Of a stretch of DNA of 64,000 nt, positions 1 through 64,000 are shown one piece after another (the stretch's first letter is position 1; the number at the start of each line of letters is the position of its first letter). A program made the position numbers and the translations under genes. The stretch is from an uncultured Oscillospiraceae bacterium (GTDB taxonomy: Bacteria > Bacillota > Clostridia > Oscillospirales > Oscillospiraceae), in contig CAMVMU010000003.1 of the NCBI GenBank assembly GCA_947168655.1, positions 1 through 64,000 on the forward strand. The letters run 5' to 3'. The notes beneath the pieces are model-generated. The model saw only the letters and a program-made list of their open reading frames with translations. It was not told the DNA's origin and did no database searches.

Positions 1-256
1 TGTACCCGGCTTTTCCACGGCCGCCGCGGCGTGCTGGCGGCCGGTGTGGTCGATGGTGTACTCCCCGGTGTAGATCAGTTGGGAGATGGGCACCACCGTG
101 TAGCCATCCTGGATGAGCGTATCCAAAATCCGGGGCAGGGCCTCCGGCGTGTGGAGTGCGGCATTGTGGAACAGCACGATGCTGCCCGGCGCAACCTGCG
201 ACGTGACCCGCTTATAAATCGTGTCCGCGTCGTAGTCCTTCCAGTCCAGGCTGTCC
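1..256 (-). pseudogene. C-terminal fragment of NodB polysaccharide deacetylase, separated from its N-terminus by the inserted island
   Basis: Minus-strand translation reads ...TDSLDWKDYDADTIYKRVTSQVAPGSIVLFHNAALHTPEALPRILDTLIQDGYTVVPISQLIYTGEYT..., typical of a PdaA/PdaB-type NodB C-terminus; runs off the left edge; in frame with the fragment at 27676-28217. Confidence 0.85.
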
Positions 257-490
257 GTGTACCATACAAAGGAAAGTCGTTGTGGTGCAAGGGATTGCGG
301 CGTTTCGGTACAAATGCGCATACAGCAGTTTTGAGACCTGATTCATGTGCACAATCGGGAAAAAAACCACCTTATTTTTGCCTCTATAGTCGAAAGCACA
401 AATATAAAATATCGCGTAAATACGAGGAATGTCTCAAATTGTTGGTTGGATCCTCGATTCCCAATAAGGTGGAAAAATGAGTAGTTTGTC
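257..490 (+). repeat. Left terminal inverted repeat region of the island
   Basis: Begins GTGTACCATACAAAGGAAAG; CCACCTTATTTTTG at 367-380; CAATAAGGTGGAAAAATGAGTAGTTTGT at 462-489; matches the reverse complement of 27441-27675 with the same spacing. Confidence 0.8.
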
Positions 491-718
491 GCGCTGTAAC
501 TGATGAAAAAATTGCGGTGAAGAATGTCGACCTCGGCTACCAATTTTTGGATGCTCTATACATACAAAAGCGTCACCCTTGGAGAATCCAAAGGTGGCGC
601 TTTTTGTGCTTTTTGTTTTCCAAGGTAACCGACGCAATCACACGCAATGCCGATTTCATGTGATTACAATATGTCAAGTTCATTACATATGTTATCTCTC
701 GGATTCAATATTTTTCCA

Positions 719-1723
719 TCAGCTTGCGGCAGGCAGTCTTTTCTTCACATGGTCAACAAGATCTTTTGACTCCTTTGTCAACTCGCCATTTTCAGAAAGA
801 ATAGGAGTATCAAGCACAGATTTAATTGTAACTGCGATAGCTGCCGCCCTGGCAATAATGCCCTTTTCTTCTGCAGAATACAAGGAATAGTCTGTTCCTG
901 CAGTCTTTACTATGCGCTCCAGCTCATAGATTTGTGGCAGGAAAAACGAATCCAGTTGGGCAAGCAAACTGTAGAACAACATGGTTCTTCTTCGAATAGC
1001 AACACACTGAACTGCTCCCGTTTCAAGCTGTTCACAGTACTCCGTAGTCTGAGCGGCATTGATCTTTGCATTTTCGAGACTCTTGCCAGCCTGTGCGCCT
1101 GTAATCAGCCCCATAACCAGAAGCGCCGGTCCAGCGACAAGCCCTCCAAGGACGGCAGTACCGCCCGCCATTCCCAAGCCACCACTCGCAAGTGAACCAC
1201 CTCCGAAAAACGCAAGTGTTGCATTGGACGCAGCCGCTCCGCTCAATGTACTGATTGCAGTCCCGGTGGAGGCCGTCGCAAAAGTAGCTGCTGCCCCATA
1301 TGCTCCGAGAGCGGTAACCGCTCCGCCAGCAACACCGGCAGCGCCTCCGGCTGCCAGAGACCCTGCGAACTTATTCATTGCGGCGAGGCTCTCAAACTCC
1401 TTTTTGTCAATGTGCAGTTTCTTCAGTTCCGCTAATCCTGCGGAGTCCGTAAAGTCGACATTTTTGATCCGGGAAAACGATTCAAGAAATTGATGCATAC
1501 TTTGATTGAGCACAAACATCTTTTCCCGGCCCAATTCCTCTAGCGCTGTGCCACACTGGCGTCGAATTGTATCCAGGCGCTGAGCGGCTGCTTCGATCCT
1601 GGCATTGGAGTTATCGTTCAACACATTTGCCTTATGCTGGTCGAAGCCGGCTTTAACCGTTTTTCCCAAGCCGGTCATTCCTGTTGCTGCAGCAATTCCA
1701 ATAAACAAAATAGGAATCGGCAT
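719..1723 (-). CDS. Hypothetical membrane protein with glycine/alanine-rich hydrophobic segments
   Basis: ORF; likely start MPIPILFIGIAAATG; GGAAGVAGGAVTALGAYGAAATFAT segment. Confidence 0.7.
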   Translation of the reverse strand: MPIPILFIGIAAATGMTGLGKTVKAGFDQHKANVLNDNSNARIEAAAQRLDTIRRQCGTALEELGREKMFVLNQSMHQFLESFSRIKNVDFTDSAGLAELKKLHIDKKEFESLAAMNKFAGSLAAGGAAGVAGGAVTALGAYGAAATFATASTGTAISTLSGAAASNATLAFFGGGSLASGGLGMAGGTAVLGGLVAGPALLVMGLITGAQAGKSLENAKINAAQTTEYCEQLETGAVQCVAIRRRTMLFYSLLAQLDSFFLPQIYELERIVKTAGTDYSLYSAEEKGIIARAAAIAVTIKSVLDTPILSENGELTKESKDLVDHVKKRLPAAS

Positions 1724-1724
1724 C

Positions 1725-2567
1725 TCATTCTTCCCCCTCTTGTTCATCGCCCGTTCTCTTGACACCCTTGCCCTCATTTTTTGCTTTTTTCTTTTTTAGG
1801 CTGGACAATAGACCGTCAGCTTTTTTGCTCACACCATCTGTCACAGGATTGAGCGCCTTCTCCAACTTTTCTCTTGTTCCGGAAAAAAACTTCGAAGCGG
1901 TGTCCCCAACTGCAGCCGCGACCGGCGTGACCGCCTCAACAACCTTTCCTCTCATTTTATCTATTGCGTTGGGTTCAAAGTGCAGTGCTTCGATACTCAC
2001 TTCATTGGTCTCATCCTCAATTATATTCTTCGCCTCGTTACAAATCACTTCCCTGCGGTGCATCAGTTCCTGCACCATCGGATGGATTTCTGAGTACGGC
2101 CTATCTGATCCAGAAAGAACTTCTAACTGCCGATCAATCGCCGAACTTGAATGAATAAGTTGTTCCATCTCCAGATAAACGCTTTTTTCAACGCCGGAAA
2201 TCCTCGCCACATGCTTGATCAACCTGCGCTCATTGGGATGAAAAACGGCGTCTTGCAGTGCGATAACCAACATATTCCAAATCAATAGCCTGGAAAAAAC
2301 GCAGCCATCCTCTTCAATCACAGGTCGTGCGAGAGCCTTATCAACGCCTTCTGCAATGACATCATATAAGTCTTCATCATCGAACATAGTCCCCATCTGC
2401 TGAGAATAGGCTGAAACTATGTCGTCGCGATAGACATCATATGTTTCCGGATCTAACTCTTGACCAATCTCATCCATTCTGTTGATTTCTTCAGTATTGA
2501 TAACTCCATCTGCAGCCATGAGATAGTAGAACGCTTCCACTGCGCTTCGTTTCGAGTATACCCTCAT
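1725..2567 (-). CDS. TerB-like (tellurite-resistance TerB fold) protein
   Basis: N-terminal FYYLMAADGVINTEEINRMDEIGQEL resembles the TerB/DjlA helical motif. Confidence 0.65.
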   Translation of the reverse strand: MRVYSKRSAVEAFYYLMAADGVINTEEINRMDEIGQELDPETYDVYRDDIVSAYSQQMGTMFDDEDLYDVIAEGVDKALARPVIEEDGCVFSRLLIWNMLVIALQDAVFHPNERRLIKHVARISGVEKSVYLEMEQLIHSSSAIDRQLEVLSGSDRPYSEIHPMVQELMHRREVICNEAKNIIEDETNEVSIEALHFEPNAIDKMRGKVVEAVTPVAAAVGDTASKFFSGTREKLEKALNPVTDGVSKKADGLLSSLKKKKAKNEGKGVKRTGDEQEGEE

Positions 2568-2579
2568 CTGTTTTCCTCC

Positions 2580-4169
2580 TCACAACTTAAAAGCCTCGTC
2601 CGATGCCATTAGCGTGTCAAACTCGCTCTGGTTGGAAAACTGGATTTCTCTGCCCATGATACGCTGGATTCTCAGATTGCCTCGAATGAATCCCTCTGTG
2701 TCATTCTTAATCATCGCTGTCTCCATGTCCGAAGTGCCTGTTATGTATGTCTGCAGATCTTCCGCAAGATATTGATCGATTAGTTTTTCCAGTTGTTCGC
2801 GGTAATCGCGGATCATTTCGACCGCCTTCTCTGTCTTTGCCTCTGTTAAGATCCTCTTTTCACGCAGCAATTGGAGTTCCTTCTGATCGGCCGAAATCTC
2901 CTTACACACGGAGATGGTTGCCGTTGCGGCACCGACCAGATTCAATCTGCTTGCAAATCCTCCCAGAAAAATAGCCGCATTTCCGCCTGATTCAAGTGCT
3001 GAGCGGAGCGCAGCATCCGCAGTATCCGCTGCGGTAAATGTAAGATTGGCGATGGTGGTCATTCTCTCAACAGTGCGGTTTCCAACAGGGCACACCCGCT
3101 TCCAGTCAACTTCACGGAGAGATGTGTGCTCTCTGCACTCCTCTGCCAAATGGCGGGCAAAATAGAAGCTGCGGACGAGAATTTCATTCAGCAGGACAGG
3201 GATACTCTGCTTAGATAGGTTTTTCATCAGAGGAAGCTCTCTGCGCAAATTCAGCTTTTCTTTAACGTATAGGTCATTGATGTATTTTGGCATTCCTGTC
3301 TGATTCAAGCCGGGCATACTGCTGATCTCATACAATAGGGAGAGAAAGATTCCCGGTATGCCCATTCCTGCCCCAGCCGTCTGTTTGGATCCCCCCATAT
3401 CACTGACCAAATGGCCGAACCAGTTGTCTGCGCATTTGAGCACCTCAATTGCAAGGGGTGCGTTGGCAAGTAACTTGATTAGTTTTCTGACATACTCCGG
3501 GAGATTCTCCCCTTCCGATTGATGTTCCTCAGCCATGGCAATCAGCCAATCAGTCACGCCTGTAACGACAGCGGGAATCCAAATCTTTGCCAGATCCTTT
3601 CCGGCGGTGTCTACGCGCTCAATATGCCACTCTCCATCTTTGTTGACAAAGACTCCGATCCGCAAGAACTGTACCAGTATAGCGGACACAAGCCCCAAGG
3701 GAGTTGGGTGATGGGCAAGGTCCGCCAGATGATGGTTTTTTGCACCTACGCCGATGTCCTGTCCCTTCCAGACATTATCTTGAGCGACTTTAAACTTATC
3801 TTCCAAAAATGCAATCTTGCTTTTTAGCTTCGGCTTGGGATTCTTGCTCTCAAAACCCCTTTTCTCAGCATACTCCTCTATGAAGTGGTTAACCTGCTCA
3901 TGTGAAAGGCTGATATCTGCTTTTGTAATCGTCAGCTTTCCAATAAAGAAAGAATCCACAATTCCGCACAGGATACCACTGGCAACCGCAACAGCGTAGT
4001 CAAGGCGGTCTGCCTGGTTAATGTATCGTTCAAGTTGATTATCGAGCAGGTTGAGCTGCTCCTGAAGTTTAGCCAACTCCTCACTGCTGTTATCATTCAA
4101 ACCAACCGGTAAAGAATACTGTAGACCTATCAGTTCCTTCTCCATGGTGATTTCTCCATCCTTAACCAT
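2580..4169 (-). CDS. Hypothetical protein, 529 aa, third member of the TerB-linked module
   Basis: Long ORF closely spaced with the TerB-like gene; coiled-coil N-terminus and hydrophobic segment AVAVASGILCGIVDSFF. Confidence 0.65.
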   Translation of the reverse strand: MVKDGEITMEKELIGLQYSLPVGLNDNSSEELAKLQEQLNLLDNQLERYINQADRLDYAVAVASGILCGIVDSFFIGKLTITKADISLSHEQVNHFIEEYAEKRGFESKNPKPKLKSKIAFLEDKFKVAQDNVWKGQDIGVGAKNHHLADLAHHPTPLGLVSAILVQFLRIGVFVNKDGEWHIERVDTAGKDLAKIWIPAVVTGVTDWLIAMAEEHQSEGENLPEYVRKLIKLLANAPLAIEVLKCADNWFGHLVSDMGGSKQTAGAGMGIPGIFLSLLYEISSMPGLNQTGMPKYINDLYVKEKLNLRRELPLMKNLSKQSIPVLLNEILVRSFYFARHLAEECREHTSLREVDWKRVCPVGNRTVERMTTIANLTFTAADTADAALRSALESGGNAAIFLGGFASRLNLVGAATATISVCKEISADQKELQLLREKRILTEAKTEKAVEMIRDYREQLEKLIDQYLAEDLQTYITGTSDMETAMIKNDTEGFIRGNLRIQRIMGREIQFSNQSEFDTLMASDEAFKL

Positions 4170-4210
4170 TTAAGCGCTGTAGTCTTAAACTGCCCCATCG
4201 CTGACACCAA

Positions 4211-4946
4211 TCACTTGAAGGCTGCCGCAATGCGCCTGTTTCTTTTTTCCAAAAACTCCATCTGTCGGCTGATCCAAAGGAGATACTCATCGACAGTTTT
4301 CGGAAGAGGGTCTTCGATGAAATCGGCATTTCCAATCCAGATTTTTACCTCGCTATAATCGGTGGTCACACAATCCTGCAGAAAGAAGAAATCAACGAAC
4401 CCCTTGAAATCAACAAACAGATCAAAAAATCCCTTATCTCGAACAAGCGTCTTACTGATCGGACTCTCTTTGCCGTTGTAGTACCTTCGAATACACTCCA
4501 GTGTCAAATCCCAGCGATCACGGAGCTTCGGGCTTGTGCCTTCTTCCGGCGTGCTTTGGGAAAATCATCATGCCACCGATCGTATACGCTCTATGCAAAT
4601 AGTCCTCAACAAAGGCTCTGTAATCTGGGACAACCTTTTTCACCGCGTCCAGCATGTGGCGATACTTCTCGTATCGGAAGCTGACGATGATGGAGTCGCT
4701 GCCGAAGCGGAAATCCATCCATGTCAGGTAATTAGACCCTGTGCCGCACTGCAGTTCCATCGTATCACCACATGGGAGTTTCCTGCTCCAAATAGTCTGG
4801 TGATAGAGTTGGAGAGTTTTGCTTAACGAATCTGGATCACCGTTTCCGATCCCAAGGCCCTCGTTTCCTTCCCAGAAGTTGTCCCAATAGTGTGGCGTAT
4901 CGAGGGTAAAGTCAGCTGCAACATCAATCTTTATTCCGTTGGACAT
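4211..4946 (-). pseudogene. Frameshifted gene resembling the DUF6994 family (halves 4518-4946 and 4211-4507)
   Basis: Upstream half ends ...YTIGGMMIFPKHAGRRHKPEAP*; downstream half continues as QSTPEEGTSPKLRDRWDLTLECIRRYYNGKESPIS in another frame; the join is expected near TTCCCAAAGC (~4555-4565). Confidence 0.6.
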
Positions 4947-5180
4947 GGTGCCACCTCCGATCTGTTTTAATTATATCACAGGACGGATTGCACCACAAGA
5001 TGGACATACAGAGAGGATGTAACGTGGAATGGGTTACAACCGCACTGTTTGTGACTAAAACTGCTATTTCAAAAAACACTGGCTTACAAACAATTGTATT
5101 GAGTGGTTTTGGCGTCCATGGCTTGCTTATAAGGCACCTGCCACTAATAGTATCATCACTACAGAAAAACAAAAATGCAA

Positions 5181-5243
5181 ATAAGAGGCCTTTTTCTCGC
5201 GGAAATACCCGAATTATCCGCAAAAAGGGCCTCCTTATTTTTT
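5181..5243 (+). terminator. Rho-independent terminator-like hairpin not adjacent to any annotated 3' end
   Basis: AATAAGAGGCCTTTTT...AAAAAGGGCCTCCTTATTTTTTTT. Confidence 0.6.
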
Positions 5244-5299
5244 TGGCTAGCGAGTTTTGACATCGTATCAGGTCTTTCCGTTGTATTCGGTAGAAGCCT

Positions 5300-6230
5300 T
5301 GGGTCAAATGGCTTCCGATCCGAGGATTTTGGCGACGAAAAGCACATAGGGGCGGCAAAAAGATTGGATGACCAAAATTTCCTTGGCACAGTCCAACGAG
5401 GCAAAATATTACGGAGGAAGAAAAGCGGCACAATATTTTTAGGGCATCTGAGAATGTGCCGACATTAACCAAAACGACGGGGCGAACATAGGCGCGCTTG
5501 AAGCGTATGAGCTTCACACGCTTGTGTGAAAAGAATCGGCAAGAGAGGATAATGCGTTTTTCATGACTTGGAATTGTGTTGAAGGGCGAAATATTACAAC
5601 GGAAAGAAAAAGACACAATTTTTATAGAGCATTTGGGTTACACCGGCGGTCAGCTAGAGTCGCTGACAAGACTTAATAGCAATAAAGCAAAGAATGAGCC
5701 CCACCCTTTTGAGCGCGAGAGAATTGTCCAAGCTGGAGATGGATAATTTGCTGTCACATACCAGAGCGGAAGAAAAATATTACGAAGAGAACAAACAGAC
5801 ACAATTTTCATAGGGTAACTGCGAATGCGCAAGAAGCTGGCAAAAAGTGTCGCCAACATCAAAACGCAGCGTAGATATGGCACCGAGCCTCACGATTGTG
5901 CGAACCAGATAAGTTGGCAAGTTGGTATCCGATGAGTCCCAAGTTCATGCCTGCGTGGAGGCAAATTTTTACGAAGAAAACAAACAGGCAAAATAATTAT
6001 AGGGCAACTGCGAATACGGAAAAGGCAAGTAAAAAATGTCGCGAGCATCAACGTGCGGAGCATATTTGCGCCGAACCACCCGCTCTTGCGTGCCCCAAAA
6101 GCGGGCGAGAGAGCGTCAGATAGTCCCTAGGTTCAAATCGGCAAAATTTTTAAAAGGAAGAATTTAGGAACATTCTTATTAGAGCAACTGAAAAAACGCG
6201 GACAGTTACCCAATGCCCCACATTAATGCG
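5300..6230 (+). repeat. Degenerate tandem repeat array, ~186-bp period, five recognisable heads plus a partial upstream unit
   Basis: Related ~58-nt heads at about 5401, 5587, 5773, 5961 and 6141 (consensus roughly GCAAAWTWTTACGAAGRAARAAANAGRCACAATTTTTATAGGGCAACTGNGAAT); spacings 186/186/188/180. Confidence 0.75.
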
Positions 6231-6255
6231 AGAAAAAAGAAGGAGGTGAACAAAA

Positions 6256-7830
6256 ATGAGAAAAAAACCAAAAACAATTGATTACTATGGCTGTGTGTTT
6301 CACTATCGGTTTGAGCGGCGGGCAAAAGGCCTGACAATAGTGTATTCGTTGCGGCGGGACAGAAAAATTATAAATGAGCTCGAGAGGAGCGTACCAAAAA
6401 AACTGCAAACAAAGTCCGATGAACAGATAGCCTGGGAAATGTTTCCGGGCACAATTATAGATTTGTTCGGCGTTTTGGAAGACTCAAGTTCAGATATCGA
6501 AGAGCTTGCTACTCAACGGAGAAACTTGCCGTTAGCTATGGTATGGCTTTTGGATCGTGAGGATATTGCCCAAGATCATGGCTGGTCCGCCGGTTCATTG
6601 GCGGATTATGACAAAATTGCGGAAAAACTTATAAACCGGTGGGGAAATAAGCCGCTACGGGAGATTGAACCTAAAGAGAGCGATCGCATATTAAAAAAGG
6701 ATGACGAAGTGAGCGATTCGGAACGAACGCGCTGTGAACGCCTTTTACAATTTATATGCCGACGGGAAGCGTTTTTGGGCTATTTGTCTGAGAAGGAGAA
6801 CCTGTGGCAGTTTTTTAGTCCGTCCGATCTTTCCAGAAAGCGATCTCGAAATTCCTACATCAACACGAATATTGAAAACAGAGACTTCACAGCAGGGCAG
6901 TATGCGGATGCAGTAAAAAAATGCGTTGAAAGAATTAATCAAAAAGACATGGATTCACGGTGGTATTTTGCCTCTCTGCTGTATTTAACGATGGCCTTGG
7001 ATGCAAGCGAGCTGTGCGGCTTATCTTTTGCCAGCTTTCGTCTCTTGAAAAACTACCCGAATCGATATGTGCTGATCGTAAAGGATACTTATCAACGAAG
7101 GAGTGGGACAAAAGAAGGCCACTGTTGGCTCCGACAGCAAGACGATGCGTATCGCATCCGTATGGTGCCATGTTCCGATTTGGTGGGTGTGGCATTTGGT
7201 AGCATCTATGCAAAATTTTTAGTAAAATATGGCGATAGCGTAAAGCTTGAGGAATACCCACTTCTGTGTGATAGAAAAAACGTGTGCCGTAGAATAGATC
7301 CGGAGGCGTTTAAAGAGAATTTTAGAGAAGAGTTTGGAGAACTGTTGTCTGCAAACAGAGTCATGAAACCCCAAAAAGAACTGAAGAAGGACACAATTAG
7401 ATCAACTAGCGAAATTGCCAAAATGATTCGCCGTACAGTTAAAGCAAATCTCCTGAATGCCGGATGTGAAGAAGAAGAAATTCGGTACTTTCTCGGGGAG
7501 ACTCCGCTCACTACAGCGGCAAAACACTATATGGATTCGGGAAATGAAGCGGAACTGAATAGGATGGGGGCGATTCAGGACCGGTGGCATTCGAAGCTCT
7601 ACCCTAGGATTGCAGACTATCCCGTGTGGGAAGAAGGGGGGAATAGAAGAATTTGGGCTTGGCATAATCCTACGCCGGGCATGATCGGTGACGTGAAAAT
7701 TCGCTGCACCATTCCTCCGGCAAAAACGGAAAATGCTGGAGATGTTATTTTGGGCCTGATTGCCAAGCACGGGGTGTCTTATCACGCACAACTGCTCAAA
7801 TCAGATCACAAGAAAGGAGGTGAGGAATAA
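6256..7830 (+). CDS. Tyrosine-recombinase-like protein, probably catalytically degenerate
   Basis: C-terminal region resembles the phage integrase fold (TMALDASELCGLSF, RIRMVPCSDL, MIRRTVKANLLNAG, IRYFLGETPLTTAAKHYMD); the first catalytic Arg position is Asp. Confidence 0.65.
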   Translation: MRKKPKTIDYYGCVFHYRFERRAKGLTIVYSLRRDRKIINELERSVPKKLQTKSDEQIAWEMFPGTIIDLFGVLEDSSSDIEELATQRRNLPLAMVWLLDREDIAQDHGWSAGSLADYDKIAEKLINRWGNKPLREIEPKESDRILKKDDEVSDSERTRCERLLQFICRREAFLGYLSEKENLWQFFSPSDLSRKRSRNSYINTNIENRDFTAGQYADAVKKCVERINQKDMDSRWYFASLLYLTMALDASELCGLSFASFRLLKNYPNRYVLIVKDTYQRRSGTKEGHCWLRQQDDAYRIRMVPCSDLVGVAFGSIYAKFLVKYGDSVKLEEYPLLCDRKNVCRRIDPEAFKENFREEFGELLSANRVMKPQKELKKDTIRSTSEIAKMIRRTVKANLLNAGCEEEEIRYFLGETPLTTAAKHYMDSGNEAELNRMGAIQDRWHSKLYPRIADYPVWEEGGNRRIWAWHNPTPGMIGDVKIRCTIPPAKTENAGDVILGLIAKHGVSYHAQLLKSDHKKGGEE

Positions 7831-9332
7831 TGGATAAAGAGTTGTCGCTCATTGCATACTGGGAAAAATTTCGTGAAGAGATTAAAAAACTGAGAAATTG
7901 GTGCAACGACACCTTTCTGGATTATGACCAATTATTGAAAACGATAGCGAATATTTTAGGATATAAGGCGATAGGCTGCATCGTGGCCAACGATATCGGA
8001 AAGGCGTTGGAATGGGTGCAAAACAGCAAAAGCGGAGGCGGAAAGTATTCAGAAGCAACCATGCAAAAATTCCGGGCCGTGCTTTGGGATCTGTTTTTAT
8101 TTGCAGCAAATCGAGGGGATGCCACGAATGTTATGAAATATTTCCATGCGCCTCGATTGTCGTCATCGGAATATAAAAATGATATGGATTTAATTGCGGA
8201 TTTCTTCAACCCCGATGCAGATCTGACAAAGGTCAGGGCGCAAATGCAAAACCTTCGTGATCGCAAGCCGTATCTAATGAGGTCACTGTCGATCGAAAAA
8301 AGACTGCTTCTTGTGGGTAGAATAATTAAGCATATTGAGAAAGATGGCAGGTATGTTTGTCTGGCAATTATGCTGTTCACTGGCCTTCGTCCTGCAGAAG
8401 CAAGGGCCATCTGCTGGGAGGATATACACCCCTTCGTGGATCGATCAGATGCGTTCTATCTCACGGTCGATAAAATTCTCAACAAAAAGGGCGAAGTTTT
8501 GGAGAAGACCAAGACCGGTAACGGATATCGCAGAGTTCCGATTCACATAGAACTGCTCAACGTCCTTAATCGCCGTCGAGCCTATATCCAGAAAAAGACA
8601 GGGAAAGAACCAACCGGATATATTTGTTGTAAAGATGACCATCTAGGCGAGCCTGTATGGGATTATGAACTCGCTTCTGTAGGAGATCAGGTAATGAACA
8701 AAGAGCTTCTTGGGGAAGAAATCATCATTGGATGTGCGCTGGACATGTGCGATGAATTGTCCGGAAACACACAAGAAGAAAAAGACAGTGATGTGTTCGA
8801 CCACTTCACTCTCTACGTGCTGAGACGCAACTTCATGACTTGGATGGAGGCAGAGACAGAACTGGATGAAATGGAGAAAAACTACCTAATGGGTCACTCG
8901 ATGGTAGACAACGAGAAGGATATGAGACCCGAGTACAACAGTGAAGATAAGCTTTTGGCTATGCTGGATAAGATGAATCGATTCGCGATTCGCAAAGAGG
9001 ATCACTTTGATCTTGTTACGCGAAAACTGACCGCAGATAGCGTTGTATTTGGGACTGGAAATGGTATTAATCGGCTCGAAATCTCCGCGGAAGATTGTAA
9101 AGATGGAGCTACTGTAGAAATCAGCGCCCATCTGGAGGAACCAAACGATGCTATCATGTTGTATTCCTTGCGTCCAACGCGTAATACATATGGGATGATC
9201 ACAGTTGATTCGGTGACAACCGAGGAGCATATAGTATCAAGACCGCATAAGGAAATCAATTTGCAGTTCGACAATTGGTGCGCAATTACTAACGCGAAAA
9301 AAAGGAAAAAGGAGAAAGAACAAAACAAATAA
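7830..9332 (+). CDS. Tyrosine recombinase / integrase
   Basis: FTGLRPAEARAICWEDI, LYVLRRNFMTW, NYLMGHS motifs; start overlaps the upstream stop; C-terminal extension of ~120 aa. Confidence 0.8.
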   Translation: MDKELSLIAYWEKFREEIKKLRNWCNDTFLDYDQLLKTIANILGYKAIGCIVANDIGKALEWVQNSKSGGGKYSEATMQKFRAVLWDLFLFAANRGDATNVMKYFHAPRLSSSEYKNDMDLIADFFNPDADLTKVRAQMQNLRDRKPYLMRSLSIEKRLLLVGRIIKHIEKDGRYVCLAIMLFTGLRPAEARAICWEDIHPFVDRSDAFYLTVDKILNKKGEVLEKTKTGNGYRRVPIHIELLNVLNRRRAYIQKKTGKEPTGYICCKDDHLGEPVWDYELASVGDQVMNKELLGEEIIIGCALDMCDELSGNTQEEKDSDVFDHFTLYVLRRNFMTWMEAETELDEMEKNYLMGHSMVDNEKDMRPEYNSEDKLLAMLDKMNRFAIRKEDHFDLVTRKLTADSVVFGTGNGINRLEISAEDCKDGATVEISAHLEEPNDAIMLYSLRPTRNTYGMITVDSVTTEEHIVSRPHKEINLQFDNWCAITNAKKRKKEKEQNK

Positions 9333-9336
9333 ATGG

Positions 9337-9382
9337 AGACGAGAAAAGGTGGGTAATACATACCCACCTTTTCATCTCGGCC
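9337..9382 (+). terminator. Convergent terminator hairpin after the recombinase pair
   Basis: CGAGAAAAGGTGGGTA ATACA TACCCACCTTTTCATCTCG. Confidence 0.7.
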
Positions 9383-9458
9383 TGTAATCTGGTTGTCATG
9401 TGCTTTTGCTTTTGGGGAAAATCCATGTGGCCATCGGTTTTGTCGACTACAATCGCGT

Positions 9459-10496
9459 TTATCCGCAAAGCACGTTCAGATACATCCCGTTGAACTTGAT
9501 CTTCGCGCCCGAGGCGTCAGTGGTGATGGCATCATTCTCAAGGAGTTCGTCGAGACTTGTGAGCTGGGCTTCCACGTCGTCGACGATATGCACCAGCAGC
9601 GCGCACAGCGTGCGGGGGTTCTCTCCGAATTCCCCGTGGTGCTGCAGCACCACGCTGCAAATCATGTAGAAGAACTCCTCGTCGTACAGGTCAGAGATCA
9701 TCTGCTTGTATGCCAGAAGGTGCTCAAAGCCGAGGCCCCTGTGGGTCAGGAAGGAGTTGGCCTGATACACGCCATCGTGCATCTCATAGATCTTCCCGAT
9801 GTCGTGCAGCGCCAGGCCGATCACCATAAGGTCATTGACCTTCTCGTTATCCAGAAAGGCATATGCGCCTTTGATGCCGTTGTAGACACGGATGCACTTT
9901 GCGGTATGTGCCAGCAGGCCGGAGGCACAGTTATCGTGATGGGAATATGCTGCGTACTCCTTAACAAGGCGTACGCTCACGAAGTCTTTGTAGTCCATAT
10001 GCATGACCGCGCGGATCACGGACATCGCGTTTTCGGAGATCCCGCTTGCATCCAGAGCCTTTTTGAACTCTGCAACAATTTCCTTTTCGGAATATTTGTG
10101 GTAGACAAACACATCCGGATCGTATTCGTCCGTGTCCGAGATGCTGCTGATAACCAGCCCGTACTTAGACAGGGTATAGCTGATTCGAACCACATGGGGC
10201 TGCGCGTCAGTGGGAAGCTGCTCGAAATACTCGTACGCGGACGAGCTGTTCCAAACGTTAAACTTGGCTTCTTCCTGGTTCACGATGGTGCCGGAGAACT
10301 TGGGTTTGCCGGAGCAGGTGGTGCCCTGGTTGAAATTCTTGAGAAGGACAATGCCTTCCCCACGGATCTCGGCAGGTGAACCGCCGAGATCTGCGGCGCG
10401 CTGGATTTCAAGAAGTTTCTTGTTCACTTCAGAAATCACGATCGGAGCGGAATCATTCGTTTCCACATCCGCAAAAGTAAACGTTGTATTTGACAT
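9459..10496 (-). CDS. HD-domain nuclease/phosphohydrolase, YhaM-like (OB-fold plus HD)
   Basis: Start MSNTTFTFADVETND; GIVLLKNFNQGTTCSGKPKFSGTI; HHDNCASGLLAHT...VIGLALHDIGKIYE. Confidence 0.65.
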   Translation of the reverse strand: MSNTTFTFADVETNDSAPIVISEVNKKLLEIQRAADLGGSPAEIRGEGIVLLKNFNQGTTCSGKPKFSGTIVNQEEAKFNVWNSSSAYEYFEQLPTDAQPHVVRISYTLSKYGLVISSISDTDEYDPDVFVYHKYSEKEIVAEFKKALDASGISENAMSVIRAVMHMDYKDFVSVRLVKEYAAYSHHDNCASGLLAHTAKCIRVYNGIKGAYAFLDNEKVNDLMVIGLALHDIGKIYEMHDGVYQANSFLTHRGLGFEHLLAYKQMISDLYDEEFFYMICSVVLQHHGEFGENPRTLCALLVHIVDDVEAQLTSLDELLENDAITTDASGAKIKFNGMYLNVLCG

Positions 10497-10539
10497 GAAA
10501 AATCCTCCTTTGTAATAAGCGAAGTCCTTGTGGGCTGCA

Positions 10540-12003
10540 TTACACAGCCCACTTGACCTCTGCGCTGTTTTCGGATACTTCGATCCGCTCGATGAACTGG
10601 GCGGCAACGGCCTTCTTCTCCTCAAAGGACAGCTCGCAAAATACCAGCCTGTCCGGCAGGGAGGGACGGGTTGCTTCCCGCTTTCGCTCCTCCAGCAGCT
10701 GCTTGCGCTCCTTTTCCAGACGCGCAAGCGCCCGCTGGAGATAGGCATTGGACATGTCCTCGCTCTCCGCGAAGGCGTCCATCAGACGATCGGCCCGGCG
10801 GTCCAGCTCGTCCAGCTTGGCGGCATAGACGTCCTTCTCCGGGGCAGCCGTCTCAACGGGACATTCCGACAGCAGCTTGTCCAGTTCCAGAGCCACAGCC
10901 TCCTCCAGCTCCGTCAGATCCACGTGGATGGAGGCGTCACAGTGCGCGGTGTTGTAGCGCCCGCTGCAGATCATCCAGCGGTACTGCTTCTCCGTCTGAA
11001 TCTTGATGCTGTATCCGCACTTGGCGCACTTCAACAGCCCGCTGAGCCAGGTGTGCTTGCCCTTTCCGGCGTTGCCGATCTGGGCGTTGCGCTGCAGCTT
11101 TTCCTGACACCGCAGCCAGAGCTGAGAGGGCACGAGCCCGACGCTGCCCAGCACCACCAGCGTGTGCTGGCGGACGTCGGTGTACTTGCGCTCATTTGCC
11201 TCCCGCTTGCCGTAGAGGAAGGCATTGTGCGTACCGTCGAATGCGCCTTCCGGGGCGTCCACATGGACGCCCATAGCTCTGTAGTGGAGATACACCTGCT
11301 CGTCGGCCATAACGTAGACAGGGTTATGGAGAATGCGGGACAGACTGACGTTGTCCCAAAAGGCACGCTTGGCACAGGGAATGCCCCGGTCGTTCAGCTT
11401 GCGGACGATACTGCCCAGAGAGGCGTCCTCCTGGGCGTATTCCTGGAAGATGAACTGTACCACCTTGCTGGTCTCATCATCGGGGAAAAGCGTGGGGACA
11501 ACTCGCCCGTTGGCGTCGTGGCTGCGTCCGATCCCGTAGCCGTAGGGCGCGGGCCCGCCGGGCCACGCGCCACTGGCGGCACGGGAGATGTAATTGTCGT
11601 GGACGCGCTCAGAGGTGGTTTCCCGCTCCAGCTGGGCGAAGACCATGATGATGTGGAGCATGGCTCTGCCCATGGGCGTCGCCGTGTCAAAGTTCTCGGT
11701 GACAGACACAAACTCCACCTGGTGCTCCTGCAGGACCTTCCACAGCTGGCTGAAGTCGGCGATGGAGCGGGAGAACCGGTCCAGACGGTAGACGTAGAGC
11801 TTCTGGATCTTGTCCGCCTTGATGTCGTTCAACAGCCTCTGAAAGTCGGGGCGCGCCGTATTTTTGCCGGAGTAGCCCCGGTCCTGATAGAGCCGGATGT
11901 CATCGGTGCTGGCTGCCCGCCGGCACAGCTCCTGCTGCCCCTGAATGGAGAGGCTGTTTTTCTTCTCGATGGACTGGCGGGCATAGATGGCTTCGTACCG
12001 CAT
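10540..12003 (-). CDS. Large serine recombinase
   Basis: MRYEAIYARQSIEKKNSLSIQGQ resolvase N-terminus; YRLDRFSRSIADF; recombinase domain with a KCAKCGYSI zinc ribbon. Confidence 0.92.
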   Translation of the reverse strand: MRYEAIYARQSIEKKNSLSIQGQQELCRRAASTDDIRLYQDRGYSGKNTARPDFQRLLNDIKADKIQKLYVYRLDRFSRSIADFSQLWKVLQEHQVEFVSVTENFDTATPMGRAMLHIIMVFAQLERETTSERVHDNYISRAASGAWPGGPAPYGYGIGRSHDANGRVVPTLFPDDETSKVVQFIFQEYAQEDASLGSIVRKLNDRGIPCAKRAFWDNVSLSRILHNPVYVMADEQVYLHYRAMGVHVDAPEGAFDGTHNAFLYGKREANERKYTDVRQHTLVVLGSVGLVPSQLWLRCQEKLQRNAQIGNAGKGKHTWLSGLLKCAKCGYSIKIQTEKQYRWMICSGRYNTAHCDASIHVDLTELEEAVALELDKLLSECPVETAAPEKDVYAAKLDELDRRADRLMDAFAESEDMSNAYLQRALARLEKERKQLLEERKREATRPSLPDRLVFCELSFEEKKAVAAQFIERIEVSENSAEVKWAV

Positions 12004-12006
12004 GGC

Positions 12007-12222
12007 TTACGCGCTCCGACGCCGGACGCCCTTTGCCTTCTCACGCTGGGCGCGAATTAGCGCCAGGCAGATCCGCTGTCTGTCACGTACCTCGCTGCGG
12101 CGGGCGTCCTCATCGGCATGGCTGGGGTGCGTGTGCTTGATTTCCATAGGCGACCCTCCTCGGTCAAGCCTATGAGCGGCCGCGGCGGATAATTCCACGA
12201 CCGTGGGAGTCTTTGATAACAT
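12007..12222 (-). CDS. Small hypothetical protein co-directional with the serine recombinase
   Basis: ORF MLSKTPTVVELSAAAAHRLDRGGSPMEIK... preceded by AAAGGAG. Confidence 0.55.
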   Translation of the reverse strand: MLSKTPTVVELSAAAAHRLDRGGSPMEIKHTHPSHADEDARRSEVRDRQRICLALIRAQREKAKGVRRRSA

Positions 12223-12252
12223 AAAAGACCCACTCCTTTCGTTTCGAAATGA

Positions 12253-12292
12253 AACAAAAACGCCGTGCAGGTGTAATGATCCTACACAGCGT
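12253..12292 (-). terminator. Intrinsic terminator/attenuator in the 5' leader of the serine recombinase operon
   Basis: On the minus strand ACGCTGTGTAGG ATCATTACA CCTGCACGGCGT TTTTGTTTC: 12-bp stem then a U-run, located between promoter and first ORF. Confidence 0.65.
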
Positions 12293-12460
12293 GAAAGAGA
12301 GTGCGTCTCTAAAAACTCCTTGCACATTTGGGCTGATATGGGTATAATAAGCCCAACGGTGCGGGGAATCCCGTTGCATAGGTGGTCGCTTCACCTTTGC
12401 AGGCAGTAGAGAGGTACCAGCTCTCTGCTGCTGCCGTTGTTTTTGTTTTGTAAGGTGAGT

Positions 12461-12490
12461 ATAACACATATGGGCCCATATGTCAACATG
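12461..12490 (-). promoter_or_regulatory. SigA-type promoter with an 18-bp perfect palindrome in its spacer
   Basis: Minus strand TTGACA-17 nt-TATACT, overlapping ACATATGGGCCCATATGT (12466-12483). Confidence 0.8.
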
Positions 12491-12570
12491 CTTTTTGAAA
12501 TTTTTATTGTGGATTTGAAATTGTTTTTGTGATATACTTTTTCCACTTACAGAAAGCGGAGGCGGAGATT

Positions 12571-12789
12571 ATGAATAAGACGTCTGAATCCGTGCTACGC
12601 GCGGTTAAGAAGTACCAGCAGGAAAAGCTGGAGGAGATCAAATTCCGCGTTCCCAAAGGGGAAAAGGCCCGAATCCAGGCATATGCCAAGGCAAACGGAG
12701 AGTCCACCAACGCGTTTATCTATCGCGTTGTCTGCCAAGAAATGGACGGCGGTGCTGTTGCTCAGGAAGGAACAAAAGAGGACGAGTAA
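12571..12789 (+). CDS. Small ribbon-helix-helix-like DNA-binding protein
   Basis: MNKTSESVLRAVKKYQQEKLEEIKFRVPKGEKARIQAYAKANGESTNAFIYRVV resembles the Arc/MetJ fold. Confidence 0.6.
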   Translation: MNKTSESVLRAVKKYQQEKLEEIKFRVPKGEKARIQAYAKANGESTNAFIYRVVCQEMDGGAVAQEGTKEDE

Positions 12790-12810
12790 AACGGGCCCCA
12801 CTGTAATATG

Positions 12811-12853
12811 AAAAATAGGCCATGAGATGGGAGTGCATCTCATGGCCTATTTT
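12811..12853. terminator. Bidirectional terminator
   Basis: AAAATAGGCCATGAGATG ggagtg CATCTCATGGCCTATTTT. Confidence 0.8.
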
Positions 12854-12856
12854 GTT

Positions 12857-13096
12857 TTACGGTTCCAAATTGTCTTCAGCAAAGAGAGAAGATCGGAAGA
12901 ACTCACTGATGTCAATATCCAGTCCTTGACACAACTCGTGGATGATTCGCAGTTTGACAGAGTCATAGGAGCAATTGATGACGTTTCCAATGGTCGACTT
13001 GGGGACGCCGCTTTTCATATAGAGTTGATATTGTGTCATCCCGCGTTCCTTGAGGAGCTCACTGAGCCGCATGCTGACGGCTTCATTTAACTGCAT
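12857..13096 (-). CDS. XRE-family HTH regulator
   Basis: MRLSELLKERGMTQYQLYMKSGVPKSTIGNVINCSYDSVKLRIIHELCQGLDIDISEFF. Confidence 0.85.
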   Translation of the reverse strand: MQLNEAVSMRLSELLKERGMTQYQLYMKSGVPKSTIGNVINCSYDSVKLRIIHELCQGLDIDISEFFRSSLFAEDNLEP

Positions 13097-13214
13097 AGTA
13101 TCACCACACGTTCCTGTAATTGTACCATTATTATAGGTTGCGTGGTGTGTAAATTAGTCCCTGTAACTGTACTAATCCGGACAATCGTGTTACACTTTGC
13201 CTGGAGGCGATGAA

Positions 13215-13700
13215 ATGACTGACTTGCGTAATAAGACGTGCTGCTTTACGGGACACAGGGATATACCGGAGAGGGATCGTGTGCAAATATGCCAACGAGC
13301 CGAAAGGATTATTCGGCAGCTTTACAGCCGAGGCGTTCGTTATTTTGGCGTGGGTGGAGCAATTGGCTTTGACACCATGATGGCCAATCTGCTGATGGAA
13401 CTGCGCAAAAAGGATCTTCCGGACATCAAGGTGATTCTGGTCAAACCCTTTGAGGGCTATACAAGCAGATGGAGCAACGAACAGAGGAAACAGTATGAAG
13501 CGCTGCTGCCACAGTATGACAAGGTGGTATGTGTGTCAGATTCTCCCGGCCGCCAGGCCTACCTGGCCCGTAATCGCCATATTGTAAAGCATTCCGCCTT
13601 TTGCATTGCCTACTGTACCCGTGCCACCGGCGGAACAGCATATACGGTGGAATACGCTTGGCAGCTGGGCGTGACGGTTTATAATGTGGCAGAGATGTGA
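13215..13700 (+). CDS. SLOG/DUF1273 (YpsA-like) family protein
   Basis: CCFTGHRDIPERD, GVGGAIGFDTMMANLLMELRK, YLARNRHIVKHSAFCIAYC. Confidence 0.75.
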   Translation: MTDLRNKTCCFTGHRDIPERDRVQICQRAERIIRQLYSRGVRYFGVGGAIGFDTMMANLLMELRKKDLPDIKVILVKPFEGYTSRWSNEQRKQYEALLPQYDKVVCVSDSPGRQAYLARNRHIVKHSAFCIAYCTRATGGTAYTVEYAWQLGVTVYNVAEM

Positions 13701-13780
13701 GTTTTTGAAATCATATAATTCTCAAAGATAAAGCATGGAGTTTTTTGATTATTTGTGCTAAAATGACAAAATAAGACATA

Positions 13781-16700
13781 ATGGGATTATATAACGTGTT
13801 ACAAGACAGAAAAACCGGGGTGAGCAGCGTGGAAATACTCGACAACATTAACCGCACGATGCGTGATGAACTGCTGACATCGATCAAAGGTGGCAGCAAG
13901 GTATCTATTGCTGCGGCGTATTTTTCCATTTATGCCTATCAGGAGCTTCGTGACCAGCTGGAGAGAGTTGACCAGCTCCGTTTCATTTTTACATCCCCCA
14001 CATTTTTGAAAGAAAAAGCGGAAAAGGCACGGCGTGAATTCTATATTCCCAGGCTGAACCGTGAGCGCAGTATCTACGGAACAGAATTTGAAATCCGCCT
14101 CAGAAACGAATTGACGCAGAGAGCCCTTGCCAAGGAGTGCGCAGACTGGATCCGCCGGAAAGCCGTATTCAAATCCAATGTCACACAGGAGCGGATGATG
14201 GGATTCATGACGGTGGACGAGGCGTCCTACATGCCAATCAACGGTTTTACCACTGTGGATCTGGGCTGTGAGCGCGGTAATAACGTATATTATCCCGTCC
14301 AGAAAACGGAAAGCTATGAAAATGGCCGCTACTTTCTCAAGCTCTTTGATGAGATCTGGGCAGACAGTCATCGCCTGGAGGACGTGACGGATATTGTCAT
14401 TGAGAGCATTTCAGTCGCCTACAAAGAGAACTCCCCTGAGTTTATCTACTTTTTCACCCTGTATAATATTTTCAATGAGTTTCTGGAGGACATTTCCGAG
14501 GATGTCCTGCCCAACGAGGCTACCGGATTCAAGCAGAGCAAAATCTGGAATCTTCTCTATAACTTCCAGAAGGACGCTGCGCTGGCAATTATCAATAAGC
14601 TTGAAAAATACAATGGCTGCATTTTAGCGGACAGTGTGGGCCTGGGCAAAACCTTTACAGCTCTCGCGGTCATCAAGTACTACGAAAACCGCAACAAATC
14701 CGTGCTGGTGCTTTGTCCCAAGAAGCTGTCTGAGAACTGGAATACATATAAAAGCAACTACACCAACAACCCCATTGCCGCTGACCGATTGGGGTATGAT
14801 GTGCTGTTCCACACAGACCTGTCGAGAGATAGGGGCCAGTCCAACGGCATCGATCTTGCGCGTATCAACTGGGGCAACTATGACCTGGTTGTGATCGATG
14901 AAAGCCATAACTTCCGCAACGGCGGCGATGTTTCCGGTGAAGATGACCGGGAAAACCGCTACTTGCGTCTTATGAATCGTGTGGTGCGTGCAGGCGTCAA
15001 GACCAAGGTTTTGATGCTCTCTGCCACGCCGGTCAACAACCGGTTCAATGACTTGAAAAACCAGCTCGCCCTTGCATATGAGGGCAACTCCGAATACATT
15101 AACCGCCAACTGAATACAACCAAATCTATTGATGAGATTTTCCGCAGTGCGCAGAAATCCTTTAACGCGTGGAGCAAGCACCCCGCAGAGGAACGAACCA
15201 CAGATGCTCTGCTGAAAACACTGGACTTCGACTTCTTCGAGGTGCTGGACAGTGTGACCATTGCCCGCTCCAGAAAGCATATCCGGAAGTATTACAATAC
15301 AGAGGATATCGGCACGTTCCCGGAACGGTTGAAGCCGATCTCCAAAAGCCCGCATCTCACCGATCTGAGCGATGCCATCAATTATAATCAGATTTACGGC
15401 ACGCTGAATTTACTTCATCTGACCATTTATACCCCCTCCAATTATATCCTGCCTTCCCGTGTCGCAAAGTATCAGGAGCTTACCCATAATGTGGGAACAA
15501 GCCTGACCCAAAGAGGTCGTGAGCAGGGTATCCGCCGCCTGATGAGCATCAACCTTCTCAAACGGCTGGAGAGCTCGGTCTATGCCTTTCAGCTGACGGT
15601 AGACAGGATCCGGAACTACATTGACTCCACCATCCGCGCCATCGACATGTACCGCGATGGACAGATGTCTTTGGAGCTGTATGAAATCTCCCAGGCAGAC
15701 GATTTTGACTACGATGATCAGAACAGCGACCTGTTCTCCGTCGGAAAGAAAGTCCGCATTGATCTGGGGGACATGGACTACGTTTCCTGGCGCAGAGAGC
15801 TTGCAGAGGACAGTGAAAACCTCGAGCTGCTTTCCCTGATGATCAAGGATATCACGCCGGAGCACGATTCCAAGCTTCAGGCTCTGCTGGAGTTGATCGA
15901 CGAGAAGATGGCGCATCCCATCAACCCCGGCAACAAAAAGCTGCTGATCTTTACGGCGTTTTCCGACACCGCCGACTATCTCTATGCCCATGTCAGCGCA
16001 TACGTCAAGGAGCATTATGGGCTTTCCACTGGTGAGATCACCGGCACCGTTGACGGAAAAACCACCATCCCCAAATTACATGCCGATCTGAATACGGTGC
16101 TGACCTGCTTCTCGCCCATATCCAAGAGCCGTGATACTTTGAATCTCAAAACAAACGCGGATCTGGATGTGCTGATTGCCACCGACTGCATCTCCGAAGG
16201 ACAAAACCTGCAAGACTGCGACTACCTGATCAATTACGATATCCACTGGAACCCTGTGCGGATTATACAGCGCTTTGGCCGTATTGACCGTATTGGCAGC
16301 CGAAATGCCTATATCCAGCTGGTCAACTTCTGGCCCGATATGGATCTGGATGAGTATATCAACTTGAAGGCACGAGTCGAGACCCGCATGAAGATTTCTG
16401 TCATGACCTCCACCGGCGACGATAACTTGATCAGTGCCGAGGAGAAGGGTGATCTGGAGTATCGCCGCGCCCAGCTGAAGCGTCTGCGTGACGAGGTGGT
16501 GGACATCGAGGATATGTCCAGCGGAATCTCCATTATGGACCTGGGACTGAATGAATTCCGGCTGGATCTGCTGGAGTACATGAAGCACCACGATGACGTG
16601 GAGCGCACCCCCTTTGGCATGAGTGCCGTGGTACCTGCCACGGAGGAATGTCCGCCCGGTGTGATCTTCGTGCTGAAGAATGTCAACAGCGGGGTCAACA

Positions 16701-17053
16701 TCGGCAACCAGAACCGCATCCACCCCTTTTACATGGTTTATATTGACGTCAATGGGCAGGTGGTCTGCGACTATCTGGATCCCAAACGGATGCTGGACAC
16801 CATGCGCCTGCTCTGCCGCGGTAAGGCGGCTCCGGTGGACGAGCTGTGCCGCCAGTTCAATCGGGAGACCAAGGACGGCCGTGATATGCGCAAGGTCTCA
16901 ACCCTGCTCAATGATGCGATTGACTCCATTGTGAATACCAAAGAGGAGCGTGACATTGACAGCCTTTTCCGTCCCGGCGGAACAACGGTTCTATTCAATA
17001 ACATTTCCGGGCTGGAAGACTTTGAGTTGATCTGTTTTTTGGTTGTGAAGTAA
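13781..17053 (+). CDS. PLD-like N-terminus plus SNF2-family helicase
   Basis: Walker A region DSVGLGKTFTALAVI; VVIDESHNFRN; LMLSATPVNN; IQRFGRIDRIGS. Confidence 0.85.
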   Translation: MGLYNVLQDRKTGVSSVEILDNINRTMRDELLTSIKGGSKVSIAAAYFSIYAYQELRDQLERVDQLRFIFTSPTFLKEKAEKARREFYIPRLNRERSIYGTEFEIRLRNELTQRALAKECADWIRRKAVFKSNVTQERMMGFMTVDEASYMPINGFTTVDLGCERGNNVYYPVQKTESYENGRYFLKLFDEIWADSHRLEDVTDIVIESISVAYKENSPEFIYFFTLYNIFNEFLEDISEDVLPNEATGFKQSKIWNLLYNFQKDAALAIINKLEKYNGCILADSVGLGKTFTALAVIKYYENRNKSVLVLCPKKLSENWNTYKSNYTNNPIAADRLGYDVLFHTDLSRDRGQSNGIDLARINWGNYDLVVIDESHNFRNGGDVSGEDDRENRYLRLMNRVVRAGVKTKVLMLSATPVNNRFNDLKNQLALAYEGNSEYINRQLNTTKSIDEIFRSAQKSFNAWSKHPAEERTTDALLKTLDFDFFEVLDSVTIARSRKHIRKYYNTEDIGTFPERLKPISKSPHLTDLSDAINYNQIYGTLNLLHLTIYTPSNYILPSRVAKYQELTHNVGTSLTQRGREQGIRRLMSINLLKRLESSVYAFQLTVDRIRNYIDSTIRAIDMYRDGQMSLELYEISQADDFDYDDQNSDLFSVGKKVRIDLGDMDYVSWRRELAEDSENLELLSLMIKDITPEHDSKLQALLELIDEKMAHPINPGNKKLLIFTAFSDTADYLYAHVSAYVKEHYGLSTGEITGTVDGKTTIPKLHADLNTVLTCFSPISKSRDTLNLKTNADLDVLIATDCISEGQNLQDCDYLINYDIHWNPVRIIQRFGRIDRIGSRNAYIQLVNFWPDMDLDEYINLKARVETRMKISVMTSTGDDNLISAEEKGDLEYRRAQLKRLRDEVVDIEDMSSGISIMDLGLNEFRLDLLEYMKHHDDVERTPFGMSAVVPATEECPPGVIFVLKNVNSGVNIGNQNRIHPFYMVYIDVNGQVVCDYLDPKRMLDTMRLLCRGKAAPVDELCRQFNRETKDGRDMRKVSTLLNDAIDSIVNTKEERDIDSLFRPGGTTVLFNNISGLEDFELICFLVVK

Positions 17054-17083
17054 GCGATTACTGATGACAAGCGGGAGGACATT

Positions 17084-17920
17084 ATGATAGAACTTCTTTC
17101 CATACCGGATAAGTGTAAGAGGGAGCTATGTATTCCATTGAACCGCATCTTTACAGGCGAGGATAGCTATTCAGACGACATCCAATCGATTAGACTCCTT
17201 GCCGTGTTGGAACCACACACGGCAGATGTACTTCCAGCAAAGTCGGAACGACTTCGGATGGAAGAAATACATTTTTACCAAGTGGAATTGTCCTCGGTTG
17301 AAAACATCTACGAGCTTGCCGCAGTAATTTATCGGAAAATCGCCTATGCCTGTATTCTTTTGTTCCATTATAGACAGCAGAATAAATGGATGCTAAGCGC
17401 ATGCCCGTTCTATGTTGGAAAAGTGGACGAGGATAAAAACATTTTGCGTAGAATTGCCTGTTCTCATTGGATTCGGGCAAATGACCTGTCATCTGGAGGT
17501 CAAAAGATGATTGATGCTATTAATCAATTATTGATTAATGGTGGGAACATATCTGACATGTATACCGCTATTTACCACGAGGTGCAGTATTTCAAATTGT
17601 CCGGACTAGCAAAAACACATGTACAAGCAGTGTGCGAATTCTTGCTCGGCGCAAAAAACACACCATGGAATATAATTGAGGGATACTGCACCCCATACAA
17701 ATATTACCCACCCAAATCGGCATCTGGGGCTGCGCAATATAAAAGGAGGGATCGTTCTACTAGGTTTGTTTTCAGATACGATCCCGAAGATCTGTGGTAT
17801 GCGCTTTTACATTATGATAAAACACGGCGTATTATTGAAAATGGGAAATATCCGGATATAGATCGTCTGCTTTACCGGATTGACAGTGCAATTTACAACG
17901 AAGGTGGAAATGGTAGATGA
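17084..17920 (+). CDS. Hypothetical protein, possible divergent DUF4391-like paralog
   Basis: ORF between helicase and DUF4391 gene; MEEIHFYQVELSSVENIYELAAVIYRKIAYACILLFHYRQQNKWM parallels MEVFELQLNQPSLEEAVLRQIDKEIPYHILFILTCDGKSQAWI of the next gene. Confidence 0.5.
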   Translation: MIELLSIPDKCKRELCIPLNRIFTGEDSYSDDIQSIRLLAVLEPHTADVLPAKSERLRMEEIHFYQVELSSVENIYELAAVIYRKIAYACILLFHYRQQNKWMLSACPFYVGKVDEDKNILRRIACSHWIRANDLSSGGQKMIDAINQLLINGGNISDMYTAIYHEVQYFKLSGLAKTHVQAVCEFLLGAKNTPWNIIEGYCTPYKYYPPKSASGAAQYKRRDRSTRFVFRYDPEDLWYALLHYDKTRRIIENGKYPDIDRLLYRIDSAIYNEGGNGR

Positions 17921-18558
17921 TTGGTTTTCCCCGGTCAACTGAATACAACAGACGGATCCCCAAGCAGAAATTCTATGATAATCTGACCGTTACGCCGGCG
18001 CTGCGGCGGGTGTTTGTGGAGCAGATTAAGGTGATCTACTGGCGGAACAAGGTTGCGCCCAGCACCGTTAACGTTGCGCAGGGCAGCAATGTTACGGAGA
18101 TGGAGGTCTTCGAGCTGCAGCTCAACCAGCCCTCTCTGGAAGAGGCCGTTCTCCGTCAGATTGACAAGGAGATCCCGTATCATATCCTTTTCATTCTGAC
18201 CTGTGACGGGAAGTCCCAGGCGTGGATCGGCTATAAGGAGGCCTCCGCCTCCGGCAGCTTTAAGGTGAGCCGCTATTATCATACGGATTGGCTGGAAGGG
18301 GACAAGCTTGCCTTGAAGCTGGACGGTCTGACCACCGATGCCGTATATGAAAGCCTGGTTCGCCAGATTGCTGGAGAGGCGCTGACAAGCGCAGGGGACA
18401 GCCTGCGGGAGTCCGTGGATCGCAGCGCGAAAAGAGCGGAGCTGGAGAAAAAGATCGCCGCGCTGGAAACAAAAATCCGCCGGGAGAAGCAACTCAACCG
18501 ACAGATGGAAATGAATGCGGAATTGAAAAAATTGAAAGCAGAAATGGAGAAGTTGTGA
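17917..18558 (+). CDS. DUF4391-domain protein
   Basis: YNRRIPKQKFYDNLTVTPALRRVFVEQIKVIYWRNKVAPSTVNV; position between helicase and methylase; C-terminal coiled coil. Confidence 0.75.
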   Translation: MIGFPRSTEYNRRIPKQKFYDNLTVTPALRRVFVEQIKVIYWRNKVAPSTVNVAQGSNVTEMEVFELQLNQPSLEEAVLRQIDKEIPYHILFILTCDGKSQAWIGYKEASASGSFKVSRYYHTDWLEGDKLALKLDGLTTDAVYESLVRQIAGEALTSAGDSLRESVDRSAKRAELEKKIAALETKIRREKQLNRQMEMNAELKKLKAEMEKL

Positions 18559-19205
18559 TGGATTGGAAAACAATAGCGGAAATTGCTATAACATTTTCGG
18601 CGGCAGTAGGCGGAGGCGGTGCTGTTTTTATTGGAATAGTAAAATGGGCATCAAACATTATTGCAGATAGACTTTCAAAGAAATATGAAATGCAGATGAC
18701 CAAAGAGATTGAGCAATATAAAGCTGAGGTTGGAAAGAAGCAACATGTCAGTATCGCAACCTTTGATGCAGAATTTGCTATATACCGCGATCTATGCAAA
18801 GCGTTTAGTGAGTTTCTGCAAGACCTATTCACGCTTATTCCTATTTCTGAAAAGAGCCTGCCAGATAGGCAAATACCTATGAATCCCGATGAATACGCTT
18901 CCACTTCCAAAGAGATCTTTTTTCACGCATTATCTGCGTCTGCCAAATCAAAAGATCTGTTAACTGCAAACAAACCCTTTATTCCAAAGGAAATAGTAAA
19001 TTCCTTTTATATAATCTTGGATTTGACCGATCAGCAGCTGATTAGATTTTCTGAAAGATATAACAAGCTTGTTCCAGGAGAACCGCAGGAAAAAATGACG
19101 CTATCCAACGATGACTTTGCTGTTTCCCAAAAGATTTGGGAGCAATGGAACGCGATTTCCGACAGTATACGGGATTATCTCAGATCATTGGAAATTGTTA
19201 AATAA
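18555..19205 (+). CDS. Hypothetical protein with one N-terminal hydrophobic helix
   Basis: AEIAITFSAAVGGGGAVFIGIVKWASNIIADRLSKKYE then a soluble domain; start overlaps the upstream stop. Confidence 0.6.
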   Translation: MMDWKTIAEIAITFSAAVGGGGAVFIGIVKWASNIIADRLSKKYEMQMTKEIEQYKAEVGKKQHVSIATFDAEFAIYRDLCKAFSEFLQDLFTLIPISEKSLPDRQIPMNPDEYASTSKEIFFHALSASAKSKDLLTANKPFIPKEIVNSFYIILDLTDQQLIRFSERYNKLVPGEPQEKMTLSNDDFAVSQKIWEQWNAISDSIRDYLRSLEIVK

Positions 19206-19248
19206 GACATACCTCTACAGGAATCTTGTTTTTTGAGGAGAGAGATAG

Positions 19249-21150
19249 ATGGAACACATGAAATTTGAGACTCCAGATTTGGTGCAGGGGAATGTGGAGA
19301 AGATCGAGGCGCTATTTCCCAACTGCGTGACGGAGACGCGGGGCGAGGATGGGAAGCTGAAAAAGGCCGTGAATTTTGAGATGCTCCGTCAGATGCTGTC
19401 CGGTGATGTGGTGGAAGGCGATGAAGCATACGAATTTACCTGGGTGGGCAAGAAGGCGGCCATCGTGGAGGTCAACAAGCCCATCCGTAAGACACTGCGC
19501 CCCTGCCCGGAGGAGAGTGTGGATTGGAATACGACAGAGAACCTGTATATTGAAGGTGACAATCTGGAAGTGCTCAAGCTGTTGCAGGAAAGCTATCTTG
19601 GCAAAGTCAAGTTGATCTATATCGATCCACCGTACAATACAGGAAATGATTTTGTTTATGCTGATGATTATCGTATTTCAAGTGAAGAATGGGATTCTGA
19701 AAGTGGTTCAGTAGATGAGGTTGGTAACCGGCTATTCAAGAACACAGACTCTAATGGACGTTTTCATTCTGATTGGTGTAGTATGATTTACCCACGGTTG
19801 GTACTCGCGAGAACGCTTCTATCTGAGAATGGTGTGGCATTTATAAGCATTGACGAATGCGAAATCACAAATCTAGCAAAGATATGCGACGAGGTGTTTG
19901 GCGAAGATAACCACATGGTAACCTTTATCTGGAAAAGCAAAGGAAGTGGCGCATATGATAGCGCCCAGTTTAAGACAGAACATGAATATGTTCTTGCTTA
20001 TGCGAAAAACAGAAATGAAGTTATAGCAAACAAGCAATTATATGATACTGGTAAAGATTCTGCGTATTCATTAACAGATGAACGTTACCCGATCGCGGGG
20101 AAGTATAAGAGGCAAGCGCTTTCCATGGGAACTCTTTCATACTCTCCGTCGTTGGACTATCCTGTAGAATGTCCTGATGGATCAATACTATATCCCGGAG
20201 GATCATATGGTCCTCCATATGCCTGGCGGTATAGTAAAACAAAAATGAAAAAGGCTCTCGCTGAAGGATTCGCAGAATTTGTAAAAACAAAAAACGGATG
20301 GAGTCTTTTTTCAAAACAATATGAAAAAATGGATGGTGAAGGCAATCCTATTATCAGAGACAAGCCATATACCTCTATGGATTTAAATGCAATGAACAGA
20401 AACGGAACGGAATTGGTGAAACGCTTATTTGGTCGCAAAGTGTTTGATTATCCAAAACCTATTGATGTTCCTCTTTTTTTGACTCGTCTGATTCCGTGTA
20501 ACGATTCTATTATCATGGACTTTTTCTCGGGTTCTGCCACAACTGCACATGCAGTGATGCAGCAGAATTCAGAAGACAGCGGAAAACGCAAGTTTATAAT
20601 GGTACAGCTTCCTGAGAAGACAGCAAGTAATAGTGAAGCATACAAGGCGGGGTATAAATCCATCTGTGAAGTAGGCAAAGAACGAATTCGTCGCGCAGGT
20701 ACAAAAATCAAAGAAGAAAGCCCGTTGACTACACAAGACCTCGATATCGGATTCCGTGTATTCAAGCTGGATGATAGCAACATGAATGACGTGTACTACT
20801 CCGCTGGAGAATACACGCAGGATCTTCTTGCTGCGATGGAGTCCAATGTGAAGTCAGACCGAACAGATCTGGATCTTCTCTTTGGCTGCCTGCTGGAGTG
20901 GGGCCTGCCTCTGTCCCTCCCGTACACCTCCGAGACCATTGAGGGCTGCACGGTACATACCTACAACGACGGCGACCTGATTGCCTGCTTCAACAACAAT
21001 GTGCCGGAGAGCGTCATCAAGGAGATCGCCCGCCGCAAGCCCCTTCGCGCCGTCTTCCGCGACAGCAGCTTTGCCAGCAGCCCCGACAAAATCAACGTAA
21101 CAGAGATCTTCAAAATGCTCGCCCCGGATACAAGGGTAAAGGTGATATGA
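19249..21150 (+). CDS. Type III-like site-specific DNA methyltransferase (Mod)
   Basis: LIYIDPPYNTGNDFVY; MDFFSGSATTAHAV. Confidence 0.9.
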   Translation: MEHMKFETPDLVQGNVEKIEALFPNCVTETRGEDGKLKKAVNFEMLRQMLSGDVVEGDEAYEFTWVGKKAAIVEVNKPIRKTLRPCPEESVDWNTTENLYIEGDNLEVLKLLQESYLGKVKLIYIDPPYNTGNDFVYADDYRISSEEWDSESGSVDEVGNRLFKNTDSNGRFHSDWCSMIYPRLVLARTLLSENGVAFISIDECEITNLAKICDEVFGEDNHMVTFIWKSKGSGAYDSAQFKTEHEYVLAYAKNRNEVIANKQLYDTGKDSAYSLTDERYPIAGKYKRQALSMGTLSYSPSLDYPVECPDGSILYPGGSYGPPYAWRYSKTKMKKALAEGFAEFVKTKNGWSLFSKQYEKMDGEGNPIIRDKPYTSMDLNAMNRNGTELVKRLFGRKVFDYPKPIDVPLFLTRLIPCNDSIIMDFFSGSATTAHAVMQQNSEDSGKRKFIMVQLPEKTASNSEAYKAGYKSICEVGKERIRRAGTKIKEESPLTTQDLDIGFRVFKLDDSNMNDVYYSAGEYTQDLLAAMESNVKSDRTDLDLLFGCLLEWGLPLSLPYTSETIEGCTVHTYNDGDLIACFNNNVPESVIKEIARRKPLRAVFRDSSFASSPDKINVTEIFKMLAPDTRVKVI

Positions 21151-21713
21151 TTGCTATGAAAATAATGGACAAATTTGAAATGCTTGAACAGTACATAAGC
21201 CACGCAGATGAAATCTTAGACAAAAATGATATATCTTCTGCTGAACAATTTGTGCGCGAAGTAGTTGCGGTATATGGTATGGAAATCAGTGACATAAAAA
21301 GCCAGCTAGATACCTTTAGCATTGTTGCGTCGTATGGTGTAGGTACGCCGGACTACTTGGGGGATGTAAAGCTTTTGAAGGCAAAGCTGATGAACTATTA
21401 CAATAACCTACGATCCGGACTTTATAAAACCCTCATGTCTAGCGATGGCACAAATATCCATGTCAATCAGGAGATGCATAGCTCTATAAGCATATCACTA
21501 GAGCAAGTCGCAGAGGCCATCAACCGCATTCCAGAAACTGAACTAAGCGCTGAAGAAAAAGTTGAACTGACTGGCAAGCTTGCTTCCCTTTGGGCCGATA
21601 AAGATAAGAAGTCAAAGTGGGATAAAGCGAAAGAGATCCTCAAGTGGATAGGGGACAAAAGCGTGCAGGTAGGGATTGCGGCATTGCCGTACATTACACA
21701 GTCGATACAATAA
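21147..21713 (+). CDS. Hypothetical protein between mod and res
   Basis: 188-aa ORF overlapping the mod stop codon. Confidence 0.55.
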   Translation: MIAMKIMDKFEMLEQYISHADEILDKNDISSAEQFVREVVAVYGMEISDIKSQLDTFSIVASYGVGTPDYLGDVKLLKAKLMNYYNNLRSGLYKTLMSSDGTNIHVNQEMHSSISISLEQVAEAINRIPETELSAEEKVELTGKLASLWADKDKKSKWDKAKEILKWIGDKSVQVGIAALPYITQSIQ

Positions 21714-21722
21714 GGTGATACC

Positions 21723-22013
21723 ATGATTTATTCAGTACATGGCTATTATGGAAAAATAAATGGTCGCAAGCCACAGGCCAAGATTGAAGCCATAGTGTTT
21801 GCGGCATCTCCCAGTTTGGCACAAGAACTGGTGGAGAAGTTATTTGACGGCTATCCGGTTTTGTTTGACTATTTCACCGTGGTAGGAGGAACAGAGCAAG
21901 ATTTGCAAAAGATCTATAGAGAACGTCCAGAACTTGTTGGAATAGACCCTCATAGGGGCTACATTTATAACCAGTTTTCACACAAAGAGAGCATTCGGAG
22001 ATATTTCAAGTGA
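21723..22013 (+). CDS. Hypothetical protein between mod and res
   Basis: 96-aa ORF preceded by AAGGTGATACC. Confidence 0.5.
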   Translation: MIYSVHGYYGKINGRKPQAKIEAIVFAASPSLAQELVEKLFDGYPVLFDYFTVVGGTEQDLQKIYRERPELVGIDPHRGYIYNQFSHKESIRRYFK

Positions 22014-22029
22014 AGGAGTTTAGTTATAT

Positions 22030-25000
22030 ATGAAACTCCAATTCAAACATCAAAAATTCCAAGCTGATGCAGCAAGGGCGGTTGTAGACGTATTTGCGGG
22101 ACAGCCCTATCTGACGCCCACCTATATGATAGACCGCGGCGCGGCGGATTACACCGAATCCGGACAAGTGGGCGGGCAGGTGCAGATGGCCGCTATGGAC
22201 AACTACACCGGCTGGAGCAATCAGAAGATCGTGCCGCAGCTCAACGACGCCGTGATTCTGGAAAACCTGCGGAAGATCCAACGGGCCAACCAGATCGAGC
22301 CGTCGGCCCAACTGGAGGGGCACTATAACCTGACCGTTGAGATGGAGACGGGCGTGGGCAAGACCTACACCTACATCAAGACCATGTACGAGCTGAACAA
22401 GCACTACGGCTGGAGCAAGTACATCGTCGTGGTGCCCAGCATCGCTATCCGCGAGGGTGTCTACAAATCCTTCCAGATGACACAGGAGCATTTTGCGGAG
22501 GAGTACGGCAAGAAGATCCGCTTCTTCATCTATAACTCCGCCCAGTTGACGGAGATCGACCGCTTTGCCTCCGACAGCGCCATCAACGTGATGATCATCA
22601 ACTCCCAGGCATTCAATGCCAAAGGAAAAGACGCCCGGCGCATTACCATGAGACTGGACGAGTTCCGCAGCCGCCGCCCCATAGACGTCATCGCCAAGAC
22701 GAACCCCATCCTGATCATTGACGAGCCCCAATCCGTGGAGGGCAAGCAGACCAAAGAGAACCTGAAGCAGTTCAACCCAATGCTCACCCTGCGCTATTCG
22801 GCCACCCACAAGGCGGACAGCATCTACAACATGGTGTATCGTCTGGACGCCATGGAGGCCTACAACAAGCGCCTGGTGAAGAAAATTGCCGTAAAGGGCA
22901 TCACCGAGTCCGGCAGCACGGGCACGGAGGGGTACGTGTATCTCCAGAGCATCAACCTGTCCAAGGCGGACCCCACCGCCACGATCCAGTTTGACTGCAG
23001 GGGTGCCACCGGGATAAGGAAGATCACAAAGACTGTTGGAATCGGCTTCAACCTGTTTGATTACTCCAACGGCATGGATGAGTACAAGGTGGGCTATGTG
23101 GTCAAGGCAATCGACGGACGGGATGACTCCGTCGAGTTCCTGAATGGCCTGAAAATCTATGCCGGGGATGTAGTGGGCAAGGTCAGCCAGGAGCAGCTGC
23201 GCCGGCTCCAGATTCGCGAGACGATTCTCTCCCACATCGAGCGGGAGCGCCAACTGTTTTACAAGGGTATCAAGGTGCTGTCCCTGTTCTTCATTGATGA
23301 AGTGGCCCACTACAAGTGCTATGACGCCGCAGGACAGGCCTACAACGGTATCTTTGCGGACATGTTCGAGCAGGAATATGAGGATGTGGTATCCACCCTT
23401 CAGCTGGGAATTGGCGAGGATGATTACCTCCGCTATCTCAAGGCCATTAAGCCGGAGGACACCCATGCGGGTTATTTCTCCATCGACAAAAAAGGGCATA
23501 TAGTGGACACCGTGGCTGGAGATGATAAGAAGGCGAAGATGTCCAACGATATCGACGCCTACGATCTGATTATGAAAAACAAGGAGCTGCTGCTGGATCG
23601 CGATCCGAAGCGCTCCCCTGTCCGGTTTATCTTCTCCCACTCTGCATTGCGGGAGGGGTGGGATAACCCCAATGTATTCCAGATTTGCACACTGAAGCAG
23701 AGTAGCAGCGATGTCCGCAAGCGCCAGGAGGTGGGCCGTGGCCTGCGCCTGTGCGTCAATCAGGACGGCGAACGTATGGACGCCAATGTGCTGGGAAACG
23801 ACGTACATAATATCAATGTACTGACGGTCATTGCCAGTGAGAGCTATGACAGCTTTGCCAAGGGGCTGCAGAGTGAGATCGCCGAGGCCGTTGCCAATCG
23901 GCCCCGTGCTGTTACGCCGGAGCTGTTTACGGGCAAGACCATTACAGATCAGAACGGAAATGCCGATGTGATCACGCAGCAGATGGCCCTGAACATCTGG
24001 TTCGATCTGCGTACCCGGGGATATGTTGACGAGGAAAACAGCCTGACAGACCAGTATTACGCGGATAAGAACAACAACGATCTGCAGGTATTCTCCGGTG
24101 TAGCGGACTATGCCGATTCTATCATCCAGATCCTTGACTCGATCTATGACGCCAAGGCTATGCAGCCGGAGAACGCGCGGAGCAACAATGTTGAGCTTAC
24201 CGTTGATCCGGACAAGCTGGCCATGCCGGAGTTCAAGGCGCTGTGGTCGAGAATCAATGCCAGGTCTGTCTATGTGGTGGACTTCGATACGGATGAACTG
24301 GTGCGAAAGGCAATTGACGCTCTGAACGCAAAGCTCCGTGTCACAAAGATCTTTTTCAGAGTGGAAACCGGCACCATGGACAAGATCGATTCCAAAGACG
24401 CCCTGCAGTCCGGCGAAGCCATGAAGAAGACGGAGTCCCGCGCGTCTGACGCACAGAGCCGCATTGCTGCCAACAAGGGCGTGAAATACGATCTGATCGG
24501 CAAGCTGGTGGAGGAAACCAAGCTGACCCGGAAAGATGTCGTAGCCATCCTGCGTGGGATCGACAAAGGCGTCTTTGACCAGTTCCGTGAGAATCCGGAG
24601 GACTTTATCATCAAGGCAGCCGCACTGATCAACGATGAAAAAGCCACCGCAATCATTCAGCATATCACTTATAACATGCTGGATGAGCGCTACGAAACTG
24701 ACCTCTTCACAGAACCCACCATCAGGGGCAAGCTGGGCGTCAATGCCATGAAGGCGAACAAGCATCTTTATGACCACATTGTGTATGACTCCGCCAATGA
24801 GCAGAAGTTTGCGACAGAACTGGACACCAACACAGATGTGGCCGTATATGTCAAGCTGCCGGACGGGTTCTATATTTCCACGCCCGTTGGAAAGTACAAC
24901 CCGGACTGGGCAATCGCGTTCTATGAGGGGAAGGTAAAACACATTTACTTCGTCGCGGAGACGAAGGGGTCCATGTCCTCGATGCAGCTTCGGCAGATTG

Positions 25001-25113
25001 AAGAGTCAAAAATCCACTGTGCGCGGGAGCACTTCAAAGCTATCAGCGGGGACAATGTGGTTTATGATGTGGTGGATAGTTATCAGACGCTGCTGGAGAA
25101 GGTTATGAAATAG
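22030..25113 (+). CDS. Type III restriction enzyme Res-like DEAD/DEAH helicase-nuclease
   Basis: VEMETGVGKTYTYIKTMYEL; ILIIDEPQSVEG; EGWDNPNVFQICTLKQSSSDVRKRQEVGRGLRL; C-terminal DWAIAFYEGKVKHIYFVAETKG nuclease-like motif. Confidence 0.9.
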   Translation: MKLQFKHQKFQADAARAVVDVFAGQPYLTPTYMIDRGAADYTESGQVGGQVQMAAMDNYTGWSNQKIVPQLNDAVILENLRKIQRANQIEPSAQLEGHYNLTVEMETGVGKTYTYIKTMYELNKHYGWSKYIVVVPSIAIREGVYKSFQMTQEHFAEEYGKKIRFFIYNSAQLTEIDRFASDSAINVMIINSQAFNAKGKDARRITMRLDEFRSRRPIDVIAKTNPILIIDEPQSVEGKQTKENLKQFNPMLTLRYSATHKADSIYNMVYRLDAMEAYNKRLVKKIAVKGITESGSTGTEGYVYLQSINLSKADPTATIQFDCRGATGIRKITKTVGIGFNLFDYSNGMDEYKVGYVVKAIDGRDDSVEFLNGLKIYAGDVVGKVSQEQLRRLQIRETILSHIERERQLFYKGIKVLSLFFIDEVAHYKCYDAAGQAYNGIFADMFEQEYEDVVSTLQLGIGEDDYLRYLKAIKPEDTHAGYFSIDKKGHIVDTVAGDDKKAKMSNDIDAYDLIMKNKELLLDRDPKRSPVRFIFSHSALREGWDNPNVFQICTLKQSSSDVRKRQEVGRGLRLCVNQDGERMDANVLGNDVHNINVLTVIASESYDSFAKGLQSEIAEAVANRPRAVTPELFTGKTITDQNGNADVITQQMALNIWFDLRTRGYVDEENSLTDQYYADKNNNDLQVFSGVADYADSIIQILDSIYDAKAMQPENARSNNVELTVDPDKLAMPEFKALWSRINARSVYVVDFDTDELVRKAIDALNAKLRVTKIFFRVETGTMDKIDSKDALQSGEAMKKTESRASDAQSRIAANKGVKYDLIGKLVEETKLTRKDVVAILRGIDKGVFDQFRENPEDFIIKAAALINDEKATAIIQHITYNMLDERYETDLFTEPTIRGKLGVNAMKANKHLYDHIVYDSANEQKFATELDTNTDVAVYVKLPDGFYISTPVGKYNPDWAIAFYEGKVKHIYFVAETKGSMSSMQLRQIEESKIHCAREHFKAISGDNVVYDVVDSYQTLLEKVMK

Positions 25114-25125
25114 GAGGATGAAGAA

Positions 25126-27156
25126 ATGAGTGAGATTAATGGCCATGAATATCAACTACTGAAGATATTCAGCTCGGATTTTGAATACCACATTCCCGCA
25201 TATCAGAGACCGTATGCGTGGACAACAGAAGAAACAAACACTCTCTTTGATGACTTGTATGGCTTTTTTATTTCCGAAAATGAAGACGAGAATTATTTCC
25301 TTGGTAGCATTGTCCTAATTAAAGAAAACACGGACAGGAAAGCCGATGTAATTGACGGCCAGCAGAGATTGACCACGTTGACGATTCTATTTTCCGTTCT
25401 TGCAGATAATCTTACAGATCCGAAGAAGAAGGCGTCTTGTATGAAAAGACTACAAGAAGAAGGCGATGAACTTGCCGGAATTGCCAGCCTCCCACGAGTG
25501 TTTCTACGTGAATGGGATCAGGAATTCTTCAATAAATATATTCAAAATGTGAATCTCTCCGACTTGTTTAAAATTGATCCTGTGACACTTGACACGGAAG
25601 CAAAACGTCACATTCAGGAAAACTGCAAATCTTTATCTGTAAAATTCAAAGAAACTTTCCACGGTGACGAAGCAGAGCTGCTAAAGTTCAGCGGTTTTCT
25701 TTTGAACCGATGCTATCTTGTTGTGGTTTCCACTCCGAGTCAGGCATCTGCATTCAGAGTTTTCTCTGTAATGAATAGCCGAGGACTGAACCTCCTGCCG
25801 ACGGATATCATCAAATCCGAAACCATCGGGAAGCTACCTACCGATCTTCAACGGAGTTATACAGACAAGTGGGAGGAATTAGAAAATCAGGTTGGAAGAG
25901 ATGGATTCAATGAGGTGTTTACCCATACGCGTACCATATTTACAATGGAAAAGGCAAAGAAAAACCTTCTCGATGAATTCCGCTCTTTTGTGGTGTCTGA
26001 AACTACGCCCAAATCATTGATTGACGACTACCTTGAACCATATACTTTAGCTTATATGAAGCTAAAAAATTGTGCGTATACCTCGACCAAAAATGCGGAG
26101 GAAATTAACAGTTATCTGTATTGGCTGAATAAATCCAACAACTACGATTGGATGCCTCCAGCTATTCTATTTATGACCTTGCATCCGGATGATTCGGATT
26201 ATCTGCTCTGGTTTATCAGGAAGCTCGAACGTCTGTCTTCTTATCTTCAGGTAACAGCTCAGGATGTAAATCATAGAATGGCAAGATACAAATTCGTTCT
26301 GGCTGAATTGAAAGAAAGACTGAATAGCTCCTTGACAGATCCCATTCAAAACATTGAGTTGACAGAATGGGAAAAGGAGGAGTTCTTAAGAACACTAAAT
26401 GGCGAAATCTACACTATGCCTGCAGCGAGAAGAAACTATATCATCCAGCGCTTGGACTCCTTTGTTTCTGACGGGGGAGCAACCTATAACACCAAGCTCT
26501 TTACTATCGAGCATGTTCTTCCGCAGAACCCGAGTGCCGGGAGTGCATGGTTTGATTTGTGGCCGGATGCCAAGGAACGTCAATATTGGCTTAACCGTAT
26601 CGCCAACCTCGTTCCGCTCACAAGACAGAGAAATAGCGCAGCGCAGAACTATGACTTCAAAACTAAGAAGGAGAAGTACTTCACCACCAAGAGCGGAACA
26701 TCCTCTTATCAACTCACGACACAAGTGCTGAGTATTGACACATGGAGTCCGGCAATAGTAAAAAGTCGTCAAGAAGATATGCTAGATATCTTTGCGAGAA
26801 ACTGGGATCTGGAAAAGGACACTGAACGCAAAGGGAAAGAGAGCTTTCTACTGTCTGGCAGAGGAGGCAGCGCTACCGGCTATCCGCTGGATAGTGATAA
26901 CTTCATCGTCTACGCAGGCAGCAAGATTTCTAAAGATGTGACAGACGGATACCCACAGAATTATGCCAATCTCAGAGATTCTTTAATTGCTGATGGCGTT
27001 ATCGTTGATGGCATTTTTGCACATGACTATACATTTACCAGTTCATCTGCAGCGGCTTGTATAATTCTTGGAAGATCTGCAAATGGTAGAAAAGAATGGA
27101 CGCTGTTGGACGGCAGAACATATGGAAAGTACGGGGGCCTGGATTCGGACGACTGA
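25126..27156 (+). CDS. DUF262/DUF1524 GmrSD-like protein
   Basis: YQRPYAWTTEETNTLFDDL, DVIDGQQRLTTLTILFSVL, TIEHVLPQNP (HNH-type) motifs. Confidence 0.88.
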   Translation: MSEINGHEYQLLKIFSSDFEYHIPAYQRPYAWTTEETNTLFDDLYGFFISENEDENYFLGSIVLIKENTDRKADVIDGQQRLTTLTILFSVLADNLTDPKKKASCMKRLQEEGDELAGIASLPRVFLREWDQEFFNKYIQNVNLSDLFKIDPVTLDTEAKRHIQENCKSLSVKFKETFHGDEAELLKFSGFLLNRCYLVVVSTPSQASAFRVFSVMNSRGLNLLPTDIIKSETIGKLPTDLQRSYTDKWEELENQVGRDGFNEVFTHTRTIFTMEKAKKNLLDEFRSFVVSETTPKSLIDDYLEPYTLAYMKLKNCAYTSTKNAEEINSYLYWLNKSNNYDWMPPAILFMTLHPDDSDYLLWFIRKLERLSSYLQVTAQDVNHRMARYKFVLAELKERLNSSLTDPIQNIELTEWEKEEFLRTLNGEIYTMPAARRNYIIQRLDSFVSDGGATYNTKLFTIEHVLPQNPSAGSAWFDLWPDAKERQYWLNRIANLVPLTRQRNSAAQNYDFKTKKEKYFTTKSGTSSYQLTTQVLSIDTWSPAIVKSRQEDMLDIFARNWDLEKDTERKGKESFLLSGRGGSATGYPLDSDNFIVYAGSKISKDVTDGYPQNYANLRDSLIADGVIVDGIFAHDYTFTSSSAAACIILGRSANGRKEWTLLDGRTYGKYGGLDSDD

Positions 27157-27316
27157 TTCAATGATACAAAAAAGGGTTGTCCCCTTGGAGTATAGCTATC
27201 GTACCAGCATACAGATATAGCGCCGAGAGGCCCCTTCTTGTGGCACACCAAAATTCCAAAAGCCATTAATTTTCTTCTTGTGGAATTGTAGCTCGAGATT
27301 AATAAGAAAACCAATT

Positions 27317-27377
27317 AAAAAGTGACCTTTTCTCCCCAGGAATCACAATAGGTTCCGTGTGAGGAAAGGTCACTTTT
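27317..27377. terminator. Bidirectional terminator hairpin near the island right end
   Basis: AAAAAGTGACCTTTTC...GGAAAGGTCACTTTT. Confidence 0.65.
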
Positions 27378-27440
27378 CCGGTTTGCATTTTATTTCGTTT
27401 GGCAGCTATTACTCGCACAGGCGAGGAGATAGTAAAGACG

Positions 27441-27675
27441 CACAAACTGCTCAATTTTCCACCTTATTTGGTGCAGAGCATTAAACAACGATTTGAAACA
27501 ATCATTGTATAAAACACGGTTTACGCCATGGTTGCTTCCGTCTACGAAGACAAAAATAAGGTGGAATTTTATCCGTTTGCGCACATGGATTAGGACTTAA
27601 AACTCCTGTTTTTGCATTCGGGCTTAATCACCGCAATCCGTTGTGCCGCAAGGGGTTTCGGTTGTATGGTATACA
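27441..27675 (-). repeat. Right terminal inverted repeat region of the island
   Basis: Reverse complement begins TGTATACCATACAACCGAAA; CCACCTTATTTTTG at 27551-27564; CAAATAAGGTGGAAAATTGAGCAGTTTGTG at 27441-27470. Confidence 0.8.
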
Positions 27676-28217
27676 TCCACATCCCACTGGATGGGCTCCA
27701 TGCCGAAGGAGCGGATGGCAGAGATTACGTGGTCATCATATTCCCCATAGGGGCAGCGGATCAGTGTGGGCGTGGCGCCCGTGGCAGCGCGGATCTTCTC
27801 GTTGGCAGCCGCCAGGTCCGCCAGGATCTGATCGGCGGTCAGCGAGCTGTAGTGATCGTGGTGCAGGGAATGGCTCATGACCTCATGCCCGGCGTCGGCC
27901 AGAGCCTTGGCGGATTCAGGATACTTCTCCGCCCAATCCCCCACCACAAAAAAGGTGGCCTTGACGTTGTATCGGCCCAGAATATCGATAAGGGCCTGAG
28001 TGTCCTCGTTGCCCCAGGCGGCGTCAAAGGAGATGGAGCAGATCTTTTGATCCCGATCCACCGAGTAGATGGGCAGCTGGCGCTGCGCGGCGGTGGCGCT
28101 GACGGCGGCGGGCCAGCTGACGACGCCAAATATGCCGCCCGCCAGTATCAACGCAGCCAGTATGAGAAGATATTGCCGCCGCAGCAGCAGAACCTTCACA
28201 GAGCGTTTTTTCCTCAT
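27676..28217 (-). pseudogene. N-terminal fragment of the interrupted NodB polysaccharide deacetylase
   Basis: MRKKRSVKVLLLRRQYLLILAALILAGG signal anchor; ICSISFDAAWGNEDTQALIDILGRYNVKATFFVVGDW NodB motif; ends ...EPIQWDVD at the island boundary. Confidence 0.87.
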
Positions 28218-28367
28218 AGCTTTCCGTCCCTTCCTGTCAATCTGCCGCAGGGCGGCACCCTCCGGCTTTCCATAGCGTATGCGCCGGGGATGGGGAACAT
28301 GACAGGGGGGATCCAAATGACGGCACGGATCCCACTATGTACGGATCAGTGCCGGGCGGGGACATAT

Positions 28368-29207
28368 TTACGTCTTCCTCTCCCGTTCCAGCTTTGCCTG
28401 AGCGATCCAGGCAGGACCTTCCCAGTCGATACGTGCCGCGTTTGGGTGGCTTTTGCACCAAGGATTCAATCCGCTATCCAAAGAGGAAAGAAAGCTCTCA
28501 TAATGCTCCGCATTCCAACGGCTCCAAGGCAGCGTGTGATCCGCCGAGTACACATTATCCGGCTCGCCGTCCTTCCGCGGCGCGTTCACGTTGAGCCAGT
28601 ATTCACGGATCGCCGCCGTTTTTGTCCCCGGACGCGATGCGGCAATCTTCAGGATATAGCTGTCCACGGGAACGTGGAGGAATTGCCGGACAGACGGGCT
28701 GCTATCCGTGCGCAGCTCCTTCCAGAACCCCAGGAGCATCATGTACTTCAGCGTCATATTGACCCATTTCTGGGCCTGCCCGTAGTGAAATTTCGATCCC
28801 GTGTACTTATCCGGCAATAGTAAGTCGGATTGATTGGCGTAATCGCGGATTTGGGTACACAATTCCCGGTGCAATTTGTCAAAGGTCTCTTGATTATCTG
28901 TTGCCAGCAGCCCCTTAATGCGTTCGATCATTTTCACATCGCAATCGCTGCCGCTGCCTGCGCCCTTTTCTATGCCGTAAACCTTCTCGCGGAACGACCG
29001 CACGTTCTCTCTTTCGTGTGAGGACATTTCCTGCCCGTCCTTTTTGAGATAAGTCAATGTCCGATTGAAATCCAGATACGCACGCTCGGCACAGCAGCGA
29101 ATCACTTCATCGGCGTTGGCGGAATACATGTTCTCAAGTTCATCATAGGTATAGCCGAAATAGCCATATACGAGGAAATTCAACAATTCTCGTTCCTGAC
29201 AATCCAT
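28368..29207 (-). CDS. Hypothetical protein
   Basis: 279-aa ORF adjacent to the WYL regulator gene. Confidence 0.65.
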   Translation of the reverse strand: MDCQERELLNFLVYGYFGYTYDELENMYSANADEVIRCCAERAYLDFNRTLTYLKKDGQEMSSHERENVRSFREKVYGIEKGAGSGSDCDVKMIERIKGLLATDNQETFDKLHRELCTQIRDYANQSDLLLPDKYTGSKFHYGQAQKWVNMTLKYMMLLGFWKELRTDSSPSVRQFLHVPVDSYILKIAASRPGTKTAAIREYWLNVNAPRKDGEPDNVYSADHTLPWSRWNAEHYESFLSSLDSGLNPWCKSHPNAARIDWEGPAWIAQAKLERERKT

Positions 29208-29221
29208 TTTTCAAACCTCCT

Positions 29222-30280
29222 TCAAACTTGTTGATACGCATCTACGGTTCTCTCCGCGTCCCGTCGGACAGCGTCCGCCAGACGTTTGGGTTCCAGAATC
29301 ACCACGTCCGGGGCATAGCTCTTGGCAAACTGCCGCATGGCCAGCTCATTGACCCGGGCCGTGACGGTGACGTGGGTATCCGTCTCATCGGAGAAGGCCA
29401 CATCCATGCCGAACAGGTCAATCACGTCGCTGACCATAGTCTTCACCACCCGGAAGGTGACCCGTGCTGTATCGCTGGCGTACATATAAATATGCTCGGC
29501 CATATACTTTGCCAGATCCAACTGGCCGTTTTCCGCGCCCCGCAGCGTCTCAAAGGGCTTCACCGGCTCGTCCAGCATCTTGATGTCTGCAATGCGATCC
29601 ACCCGGTAGTTGGAGATATCGTCGTACTTGTCGTAGTTGCAGATAAGGTAATACTTGCCCTCCTTGGCCGCCATCTGATAGGGACTCACCACGTACTGCC
29701 GCGCCGTGCCGTCCGGCCTGCACCGCTTGTGGCGCTGCTTGTCCGTGCCGTACTCCAGATAGGAGAAAGTCACCTTCCGTCCCGCGCTAATGGCCTCGTC
29801 CAGCACCTCGATGGTGTAGAACAGCTCCGGGTTCTGGGGCAGGGTGTCCGGCACGGTGTGGATATGGCTGACGTGGGCGTGGAAATACCGGCTGGACAGG
29901 CCCTCCAGCTTTTCCACCAGCTCCTTGCACTGGCTGTAGGGCAGGTGGCGGGAGAAGAGCAGGGAGTCGATCAGCAGCCGCAGCTCTGCCTCAGTGAAAT
30001 CCCGCACCAGATAGAAGTCGGACAGCAGCTTCGTCTCCACCATCTCCCCGGTCTTGGGGTCCGGCGCCATGCGCACCGCCTCGCTGTACTCCAGCTCCAC
30101 GCCCATTTCCAGCAGATGGGAGATATTGCGCCGGATAGCCTTGCGGTCCGCCGTCATGTCGTATTCGGTTTTCAAAATATTCGCGATGTCCCGCTGGCTG
30201 AGCCGGTGATCCGCGTCGGTGTAGCGGCGCAGGATGTCCAGGATCAGCATGGGCAGCACTTTCTTGGGTGGCTTTGTCAT
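29222..30280 (-). CDS. WYL-domain transcriptional regulator
   Basis: N-terminal HTH; ISAGRKVTFSYLEYGTDKQRHKRCRPDGTARQYVVSPYQMAAKEGKYYLICNYDKYDDISNYRVDRI. Confidence 0.88.
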   Translation of the reverse strand: MTKPPKKVLPMLILDILRRYTDADHRLSQRDIANILKTEYDMTADRKAIRRNISHLLEMGVELEYSEAVRMAPDPKTGEMVETKLLSDFYLVRDFTEAELRLLIDSLLFSRHLPYSQCKELVEKLEGLSSRYFHAHVSHIHTVPDTLPQNPELFYTIEVLDEAISAGRKVTFSYLEYGTDKQRHKRCRPDGTARQYVVSPYQMAAKEGKYYLICNYDKYDDISNYRVDRIADIKMLDEPVKPFETLRGAENGQLDLAKYMAEHIYMYASDTARVTFRVVKTMVSDVIDLFGMDVAFSDETDTHVTVTARVNELAMRQFAKSYAPDVVILEPKRLADAVRRDAERTVDAYQQV

Positions 30281-30328
30281 TTTCTATCACCTGCTGTCAG
30301 TTTATCATGTTTGTCCCAATAATACAAC

Positions 30329-30358
30329 GTGAGATGGGACAAAATTGTCCCATCTCAC
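30329..30358. promoter_or_regulatory. Perfect 14-bp-arm palindrome upstream of the WYL regulator gene
   Basis: GTGAGATGGGACAA AA TTGTCCCATCTCAC; additional GGGACAA half-site toward the gene. Confidence 0.7.
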
Positions 30359-30718
30359 CTAAACCGGCGGCTGCTTCCGTTCCCCGTCTGTCAGAGTGCA
30401 GAGCCTTTCCTCAAAACGCACCAGCTGCTTATCCCAGCGGCACGGCACAATTATCTCACCGCTCCGATCTGCAACGATGATCTTCGCCCGGTCCGGCGCG
30501 TCCGGGTCAAATGGACTGTCATAATACGCCTCCCGGCAGGGCAGCAGCACGACGTCTGCCGTGTCAACGGGAAGAGCAAGCAGGTAATCATCCATTGAGG
30601 GGTATGGATCCTCGCGCTGGCCCGGATCACGGTACAGCGTGCCGGGCTGCAGCCCGCCGCCCGGCGCTTTGTCCAGCGGACCAAGTCCCGTGGGAATGGG
30701 GTTGTTCATAGGTGTCAT
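30359..30718 (-). CDS. Hypothetical protein
   Basis: 119-aa ORF. Confidence 0.45.
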   Translation of the reverse strand: MTPMNNPIPTGLGPLDKAPGGGLQPGTLYRDPGQREDPYPSMDDYLLALPVDTADVVLLPCREAYYDSPFDPDAPDRAKIIVADRSGEIIVPCRWDKQLVRFEERLCTLTDGERKQPPV

Positions 30719-31065
30719 TCTCCTCTTTTTCTCTGCACGGCTATCGCCTCCATGCTCTGCGTGCCAACTGCGATAGACGGTAATAATCGTCGGATTATGT
30801 TTTTAGTCGGCGTTTGTTCCATTTCGTCCCATTATTTTGCTTACACTGTACGGCAAGGCACGGGGCAAAAATGTCCCACGCCTTGCCGTATGCTTGTATG
30901 TGGTCAATAAAGCTTTTTGCGAGAACAATCCGTTTTTTTGGACTGAACATTGTATATGATCGCTCACGCGTACTCCTCACGCGTACTGACACACTGTTGG
31001 AAATCCAAATTGTTAGACGAATGCCGCCTTGGGCGGCAGATCATGAAAGTGAGGTGGAGAGGATC

Positions 31066-34000
31066 ATGGGCGGAAACAGAACAAAGCAGCCGAAGTTGGA
31101 TCAGATGATTCAGCTTTCCCTGTTTGACAGTTTTCTGGAGGATCTCCGCGCCGCCGGCGCCATGACCGCCGGGAAGATCTCGGAGGTCATCGAAAAGCTG
31201 CAGAAAGCAAAGGACAAGATGGCAAGGCGGGAGAAAGAGGAGGCGCGCCGTAAAGAGCAGCTGGAGGCGGAGGAAACGGCCTGGCAGGAGGTGGGGCGCC
31301 GGACTGACCACGTGGAGGAGATCACCAGCATGGATCTCCCCATGGACTGGGAGAACGTCTTTCCATCCGATACGGCCACCCAGGGCGTTCATACCGACAG
31401 CATCTCCGACGGCCTGATCCTGTCCCTTTCCAATCTGGGACGGGTGGACATCGAGTACATCGCCGCCGTTACCGGCGCGGATTACAAGACGGTGATCTCC
31501 ACGCTGCAGGGCTCCATCTATCAGAATCCGGACACCTGGGAGGAGTGCTTTTACAAGGGCTGGGAGACGGCGGAGGAATACCTCTCCGGCAATCTCATGC
31601 GAAAGTGGCGGCTGGCCCGGGAGGCGGACAGGCAGTACAGCGGCTGTTTTGCCAATAACGTCCGCGCCATTGAAAAGGTGCTGCCGCCCACGGTTGCCAC
31701 AAAGGACATCTATGTGACGCTGGGCTCCCCCTGGGTACCCGCCGACGTGATCGATGATTTCATGGAACACCTTTTCGGCCAGCTGCCCTCCCGCTTTTTC
31801 AATCAGGAGAAGGCAAGGGTCAAACACGATGAGATCACCGGCACCTGGGAGATCCCCTTGAAGAGCCGGTACAACCACAATGTGGCCACCACCCGGACAT
31901 ACGGCACAAAGCGCCTGGAGGCCCTGTATATTCTGGAAAAGACGTTGAATATGAGGACCGTCTCCGTTACCGACGGGGTCAGCTGCCCCACCAACGCCTC
32001 CGGCAAAAAGCGGGTGCTGAACCAGCCGGAGACCGTGCTGGCTCTGGAGAAGCAGAAAAAGCTGGTGGATGAGTTCCGGCGCTGGGTCTGGCTGGATCCG
32101 CAGCGAAAGGAACGGTTGGAGAACATCTTTGAGAACAACTTTAGCTGCGTCCGCCGCCGGATCTTCGACGGGTCGTTTCTCGTGTTCCCCACCATGTCGC
32201 CGGATGTGTCCCTGTACCCCTACCAGAAGGACGCCGTGGCCCGCATCCTGTTTTCCCCCAACACCCTGCTGGCCCATGACGTGGGCAGCGGCAAGACCTA
32301 CGTGATGATCGCCGCCGGCATGGAGCTGCGGCGGATGGGGCTCTCGAAAAAGAACCTGTACGTGGTGCCCAACAACATCGTGGGGCAGTGGAAAAATATC
32401 TTTTTGACCATGTATCCCCAGGCAAAACTCCTGTGCGTGGAGCCGAAAACCTTCACGCCGAAAAAGCGGGGAAGGGTGCTGGAGAACATCCGCGACAATG
32501 ACTATGACGGCGTCATCATGGCCTACAGCTGCTTCGAGCAGATCCCCCTCTCCAAGGAATACTACATGGAGGATCTGGAGGAGAAGAAAGAAGCGATCGT
32601 GCGGCTTGCCGCAGATGCCAACAAGGCGACCTCCCGTCTGGATAAAAAGCGGGAGGATATCTCCAAGGCTCTGTCCCAGCTGGCGGTGGCTGTGACAAGC
32701 CTCGATGAAGGCGTGTTTTTTGATGAGCTGGGCGTCACCCGGCTCTTTGTGGACGAGGCACACAACTATAAAAACGTGCCGCTGGACACCAAGCTCAGCA
32801 ACGTTCTGGGGATCAGCGCCAGAGGCTCCAAAAAGTGTCAGGATATGCTGGACAAGGTGCGCATGATCCAGAAGCAGAACGGCGGGGGCGGCGTGGTGAT
32901 GGCCACCGGGACCCCCATCACAAACTCCATCACCGACGCCTTTGTGATCCAGCAGTATCTTCAGAGCGGCGAGCTGGCGCTGGTGGATCTCCAGAACTTT
33001 GACAGCTGGGTGGGCATGTTTGCCGAGCGCGTCACAGAGTTTGAGATCGACGTGGACACCTCCTCCTACCGCCTTGCCACCCGCTTTGCCCGGTTCCACA
33101 ATCTGCCGGAGCTGACGGCGCTTCTCTCCTCCGTGGCAGATTTCCATCAGACGGATTCCAGCGCCGGCATTCCGGTTCTTGACGGCTATTCCGATGCGCT
33201 GGTGGGGAAAACCGCGGCTTTTGAGGACTACCTCCAGAGCATCTCGCGGCGTGCCGACGCCGTGCGCCGGGGCCGCGTCAGCCGCAAGGAAGACAACATG
33301 CTGAAAATTACGACGGACGGGCGCAGGGCTGCGCTGGATCTCCGGCTGGTGGATCCCAACGCCGCTTTTACCTGCCAATCCAAGGTGGTACGCTGCGCTC
33401 AAAACGTGTGTGACATCTATCGCCGTACGATGAAGTCCTGCGGCACCCAGCTGGTGTTCTGCGATTCCTCCATCCCCAAGGCCGGGTTCAATATGTACGA
33501 CGACCTCCGGAATCTGTTGGTGGGAATGGGGATCCCACCGGTGAAAATTGCCTTCATCCATGACGCAGAGACGGAATCAGCGCGGTCAAAGCTGTTTGAG
33601 CGAGTGCGGCAGGGAGAGATCCGTGTCCTCATCGGCTCCACCTTTAAGCTGGGACTGGGCGTCAACGTGCAGGACAGGCTGATTGCGCTGCACCATCTGG
33701 ACGTGCCGTGGCGTCCCGCGGACATGACCCAGCGGGAGGGACGCATCCTCCGTCAGGGCAACCAGAACCCCAAGGTGCAGATCTTCCGCTACGTCACCGA
33801 GGGCAGCTTTGACGCCTATTCCTGGCAGCTGCTGGAGACGAAGCAGCGGTTCATTACGGGTCTCCTCTCCGGTTCGCTGACAGAGCGCAGCGGCGCAGAC
33901 ATCGAGGACACAGTGCTGGACTATGCCGAAGTGAAGGCGTTGGCGGTGGGCGATCCGCTGGTGAAGGAGCGGGTGGAGGCCGCCAACGAGTTGAGCCGGT

Positions 34001-34584
34001 ATCTGACGCTGCAGCGCAAGCTGCTGGAGAGCCGGCTGCAGATGGAGAAGGAGCTGCTGGAGCTGCCTGCGCGCATGGAGCACCAGCGGGATCTGATCCG
34101 CCGCTGCCGGGAGGACCGGGACGATTATGAAAAAGTGCGCTGCCTGGTCCCCGTTCCCGTGACGGCGGCGGAGAAGGCGTGGGAGGCGGAGGAGCGCAGG
34201 ACCCTGCGGCAGCGGATCAACACCGCCGTGTCGGAAAACGTGCTGAAAAACACCGAGCGCCTCCTGCTGACCTACCGAGGTTTTCAGATCGTGCTCCCCG
34301 CCAATATGCTGGCGGAGAAGCCCTTCGTCTGGGTGCAGCGGGCCGGGAAATACTACCTGGAGCTGGGCGATACCGAACGGGGTAACCTGACGCGCATTGA
34401 CAATCTGCTGGAAACCCTGCCCCGCCGCGCAGAGGAACTGTGGGAGAGCCTTGAGAGAATGAAGTCCCGGGAGGCCGCCATTCACGCCGAGCTGGCGAAA
34501 AAGGAGAGCTACAGCGAGCAGATCGAGACATTCCGGGAGCTGGTCAAAACACTGGATGAGAAGTTGGGAGTGAACACGCGATGA
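31066..34584 (+). CDS. Large SNF2-like DEAD/DEAH helicase
   Basis: LLAHDVGSGKTYVMIAAGMEL; TRLFVDEAHNYKNVPL; VVMATGTPITNS; DMTQREGRILRQGNQ; start chosen at ATG after GGAGAGGATC. Confidence 0.85.
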   Translation: MGGNRTKQPKLDQMIQLSLFDSFLEDLRAAGAMTAGKISEVIEKLQKAKDKMARREKEEARRKEQLEAEETAWQEVGRRTDHVEEITSMDLPMDWENVFPSDTATQGVHTDSISDGLILSLSNLGRVDIEYIAAVTGADYKTVISTLQGSIYQNPDTWEECFYKGWETAEEYLSGNLMRKWRLAREADRQYSGCFANNVRAIEKVLPPTVATKDIYVTLGSPWVPADVIDDFMEHLFGQLPSRFFNQEKARVKHDEITGTWEIPLKSRYNHNVATTRTYGTKRLEALYILEKTLNMRTVSVTDGVSCPTNASGKKRVLNQPETVLALEKQKKLVDEFRRWVWLDPQRKERLENIFENNFSCVRRRIFDGSFLVFPTMSPDVSLYPYQKDAVARILFSPNTLLAHDVGSGKTYVMIAAGMELRRMGLSKKNLYVVPNNIVGQWKNIFLTMYPQAKLLCVEPKTFTPKKRGRVLENIRDNDYDGVIMAYSCFEQIPLSKEYYMEDLEEKKEAIVRLAADANKATSRLDKKREDISKALSQLAVAVTSLDEGVFFDELGVTRLFVDEAHNYKNVPLDTKLSNVLGISARGSKKCQDMLDKVRMIQKQNGGGGVVMATGTPITNSITDAFVIQQYLQSGELALVDLQNFDSWVGMFAERVTEFEIDVDTSSYRLATRFARFHNLPELTALLSSVADFHQTDSSAGIPVLDGYSDALVGKTAAFEDYLQSISRRADAVRRGRVSRKEDNMLKITTDGRRAALDLRLVDPNAAFTCQSKVVRCAQNVCDIYRRTMKSCGTQLVFCDSSIPKAGFNMYDDLRNLLVGMGIPPVKIAFIHDAETESARSKLFERVRQGEIRVLIGSTFKLGLGVNVQDRLIALHHLDVPWRPADMTQREGRILRQGNQNPKVQIFRYVTEGSFDAYSWQLLETKQRFITGLLSGSLTERSGADIEDTVLDYAEVKALAVGDPLVKERVEAANELSRYLTLQRKLLESRLQMEKELLELPARMEHQRDLIRRCREDRDDYEKVRCLVPVPVTAAEKAWEAEERRTLRQRINTAVSENVLKNTERLLLTYRGFQIVLPANMLAEKPFVWVQRAGKYYLELGDTERGNLTRIDNLLETLPRRAEELWESLERMKSREAAIHAELAKKESYSEQIETFRELVKTLDEKLGVNTR

Positions 34585-35696
34585 AAGAGATGAAACTATC
34601 CAATATCCCCTCCATGCCGGTGGGGAAGCTGATCGACACACTGGCGGAGACTTATACCGCCGTGATCCGGAGGGGCGTGCCTCTGCGCACGGTGCCCTCG
34701 GTGATGCTGTGGGGCCCGCCGGGCGTGGGCAAAAGCCAGGCGGTACGCCAGCTGGCACAGGCGCTCAGGCAGTCCACGGGAAAGCGCACCGCCGTCACCG
34801 ACGTGCGGCTGCTGCTGTTTAACCCCATTGATCTGCGAGGCATCCCCACCGCCAACGCCGACAAGACGCTGGCTATCTGGCTCAAGCCCCGGATCTTCCA
34901 GATGGACGAGAGTGACGACGTGGTAAACATCCTCTTTCTGGACGAGATCTCCGCCGCGCCCCAGTCGGTGCAGGCGGCGGCCTATCAGATCACCCTGGAC
35001 CGTGTGGTGGGTGAGCACGCTCTGCCGGAGAACTGCCTCGTCATCGCCGCCGGCAACCGCACCACCGACAAGTCCGTAGCATTCAAAATGCCCAAGGCAC
35101 TGGCCAACCGCCTCCTCCACATCGAGGTGGAGGGCAGCTTCGCATCCTGGCGGGCGTGGGCGGTAAAAAGCGGCGTCAACGACAAGGTGGTGGGCTTTCT
35201 CTCCTTCCGCCAGAACTACCTCATGGGCTTCGATGCCGCCTCGGATGACCTGGCCTTTGCCACGCCCCGCTCCTGGGAGATGGTCAGCAATCTGCTCAAC
35301 CACGTGAAAAGCGACGTGGACGCCATGTATCCGCTTATCGCGGGACTGGTGGGCACGGGCGTGGCGGTGGAGTTCCGCACCTGGGCGCGGGTCTACGGCC
35401 AACTGCCGGAGATCCGTGATATCTTTGACGGCAAAATGCCGTCCCCGCCCTCCAATACCGATGCCCTCTATGCCCTTACCGCCGCCATGACCGCCTATGC
35501 CCGGGATCATCGGACGGACATGGCCCGTATCGCCAATTCCATCCGCTATGCCGACCGCCTGCCGCCGGACTTCTCCGTGGTGGTGATGAAGGACTATATG
35601 TATCTGGAGCCGGACTACAAAAACAAGCTGATGGCCGTGCCGGAGTTTGCTCGGTGGCTGAGAACAAGGGGGAAACTGCTCAATGGCGCTGTCTGA
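34581..35696 (+). CDS. MoxR-type AAA+ ATPase
   Basis: LWGPPGVGKSQAVRQLA; VNILFLDEISAAPQSVQAAAYQITLDR; overlaps the upstream stop. Confidence 0.88.
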   Translation: MKEMKLSNIPSMPVGKLIDTLAETYTAVIRRGVPLRTVPSVMLWGPPGVGKSQAVRQLAQALRQSTGKRTAVTDVRLLLFNPIDLRGIPTANADKTLAIWLKPRIFQMDESDDVVNILFLDEISAAPQSVQAAAYQITLDRVVGEHALPENCLVIAAGNRTTDKSVAFKMPKALANRLLHIEVEGSFASWRAWAVKSGVNDKVVGFLSFRQNYLMGFDAASDDLAFATPRSWEMVSNLLNHVKSDVDAMYPLIAGLVGTGVAVEFRTWARVYGQLPEIRDIFDGKMPSPPSNTDALYALTAAMTAYARDHRTDMARIANSIRYADRLPPDFSVVVMKDYMYLEPDYKNKLMAVPEFARWLRTRGKLLNGAV

Positions 35697-36933
35697 GGAA
35701 AAGGTTCGCGAGTATATCCGCCGCCTGCTGCTCTCCCGGATGCGCCTGCTCTGCAGCCACGGGTTTTTCGGCCTGCTGCTGATGCATATGGCGTACGGGG
35801 TGGACGAACAGCAGGAGACCGCCTGCACCGATGGGGTCCGCATCATCTTTGGAACAGCGTTTCTGGACAGCCTCAATGACCGGGAGCTGGACTTTGTGAT
35901 GATGCACGAGATCATGCATGTGGTGCTGCAGCACTGCCTCCGGGGCAGCGATCTGGATCACGAGCGATTCAATATCGCCTGCGATATCGTGGTCAACTCC
36001 AATATCCTTCTGGAGTGCGGCATGGATCCCCGGGCGATCCGGCTGCGGGCGTATGGAGAGGCGATGCACCTGGCACCCGACGGAAAGGAGGGTTACGAGT
36101 ACACCGCCGAGCAGGTCTACCAAATGCTCCCGCCCTCGAAAAAGCAAAAAGAAAAAGCTTCCGGCGTCGCAGCCAAGGGACGCGCCGGACAGGAGATGGG
36201 ACAGGGGAGAAACGCCCCCGGCTGGCGGTGGGACGACCACTCCCGCTGGGGCATGTATGAGGAGGACAGCACCCTCCGGGACGTCTGGGTCAAGCGGTTC
36301 GAGGACGCCTGTGAGGCCATCTCCATCCGCGATCCATCCAACTGCCGCGGGCTGCTGCCCGCCTTTGCCCGGCGGCTGCTGGCGGAGCTGCGCAAGCCAC
36401 AGACGGACTGGCGCGCCATCCTCAATGACTTTGTGCAGGAGGAGGTGGTGGACTACTCCTTCACGCCACCCGACCGGCGCTTTGAAGGCCCGTTCTTTCT
36501 GCCGGATTTCAGCGATAAGGAGGATCTGGTGGAGGACATTCTCTTTATGATTGACACCTCCGCCTCCATGTCAGACGATATGATCGCCGCCGCCTACTCC
36601 GAGATCAAAGGCGCCATCGACCAGTTCAACGGCAAGCTGCGGGGCTGGCTTGGCTTTTTCGATGCGGCGATCATCGAACCGAGACCCTTCGAGAGTGAGG
36701 AGGAGTTCCGGGTCATTCATCCCGCCGGAGGCGGCGGCACGGACTTTCAGATCATTTTTGAGTATGTTGCCGGACACATGGCGGAAAAGCCGCCCGCCAG
36801 CATCATCATCCTGACGGACGGCTACGCGCCCTTCCCGCAGGAACCGCTTGCCCGGGGAATTCCGGTCCTGTGGCTGCTGAACAACGAGGAGGTGCAGCCA
36901 CCCTGGGGCAAGGTGGCGCGGATCAAGGTATAA
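35683..36933 (+). CDS. VWA-like DUF2201-type putative metallopeptidase
   Basis: MMHEIMHVVLQHCLRGSD (HEXXH); C-terminal DILFMIDTSASMSDDMIAAAYSEIKGAI VWA MIDAS-like motif. Confidence 0.85.
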   Translation: MALSEEKVREYIRRLLLSRMRLLCSHGFFGLLLMHMAYGVDEQQETACTDGVRIIFGTAFLDSLNDRELDFVMMHEIMHVVLQHCLRGSDLDHERFNIACDIVVNSNILLECGMDPRAIRLRAYGEAMHLAPDGKEGYEYTAEQVYQMLPPSKKQKEKASGVAAKGRAGQEMGQGRNAPGWRWDDHSRWGMYEEDSTLRDVWVKRFEDACEAISIRDPSNCRGLLPAFARRLLAELRKPQTDWRAILNDFVQEEVVDYSFTPPDRRFEGPFFLPDFSDKEDLVEDILFMIDTSASMSDDMIAAAYSEIKGAIDQFNGKLRGWLGFFDAAIIEPRPFESEEEFRVIHPAGGGGTDFQIIFEYVAGHMAEKPPASIIILTDGYAPFPQEPLARGIPVLWLLNNEEVQPPWGKVARIKV

Positions 36934-36964
36934 GCGGCCCGGCACATGAACTGCCTGTCTGGCA

Positions 36965-36999
36965 CAAGACCCCGGGGGAAATTCTCCCCCGGGGTCTTG
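36965..36999 (+). terminator. Terminator hairpin after the helicase-MoxR-VWA operon
   Basis: CAAGACCCCGGGGGA AATTC TCCCCCGGGGTCTTG. Confidence 0.7.
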
Positions 37000-37131
37000 T
37001 GTTGCGTGTCAGGATCCGGTGCCTTGGCCGTGAGGCGGCTGCACTCTCACGGAGGGATCCGGAACTGGATGCTGTGCGCGAGTGCGTTTTCCCGAAGCCG
37101 GCCTTTCACGGCCTGCACGCGCTTTTCCCGC

Positions 37132-38157
37132 TTAATAACGGGGATACCGGTATGTGAACCGGAAAAAGAATATATTCTGTTTCTCGTTAAAACTGGCGGA
37201 ATAAGTGTAACCGTTTGTGCAGTACTTGTTCGCGGCCTTTTCCACCAATTCCGCTATCTGCAGAGCATCCGCTCTCGTCAGACTGCTGTTTCTCTTCAGC
37301 TTGAAGTAAATCACTTCTTCCTGTGCGGCCATCTTGGCGGAAAGAAAAGGCTCCAGGCCAGAAAGGCTGCTGATCATTGCCTTTTTACTTACAAAATAGC
37401 TGTGGGAAGAGCTGATGCATGGAGGTGTGTCTGAGTAGGTGTGGTCAAGCTTTGTGTCTTCGTCGCTGATACAAAAATAATCATACCGATCGAAATGACT
37501 ATGTGTGCTGACGTTGATATCCCAGGTCACGTCCATGTGGGCAAAGCCGTCATTCAATTTTACAATGTTCCAGGCGTGACTGACGATCTGTCCGGTCTGT
37601 GAATCTGCGGACGAGCCCGATACCAGCATGCAGAACAGATTGGCCTTGTCGCACAGGTATTTGAACGCTTTGGCAATTCCCTCGCAGACGGCTGCGTGAG
37701 AGAGGAATACCCCCGCTATGGTATGTGCTTCCAAATTTGCCCTGGAATTGGAGGGCGCTGAGGAATCGTATCTTACCGCGTGCAGCAGCTGATCATGCAA
37801 AATCTGATACTGGATGTAGCTGGGTCTCATCCTGTCTACACCGATGGCTTTGATAATCGCATCGGCCCGGGCGTCAATCTGCTGCTTTAACGCCTCCGCA
37901 GCGGCAGGCGGATACAGATATTCCAGCTGCAGGGTATAGCCTCGATAGTCGTGCAGATAGCTTTGCTTTTGGAAGTTCACATAGAAGAGTTCCGGGTGAT
38001 CATAGTTGACCGCCTGAACGGTTGCCGCAAATGCGTCTTTCGTCAGCAGAGGGGAACCGGAGACATGGGATTTCCTTTCAGCGATCGCAGAGAGCAGCCG
38101 CCGATAAAAGCTTTTACCACCACTTGACAATTTTTGATAGTAGTATTCCATAGCCAC
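37132..38157 (-). CDS. Transglutaminase-like protein
   Basis: AAVCEGIAKAFKYLCDKANLFCMLVSGSS...VSHAWNIVKLNDGFAHMDVTWD Cys-His-Asp pattern. Confidence 0.75.
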   Translation of the reverse strand: MAMEYYYQKLSSGGKSFYRRLLSAIAERKSHVSGSPLLTKDAFAATVQAVNYDHPELFYVNFQKQSYLHDYRGYTLQLEYLYPPAAAEALKQQIDARADAIIKAIGVDRMRPSYIQYQILHDQLLHAVRYDSSAPSNSRANLEAHTIAGVFLSHAAVCEGIAKAFKYLCDKANLFCMLVSGSSADSQTGQIVSHAWNIVKLNDGFAHMDVTWDINVSTHSHFDRYDYFCISDEDTKLDHTYSDTPPCISSSHSYFVSKKAMISSLSGLEPFLSAKMAAQEEVIYFKLKRNSSLTRADALQIAELVEKAANKYCTNGYTYSASFNEKQNIFFFRFTYRYPRY

Positions 38158-38455
38158 TTTGCCCCTCGCTCATCGATTAGGATGTAATCGTTTCATACAA
38201 AAGATTTCGCATGAAAAACGTATTCTCACGCACATCCGTGCCCATTTGTTTAATCACATAATAATAGAGGGTAAATGGAAAGTCAATTATGTCCGGTTGA
38301 AGTACTTCTGTATCACATACCCACCAGCGCCGACCGGAAACAGCCGGTGTTCGGCAGCTGCACGCGCTGCGGCCCCAAAACAGAGGGCATGGGGAACAAA
38401 AAGCGCCGCCCGTCAAGGGCGGCGCTCAGGGACGCGGTCATACGGCTGCAGGCAA

Positions 38456-38836
38456 TTACACCTGCTCCCCTTCGGGGGCAGGGCCATTCTCCGCTGCGCC
38501 GCGTTTTGCGCGGGCGCGGGGATTATCCATGCAGCGCTCATACTCTACCTGCATAACGGAGTTAACGGTGTGGCGGCCGTAATTATCCAGATTGGAATAC
38601 TGCTCTACCAGCCGCAAGGCGTCTTCCGTGAGATAATGGCTGCTCTCCTCGGAGACGGCTTGGATTCCCAGCGTTTTGCAGATGTGCACTACGGTGTCAT
38701 AGGACGATCCGCCGATCCCGTTGTGCAGCGCGCTGTTGATAGTGGACAGAGGAACATTCACCGCAAAAGCAAACTGGCGGACGCTTTTGTACTGCCGGGA
38801 AATCTCTGAACGGACGATTTCAGTGAGTTTATCCAT
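38456..38836 (-). CDS. XRE-like HTH protein
   Basis: YKSVRQFAFAVNVPLSTINSALHNGIGGSSYDTVVHICKTLGI. Confidence 0.75.
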   Translation of the reverse strand: MDKLTEIVRSEISRQYKSVRQFAFAVNVPLSTINSALHNGIGGSSYDTVVHICKTLGIQAVSEESSHYLTEDALRLVEQYSNLDNYGRHTVNSVMQVEYERCMDNPRARAKRGAAENGPAPEGEQV

Positions 38837-39087
38837 AGTTTAACCCTCTTTTACAGATACTGGAAATAGGCGATGTATAATTCTCGATCATAAGCATGAT
38901 AACATATATTTCCAAATATTACAACACATTAAATCAAAAAAATGGAAAAATTATTACGTGAGACAGGGGATAAGGCGCGTCGCGATAAAATGACTTTTCT
39001 TTTGCTCTCCGCTGTGTTAAAATTATTTTTGAAATACAATCCGCAGAATGACCCCGGGAAGGTGCGAACGGAAAGGGGGAGAGTCAG

Positions 39088-39966
39088 ATGAGCGAAAAAA
39101 AGGGACGCAGCCGGAGCAAATTGGTCCGCCTGATCGGGCAGGTCGTGACGCGCTATTACGCCCACGATGTGGCGCGGGACAGCGCGGCGCTGACATACTA
39201 CCTGCTGTTCGCCATTTTCCCCCTGCTGATTTTTATCAGCGTACTGCTGGGCGCTCTGGCGCTGGATGTGGAGGGGATCACGGAGTTCCTGTCCAATGTG
39301 GCGCCGCCGGCTGTGGCGGGCATTGTGGAGAACTATCTGACATACATCTCCGAGAATACCAGCAGCCAGCTGCTCTGGTTCAGCCTGGTCTTTTCCATCT
39401 GGTTTCCCATGCGGGCCACCAGCTGCCTGATGCACTCCGTACGCAAGGCGCTGGGCTATGGAACGCCCCAGAGCATCTGGGGCAGCACCCTGCGCACGCT
39501 GATTTTTGCCGTGCTGCTGATTGTCACCATTGCGCTGACGACGCTGCTGTCCATGGTGGGCGGACGTGCGCTCCACTTTGTATCCGAACGGGTGGAGATC
39601 CCGGATGGCTTTATCACCGCATGGAGTTACCTGCGCTTTGTTTTGATGGCGCTTGTCATGGCGACCATGCTGGGGGCGCTCTACATGCTGGCCGTGGGGG
39701 AGCGCATGCCGGTGCGCCGCGTACTGCCCGGTGTTGTCAGTTCCCTGGTGGCATGGCTGCTGGTGAGTATGGCCTTTTCCTATTATGTGGAGCATTTTGC
39801 CCATTATGCGGAACTATATGGCTCTATCGCCACAATTGTGGTGGTGCTGTTATGGCTCTATTGGAGCGGCTCCGTGCTGATCATGGGCGCGGAGCTCAAC
39901 GGCGCTTTGCTGGAGGTGTGGGGCCGGAGCAACAGCCCGGCGGAGACCGGGAAAGAGGAGGAATAG
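39088..39966 (+). CDS. YihY/BrkB-family membrane protein
   Basis: DSAALTYYLLFAIFPLLIFIS and multiple TM segments. Confidence 0.85.
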   Translation: MSEKKGRSRSKLVRLIGQVVTRYYAHDVARDSAALTYYLLFAIFPLLIFISVLLGALALDVEGITEFLSNVAPPAVAGIVENYLTYISENTSSQLLWFSLVFSIWFPMRATSCLMHSVRKALGYGTPQSIWGSTLRTLIFAVLLIVTIALTTLLSMVGGRALHFVSERVEIPDGFITAWSYLRFVLMALVMATMLGALYMLAVGERMPVRRVLPGVVSSLVAWLLVSMAFSYYVEHFAHYAELYGSIATIVVVLLWLYWSGSVLIMGAELNGALLEVWGRSNSPAETGKEEE

Positions 39967-39970
39967 CAGC

Positions 39971-41335
39971 ATGAGGATCGTAATAGTCGGTAACGGAAAG
40001 GTGGGCTACGCCATCGCCCGTGAGATGGCGCGTGAAAACCACGATATCGTCATGGTGGACTCCGCCGCCGCTGCTCTCCACAGAGCGGACAACACCCTGG
40101 ACATCATGTGCGTGGAGGGCAACGGCGCCAGCATCAGCGTGCTGATCGAGGCGGGAGCACGCAACGCCGACCTGGTGATCGCCGTGACGGATAAAGACGA
40201 GACCAATCTGGTTTGTGCCTTGATCGCCAAAAAGCTGGGCGCCCGCCATACCATTGCCCGTGTCCGCAATCCCGAATACCACCGCGATGCGGAAACGCTG
40301 AAGCGGGAGATCGGTCTGGACATGGTCATCAATCCGGATCTGAGCGCGGCCCGGGAGATCGCCCGGATCCTCAGCTTCCCAACGGCGTTTTCCGTGGAGC
40401 CCTTTGCCCGGGGCCGTATCGACATGATCGGCATCCAGCTGACGGGCGGCGACAAGCTGGTGGGAAAGACCCTCGGCAGCCTCGGGATCCCCCGCCTGGC
40501 CAACGTGCTGGTCTGCGCCGCCGAGCACCGCGGCGAGCTGCTGATCCCCAACGGCAGCTTCACCCCGTCGGAGGGGGACAAGCTCTATATGATCGGCACC
40601 AAGCCGGAGATGCAGAAGATCCTGCTGGATATGGGCCGGACCCAGCAGCGTATCAGGACGGTGTCCATACTGGGCGGCAGCCGCACGGCGGTATATCTGG
40701 CCTGGGAGCTGGCCCGCACAAAGACCCGGGTGCGCTTGATGGAACTGAGCCATGAAAAATGCCTGCGCCTTGCGGCGCAGCTGCCCCATGCCATGATCAT
40801 CGAGGGGGACGGCACGGACAGCGACCTGCTGCAGAGCGAAAACATCTTTGACGCCGACGCCTTCATCTCCCTGACCGACCGGGATGAGGAGAACCTGCTG
40901 ATGGCCATGAACGCCCAGCGCATGGGCGTGCCCAAGGTGGTCGCCAAAATGAACCGGCCCAACTACATCGGGCTGGTGCGGGATACGGGGATCGACAGCA
41001 TCATCTCCCCCAAGGACATCACCGCCAATCAGATCACCCGGTATGTCCGAGCCATGGCGAACGGTGAGGGCAGCGCCGTGGAGAGCCTCTATAAGATGCT
41101 TGACGGCACCGTGGAGGCACTGGAGTTTACAGCCACCGCTTCCAGCGCGGCTGTACTGAACAAGCCGCTGATGGAATTGAGTTCCAAGCTCAAGCAGGGC
41201 ATTCTGGTGGCAGCTATCGCCCGGGGCGACGACATCATCATCCCCGGCGGCATGACCTCCATCCGGGAGGGCGACCGCGTGGTGGTTGTCAGCAAGGCAG
41301 TGGGGCTGAAGGATCTGAAAGATATCCTGGCGTAA
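39971..41335 (+). CDS. trkA: Trk potassium uptake NAD-binding protein
   Basis: MRIVIVGNGKVGYAIAREMARENHDIVMVD; duplicated RCK N and C domains. Confidence 0.88.
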   Translation: MRIVIVGNGKVGYAIAREMARENHDIVMVDSAAAALHRADNTLDIMCVEGNGASISVLIEAGARNADLVIAVTDKDETNLVCALIAKKLGARHTIARVRNPEYHRDAETLKREIGLDMVINPDLSAAREIARILSFPTAFSVEPFARGRIDMIGIQLTGGDKLVGKTLGSLGIPRLANVLVCAAEHRGELLIPNGSFTPSEGDKLYMIGTKPEMQKILLDMGRTQQRIRTVSILGGSRTAVYLAWELARTKTRVRLMELSHEKCLRLAAQLPHAMIIEGDGTDSDLLQSENIFDADAFISLTDRDEENLLMAMNAQRMGVPKVVAKMNRPNYIGLVRDTGIDSIISPKDITANQITRYVRAMANGEGSAVESLYKMLDGTVEALEFTATASSAAVLNKPLMELSSKLKQGILVAAIARGDDIIIPGGMTSIREGDRVVVVSKAVGLKDLKDILA

Positions 41336-41386
41336 AAGACGGTAAACAAGGAAGGACCTCCCGCTCATTGGCGGGAGGTCCGCTTT

Positions 41387-42064
41387 CTATTCCGGCAGCA
41401 CGGGGCCGCCATCTTCGTTCCAGGGCAGAAAAAAGGCAGGGATCCCCTCTGCCGCCGGGGCAATGGCGTACATCTGATAGAACAGGAAGAGTCCCTGCTC
41501 CGTTAAATAGAACCGGTCGCTGTTGAAGGCGGTACGCAGACGCCTCTGCCAATCGGGGTGGTAAAGCGCAACGCCCTGTTGCTGCTGCAGACGGATCTGC
41601 GCCGCTGCGGCGGACAGCAAATGACGGCGCCATCGCCTTCCCTCCGGAAAGAACCGGCTCAGCGGCACCAGGGATGCGTCCGTCAGGTCCCAGGTCTCGC
41701 TGCGGCGCAGTACCATGCGCCGAGCGCTGCAGCGCTCCACGGTGTCGGTGTAGAGGCTGAGCAGACCGTCCGTATGCAGTGTAACCACAGTGTCAAGGCC
41801 GATCTGCCACTCCGGCAGAGCGCCGCCGTTCTCGCGTGCCGCCGCCAGCGCTTCCTGCGCCTGGGGCAGCAGTACGCTTTGGCAGTAGGAGAAAAACGCC
41901 CGCCCGTACGCCGCGTAATAGCGGTTGAAGGGACGGCCGCCCGTTCCCTCCCATTGCGGCAGGCGGAGCCGGGCAGTCAGCAGCGGCAGATCGTCCGGCG
42001 GAAACGAGCGGCACTCATCGGTAAACAACAACTGTCCCTGCAAAAAAAACACCTCTCTGCGCAT
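41387..42064 (-). CDS. Hypothetical protein
   Basis: 225-aa ORF with plausible upstream signals. Confidence 0.5.
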   Translation of the reverse strand: MRREVFFLQGQLLFTDECRSFPPDDLPLLTARLRLPQWEGTGGRPFNRYYAAYGRAFFSYCQSVLLPQAQEALAAARENGGALPEWQIGLDTVVTLHTDGLLSLYTDTVERCSARRMVLRRSETWDLTDASLVPLSRFFPEGRRWRRHLLSAAAAQIRLQQQQGVALYHPDWQRRLRTAFNSDRFYLTEQGLFLFYQMYAIAPAAEGIPAFFLPWNEDGGPVLPE

Positions 42065-42186
42065 ATTCTCTGCCCCAATCTATGAAATAGCGTGCAAAAA
42101 CGTGAAAATAATCCGTCTGGGTGTTTACTTTCGCTCACTAATATGTTAATATAACCACATATTTAAACGTAGAGGGAGGGTTTAGC

Positions 42187-42498
42187 ATGGCCAGATTGGC
42201 AAAATCAAAGATCGCGCGCAAGGAAAAGAGCGACCTGTTGTATCGGGCGATCATGACGCTGAAGACAGAGGAGGAGTGCTACCGCTTCTTCCAGGATCTG
42301 TGCACCATCTCGGAGCTGCGCTCCATGGAGCAGCGCTTTGAGGTGGCCAAGCTCCTCAGCGAGGGCATGATCTATACGGATATTCTGGACAAGACCGGCG
42401 CATCCAGCGCCACCATCAGCCGCGTCAACCGCAGCCTGCTGGGCGGCACCGGCGGTTATGAGGAAGTGCTGGACAGGCTGAAGGAGACAGAGGAATAA
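42187..42498 (+). CDS. YerC/YecD family TrpR-like regulator
   Basis: LKTEEECYRFFQDLCTISELRSMEQRFEVAKLLSEGMIYTDILDKTGASSATISRVNR. Confidence 0.9.
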   Translation: MARLAKSKIARKEKSDLLYRAIMTLKTEEECYRFFQDLCTISELRSMEQRFEVAKLLSEGMIYTDILDKTGASSATISRVNRSLLGGTGGYEEVLDRLKETEE

Positions 42499-43238
42499 TG
42501 GGCTGCTACGATCAGCTGGCTGCCTGCTACGATGAGCTGACAGAGGACGTGGCCTACGAGAAGCGGGCGGACTATCTGGAAAAGCTGTTCCGCCGTGCCG
42601 CCATGCCGGTCCATACGGTGCTGGATCTCGCCTGCGGGACCGGCACCATGACATGGCTGCTGGCCGGACGGGGCTATGAGATGATCGGCGTGGACGGCAA
42701 CGAGGAAATGCTGGCCAAGGCTATGGAGAAGTACGGCAGCGTAGAGGCGGAGCCTCCCATCTTTTTGCACCAAACCATGCCGCGGCTGGATCTCTACGGC
42801 ACGGTGGACGCGGCAATCTGCTGCCTGGACAGCCTGAATTACCTGACCCGTCCCGCCGATGTGAAGCGGACGTTTCAGCGGCTGCGCCTGTTCATCGCTC
42901 CCGGCGGACTGCTGGTGTTCGACGTAAACACTCTGGAGAAATTCCGCACCCTGGACGGGCAGGTCTTTCTGGACGAGACGGAGGACGCCTACTGCGTCTG
43001 GCGGACGGAGTACAGCCGCAGGATCTGCACCTATTACATGGATCTGTTCCGCCGCCGGACCGACGGGACCTGGGACAGAAGTCTGGAGATCCACCGGGAG
43101 CGGTACCACACGGTGGAGGAGCTGACGGCCTGGCTGCAGGAGGCGGGGTTTGGAAAGATCCGGGTCTACGGCGATGGGAAGCTGCGCCGCCCGGCAGAGG
43201 AGGAGCAGCGGATCTATTTCTCCTGTGTGCGGCTATGA
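42498..43238 (+). CDS. Class I SAM-dependent methyltransferase
   Basis: VLDLACGTGTMTWLLAGRGYEMIGVDGNEEML. Confidence 0.88.
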   Translation: MGCYDQLAACYDELTEDVAYEKRADYLEKLFRRAAMPVHTVLDLACGTGTMTWLLAGRGYEMIGVDGNEEMLAKAMEKYGSVEAEPPIFLHQTMPRLDLYGTVDAAICCLDSLNYLTRPADVKRTFQRLRLFIAPGGLLVFDVNTLEKFRTLDGQVFLDETEDAYCVWRTEYSRRICTYYMDLFRRRTDGTWDRSLEIHRERYHTVEELTAWLQEAGFGKIRVYGDGKLRRPAEEEQRIYFSCVRL

Positions 43239-43251
43239 GGGAGGCAGAGGC

Positions 43252-43536
43252 GTGTATCGTACGTTTTTTTATATCATGATCCTGCTGCTGGTGGTTGCCG
43301 CCCACTGCGCGCTGATATGGCACACGGAGAAAATGAAAGAGGACAGGCAGCCCTGGAGCAGGGGAACCAAGATCCCGCTGGCGGTGCTGGCCGCACTGTG
43401 CATAGCAGCGGTAATTGGCGGGCTGATTGTGGTTCTGGCCCATCTGGATCCCACTGCCAGCCATGCGCTGGCCGGAGTTGCCCTGCTGATGGCGATCTGG
43501 TTTGATTTCCGCCTGGGCCGCGCCTGCGGCAAATAA
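43252..43536 (+). CDS. Small membrane protein
   Basis: Hydrophobic ORF with GTG start. Confidence 0.45.
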   Translation: MYRTFFYIMILLLVVAAHCALIWHTEKMKEDRQPWSRGTKIPLAVLAALCIAAVIGGLIVVLAHLDPTASHALAGVALLMAIWFDFRLGRACGK

Positions 43537-43561
43537 GAAGAACAAGAGGAGTTTTACAAAG

Positions 43562-44461
43562 ATGAGTGACCGCATTGTCAGAGCCATTTCCACCGACGGA
43601 TTGGTACAGGCTGCAGCGATTTGCAGCCGCGATCTGGTGGAGCGTGCCCGGCAGATCCACCATACAACGCCCACCGCCACCGCTGCGCTGGGACGTGCGC
43701 TGTCCGGCGCAAGCCTCATGGGCAACGCCCTGAAGGGGCAGGGCGCCAGCCTGACGCTGCAGTTCAAGGGCAACGGTCCTCTGGGCACGGTGCTGGCCGT
43801 GTCGGACAGCCTGGGCAACGTGCGGGGCTATGTGACGAATCCGGAGACGGACCTGCCCCTGCGGCCGGACGGCAAGCTGGACGTTGGCGGCGCCGTGGGT
43901 CACGAGGGGACGCTGACGGTCATCAAGGATCTGAATATGCGGGATCCCTATGTGGGCACCGTGGATCTGCTGGGCGGCGAGATTGCCGAGGATATCGCCG
44001 GCTACTTCGTGGAGTCGGAGCAGATCCCCACTGCCTGCGCTCTGGGCGTACTGGTGGATCGGGATCAGAGTGTCCGTTCCGCCGGCGGCTATCTCATCCA
44101 GCTGATGCCCGGCGCCACGGAGGATACCATTGTGAAGGTGGAGGGCGGCATCATGGCCGCCGGGGCCGTATCGTCTATCCTGGAAAAGGACGATGATCCG
44201 GAGCACCTGCTGCGCACGGTCATGTCCGATTTTGAGCTGCACATTCTGGATACCGAGCCGGTGGAATACCGCTGCTACTGCTCCCGCGAACGGGTGGAGC
44301 GTGCGCTGATCTCCCTGGGGGCGGAAGAGCTGGAGGGGATCCTGAGGGAACAGGGCGGCTGCCAGATGACCTGCCAGTTCTGCGACGCGGTATATGAATT
44401 TTCCGCCGCCGAACTGGAGGCGCTGATTGCCGGGCTGCGCGGCGACGGTTCAAAAAATTGA
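43562..44461 (+). CDS. hslO: Hsp33 redox chaperone
   Basis: RIVRAISTDGLVQAAAI; C-terminal CYCSRERVERAL...CQFCDAVYEF zinc Cys motif. Confidence 0.92.
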   Translation: MSDRIVRAISTDGLVQAAAICSRDLVERARQIHHTTPTATAALGRALSGASLMGNALKGQGASLTLQFKGNGPLGTVLAVSDSLGNVRGYVTNPETDLPLRPDGKLDVGGAVGHEGTLTVIKDLNMRDPYVGTVDLLGGEIAEDIAGYFVESEQIPTACALGVLVDRDQSVRSAGGYLIQLMPGATEDTIVKVEGGIMAAGAVSSILEKDDDPEHLLRTVMSDFELHILDTEPVEYRCYCSRERVERALISLGAEELEGILREQGGCQMTCQFCDAVYEFSAAELEALIAGLRGDGSKN

Positions 44462-44480
44462 AATTTTTCAAAACTTTTTA

Positions 44481-44509
44481 TTGACAGAGCCTGCCCGGTT
44501 TAGTATAAT
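44481..44509 (+). promoter_or_regulatory. tRNA cluster promoter
   Basis: TTGACA-17-TATAAT. Confidence 0.8.
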
Positions 44510-44540
44510 AACCCTTGCCGTTCTCGAGGCGGCAAGGGAC

Positions 44541-44617
44541 GGGAGCATAGCTCAGCTGGTTAGAGCACCTGCCTTACAAGCAGGGGGTCACTGGTTCGAG
44601 TCCAGTTGTTCCCACCA
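44541..44617 (+). tRNA. tRNA-Val(TAC)
   Basis: Cloverleaf; CCTGC CTTACAA GCAGG anticodon arm; encoded CCA. Confidence 0.93.
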
Positions 44618-44624
44618 AACATAT

Positions 44625-44701
44625 GGCCAAGTAGTTCAGTTGGTTAGAACGCCAGCCTGTCACGCTGGAGGTCGTGGGTTCGAGCCCCATCTTGGTCGCC
44701 A
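44625..44701 (+). tRNA. tRNA-Asp(GTC)
   Basis: Cloverleaf; anticodon GTC; encoded CCA. Confidence 0.93.
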
Positions 44702-44704
44702 TAT

Positions 44705-44780
<76 letters not shown>

Positions 44781-44783
44781 TTT

Positions 44784-44859
44784 GCGGGCGTAGCTCATCT
44801 GGTAGAGCGCGACCTTGCCAAGGTCGAGGTAGCGAGTTCGAGCCTCGTCGCCCGCTCCA
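44784..44859 (+). tRNA. tRNA-Gly(GCC)
   Basis: Cloverleaf; anticodon GCC; encoded CCA. Confidence 0.93.
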
Positions 44860-44898
44860 AAAACAAAGGACACCTTACCGGGTGTCCTTTGTTTTTGG
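44859..44898 (+). terminator. Terminator after tRNA-Gly
   Basis: AAAAACAAAGGACACC TTACC GGGTGTCCTTTGTTTTT. Confidence 0.8.
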
Positions 44899-44994
44899 AA
44901 CAGATAGAAGATGAGCGCCTTGCGGTACATGCTGGTTGTGCCTGCGAGTACCGGATATCCAGACAAACGTCTCCATAATCGCCAAAATCGCCCC

Positions 44995-45023
44995 TTGACA
45001 AAGCCGGAGGGCTATATTATAAT
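44995..45023 (+). promoter_or_regulatory. tRNA-Cys promoter
   Basis: TTGACA-17-TATAAT. Confidence 0.8.
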
Positions 45024-45057
45024 ACCCATCGAGCCTTTGGGCAGAACAATGAAATAT

Positions 45058-45132
45058 GGTGACATAGCCAAGTGGTAAGGCAAGGGTCTGCAAAACCCTC
45101 ATTCCCCGGTTCAAATCCGGGTGTCACCTCCA
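45058..45132 (+). tRNA. tRNA-Cys(GCA)
   Basis: Cloverleaf; anticodon GCA; encoded CCA. Confidence 0.92.
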
Positions 45133-45330
45133 GACGAAACCCTGTAGTCGCAATGACTACAGGGTTTTTTGTACCTGCTTGGGGTTTTGTTTTCGCTTTT
45201 TTTGTTGATTTCCTGATTCAAAATGTATAAAATTGAGCAAAACTATCAGAAACCAAGACCGGACCGCGCGGGGCGGGAACCGCCACGGCGTGCCGATCTG
45301 CTTTGACAAGTGTTGAAAAGGAGAATACCC

Positions 45331-46191
45331 ATGATCTACGATACCGCCATTATCGGCACCGGCCCCGCCGGTGTCTCCGCAGCCCTAACCCTCAGAGCAA
45401 ACGACAAGAAGTTCATCTGGATCGGCAGCAAGACCTTCAGCGACAAGGTGGGCAAGGCCGAGCGGATTGCCAACTATCCCGGCCTCCCCATGGTCACCGG
45501 ACAGGAGATGAACGACGTTTTCCGCCGCCAGTGTGAGGAACTGGATATTGCCATCGAGGACCGGATGGTCACCTCCATCATGAAGTTCGGCGACCACTAT
45601 GCCCTCACCGCCGGCAGCGAATTCTACGAGACCTATACCATCATTTTTGCCACCGGCGTTGCCAACGTGGGCACCCTCCCGGGCGAGGGGGAGCTGGTGG
45701 GCAAGGGCGTCAGCTACTGCGCCACCTGCGACGGATTCCTGTATAAGAACAAGACCATCGCCGTGATCTGCACCGCCAAGCGGTTCGAGCATGAGGTGGA
45801 GTTCCTGTCCGGCCTTGCGGCCAAGGTGTACTATTTCCCGCTGTACAAGGATCCCTCCCGGTTCGGCGAAAACGTGGAGATCATGAGCGAGCGGGCGGTA
45901 AAAATGAACGCGGAGAACGGCCGCCTGGCCTCGCTGACCTTGAAGAACGGCGAAGCTGTCTCGGTTAACGGCGTGTTCTGCCTGCGGGAAAGCGTGTCTC
46001 TGGCCACGCTCCTGCCGGGCCTCGCCACGGAGCAGGGGCACATCGCCGTGGACCGGGCCATGGTGACCAATCTGCCCGGCGTCTTTGCCGCGGGCGATTG
46101 CACCGGAAGACCCTATCAGTACGTGAAGGCCGCCGGCGAGGGCAACGTGGCCGCCCACAGCGCCATTGAGTACCTGGCGTCTCTCCGGTGA
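45331..46191 (+). CDS. Thioredoxin reductase-like FAD/NAD(P) oxidoreductase
   Basis: DTAIIGTGPAGVSAALTLRA; SYCATCDG redox CXXC; VFAAGDCTGRPYQYVKAAGEG. Confidence 0.85.
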   Translation: MIYDTAIIGTGPAGVSAALTLRANDKKFIWIGSKTFSDKVGKAERIANYPGLPMVTGQEMNDVFRRQCEELDIAIEDRMVTSIMKFGDHYALTAGSEFYETYTIIFATGVANVGTLPGEGELVGKGVSYCATCDGFLYKNKTIAVICTAKRFEHEVEFLSGLAAKVYYFPLYKDPSRFGENVEIMSERAVKMNAENGRLASLTLKNGEAVSVNGVFCLRESVSLATLLPGLATEQGHIAVDRAMVTNLPGVFAAGDCTGRPYQYVKAAGEGNVAAHSAIEYLASLR

Positions 46192-46348
46192 TCAGGACGG
46201 GATTCCGGCCGGGCGACCCGGGAGAGTTTTTCCAAATGATTTCCAATGCCGGTTTGTAAAAACGAAAAAAATGATCTTCAAGTCCGGGCGCAACTGCCCC
46301 AACAGCAAAGACACGCCATAGCGTGTCTTTGCTGTTTTTTTATGGCGC

Positions 46349-46401
46349 TTGACAATCGCAGGCTTTTCTGTTACACTCTCGAAGGTGTTCCATTTGGAAC
46401 A
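46349..46401 (+). promoter_or_regulatory. Promoter plus TGTTCCA-TT-TGGAACA palindrome upstream of the Crp/Fnr-type gene
   Basis: TTGACA-17-TACACT at 46349-46377; palindrome at 46386-46401. Confidence 0.65.
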
Positions 46402-46417
46402 GATTTGAGGTGGAAGT

Positions 46418-47044
46418 GTGGCGGAAAAAGAATTCGATCTGTCGGAGCTGTTCCTGTTTGACGGCGCGCAGGATGCGCTGACCGAGGTGGGGGAGGCGGA
46501 GTTGGCAGCCTATCACCGGGGAGAGCTGATCCTTGAGGGCGACAGCTGCCGCCGTGCGCTGGGCGTGCTGCTGCGGGGCCGGGCAGAGGCGGTGTCCCCG
46601 GCAAAGGAGACGGCGGTGCTGTCCACCTTTGGGCCGGGCGCGGTGTTCGGCGCGGCGGCGCTGTTCGGCATGGAGCAGTCCTACGTCAGCCGGATCCGGG
46701 CTGTGACCGACTGCACGGTGCAGTTTCTGCCGGAGGAGATGCTGGAGCGGCTGTTTTTGCGCTATCCCCGCACGGCGGTGAACTACATTGCCTTTCTGTC
46801 GTCCCGGGTGCGGCTGCTCAACGGCAAGATCGCCGTGCTGGAGCAGAACGATGCCGAAAGCAGGCTGTACCGCTATCTGACGGAGAACTGCAGCAGGGAT
46901 GGACGGCTGAGCAGCCGAATGACCATGAAGAGCCTGGCGGCTACGCTGAACATGGGCCGTACCAGCCTGTACCGCGCCATGCAAAGCCTGGAGGAAAAAG
47001 AATTAATTGTCCGGAAGGACGGAAAAATGGAGGTTATCAGATGA
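46418..47044 (+). CDS. Crp/Fnr-family regulator
   Basis: cNMP-like barrel and C-terminal HTH MTMKSLAATLNMGRTSLYRAMQSLEEKELI. Confidence 0.85.
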   Translation: MAEKEFDLSELFLFDGAQDALTEVGEAELAAYHRGELILEGDSCRRALGVLLRGRAEAVSPAKETAVLSTFGPGAVFGAAALFGMEQSYVSRIRAVTDCTVQFLPEEMLERLFLRYPRTAVNYIAFLSSRVRLLNGKIAVLEQNDAESRLYRYLTENCSRDGRLSSRMTMKSLAATLNMGRTSLYRAMQSLEEKELIVRKDGKMEVIR

Positions 47045-48060
47045 TGAAGAAGATTGTGAGTTTGCTGCTGGCGCTGACGCTGGTGTTTGCCCTGGCAGCC
47101 TGCGGCGGAAACCCCGAGAAGAACCCGGAGCCGGATCCCAAGCCTGTGGAAACGGCCGACCCCGTGGACATCAACCTGTACGTACTGGCCGGCCCCACCG
47201 GCATCGGCGCCGTGAATCTGCGCGCCAAGGCCGAGGCGGGGGAGACCCTGTCCAACAACTACCACGTGACCATGACCGGCGCCAACGACGAAGTGGTGGC
47301 CGCCGTGTCCAACGGTCAGGCGGACATCGCCTGCGTGGCCACCAACCTGGCCGCTGTGCTGTACAACAAAACCGAAGGCGGCGTGAAGGTGCTGGCGGTG
47401 AACACCCTGGGCGTGCTGTCCATTCTCACCAACGGGACGGAGCTGAACACCGTGGCCGACCTGAAAGGCAAGACCATTTACAGCCCCGGCCAGGGCGCCA
47501 ATCCCGAGTATATCCTGCGCTATGTGCTGCAGGGCAACGGCCTTGACCCCGACAAGGATGTGACCATCCAGTTCGTGGGCGAAGGCAGTGAACTGATGAA
47601 TGTGTGGCAGGACGATTCCGAGGCCGTCATCATGGCGCCCCAGCCGGTTGCCACCGCCCTGCTGATTCAAAACGAGGGCGCCAAGAAGGCCTTCGATATG
47701 ACCGAGGAGTGGGAGAAGGTCTCCGGCGGCGACAGCACCCTGATGATGGGCTGCGTCATCATCCGCACCGCCTTCCTGGAGGAGCATCCCGAGGCCGTGA
47801 CCGGCTTCCTGAAGGACTACTCCCTCTCCATTGAGGCTGCCCAGAACGACGTGGAGGGCACTGCTGCCCTGTGCGAGCAGTTCGGCATTATCCCCAAGGC
47901 TCCCCTTGCCAAGCAGGCCATTCCCCAGTGCGGTTTGACCTTCGTGGCCGGCGCGGACATGAAGGCCCAGCTGAACGGCTATCTGTCCGTGATGTTCGAG
48001 GCCAATCCCAAGAGCGTGGGCGGCAAGCTGCCCGCCGATGACTTCTATTATGTCGGCTAA
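47041..48060 (+). CDS. ABC transporter substrate-binding lipoprotein (NMT1/SsuA-like)
   Basis: Lipobox LVFALAACGG; NLAAVLYNKTEGGVKVLAV. Confidence 0.82.
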   Translation: MMKKIVSLLLALTLVFALAACGGNPEKNPEPDPKPVETADPVDINLYVLAGPTGIGAVNLRAKAEAGETLSNNYHVTMTGANDEVVAAVSNGQADIACVATNLAAVLYNKTEGGVKVLAVNTLGVLSILTNGTELNTVADLKGKTIYSPGQGANPEYILRYVLQGNGLDPDKDVTIQFVGEGSELMNVWQDDSEAVIMAPQPVATALLIQNEGAKKAFDMTEEWEKVSGGDSTLMMGCVIIRTAFLEEHPEAVTGFLKDYSLSIEAAQNDVEGTAALCEQFGIIPKAPLAKQAIPQCGLTFVAGADMKAQLNGYLSVMFEANPKSVGGKLPADDFYYVG

Positions 48061-48799
48061 AAAATGGCAGACTGCCGCCGCTGTGGCCTTCTGGATCGCA
48101 GCGTGGCAGTTGGGCGCCATGCTGGCCAATCGAAAACTTCTGATCGCAATCCCTACGCCGGTAGACACGCTCCGTGCCCTGTGGCGTCTGGGCGGCACAA
48201 CGGATTTCTGGCTTACGGTGGGCGCGTCCGCCCTGCGCATTTGCCTGGGCTTTGCTGTGGCGGTGCTGGTGGGTACGGCCTGCGCCGTGCTCTCGGAGCG
48301 GTGGGGGCTGTTCCGCGCCGCGTCGGAGCCGCTGCTGCGCCTTGTCCGGGCGGTGCCGGTGGCGTCGGTGACCATTCTGGTGTTTCTCTGGCTTCCCCGG
48401 GAGCGCATCCCCGGCTTTATTGCCTTCCTGACGGTCTGCCCCATCGTGTGGAGCAACGTGGCAGGCGGTATCCGCAATACTGACCGGGGACTAACGGAGA
48501 TGGCCCGCGTTTTCGGCATGGGGCGCTGGGAGATCCTGCGGAAAATCACCCTGCCGGAGATCCGGCCCTACTTCACAGCGGCTGTCGCCACAGGTCTGGG
48601 CTTCGCCTGGAAGTCCGGCGTGGCGGCGGAGATCATCTGCCGCACGAATCTGTCTCTGGGCAGTATGCTCTGGAGCAGCAAAAGCGCCGTGGCCTATGAC
48701 GAGGTGTTTGCCCTGACGCTGGTGATCGTGGTGTGGAGCGTGGCGCTGGAGAGCGGCGCCCGCGCCCTGCTGAAAGGAGGCCGCCGTGATCCGGTTTGA
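48038..48799 (+). CDS. ABC transporter permease
   Basis: GLTEMARVFGMGRWEILRKITLPEIRPYFTAAVATGLGFAWKSGVAAE. Confidence 0.88.
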   Translation: MTSIMSAKKWQTAAAVAFWIAAWQLGAMLANRKLLIAIPTPVDTLRALWRLGGTTDFWLTVGASALRICLGFAVAVLVGTACAVLSERWGLFRAASEPLLRLVRAVPVASVTILVFLWLPRERIPGFIAFLTVCPIVWSNVAGGIRNTDRGLTEMARVFGMGRWEILRKITLPEIRPYFTAAVATGLGFAWKSGVAAEIICRTNLSLGSMLWSSKSAVAYDEVFALTLVIVVWSVALESGARALLKGGRRDPV

Positions 48800-49346
48800 G
48801 AACGTGACCTTCGGCTATCGGGGCAAACAGCCGGTGGTCGAAAACCTGAATCTGGAGATCCGTCCCGGTGACCGGCTGTGTCTGTTCGGGCCGTCAGGCC
48901 GGGGAAAGACAACGGTGCTGCGGTTGCTGATGGGGCTGGAGAAGCCCCGCAGAGGCCATATCACCGGTACGGAGGACCTGCGTTTTTCCGCTGTGTTCCA
49001 GGAGGACCGGCTGATTGCCGGAAAAACGGTGCTGGAGAACGCCACGCTCTTTGCGGAGGAAACCGCCGCGCGCGCCGTGCTGGAGCGGCTGGGGCTGGGG
49101 GAGGTGCTGGACAGCCTGCCCGGCGAGCTCTCCGGCGGACAGCGGAGGCGCGCCGCCCTGGGCCGCGCCCTTGCCCACCCCTTTGACGTGCTGGTGCTGG
49201 ACGAGGCGCTGACGGGATTGGACGAGGCGGCGGCGCAGCGATGCCTGGCAGTCATCGACGAGATGGCCCGGGACAAAACCGTGGTTATGGTCACCCATGA
49301 CCGCACCCGCGCGCAGGCGTTGGGCGCGGCAGTGACGGAACTGTAA
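48786..49346 (+). CDS. ABC transporter ATP-binding protein
   Basis: LFGPSGRGKTTVLRLLMG; LSGGQRRRAALGRALAHPFDVLVLDEALTGLD. Confidence 0.9.
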   Translation: MIRFENVTFGYRGKQPVVENLNLEIRPGDRLCLFGPSGRGKTTVLRLLMGLEKPRRGHITGTEDLRFSAVFQEDRLIAGKTVLENATLFAEETAARAVLERLGLGEVLDSLPGELSGGQRRRAALGRALAHPFDVLVLDEALTGLDEAAAQRCLAVIDEMARDKTVVMVTHDRTRAQALGAAVTEL

Positions 49347-49466
49347 AAACACCCCATAAGGCGTCTGAGCCCACAGATGGCGCAGACGCTTTTGCTTGAC
49401 AAGCGTGACACCGAAGAGTAGGATAAAAGAAAGAAGAGGCATTGTTGCCGATGAGGAGGGACAGAA

Positions 49467-49838
49467 ATGGCGGACGGACATCGTTCCAGCGAGGATTATC
49501 TGGAGGCCATTCTTATGATCCGGCAGGCCAAAGGCAGCTGCCGCAGTGTGGACGTGGCCGCGCATCTGGGCTTCTCCAAGCCCAGCGTCAGCGTGGCGGT
49601 GGGCAAGCTGGTGGACAGCGGCTGCCTGCAGCGGATGGATGACGGCCAGCTGGTGCTGACCGAGAAAGGCATGGCCATCGCCAGCGAAACGCTGGATAAG
49701 CACCGCCTGCTGACGGACGTGTTCTGTGCCATGGGCGTCAGCCCGGAGACGGCGGAGCACGACGCCTGCCTCATTGAGCACCACCTCAGCGAGGAGACCT
49801 ATGAGAAGCTGCGCGCCTTCTGGCAGAGCCGCGGCTGA
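49467..49838 (+). CDS. DtxR/MntR-family metal-dependent regulator
   Basis: SSEDYLEAILMIRQAKGSCRSVDVAAHLGFSKPSVSVAVGKL. Confidence 0.88.
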   Translation: MADGHRSSEDYLEAILMIRQAKGSCRSVDVAAHLGFSKPSVSVAVGKLVDSGCLQRMDDGQLVLTEKGMAIASETLDKHRLLTDVFCAMGVSPETAEHDACLIEHHLSEETYEKLRAFWQSRG

Positions 49839-49916
49839 CAGTACTGCCGTTGAACGCCGGTCGGCTGGCCGGCGTTCTGTTTTTCTCACACCCATGAAGG
49901 TCAGGGAAGGAACGAT

Positions 49917-51314
49917 ATGCTGAAATTTACACCTGTAACACCGGAAAACGGACACATCCTGCGCGCCTACTATGAAAACTGCCCCTACCGGCTGTGTGAG
50001 TACGCCGTGGGCACCAAGCTCATGTGGAGAGGTTATCTGCACCCGTCCTTTGCCGAGGCAGCCGGGTGCCTGATCGTCCGCAATGAGATCGAGGGAGAGA
50101 TCCTCTTTGATCTGCCGGTCCCGTCGGCGGAGGGAGACGTGGACGCCGCGCTCACCGCCGTGGAGGAATACTGCACAAAGGCGGGGCTTCGCCCTGTGAT
50201 CTCCGTGGTGCCTCAGGAGGAGACGGCGCTGCTGTGCGGCCGATACGCCCGGGTGATCATGACCAGCAAGCGTATGTGGAAGGATTACCTCTACCGCGCC
50301 TCGGATCTGGCGGGATTCGCCGGCCGGCGATACAGCGGCCAGCGCAACCACATCAACAAGTTCCGCAAGGAGCATCCCAACGCCCGCTTCGTTGAGCTGA
50401 CGGGGGCTGACATGCCGCGGCTGGAGGAGTTCTGGCGGGCATATGAATCCGAGTTTCAGAAGGACAGCTTCAACGCCCGGCGGGAGCTCCGCTACGCCAG
50501 GGACACGTTCGGCCTGATGGACACGGGCTGGTTCCGCTGCGGCGCGCTGGAGGAAGACGGCCGGCTGCTGGCGGTGAGCCTGGCGGAGAAGTCCGGTGAT
50601 ACACTGATCATCCACATCGAGAAGGCGCTCTACTCCGCGCCGGGTGCCTATCCCGCCCTGGTGCAGGCTTTTGCCGGCCATTTTGCCGCCGACTGCCAGT
50701 GGATCAACCGGGAGGACGACGCCCGGGACAAGGGACTGCGGACCTCCAAGCTCCAGTATCTGCCGGCGGAGCTGGGCAGCAAGGTCCACTTTGCCGTGGG
50801 CAGCGAGCTGGACGATCTGGACGATGTGCCCCGGCTGGAAACGGAGCGGCTGGTGCTGGACGGCCTTACGGAGGCGGACACGACCGCCTATAACGCGCTG
50901 TGTCTGGACGATGAGCGCAACCGCTGGTGGGGCTACGACTATCGGGAGGACCTCCACGGTGAACTGACAGAGGACTACTTCCTGGATGTGGTACGGGAGG
51001 ACTTTGCCAAACGTATGGCGGTGAACTTCGCCGTGCGCCTGGGGGGAGAACTCATCGGCGAGGCGGTGCTCTACAATCTGGACTGGCGGGGCGGCGCCGA
51101 GCTGGGCTGCCGCGTCGCGCCGGCATACGCCGGTCACGGCTACGGCACAGAGGCTTTCGCCGCGGCAGCGGAATGGGCGCTGTACCGGCTGGGGCTGGAC
51201 CGTGTGGTGGCCAAGTGCTATAAGGAGAACGCGGCATCCTATAAGATGCTGTCGTCCTGCATGCGCCGCAGCGGGGAGGACGAGACGTTTTACTACTTTA
51301 TAAAGACAGTATAA
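49917..51314 (+). CDS. DUF2156-like domain fused to a GNAT acetyltransferase
   Basis: YSGQRNHINKFRKEHPNARFVEL then LETERLVLDGLTEADT...PAYAGHGYGTEAFAAAAEWAL. Confidence 0.8.
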   Translation: MLKFTPVTPENGHILRAYYENCPYRLCEYAVGTKLMWRGYLHPSFAEAAGCLIVRNEIEGEILFDLPVPSAEGDVDAALTAVEEYCTKAGLRPVISVVPQEETALLCGRYARVIMTSKRMWKDYLYRASDLAGFAGRRYSGQRNHINKFRKEHPNARFVELTGADMPRLEEFWRAYESEFQKDSFNARRELRYARDTFGLMDTGWFRCGALEEDGRLLAVSLAEKSGDTLIIHIEKALYSAPGAYPALVQAFAGHFAADCQWINREDDARDKGLRTSKLQYLPAELGSKVHFAVGSELDDLDDVPRLETERLVLDGLTEADTTAYNALCLDDERNRWWGYDYREDLHGELTEDYFLDVVREDFAKRMAVNFAVRLGGELIGEAVLYNLDWRGGAELGCRVAPAYAGHGYGTEAFAAAAEWALYRLGLDRVVAKCYKENAASYKMLSSCMRRSGEDETFYYFIKTV

Positions 51315-51404
51315 AACAGGGGGCGATCCGCCCTCTGTTTTTCTATGGAATAATTTGTTCCCGCTTCGCCCCATACTAAAAGAAAACCAACGGGGAGGCG
51401 GGAC

Positions 51405-52811
51405 ATGAAACAGGTGCATTTCACGGATCGCACGGCGGAGATGGACGCTCTGCTGGGGGACGGCCGCTGCTTCGACATGACCAGCCGGATGCTGCGGATC
51501 GGCGGGCGGCAGGCCAAGCTGTGGGTGGTCAACGGCTACGCCGACGACGCGGTACTGGAGCGGATGATCGCCGTGTGGCTGCAGGTGCCGGACTGGAACG
51601 GCATGGATACGCTGGAGGACTTTCTGGAGCGGTACGTCAGCATCTCCGACGTGAAAACGGAGACGGATCAGCGGAAGATGGCCACGGCGGTGTTTGCCGG
51701 AAAGACGCTGCTGATGATCGAGGGACTGGGCGGCGGCATATTGCTGGACGCCAAGCAGTTCCCCCTGCGCTCCATCGAGGAGCCGGACGCCAGCAAGGTG
51801 CTGCGGGGCAGTCACGACGGCTTTGGCGAGAGCCTGATGCAGAACGCCGCCCTGCTGCGCCGCCGCATCCGCCATTCCGGATTGACGCTGGAACCCCACC
51901 AGATCGGCGGCCGGACCGCCATGGACGTGGCCATCTGCTACCTGGAGGGGAAGGCGGACGGGAAGCTGCTGGAGGAACTGCGGCACAAGCTGTCCGCCAT
52001 CGATGAGCGCTCATTGTCCATGGGGCAGGAGAGCGTGGCCGAGTGCCTGTCACCGCGCCAGTGGTACAACCCCTTTCCCAAGGTGCGCTATACCGAGCGG
52101 CCCGACGTGGCGGCAGCCTGCCTCATGGAGGGGGACGTGCTGCTGATGCTGGACAACTCCGCCTCGGCCATGATCCTGCCCACCACCATCTGGAGCTTTG
52201 CCGAGGAGATCAACGATTACTACTTTCCGCCGCTCATCGGTTCCTATCTGCGCATTTTGCGTCTGGTGGTGCTGTTGCTGACGCTGTTCATCACGCCGCT
52301 GTGGTATCTGCTGGTGAACAATCCGGACCGCCTGCCGGAGGGCATGAGCTTCCTGCTGGTGGAGGGGGACTACGCCGTGCCCCTCATCCTGCAGCTGCTG
52401 CTGGTGGAGTTCATCATCGACATTTTGAAGCTGGCCTCGCTGAACACGCCAAACTCTCTGAGCACAGCCTTCAGCATGCTTGGTGCCTTGATCCTGGGCG
52501 ACTTTGCCGTGCAGTCCCGTTGGCTGGTGCCGGAGGTGCTGGTATATATGGCCTTTGTGGCCGTGGCCAGCTACACCCAGCACAGCTACGAGATGGGCTT
52601 TGCGTGTAAGCTGTGCCGGGTGCTGCTGCTGGGCCTCATCTGGCTTTTGGGCTGGTGGGGCTTTGGCCTGGGCGTGGCGGTGATCCTGGCGCTGATCGCC
52701 ACCACCAAACCATTGATCGGCAGAGGCTATCTCTACCCTCTGATCCCCTTCAACGGCAAGGCGCTGGGCGCCATTCTGCACCGGAGGCCCATCAGTCGGG
52801 AGAACACGTGA
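51405..52811 (+). CDS. SpoVAF/GerA-type spore membrane protein
   Basis: CLMEGDVLLMLDNSASAMILPTTIWSFAEEINDYYFPP plus C-terminal TM helices. Confidence 0.82.
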   Translation: MKQVHFTDRTAEMDALLGDGRCFDMTSRMLRIGGRQAKLWVVNGYADDAVLERMIAVWLQVPDWNGMDTLEDFLERYVSISDVKTETDQRKMATAVFAGKTLLMIEGLGGGILLDAKQFPLRSIEEPDASKVLRGSHDGFGESLMQNAALLRRRIRHSGLTLEPHQIGGRTAMDVAICYLEGKADGKLLEELRHKLSAIDERSLSMGQESVAECLSPRQWYNPFPKVRYTERPDVAAACLMEGDVLLMLDNSASAMILPTTIWSFAEEINDYYFPPLIGSYLRILRLVVLLLTLFITPLWYLLVNNPDRLPEGMSFLLVEGDYAVPLILQLLLVEFIIDILKLASLNTPNSLSTAFSMLGALILGDFAVQSRWLVPEVLVYMAFVAVASYTQHSYEMGFACKLCRVLLLGLIWLLGWWGFGLGVAVILALIATTKPLIGRGYLYPLIPFNGKALGAILHRRPISRENT

Positions 52812-52857
52812 AAAATAAACAACACAAAGCCGTTCTGCTTGCACAAGGGACGGCTTT

Positions 52858-53691
52858 GTGTTATGCTTATTTTGTATTATTATGTACGGGAGGGATACCA
52901 TGGCCCATCTGCGGGACAAGCGGCTGTTTCTGCTGGATATGGACGGCACCATTTATCTGGACGAGCAGCTGTTCGACGGCGTCAAGGAGTTTCTCACCCA
53001 CGTCCGCGCCGTCGGCGGGCGGTATCTGTTCCTCACCAACAACTCCTCCCGTGGCGTGGAGGGCTACATTCAAAAAATGCAAAGGCTGGGCATTGAGACC
53101 ACCGGAGATGATTTCCTCACCTCGGTGGACGCCACCATCCGCCACCTGCGCAACCATCTGCCGGGGAAGCGGTGCTATGTGTTCGGCACCCGGTCCTTCT
53201 ACCAACAGCTGGAGGCGGCCGGCATCCCGGTGACGGACGACCGGGAGGACAGCGTGGACGTGCTGCTGTGCGGCTTCGATACGGAGCTGACCTTTCGCAA
53301 GCTGGAGGACGCCTGTATCCTGCTGAACCGTGGCGTGGACTGGATCGCCACCAATCCGGACTGGGTCTGTCCCACCTGGTACGGCAGCGTGCCGGACTGC
53401 GGCAGCGTGTGTCAGATGCTGACACGGGCCACGGGCCGGGAGCCGCTGGTCATCGGCAAGCCGAAAAGCGCCATGGTGGAGCTGGCTCTGGAGCGGACCG
53501 GCTTCACGGCGGAGCAGGCCGTCATCATCGGCGACCGGCTCTATACCGACGTGGCCTGCGGCGTCAACGCCGGGATCGACAGCATCTTCGTCCTCTCCGG
53601 CGAGGGCGTGATGGAGGACATCAAAAAGTATGGGATCACCCCCACGTGGGTGTTCCGGGATATTGAGAAAGTATGGGAGGAACTGCGATGA
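52858..53691 (+). CDS. HAD-IIA family hydrolase
   Basis: RLFLLDMDGTIYLDEQLFDG; FLTNNSSRG; IGKPKSAMVELAL; IGDRLYTDVACGVNAGI. Confidence 0.92.
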   Translation: MLCLFCIIMYGRDTMAHLRDKRLFLLDMDGTIYLDEQLFDGVKEFLTHVRAVGGRYLFLTNNSSRGVEGYIQKMQRLGIETTGDDFLTSVDATIRHLRNHLPGKRCYVFGTRSFYQQLEAAGIPVTDDREDSVDVLLCGFDTELTFRKLEDACILLNRGVDWIATNPDWVCPTWYGSVPDCGSVCQMLTRATGREPLVIGKPKSAMVELALERTGFTAEQAVIIGDRLYTDVACGVNAGIDSIFVLSGEGVMEDIKKYGITPTWVFRDIEKVWEELR

Positions 53692-55118
53692 AACCGCTGA
53701 AACTCAACTACAAACGCACCGCGCTGATCGGCTTTGCCTTCTTTGGCATCCTGCTGCTGTGGCAGGTGTACGACTCCTGGTGCCCCACCTTTTTGACCGA
53801 CATCTTCGCCCGCAACATCTATGAGATGTCCTCGGCGGAGCTGAAGGCCAGCGACCCGGAGAAGATCCTCAACGTCCAGTGGATCGTGGGCATCATCATG
53901 GCCTGCGACAACCTGGCCGCGCTGATCCTTCTGCCGATCTTCGGAAACCTTTCCGACAAGACGAAGACCCCGATTGGCAAGCGCATGCCCTTCATTCTCG
54001 TGGGCACCTTCGTTTCCGCTGTGGCCTTCCCCTTCATCCCGATCTTCTTCCATTACAACAATGTGGCCGGCATGATTGCCATGATGGCGATCGTGCTGCT
54101 GTTCATGATGATGTACCGCAACCCGGCCGTCGCGCTGATGCCCGACATCACGCCCAAGCCCCTGCGCGCCAAGGCCAACGGCATTATCAATATCATGGGC
54201 TATTTCGGCGGCGCCTTTGCCACAGTGCTGGGACTGGTCTTCGTGCTGTCCCATTACATCAACACCCCCGTGGCTGAGCGCAATCTCTGGACCATCGAGC
54301 TGCCCTTTATCATCGCCTCCGTGCTGATGGTGATCTCCGCGCTGGTGCTGTTCAAGACCATCCGGGAAAACGAGCTGGCTGAAAAGCTCAAGGACGAGAT
54401 GGAATTGGGCGAGCAGCTGGCCGCCGTGGAAACGCCCATCGATGACGACAAGCCCATGTCCAAGGCCAACCGCAACATGCTGCTGGCGATCCTCGGCGCC
54501 GAGTTCCTCTGGTTCATGAGCGACAACGCCCTCGGCACCTACGTCGGCAACTACGTCATCTACTATCTGAACGCCGCGTCCAGTGCCACGATGATCCTGA
54601 CGATCCTCGGCGGCCTCGCCTCCGTCGTCGGCTTCGCCATCGCCGGCGCCATCGCGGACAAGATCGGCCGCAAGTGGACGATCTCCATGGGCCTGATGAT
54701 CACCTTCCTGGGCCTGATCGTCATGTGCTTCGTTATGCCCACCGGGCAAACCGCCGCCAACGCTGCCCACGGCGAGTTCACCTTCCCGGCCCTGCTCTAC
54801 GCGGTTTGGGTGCTCAAGGGGTTCGGCATGGCGTTGGTGCACAACTGCTCCTTCCCGATGGTCGTGGAGCTCTGCTCGGCCAAGCGGATCGGAAAGTTCA
54901 CCGGCTACTACTACGCAGCCAGCATGTCCGCTCAGACGGTCACGCCCGTGCTGCTGGGCCTGGTTCTGCGGGCGGCCAACGCCTGGCGCGCCCTGCCGGT
55001 CTACGCCTGTATCCTTACGCTGCTGAGCTGCACGGTCTTTACATCCCTCGTCAAGAACATCAAGGCCGGCAAGGTGGCCAACGTCACCGGCCTCGAGGCC
55101 ATCGGCGGCGACGATTGA
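53688..55118 (+). CDS. MFS transporter (SLC45/GPH-like)
   Basis: Start MKPLKLNYKRTALIGFAFFGI; 10-12 hydrophobic segments; ADKIGRKW. Confidence 0.85.
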   Translation: MKPLKLNYKRTALIGFAFFGILLLWQVYDSWCPTFLTDIFARNIYEMSSAELKASDPEKILNVQWIVGIIMACDNLAALILLPIFGNLSDKTKTPIGKRMPFILVGTFVSAVAFPFIPIFFHYNNVAGMIAMMAIVLLFMMMYRNPAVALMPDITPKPLRAKANGIINIMGYFGGAFATVLGLVFVLSHYINTPVAERNLWTIELPFIIASVLMVISALVLFKTIRENELAEKLKDEMELGEQLAAVETPIDDDKPMSKANRNMLLAILGAEFLWFMSDNALGTYVGNYVIYYLNAASSATMILTILGGLASVVGFAIAGAIADKIGRKWTISMGLMITFLGLIVMCFVMPTGQTAANAAHGEFTFPALLYAVWVLKGFGMALVHNCSFPMVVELCSAKRIGKFTGYYYAASMSAQTVTPVLLGLVLRAANAWRALPVYACILTLLSCTVFTSLVKNIKAGKVANVTGLEAIGGDD

Positions 55119-55127
55119 GGATAAGCT

Positions 55128-55967
55128 ATGTGGTACGTTGTATTGATCCTGCTCATCGCGCTGGTGCTCGGTGAGCTCTACACCCTGGCCCTCCGCTGCC
55201 GGCGGGGCCACCCCGACTGGAAATTCCTGCGCCTGTGGCGCTACGCCCACCGGGGCTTTCACGACAAGCCCGCCATCCCCGAGAACTCCATGGCCGCCTT
55301 TCGCCGGGCGGTGGAGAACCGCTTCGGCGCGGAGCTGGACGTGCACCTCATGAAGGACGGCAATCTGGCCGTGATCCACGACAGCAGCCTTCTGCGCACC
55401 GCAGGAGAGGACGTGGCCGTGGAGGATCTGACAGTTGAAGAACTGAAGCAGTACCGTCTGGAGGGCACCGACGAGCAGATCCCCCTGCTGGAGGAGGTGC
55501 TGGCTCTTTTCGAGGATCAGACGCCGCTGATCGTGGAATTGAAGGCGGAGCGGGGCAACTATAATGAGCTGGCCGCCGCCACTGTGGCCATGCTGGACAA
55601 GTTCCGGGTGCGCTACTGTATCGAGTCCTTTGACTACCGCTGCCTGCGCTGGCTGCGCAAAAACCGCCCGGAGATCGTCCGCGGCCAGCTGGCCGAGCAG
55701 TTCTCCCGCCACGGCGACGCCGCCTATCTCAGCGGCATCGCCCGGTTCATCCTCAGCAACCTGCTGATGAATTTCCAGGCGGTGCCCGACTTCATCGCCT
55801 ATCGCTTTTCCGACAGGAAGTGCCTGAGCGTCCGCTGGTGCCGTCGGTTCTACAAGGTGCAGGAGGCCAACTGGACCATCGCCAGTATGGAGGAGATGAC
55901 CGAGGCGGAGAAAGACGGAAATATTGTCATCTTTGAACGCTTCGATCCAAGAGGAGAGAACAAATGA
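55128..55967 (+). CDS. Glycerophosphodiester phosphodiesterase family protein
   Basis: AHRGFHDKPAIPENSMAAFRRAVENRFGAELDVHLMKDGNLAVIHD. Confidence 0.9.
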   Translation: MWYVVLILLIALVLGELYTLALRCRRGHPDWKFLRLWRYAHRGFHDKPAIPENSMAAFRRAVENRFGAELDVHLMKDGNLAVIHDSSLLRTAGEDVAVEDLTVEELKQYRLEGTDEQIPLLEEVLALFEDQTPLIVELKAERGNYNELAAATVAMLDKFRVRYCIESFDYRCLRWLRKNRPEIVRGQLAEQFSRHGDAAYLSGIARFILSNLLMNFQAVPDFIAYRFSDRKCLSVRWCRRFYKVQEANWTIASMEEMTEAEKDGNIVIFERFDPRGENK

Positions 55968-56521
55968 GAGTGATCACAGGATCTGCCCGGGGCAGACGGC
56001 TCAAGGAGCTGGAGGGCATGGAGACCCGCCCCACCACAGACAAGGTGAAGGAGGGCATGTTCTCCATCATCCAGTTCGACATCGAGGGCCGGCGCGTGCT
56101 GGATCTGTTTGCCGGCACCGGCCAGCTGGGCATCGAGGCCCTCAGCCGCGGCGCGGCGGAGTGCGTGTTCGTGGACCGCAGGCCCGATGCCGTGGAGCTG
56201 ATCCGGGAGAACGTGAAGCTCTGCGGTCTGGAGGAGAATGCCCGGATCCGGAAAGGGGATTCCCTGGCCTACCTGCGCAGCGGGGAGAAGTTTAACCTGA
56301 TCTTTCTGGACCCGCCCTATGCGTCGGATCTGCTGGATCAGGCGCTGGAGGCTATCGCGGGATTTGACATTTGCCGGCCGCATGGTATAATTGTGGCGGA
56401 AAGCGCGGCGGACCATACTCTGCCGCCGGTACAGCCGCCCTACCGGCTCTACCGGGAGTACCGCTACGGAAAGATCAAGCTGACGGTGTACCATCGCAGC
56501 GGAAACGAGGACGATGAATGA
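55964..56521 (+). CDS. rsmD: 16S rRNA (guanine966-N2)-methyltransferase
   Basis: MRVITGSARGRRLKELEGMETRPTTDKVKEGMFSII; LDPPY. Confidence 0.93.
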   Translation: MRVITGSARGRRLKELEGMETRPTTDKVKEGMFSIIQFDIEGRRVLDLFAGTGQLGIEALSRGAAECVFVDRRPDAVELIRENVKLCGLEENARIRKGDSLAYLRSGEKFNLIFLDPPYASDLLDQALEAIAGFDICRPHGIIVAESAADHTLPPVQPPYRLYREYRYGKIKLTVYHRSGNEDDE

Positions 56522-57000
56522 GTATCGCAATTTACCCCGGCAGCTTTGACCCCATCACGCTGGGCCATCTGGACGTGATCCGGCGGGCGGCAGCCTGCTT
56601 TGAAAAGGTGATCGTTTGCGTCATGGTGAACGCCGAGAAGAGATCACCCATGTTCACGGCGGAGGAGCGCGTGGAGCTGATCCGCGCTTCAGTGGCCGGC
56701 ATGGACAACGTGGAGGTGGAGTCGTTCAACGGCTTGCTGGCCGGCTATGCCGAAAGCAAGGGCGCCAACGTGCTGGTGAAGGGCGTGCGCAACGCCACGG
56801 ATTTTGACCAGGAATACCAGATGGCTGCCATCAACCGCGGCATCTGCCCCCAACTGGAGACGGTCCTGCTGCCGTCGAGCCCAGCCTTTCAGCATTTCAG
56901 CAGCACCATGGTCCGTGAAATGATCAAGTACGGCCAGCCCATGGAAAAGTATGTGCCCGCCCCGGTGGCGGAGGAATTAAAGAGAAAGGAAAGAGCTTGA
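56518..57000 (+). CDS. coaD: Phosphopantetheine adenylyltransferase
   Basis: MSIAIYPGSFDPITLGHLDVIRRAA; LLPSSPAFQHFSSTMVRE. Confidence 0.95.
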   Translation: MSIAIYPGSFDPITLGHLDVIRRAAACFEKVIVCVMVNAEKRSPMFTAEERVELIRASVAGMDNVEVESFNGLLAGYAESKGANVLVKGVRNATDFDQEYQMAAINRGICPQLETVLLPSSPAFQHFSSTMVREMIKYGQPMEKYVPAPVAEELKRKERA

Positions 57001-57518
57001 AGATGGAAGAGAAAGACGTACAGCGTTTGCTGGATATGCTCTACGGTATGGTAGATGAGGCGAAGGGCGCCGCTTTCAGCTCTGATAAGTGCGTCATCAA
57101 CCGGGACGATGCGCTGGACCTGCTGGATGAGATCAAGGGCAAGCTGCCTCTTGAGCTGAAGAAGGCGCAGGAGTTGCTTCACGCTCGGGAAGAGTTTATT
57201 AACGCTGCCAAGAAAGAGGCGGAGAGGATCCTGCACCAGGCGGAAACAGATGCGAAAAACATCGTTTCTGACAGTGAGACCCTGCAGGTGGCCCGGCAGA
57301 AGAGCGCTGAGATCATCCGCCGCGCAGAGGAGCGCAGCAAGGAGCTCTATGCCGCTGCCAACACCTATACCGAGGATGCCCTGCGCCGCACGGAGGAGGC
57401 CATCCAGATGGCTCTGACGGAGGTCCAGGAGTCCCGTACCCGCTTCCGCACGGCCTCTGCTGAAAAGCTTCAGGAGCAGCGCCAGAAGCTGAATCACCAG
57501 GAAGAAGAGGAGTTGTAA
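56997..57518 (+). CDS. Conserved coiled-coil hypothetical protein
   Basis: ORF overlapping the coaD stop; charged helices. Confidence 0.65.
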   Translation: MKMEEKDVQRLLDMLYGMVDEAKGAAFSSDKCVINRDDALDLLDEIKGKLPLELKKAQELLHAREEFINAAKKEAERILHQAETDAKNIVSDSETLQVARQKSAEIIRRAEERSKELYAAANTYTEDALRRTEEAIQMALTEVQESRTRFRTASAEKLQEQRQKLNHQEEEEL

Positions 57519-57620
57519 AAACGCAGAAAATTACACTTCATTTTTGTGTAAAATGACCATTTTTTATCCGCGCAAGTTTCCAGACTGAGTGACAATTGGA
57601 TATATTGTGGTTTATCAAAA

Positions 57621-57655
57621 ACGGCAGGCACTATATGTAGTGTCTGCCGTTTTTT
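57621..57655 (+). terminator. Rho-independent terminator
   Basis: ACGGCAGGCACTA TATG TAGTGTCTGCCGTTTTTT. Confidence 0.85.
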
Positions 57656-57757
57656 AACGCACAGAATATAGAACGGATGTTTCAAAATCTGCCCGGAAAA
57701 ATGAGATAAAATATCGAAAAAAAGCGAAAAACCGGACCATTTCACAAAAAAATCTAC

Positions 57758-57834
57758 TTGCATTTGGCCGGGAAATTATGTATACTCAATCTACCAGGTG
57801 GGGAATTGTGGGGGAAGTGCCCCTATTTGTGGGG
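57758..57834 (+). promoter_or_regulatory. mraZ promoter and MraZ-type GTGGGG repeats
   Basis: TTGCAT-17-TATACT, then GTGGGG at about 57798, 57808 and 57829. Confidence 0.75.
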
Positions 57835-57879
57835 GATCATCCCACGATTTCCTGAAAAACCGATCTGTGAACGAGGGGG

Positions 57880-58305
57880 GTGACAGACGTGACCGGGCAA
57901 TATGCACACAACATCGACGCCAAGGGCCGTCTGTTCATTCCCGCCAAACTGCGAGAGGAGCTGGGCTCCACGTTCCACGTGATCGCCGGACAGGACCACT
58001 GCCTGTATATTTTCTCTGAGGACAAGTGGAACGCCTGGATGGAACAGCTGGGAACCAAGAATTACAGCGAAATCAAAGCATTGCGTTCCGTGTTTGCCAA
58101 TGCCGCCGACTGTGAGCCGGACGGCCAGGGCCGCATCTTGATCCCCGCGCGTCTGCGCAGCTGGGCGAATCTGGAGAAGGAAGTCGTCGTCATCGGCAGC
58201 TTTGACCGTGTGGAGATCTGGAATGCCCAGCGCTGGGCCAAGATGGATGAAGAGGCTTTCTCCAGCGGCGCTCTGGAGGCCGCCATGGAAGCCATGGGTC
58301 TGTAA
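57880..58305 (+). CDS. mraZ: MraZ transcriptional regulator
   Basis: GQYAHNIDAKGRLFIPAKLREELGSTFHV. Confidence 0.95.
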   Translation: MTDVTGQYAHNIDAKGRLFIPAKLREELGSTFHVIAGQDHCLYIFSEDKWNAWMEQLGTKNYSEIKALRSVFANAADCEPDGQGRILIPARLRSWANLEKEVVVIGSFDRVEIWNAQRWAKMDEEAFSSGALEAAMEAMGL

Positions 58306-58308
58306 GAC

Positions 58309-59280
58309 GTGGAGAGGGAATCGTTTCGTCCCAACGGGACGGAGGATATGGCCTACGGCCACAAACCGGTGCTGCTGGACGAGTGCCTGACGGCTCTGAG
58401 CATCAAGCCGGACGGCGTCTATCTGGACGGCACACTGGGCCGGGCCGGGCACTCCCTGGAGATCGTCAGGAGATTGACCACCGGCCGTCTTATCGGCGTG
58501 GACCGGGACGAGGCGGCACTGGAGGCCGCAAGGGAGCGGCTGGCACCGTACATGGACCGGGTAACGCTGGTCCACAGCAACTTCGAGCGGCTGGGAGAGA
58601 TCCTGGCGGAGCTGAATCTGAACGGCGTGGATGGTATGCTGTTCGATTTGGGCGTTTCCTCCCCGCAGCTGGATGATGCCGAGCGCGGATTTTCTTACAT
58701 GCACGATGCGCCGCTGGACATGCGAATGGACCGAACTTCCGACCTGACCGCCCGGGAGGTGGTCAACGGCTGGAGCTATGAGGAGCTGCGGAGAATCCTG
58801 TTTGACTACGGCGAGGAGCGTTACGCCCCAGCCATTGCCTCCGCCATCTGCCGCCGGCGTGAAGAGAGAGAGATAGAGACCACGCTGGAGCTGGCGGAGA
58901 TCATTCGCGGTGCCATGCCCGCCAAGGCCCTGCGGGAAAAACAGCACCCCGCCAAACGGAGCTTTCAGGCCATTCGTATCGCCGTTAACGGCGAGCTGGA
59001 CGTACTGCCGCCTATGCTGCGCGCGGCTGCGGACGGATTGAATCCCGGCGGACGGCTGGCGGTGATTTCCTTCCACTCCCTGGAGGACCGCATTGTCAAG
59101 CGCACCATGCAGGAGTTGGCCACCGGCTGCACCTGCCCCCCGGAATTCCCGGTTTGCGTGTGCGGAAAAAAACCGAAGATGAAGCTGATCACCCGCAAGC
59201 CGGTGGTATCCGGCCCCGCGGAACTGACGTATAACCCCCGCGCCCGCAGCGCCAAGCTGCGCGTGGCGGAAAAGATTTGA
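58309..59280 (+). CDS. rsmH: 16S rRNA (cytosine1402-N4)-methyltransferase
   Basis: YGHKPVLLDECLTALSIKPDGVYLDGTLGRAGHS. Confidence 0.95.
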   Translation: MERESFRPNGTEDMAYGHKPVLLDECLTALSIKPDGVYLDGTLGRAGHSLEIVRRLTTGRLIGVDRDEAALEAARERLAPYMDRVTLVHSNFERLGEILAELNLNGVDGMLFDLGVSSPQLDDAERGFSYMHDAPLDMRMDRTSDLTAREVVNGWSYEELRRILFDYGEERYAPAIASAICRRREEREIETTLELAEIIRGAMPAKALREKQHPAKRSFQAIRIAVNGELDVLPPMLRAAADGLNPGGRLAVISFHSLEDRIVKRTMQELATGCTCPPEFPVCVCGKKPKMKLITRKPVVSGPAELTYNPRARSAKLRVAEKI

Positions 59281-59314
59281 CATAGAAAAAGAACCAGAAA
59301 GGAGGCTCCCGACG

Positions 59315-59860
59315 ATGGCTGATCCGCGCAGGAGACACGGCACAATGACAAACGGCAACCTGGCGTACGATCTGGACGCCCTGGTTCGGGAGCGCAACCT
59401 GGAGGAGGCCGGCAAGGTCCACGAGCACGAGCGCGAGGCGCGGCGGCCCCGGCCGCAGCGGCGCAGTCAGGCGCAGGCGCAGCCCCGGCCCAGAACGTCG
59501 CCGGTGGTGGTGGGCGGCATTGTGGTGCTGGCCGCCATGGTAATGGTACTGATCATGGGCTACGTGCAGCTGACCACCATCTCCGGCAATGTGGCGGAGA
59601 TGAAGAACGAGCTGGCTGTACTCAACGATGAGCATGTATCCCTGCTGACCAAATACGAACAGACCTTTGATCTGGCCACTGTCAAAGAGACCGCCGAGGC
59701 GGCGGGCATGAGCAAGCCCACCAGCGCCCAGATCGAGTATGTGGATCTCTCCGGCTCCGATGTGGCCGTGGTCCATCAGGCGGGGGCAGGCGGACTGCTG
59801 AGCGGCCTGACCGAAAGCCTGGAGGAGGGCTTCCGTTCCCTGGTGGAATATTTCCGATAA
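59315..59860 (+). CDS. FtsL-like septum formation protein
   Basis: Single TM helix, position between rsmH and spoVD, short periplasmic coiled coil. Confidence 0.65.
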   Translation: MADPRRRHGTMTNGNLAYDLDALVRERNLEEAGKVHEHEREARRPRPQRRSQAQAQPRPRTSPVVVGGIVVLAAMVMVLIMGYVQLTTISGNVAEMKNELAVLNDEHVSLLTKYEQTFDLATVKETAEAAGMSKPTSAQIEYVDLSGSDVAVVHQAGAGGLLSGLTESLEEGFRSLVEYFR

Positions 59861-59991
59861 ACCGCCCCATATAGTGGGAGCGAGTACCCGACAACCATGA
59901 AACGTAGGAAGGAGTGAGAAGGGGACTTCTTGCTCCTTCATTGGTATCAGGCAATTGTTGCAGGCGGTCTGTACCGCCGAAAGGAGATAAA

Positions 59992-62268
59992 ATGGCAGAA
60001 TCCGGCAATCGAAAAAGTGAAAACAGCCGTCGCGCCAACCGGGTGATCCAGCGGCGCACCTTCCTTCTGATGCTGGTGCTGGGCGTTGGCGTTTTTCTCC
60101 TGCTGTTTGGCAAACTGTATCAGCTGCAGATCAAGCGGCACGAGGAACTGCAGAAGCTGGCGGTGAGTCAGCAGACCCGCAGCACCGTGGTCTCCGCCTC
60201 CCGGGGCACCATCTGCGACCGCAACGGCAACATTTTGGCCATCTCCGCCACGGCGGAGACCGTGTTCCTCTCGCCTCTGGAGATCAATGAGACCCTGAAG
60301 GCCAGCGACGAGGCCACAAAGCCCCAGGACAAGGTGACCTGGACCAAGGACTCCCTGGCCGCCGCACTGGCGGAGATCCTGGACGTCAACGAGGAAAACG
60401 TCCGCCAGCGGATGGACCGCACCAACTCCCAGTATGAGGTCATCAAGCTGCGGGCCGACGAGGACGTGGCCAACAGAGTCCGGGAGTACATCAACGAGAA
60501 CAAGGTTCGGGGCGTCTATCTGGTGACGGACTCCAAGCGGTACTATCCGTACAGCGATCTGGCATGCCACATCATCGGTTTTGTTGGCAACGACAATGTG
60601 GGTCTGTACGGTCTGGAGGCTAAGTACGAGAAGGACCTGGAGGGCCAGACCGGTCTGGTGATCACCGCCAAGGACAACGCCGGCAACGATATGCTCTATG
60701 AGTATGAGCAGTACTTCGCCCCTGAGAACGGTCACACCCTGATGCTGACCATTGACACCACCATCCAGTACTATCTGGAGAAGGCCCTGGCGGACATGGT
60801 CTATAAGTACGACGTGCAGGAAGGCGGCATGGGCATTATCCTCAACGCCAAGACCGGCGCCGTGCTGGGCATGGCGTCCTACCCCAACTACGACCTGAAT
60901 CACTTCTCCGAGGTCCTGGACCCCCGGATGAAAGAAGCAGTGGAGTCCGAAGAGGCCTCTCTGGGCGAGATGCAGATGAAACAGTGGTGGAACAAGGCCG
61001 TCAACGAGGTGTATGAGCCCGGCTCCACCTCCAAGGTGCTGACACTGGCCGCCGCACTGGAGGAGGGCGTGGTGGACATGAACACCACCTTTGACTGTGT
61101 GGGCTATATCAACGTTTCCGGCGCCCATATCAAGTGCTCCGGCAATCACGGGCATCAGACCCTGGCGGAGACGGCGGCCCACTCCTGCAACCCGGCCTTT
61201 ATCACATACGGCCTGCGGCTGGGCAATGAGAAATACTACCAGTACATGCGCGATTTCAACCTGATGAGCGGCTCCGGCATCGACCTGGACGGCGAGGCCA
61301 CCAGTATTTTCCAGCCGGAGGATAAGTTCACCACGCTGGACCTGGCCTGCTATGCCTTCGGCCAGAACTTCAGCGTGACGCCCATCTCCCTCATTGCTGC
61401 CCAGGCGTCCTGTGTCAACGGCGGTTACCTGCATACGCCCTATGTGGTGGCGCAGGTGCTGGACGATGACGGCAACGTGATCTGGGAGCACGACGATACC
61501 CCTGTGCGCCAGGTGATCAGCGAGGAGACCAGCGCCCTGGTGTGCGAGTGTCTGGAGACTGTGGTGGCCACCGGCACCGGCCGGAACGCCCAGGTGGCCG
61601 GCTACCGCATCGGCGGCAAGTCGGGCACGGCAGATAAGCGCGACGCCACGGGCCAGACCCGTGAGGTCATCGTATCCTTCATGAGTTTTGCCCCGGCAGA
61701 CGATCCGGAGGTCATTATGCTGATCGCCCTGGACAGCCCCGGCCGGGATACCGGGACCTATCCCTCCGGCGGCAACATGGTGGCTCCCAGCTGCAGCCAG
61801 ATCATGGCGGAAATTCTGCCCTATCTGGGTATTGAACCGTCCTTCTCCGCCGAGGAGCTGCTGGGCGCGGACACCACGGTGCCCAATGTGGTGGATTCCA
61901 CGGTGGAGGAGGCCCAGAAGAAGCTGCAGGAACGGGGCTTCAGCAGCCGCGTGGTCGGCGAGGGCAACATCATCACCGACCAGACGCCGGTGGGCGGCGC
62001 CATTATCCCCGGCAAGTCCGTGGTGGTGCTGTACGCCGGTGAGGAAAAGCCCGACACGCTGTGTGTCGTGCCCAATCTGCTGGGCAACTCCCCGGCCGAG
62101 GCCAACGCCGCGGCCACCAACGCGGGATTGCTGATCCGGTTTGCCGGCACCACCGGCAGCGGCAGCACCAGCGTCCGCGTCATGAGCCAGTCGGAAGAGC
62201 CGGGCACGGAGCTGCCGGCCGGCACCGTTATCACGGTGCAGCTGGGCGACACCAACGTCCCGGATTAA
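59992..62268 (+). CDS. Penicillin-binding protein with PASTA domains, SpoVD/FtsI-like
   Basis: SRGTICDRNGNILA; YEPGSTSKVLT; KSGTADKRD; two C-terminal PASTA repeats. Confidence 0.92.
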   Translation: MAESGNRKSENSRRANRVIQRRTFLLMLVLGVGVFLLLFGKLYQLQIKRHEELQKLAVSQQTRSTVVSASRGTICDRNGNILAISATAETVFLSPLEINETLKASDEATKPQDKVTWTKDSLAAALAEILDVNEENVRQRMDRTNSQYEVIKLRADEDVANRVREYINENKVRGVYLVTDSKRYYPYSDLACHIIGFVGNDNVGLYGLEAKYEKDLEGQTGLVITAKDNAGNDMLYEYEQYFAPENGHTLMLTIDTTIQYYLEKALADMVYKYDVQEGGMGIILNAKTGAVLGMASYPNYDLNHFSEVLDPRMKEAVESEEASLGEMQMKQWWNKAVNEVYEPGSTSKVLTLAAALEEGVVDMNTTFDCVGYINVSGAHIKCSGNHGHQTLAETAAHSCNPAFITYGLRLGNEKYYQYMRDFNLMSGSGIDLDGEATSIFQPEDKFTTLDLACYAFGQNFSVTPISLIAAQASCVNGGYLHTPYVVAQVLDDDGNVIWEHDDTPVRQVISEETSALVCECLETVVATGTGRNAQVAGYRIGGKSGTADKRDATGQTREVIVSFMSFAPADDPEVIMLIALDSPGRDTGTYPSGGNMVAPSCSQIMAEILPYLGIEPSFSAEELLGADTTVPNVVDSTVEEAQKKLQERGFSSRVVGEGNIITDQTPVGGAIIPGKSVVVLYAGEEKPDTLCVVPNLLGNSPAEANAAATNAGLLIRFAGTTGSGSTSVRVMSQSEEPGTELPAGTVITVQLGDTNVPD

Positions 62269-62388
62269 CGCTCAGGAATAGCCTGCCGCAAAACTGACAT
62301 ATATATGATGACACGGCGCATACGCCGTTCAATACAAAGGAGCGGTCCCGCGGACCGGAAGTGAAAATCCGGAAAGGGAGATGCTCCG

Positions 62389-63828
62389 ATGCAACTGAAA
62401 GATATTGTCTCAGGCCTGGATATCTTATCCGTCCACACCGATCTCACCCGGGAAGTTACCGGCATCAGCTATGATTCCCGCAGCGTAGAGCCCGGCCATG
62501 TTTTTGTGGCCATCTCCGGCGCGGAGGCGGACGGCAACGAGTTTGCCGCCGAAGCCCTGGAACGGGGCGCCGTCTGTGTGATCTGTGAGCACCGGCCGGG
62601 GATAAACTCCTACGTGACGGTGCCCTCGGCGCGGCGCGCCCTTGCCATTGCCAGTGCAAACTGGTACGGTCACCCCGCCGGAAAGCTGACCGTGGTGGGC
62701 ATTACCGGTACCAACGGCAAGACCAGCACAAGCTACTATATCAGGCATATTCTGGAGCATGGCCTGCACGCCAAAGTGGGTCTGGTGGGTACGATCCAGA
62801 ACATGGTGGGCGGGGAAATCCTGCCTGCCGGGCGGACCACCCCGGAATCCGCCGATCTGCAGGCGCTTCTGTGCCACATGGCGGAGGCCGGGTGCACGCA
62901 CGCGGTGATGGAGGTGTCCAGCCACGCTCTGGCGCTGGACCGGGTGTACGGCATCCCGTATGCGGTGGGGGTCTTTACGAATCTGACCCAGGATCATCTG
63001 GATTTTCACCGCACCATGGAGGCCTACTGCGACGCCAAAGCGCTCCTGTTTGGGCAATGCGGGACCGGCGTATGCAACGGCGACGACCCCTGGCGTGAGC
63101 GGCTGCTGCGCGGCAGCACATGCCGTACCGTCTTTTACGGGATAGATGGCATGGCGGATCTCCGGGCGGAGAACATCTGTCTCTCCGGCTCCGGCGTGAC
63201 CTATGACGCCGTGTCGGAGGGGGAGCGCGTCAGCGTCTGGGCAGCGACGCCGGGCCGGTTTACCGTCTATAATACACTGGCTGCGCTGGCAGCCGGACGG
63301 GAGCTGGGCGTGCCGCTGGCAGCGGGGGCAGAGGCCCTTCGCAGCGCCTCGCCTGTGCGCGGGCGGCTGGAGCCGGTTTCCACCCACGGCAGACCCTATC
63401 ACGTGCTGATCGATTACGCCCACACGCCGGACGCCCTGGAAAACGTGCTGTCGGCGGTCCGCGGCTTTGCCCCGGGCCGGGTGGTGGCGCTGTTCGGCTG
63501 CGGCGGAGACCGGGACCGCACCAAGCGGCCTCAGATGGGGGCTATTGCAGCCCGCCTGGCGGATTTCTCCGTTGTCACCAGCGACAATCCCCGCACGGAG
63601 GAACCGGGCGCCATTATCCGGGATATCCTGGCGGGAATGGAGAACTGTGACCACTATGCGGTGGTGGAGGATCGGATCGAAGCCATTCGCTTCGCCCTGT
63701 CCCACGCACAGCCGGGGGACGTGATCGTCCTGTGCGGCAAGGGTCACGAGGATTATCAGATCATTGGACACACAAAGCGGCACCTGGACGAGCGGGAGGT
63801 TGTGGAATCGTTCTTCCGGGAAACCTAA
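62389..63828 (+). CDS. murE: UDP-MurNAc-tripeptide synthetase
   Basis: VVGITGTNGKTSTSYYIRHIL; DYAHTPDALENVL; SDNPRTEEP. Confidence 0.94.
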   Translation: MQLKDIVSGLDILSVHTDLTREVTGISYDSRSVEPGHVFVAISGAEADGNEFAAEALERGAVCVICEHRPGINSYVTVPSARRALAIASANWYGHPAGKLTVVGITGTNGKTSTSYYIRHILEHGLHAKVGLVGTIQNMVGGEILPAGRTTPESADLQALLCHMAEAGCTHAVMEVSSHALALDRVYGIPYAVGVFTNLTQDHLDFHRTMEAYCDAKALLFGQCGTGVCNGDDPWRERLLRGSTCRTVFYGIDGMADLRAENICLSGSGVTYDAVSEGERVSVWAATPGRFTVYNTLAALAAGRELGVPLAAGAEALRSASPVRGRLEPVSTHGRPYHVLIDYAHTPDALENVLSAVRGFAPGRVVALFGCGGDRDRTKRPQMGAIAARLADFSVVTSDNPRTEEPGAIIRDILAGMENCDHYAVVEDRIEAIRFALSHAQPGDVIVLCGKGHEDYQIIGHTKRHLDEREVVESFFRET

Positions 63829-63869
63829 CACATGAAACAGCGCCCCGCAGGGGCGGGAGGAGAGAAGAT

Positions 63870-64000
63870 ATGAGTGATTTATTGACGCTGATCCTGACGC
63901 TGATTGTCAGCTTTGCGGTGACGGCAGTTGCCGGAAAGCTGCTGATCCCCATGCTGGTGAAGCTGAAGTGCGGCCAGAGCATCAAGGAGATCGGTCCTAC
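63870..64000 (+). CDS. mraY: Phospho-MurNAc-pentapeptide transferase, N-terminus (runs off the window)
   Basis: MSDLLTLILTLIVSFAVTAVAGKLLIPMLVKLKCGQSIKEIGPT, downstream of murE. Confidence 0.82.
   Translation, partial: MSDLLTLILTLIVSFAVTAVAGKLLIPMLVKLKCGQSIKEIGP

Follow-up and report, generated by a model that had tools for sequence, protein, structure and literature searches.

Within the window (the whole stretch of DNA analyzed here, 64,000 nucleotides from an uncultured Oscillospiraceae bacterium), an island of 27,420 bp (256-27675) interrupts a PdaB-like polysaccharide deacetylase gene. The left flank carries the C-terminal part of the gene on the minus strand, and the right flank carries the N-terminal part of the same gene. 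When computed on the two gene parts joined at the crossover core, the best NCBIfam model for the deacetylase was that of the sporulation protein PdaB (TIGR02764), at 200.7 bits. Because this score lies below the curated cutoff of 237.4, we refer to the gene as PdaB-like and regard its role in sporulation as putative. The features of the locus are as follows.

4-255, minus strand: C-terminal part of the split PdaB-like gene, residues ∼178 to 264 (tblastn 97% for residues 177 to 264 at C3:4-267; in frame with the N-terminal part via GA)
254-255, minus strand: crossover core GA, C side (TC on the plus strand); the shortest sequence shared by every N and C junction
256-277, plus strand: putative serine recombinase half-site, C side (CGTGTACCATACAAAGGAAAGT; contains the motif ACCATACAA of the preliminary description); conserved inverted halves in pdaB islands with the serine recombinase
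278-490, plus strand: C-type long-end extension, shared only with the sister island G757 (N/C similarity at 46 to 300 nt, score of 152 versus a shuffle maximum of 40)
367-380, plus strand: inner motif CCACCTTATTTTTG, +111 from the crossover
463-489, plus strand: inner motif AATAAGGTGGAAAAATGAGTAGTTTGT, at +207, in the opposite orientation to the first inner motif and resembling a ribosome-binding site plus start codon
719-1777, minus strand: defense-like cargo, PDC-M09A-like (Pfam/PADLOC)
1725-2567, minus strand: defense-like cargo, TerB-like (Pfam/PADLOC)
2580-4169, minus strand: defense-like cargo, BnzB-like (Pfam/PADLOC)
4211-4946, minus strand: split DUF6994 gene (Pfam/PADLOC), lying in two frames, probably by frameshift
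5361-6253, plus strand: array of five diverged ∼186-bp direct repeats (spacings of 185/186/189/180), directly upstream of the Y1/Y2 pair
6256-7830, plus strand: Y1, predicted tyrosine recombinase-fold protein with an N-terminal beta domain; Tyr conserved, canonical Arg/His not conserved (AlphaFold model; Foldseek Tn1549 integrase, E value of 2.4e-6; alignment)
7830-9332, plus strand: Y2, predicted tyrosine recombinase-fold protein; Arg/Lys/His conserved, nucleophile Tyr position variable among homologues
9459-10496, minus strand: gene for an HD-domain protein, lying downstream of the serine recombinase; within the set examined, only the two long-end islands have it
10540-12003, minus strand: large serine recombinase, 487 aa (Resolvase, Recombinase, and Zn ribbon domains), the conserved integrase of pdaB-site islands
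12007-12147, minus strand: MEIKHTHP-type microprotein, 46 aa, which stops a few bases ahead of the serine recombinase start and is conserved upstream in most pdaB islands
13197-27156, plus strand: defense cargo (SLOG, HKD plus Snf2 helicase, DUF4391 pair, type III methyltransferase and restriction enzyme, GmrSD type)
27442-27653, minus strand: N-type long-end extension, in which the two inner motifs lie at 27564-27551 and 27468-27442
27654-27675, minus strand: putative serine recombinase half-site, N side (TGTATACCATACAACCGAAACC); conserved inverted halves in pdaB islands with the serine recombinase
27676-27677, minus strand: crossover core GA, N side; the shortest sequence shared by every N and C junction
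27676-28217, minus strand: N-terminal part of the split PdaB-like gene, residues 1 to 181 (Polysacc_deac_1, E value of 9e-35; TIGR02764 PdaB is the best model)

Among 31 genus genomes surveyed, the PdaB-like gene is intact in ∼14 and is split at the identical codon in G757, G772, G755, G036, G769, G768, G762, and others; in the first three, both gene parts lie on one contig, 14 to 37 kb apart. The identical break, after ...GTG-GA, was also found family-wide, and nearly all intact relatives carry TGGGAYGTGGAYAGYCTNGAYTGG as the empty site. At 17 N-side junctions, the gene can be followed up to ...GTGGA, or a closely similar sequence, before it diverges, while at 19 C-side junctions it restarts at GAY.... 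The sole sequence common to all of these junctions is the 2-bp GA, a boundary that was found with patterns built on the pdaB sequence and that marks the end of similarity to the gene. A 3-bp GGA core was also considered and set aside; the preceding G is present at 14 of the 19 C junctions and absent at 5. When the flanks are joined at the core, the frame is restored, and GTG-GA plus YAG matches intact relatives codon for codon. Judged from these junctions, the target is a fixed, conserved codon (GTG-GAC-AGT) and not a variable one.

Another contig of the same assembly (C26, positions 4970 to 5230; locus L076) holds a second pdaB C-terminal part, 85% identical and with its own island junction, which may reflect a strain mixture or contamination of the metagenome-assembled genome. 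The deacetylase gene also has a second break point, at residue ∼68 (DAAWG motif), in G342, G765, G770, G764, and G758 (L068 to L074). The inverted half-site at this position is not the same (TGATGCAAAAGTGCGG), and the contigs of G342, G764, and G765 also encode another, different serine recombinase.

The domains of the large serine recombinase were matched by Pfam (E values of 2e-38, 9e-13, and 5e-10) and by a PHROG integrase family (3e-100). At an E value of ≤1e-120, the protein is present in 33/401 family genomes from 19 genera. The pdaB junction lies at GA in 16 of 20 fetched serine recombinase loci; in a seventeenth, the recombinase adjoins a pdaB gene that is apparently unbroken at the GA site. 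On the 45-kb contig of G036, which stops short of the other junction, no copy of the recombinase was found. Common to pdaB-site islands are a large serine recombinase, usually a microprotein upstream of it, and ∼22-nt inverted terminal half-sites. In the smallest island (G289, ∼3.3 kb), the serine recombinase is the only recombinase and is accompanied by the microprotein and by two genes identified by eye from the sequence as aquaporin-like and nitroreductase-like. Homologues of Y1 and Y2 were not detected in the 20 family loci. The terminal motif, target, and crossover persist in islands with no detected tyrosine pair. Together, these findings make it likely that the terminal motif belongs to the serine recombinase. 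The N- and C-side half-sites are 50 to 86% identical, which is above shuffles in most pairs, with the exception of G755 and G159. Half-site identity follows recombinase identity (Mantel rho of 0.33, P = 0.0005, in a test that ignores host relatedness), and the correlation is weaker for windows further inward than the half-site. The outermost ∼22 nt are thus most likely the attP half-site of the serine recombinase. Across pdaB islands, the microprotein measures ∼36 to 60 aa, with its C-terminal end at or near the recombinase start; Pfam and PHROG searches returned no match for it. Matches to sigma-E-like promoters ahead of the serine recombinase gene were scattered, and none was consistent.

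The preliminary description of this DNA held that the island ends are ∼235-bp divergent inverted repeats with motif spacing conserved to about 1 nt, and alignment bears this out. Positions 257 to 498 align with the reverse complement of 27674-27432 over 242 columns with a local score of 196, compared with a maximum of 39 (mean of 23.5, standard deviation of 3.7) for 1,000 dinucleotide-shuffled pairs and a maximum of 32 for 1,000 random island windows. By BLAST, the two ends are 71.4% identical over 234 nt. In both ends, CCACCTTATT begins at +111 and AATAAGGTGG at +207 from the crossover, a spacing difference of zero. As had also been described, these two motifs are mutually inverted within each end, and the quoted intervening stretches are recognizable in the alignment of the two ends. 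Within the 79.8-kb contig, the 9-mer CCACCTTAT is present four times when its complement is counted as well, and all four copies fall inside these ends.

By these comparisons, the first ∼22 nt and the remainder of the repeat are two different things. The inner repeat (∼46 to 235 nt) appears only in the present island (G000) and its sister G757, where the score corresponding to that listed above is 77 versus a shuffle maximum of 32, and as far as the sequences tell, it is a lineage-specific addition. It is absent from six other islands with both ends known and no tyrosine pair detected: G772, G755, G089, G289, G159, and G769 (the two ends of which come from different contigs). The preliminary description had named homologous islands with ends lacking its motifs as evidence against it; with regard to the inner motifs as general integration sites, these six islands are of that kind. 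Its proposal of a recombinase end complex holds in that these are recombination ends with a half-site-like outer motif, whereas the inner "arm" motifs are lineage specific. Scanning for the motif pair found nothing in viral contigs. The same scan returned nine stretches in genome contigs, with no pdaB, serine recombinase, or Y genes nearby, and these were taken as chance.

In G757, the inner motifs start at +111 and +206 in one end, while in the other end the first starts at +109 and the second is lost. The N end of that island holds a degenerated inner motif copy, CCACCTTAATTTTC, and its C end has AATAGACACT in place of AATAAGGTGG; one inner motif is therefore lost and another altered. Between the two islands, N ends are 84% identical and C ends 85%, compared with 71% between N and C ends, which places the separation of the two end types ahead of the divergence of the islands. 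The conserved columns of the long ends are clustered (P = 0.008, three sequences). A degenerate N-type end also lies inside G757 (L060, 13970-14340) and is bordered on its outer side by additional genes, an arrangement that suggests a composite island and possible tandem accretion.

Both long-end islands carry the HD gene, a diverged pair of tyrosine recombinases, and an array of ∼186-bp repeats. In G757, the array (L061, 12544-13274) has four or more copies, with a spacing range of 180 to 189 bp. No homologue of it was found in the other loci examined, and Rfam matched only tRNAs in the window, with no match in the array. Tn1549 integrase is the top PDB match for the models of both Y1 and Y2 (mean pLDDT of only 65 and of 74, respectively), and the N-terminal beta domain of the Y1 model is like those of arm-binding integrases. 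Among homologues (loci L012, L015, L017, L061, and L073), Y2 keeps R187, K228, R332, and H356, and its expected tyrosine position is occupied by Y in two, F in two, and L in two of six sequences; Y1 homologues keep the tyrosine Y425 and not the canonical arginines. Distant homologues of the pair (20 to 33% identity) occur in G175, G381, G036, and G764, all near pdaB fragments. Single-protein scans with Y2 retrieved no relatives from genome contigs, viral contigs, or a plasmid collection. One reading of these residues is that the two proteins act only together, as a hetero-recombinase whose active site is divided between them (Tyr in Y1; Arg/Lys/His in Y2), for which, in this lineage, the long ends and the array would constitute a second recombination or regulatory layer over a serine recombinase island. 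We regard this as quite improbable; the split active site is a lead, because the residue assignment relies on motif spacing and on models of low to moderate quality.

Divergence between the two long-end islands is uneven. Synonymous divergence (dS) is 0.10 to 0.14 for the serine recombinase (0.14), HKD-Snf2, and SLOG genes, 0.55 for the HD gene, and saturated or nearly so for Y1/Y2 and the type III genes. Since pdaB itself shows a dS of 0.5 to 1.7, the recombinase block has moved recently between lineages. Both pdaB halves are open frames with dN/dS of 0.01 to 0.4 where computable. Given the recent spread of the recombinase, purifying selection on the halves is by itself no proof of long-term function while interrupted; the low dN/dS could alternatively reflect recent insertion.

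Taken together, the probable explanation is a site-specific integrative element, driven by the serine recombinase and resembling skin and gin, with the inner motifs as accessories. The serine recombinase (10540-12003) would recombine the 2-bp GA core and ∼22-nt inverted half-sites with the pdaB-like codon GTG-GAC-AGT. Excision would join the flanks at the core and bring the deacetylase gene back in frame and, since joining restores the frame, the element probably behaves like skin and gin, being retained during growth and lost by excision from the dying mother cell. The MEIKHTHP microprotein is a possible directionality factor for the serine recombinase. Our leading guess for the inner ∼190 nt, with the inverted CCACCTTATT/AATAAGGTGG pair, is that they offer accessory binding sites for Y1/Y2. 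An arm-site role of this kind is possible, as both proteins have the fold and co-occur with long ends in two islands, and the link rests on these two sister islands.

The preliminary description had instead likened the ends to the core and arm sites of a Tn916-like element, with the tyrosine recombinase at 7830-9332 moving the island. The fold of Y1 and Y2, their match to Tn1549 integrase, the resemblance of the inner inverted motifs to arm sites, and the co-occurrence of the pair with long ends all speak for this model. However, the terminal motif, target, and crossover are unchanged in islands that have the serine recombinase and in which no tyrosine pair was found, homologues of Y2 vary at the nucleophile position, and the junctions share 2 bp at a fixed target as opposed to a coupling region of 5 to 7 bp. 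A 2-bp core with inverted half-sites is a serine recombinase pattern, and not a Tn916-like tyrosine core. We therefore consider it very unlikely that the tyrosine recombinase is the mover. A similarly low probability attaches to RNA control, in which read-through transcripts would fold so that CCACCTTATT pairs with the ribosome-binding site AATAAGGTGG, blocking translation from the next ATG or TTG. The motif AATAAGGTGG does precede one of these two codons, a Ser codon differs synonymously, and the N-end strand is predicted to fold into a strong hairpin (z score of −3.9). Against this, the C-end fold (z score of −0.35) is no better than shuffles and the N-end pairing is broken in G757, such that a conserved RNA structure in the ends is unsupported by folding. 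In addition, the C-end start leads into 8 codons only, and the other two translations share just their first residues.

Rather unlikely, although less so than these, is that the long ends are passive remnants with no binding function: a rearrangement would have duplicated one end to the other side, and decay would have followed. Their restriction to two sister islands fits such a history, as do the lost and altered inner motifs and the degenerate internal N-type end of G757, whereas the distinctness of N and C types before the islands split and the clustering of conserved columns argue against it. A further alternative concerns the excision step only and overlaps the site-specific element favored here: an ordinary defense island may have inactivated a dispensable deacetylase, with no developmental excision. 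We hold this to be a tentative but real possibility, given that the deacetylase falls below the PdaB cutoff and the recombinase has spread recently. It accords less well with use of the target codon in many genera, with two open halves under purifying selection in hosts that carry sporulation genes, and with the second insertion point at residue ∼68, where a different serine recombinase is found, as expected of an intervening-element niche.

Regarding the hosts, Spo0A is encoded in 29/32 and SpoIVA in 27/32 genus genomes, counts that refer to genes and not to phenotype. A sigK-like gene is apparently split near residue 110 in some genus members (G756:C20/C19 and G761), which suggests that skin-like elements occur there as well. 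The serine recombinase islands suggest that, across many genera of a family with sporulation genes, a spore-type deacetylase gene serves as a niche for gene interruption, and such islands can carry defense systems. If excision is tied to sporulation, defense islands would stay in the vegetative and spore lineage and be lost only by the dying mother cell. The natural alignment of attP half-sites, together with a candidate directionality microprotein, makes specificity and directionality directly testable.

Published intervening elements interrupt sigK, spsM, spoVFB, gerE, and yabG (PMC10747680; PMC5595907); a literature search, with most subscription papers outside its reach, found no pdaB-interrupting element. 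Like the present island, gin of Bacillus cereus gerE is a nonphage island with several recombinase genes inside; it splits a sporulation gene, as the present island may do, and its serine recombinase excises the element with a small directionality factor (PMC5595907). The present island differs in its gene (pdaB-like), recombinases, defense-rich cargo, and long ends, and its excision is only inferred. The skin (sigK) and yin (yabG) elements likewise combine a serine recombinase with a fixed target, in their case a sporulation gene, and have small recombination directionality factors, such as the 53-aa CD1234 (PMC5025042; PMC10747680). In contrast to the island described here, they are prophage-like, and the deacetylase is absent from the interrupted genes listed in PMC10747680.

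Elements of the SE, GInt, RIT, and Tn554 types also hold several tyrosine recombinase-like genes in one operon, and in SE and GInt one recombinase lacks part of the catalytic motif (PMC10214605; PMC5385486). Their published ends are short inverted repeats of 13 to 34 bp, and SE and Tn554 leave a 6-bp footprint (PMC10214605; PMC5385486). Membership in these groups, which entails three recombinases or a TnpC/Srap-like helper along with short ends, was considered and, judged by the recombinase genes and terminal sites, rejected; the present island has two Y genes, not three or four, and its terminal sites follow the serine recombinase. With Tn916/Tn1549, it shares the integrase fold of Y1 and Y2 and inverted ends. 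Those elements have a 5- to 7-bp coupling sequence and variable targets, whereas this island has a fixed codon, a 2-bp shared core, and a serine recombinase, and was not assigned to them. No Pfam domain of a conjugation module was found in the open reading frames scanned. SCC (Ccr) islands feature a large serine recombinase, inverted end repeats, a fixed gene target, and tandem accretion. The present family resembles them in its large serine recombinase, end repeats, fixed target, and signs of tandem accretion (G757), but the recombinase scores 108 bits against the CcrB model, for which the cutoff is 900, and SCC membership (CcrA/B/C) was likewise rejected. The island does show the hallmarks of a large serine recombinase element, with integrase domains and two inverted half-sites around a 2-bp core at a fixed attB.
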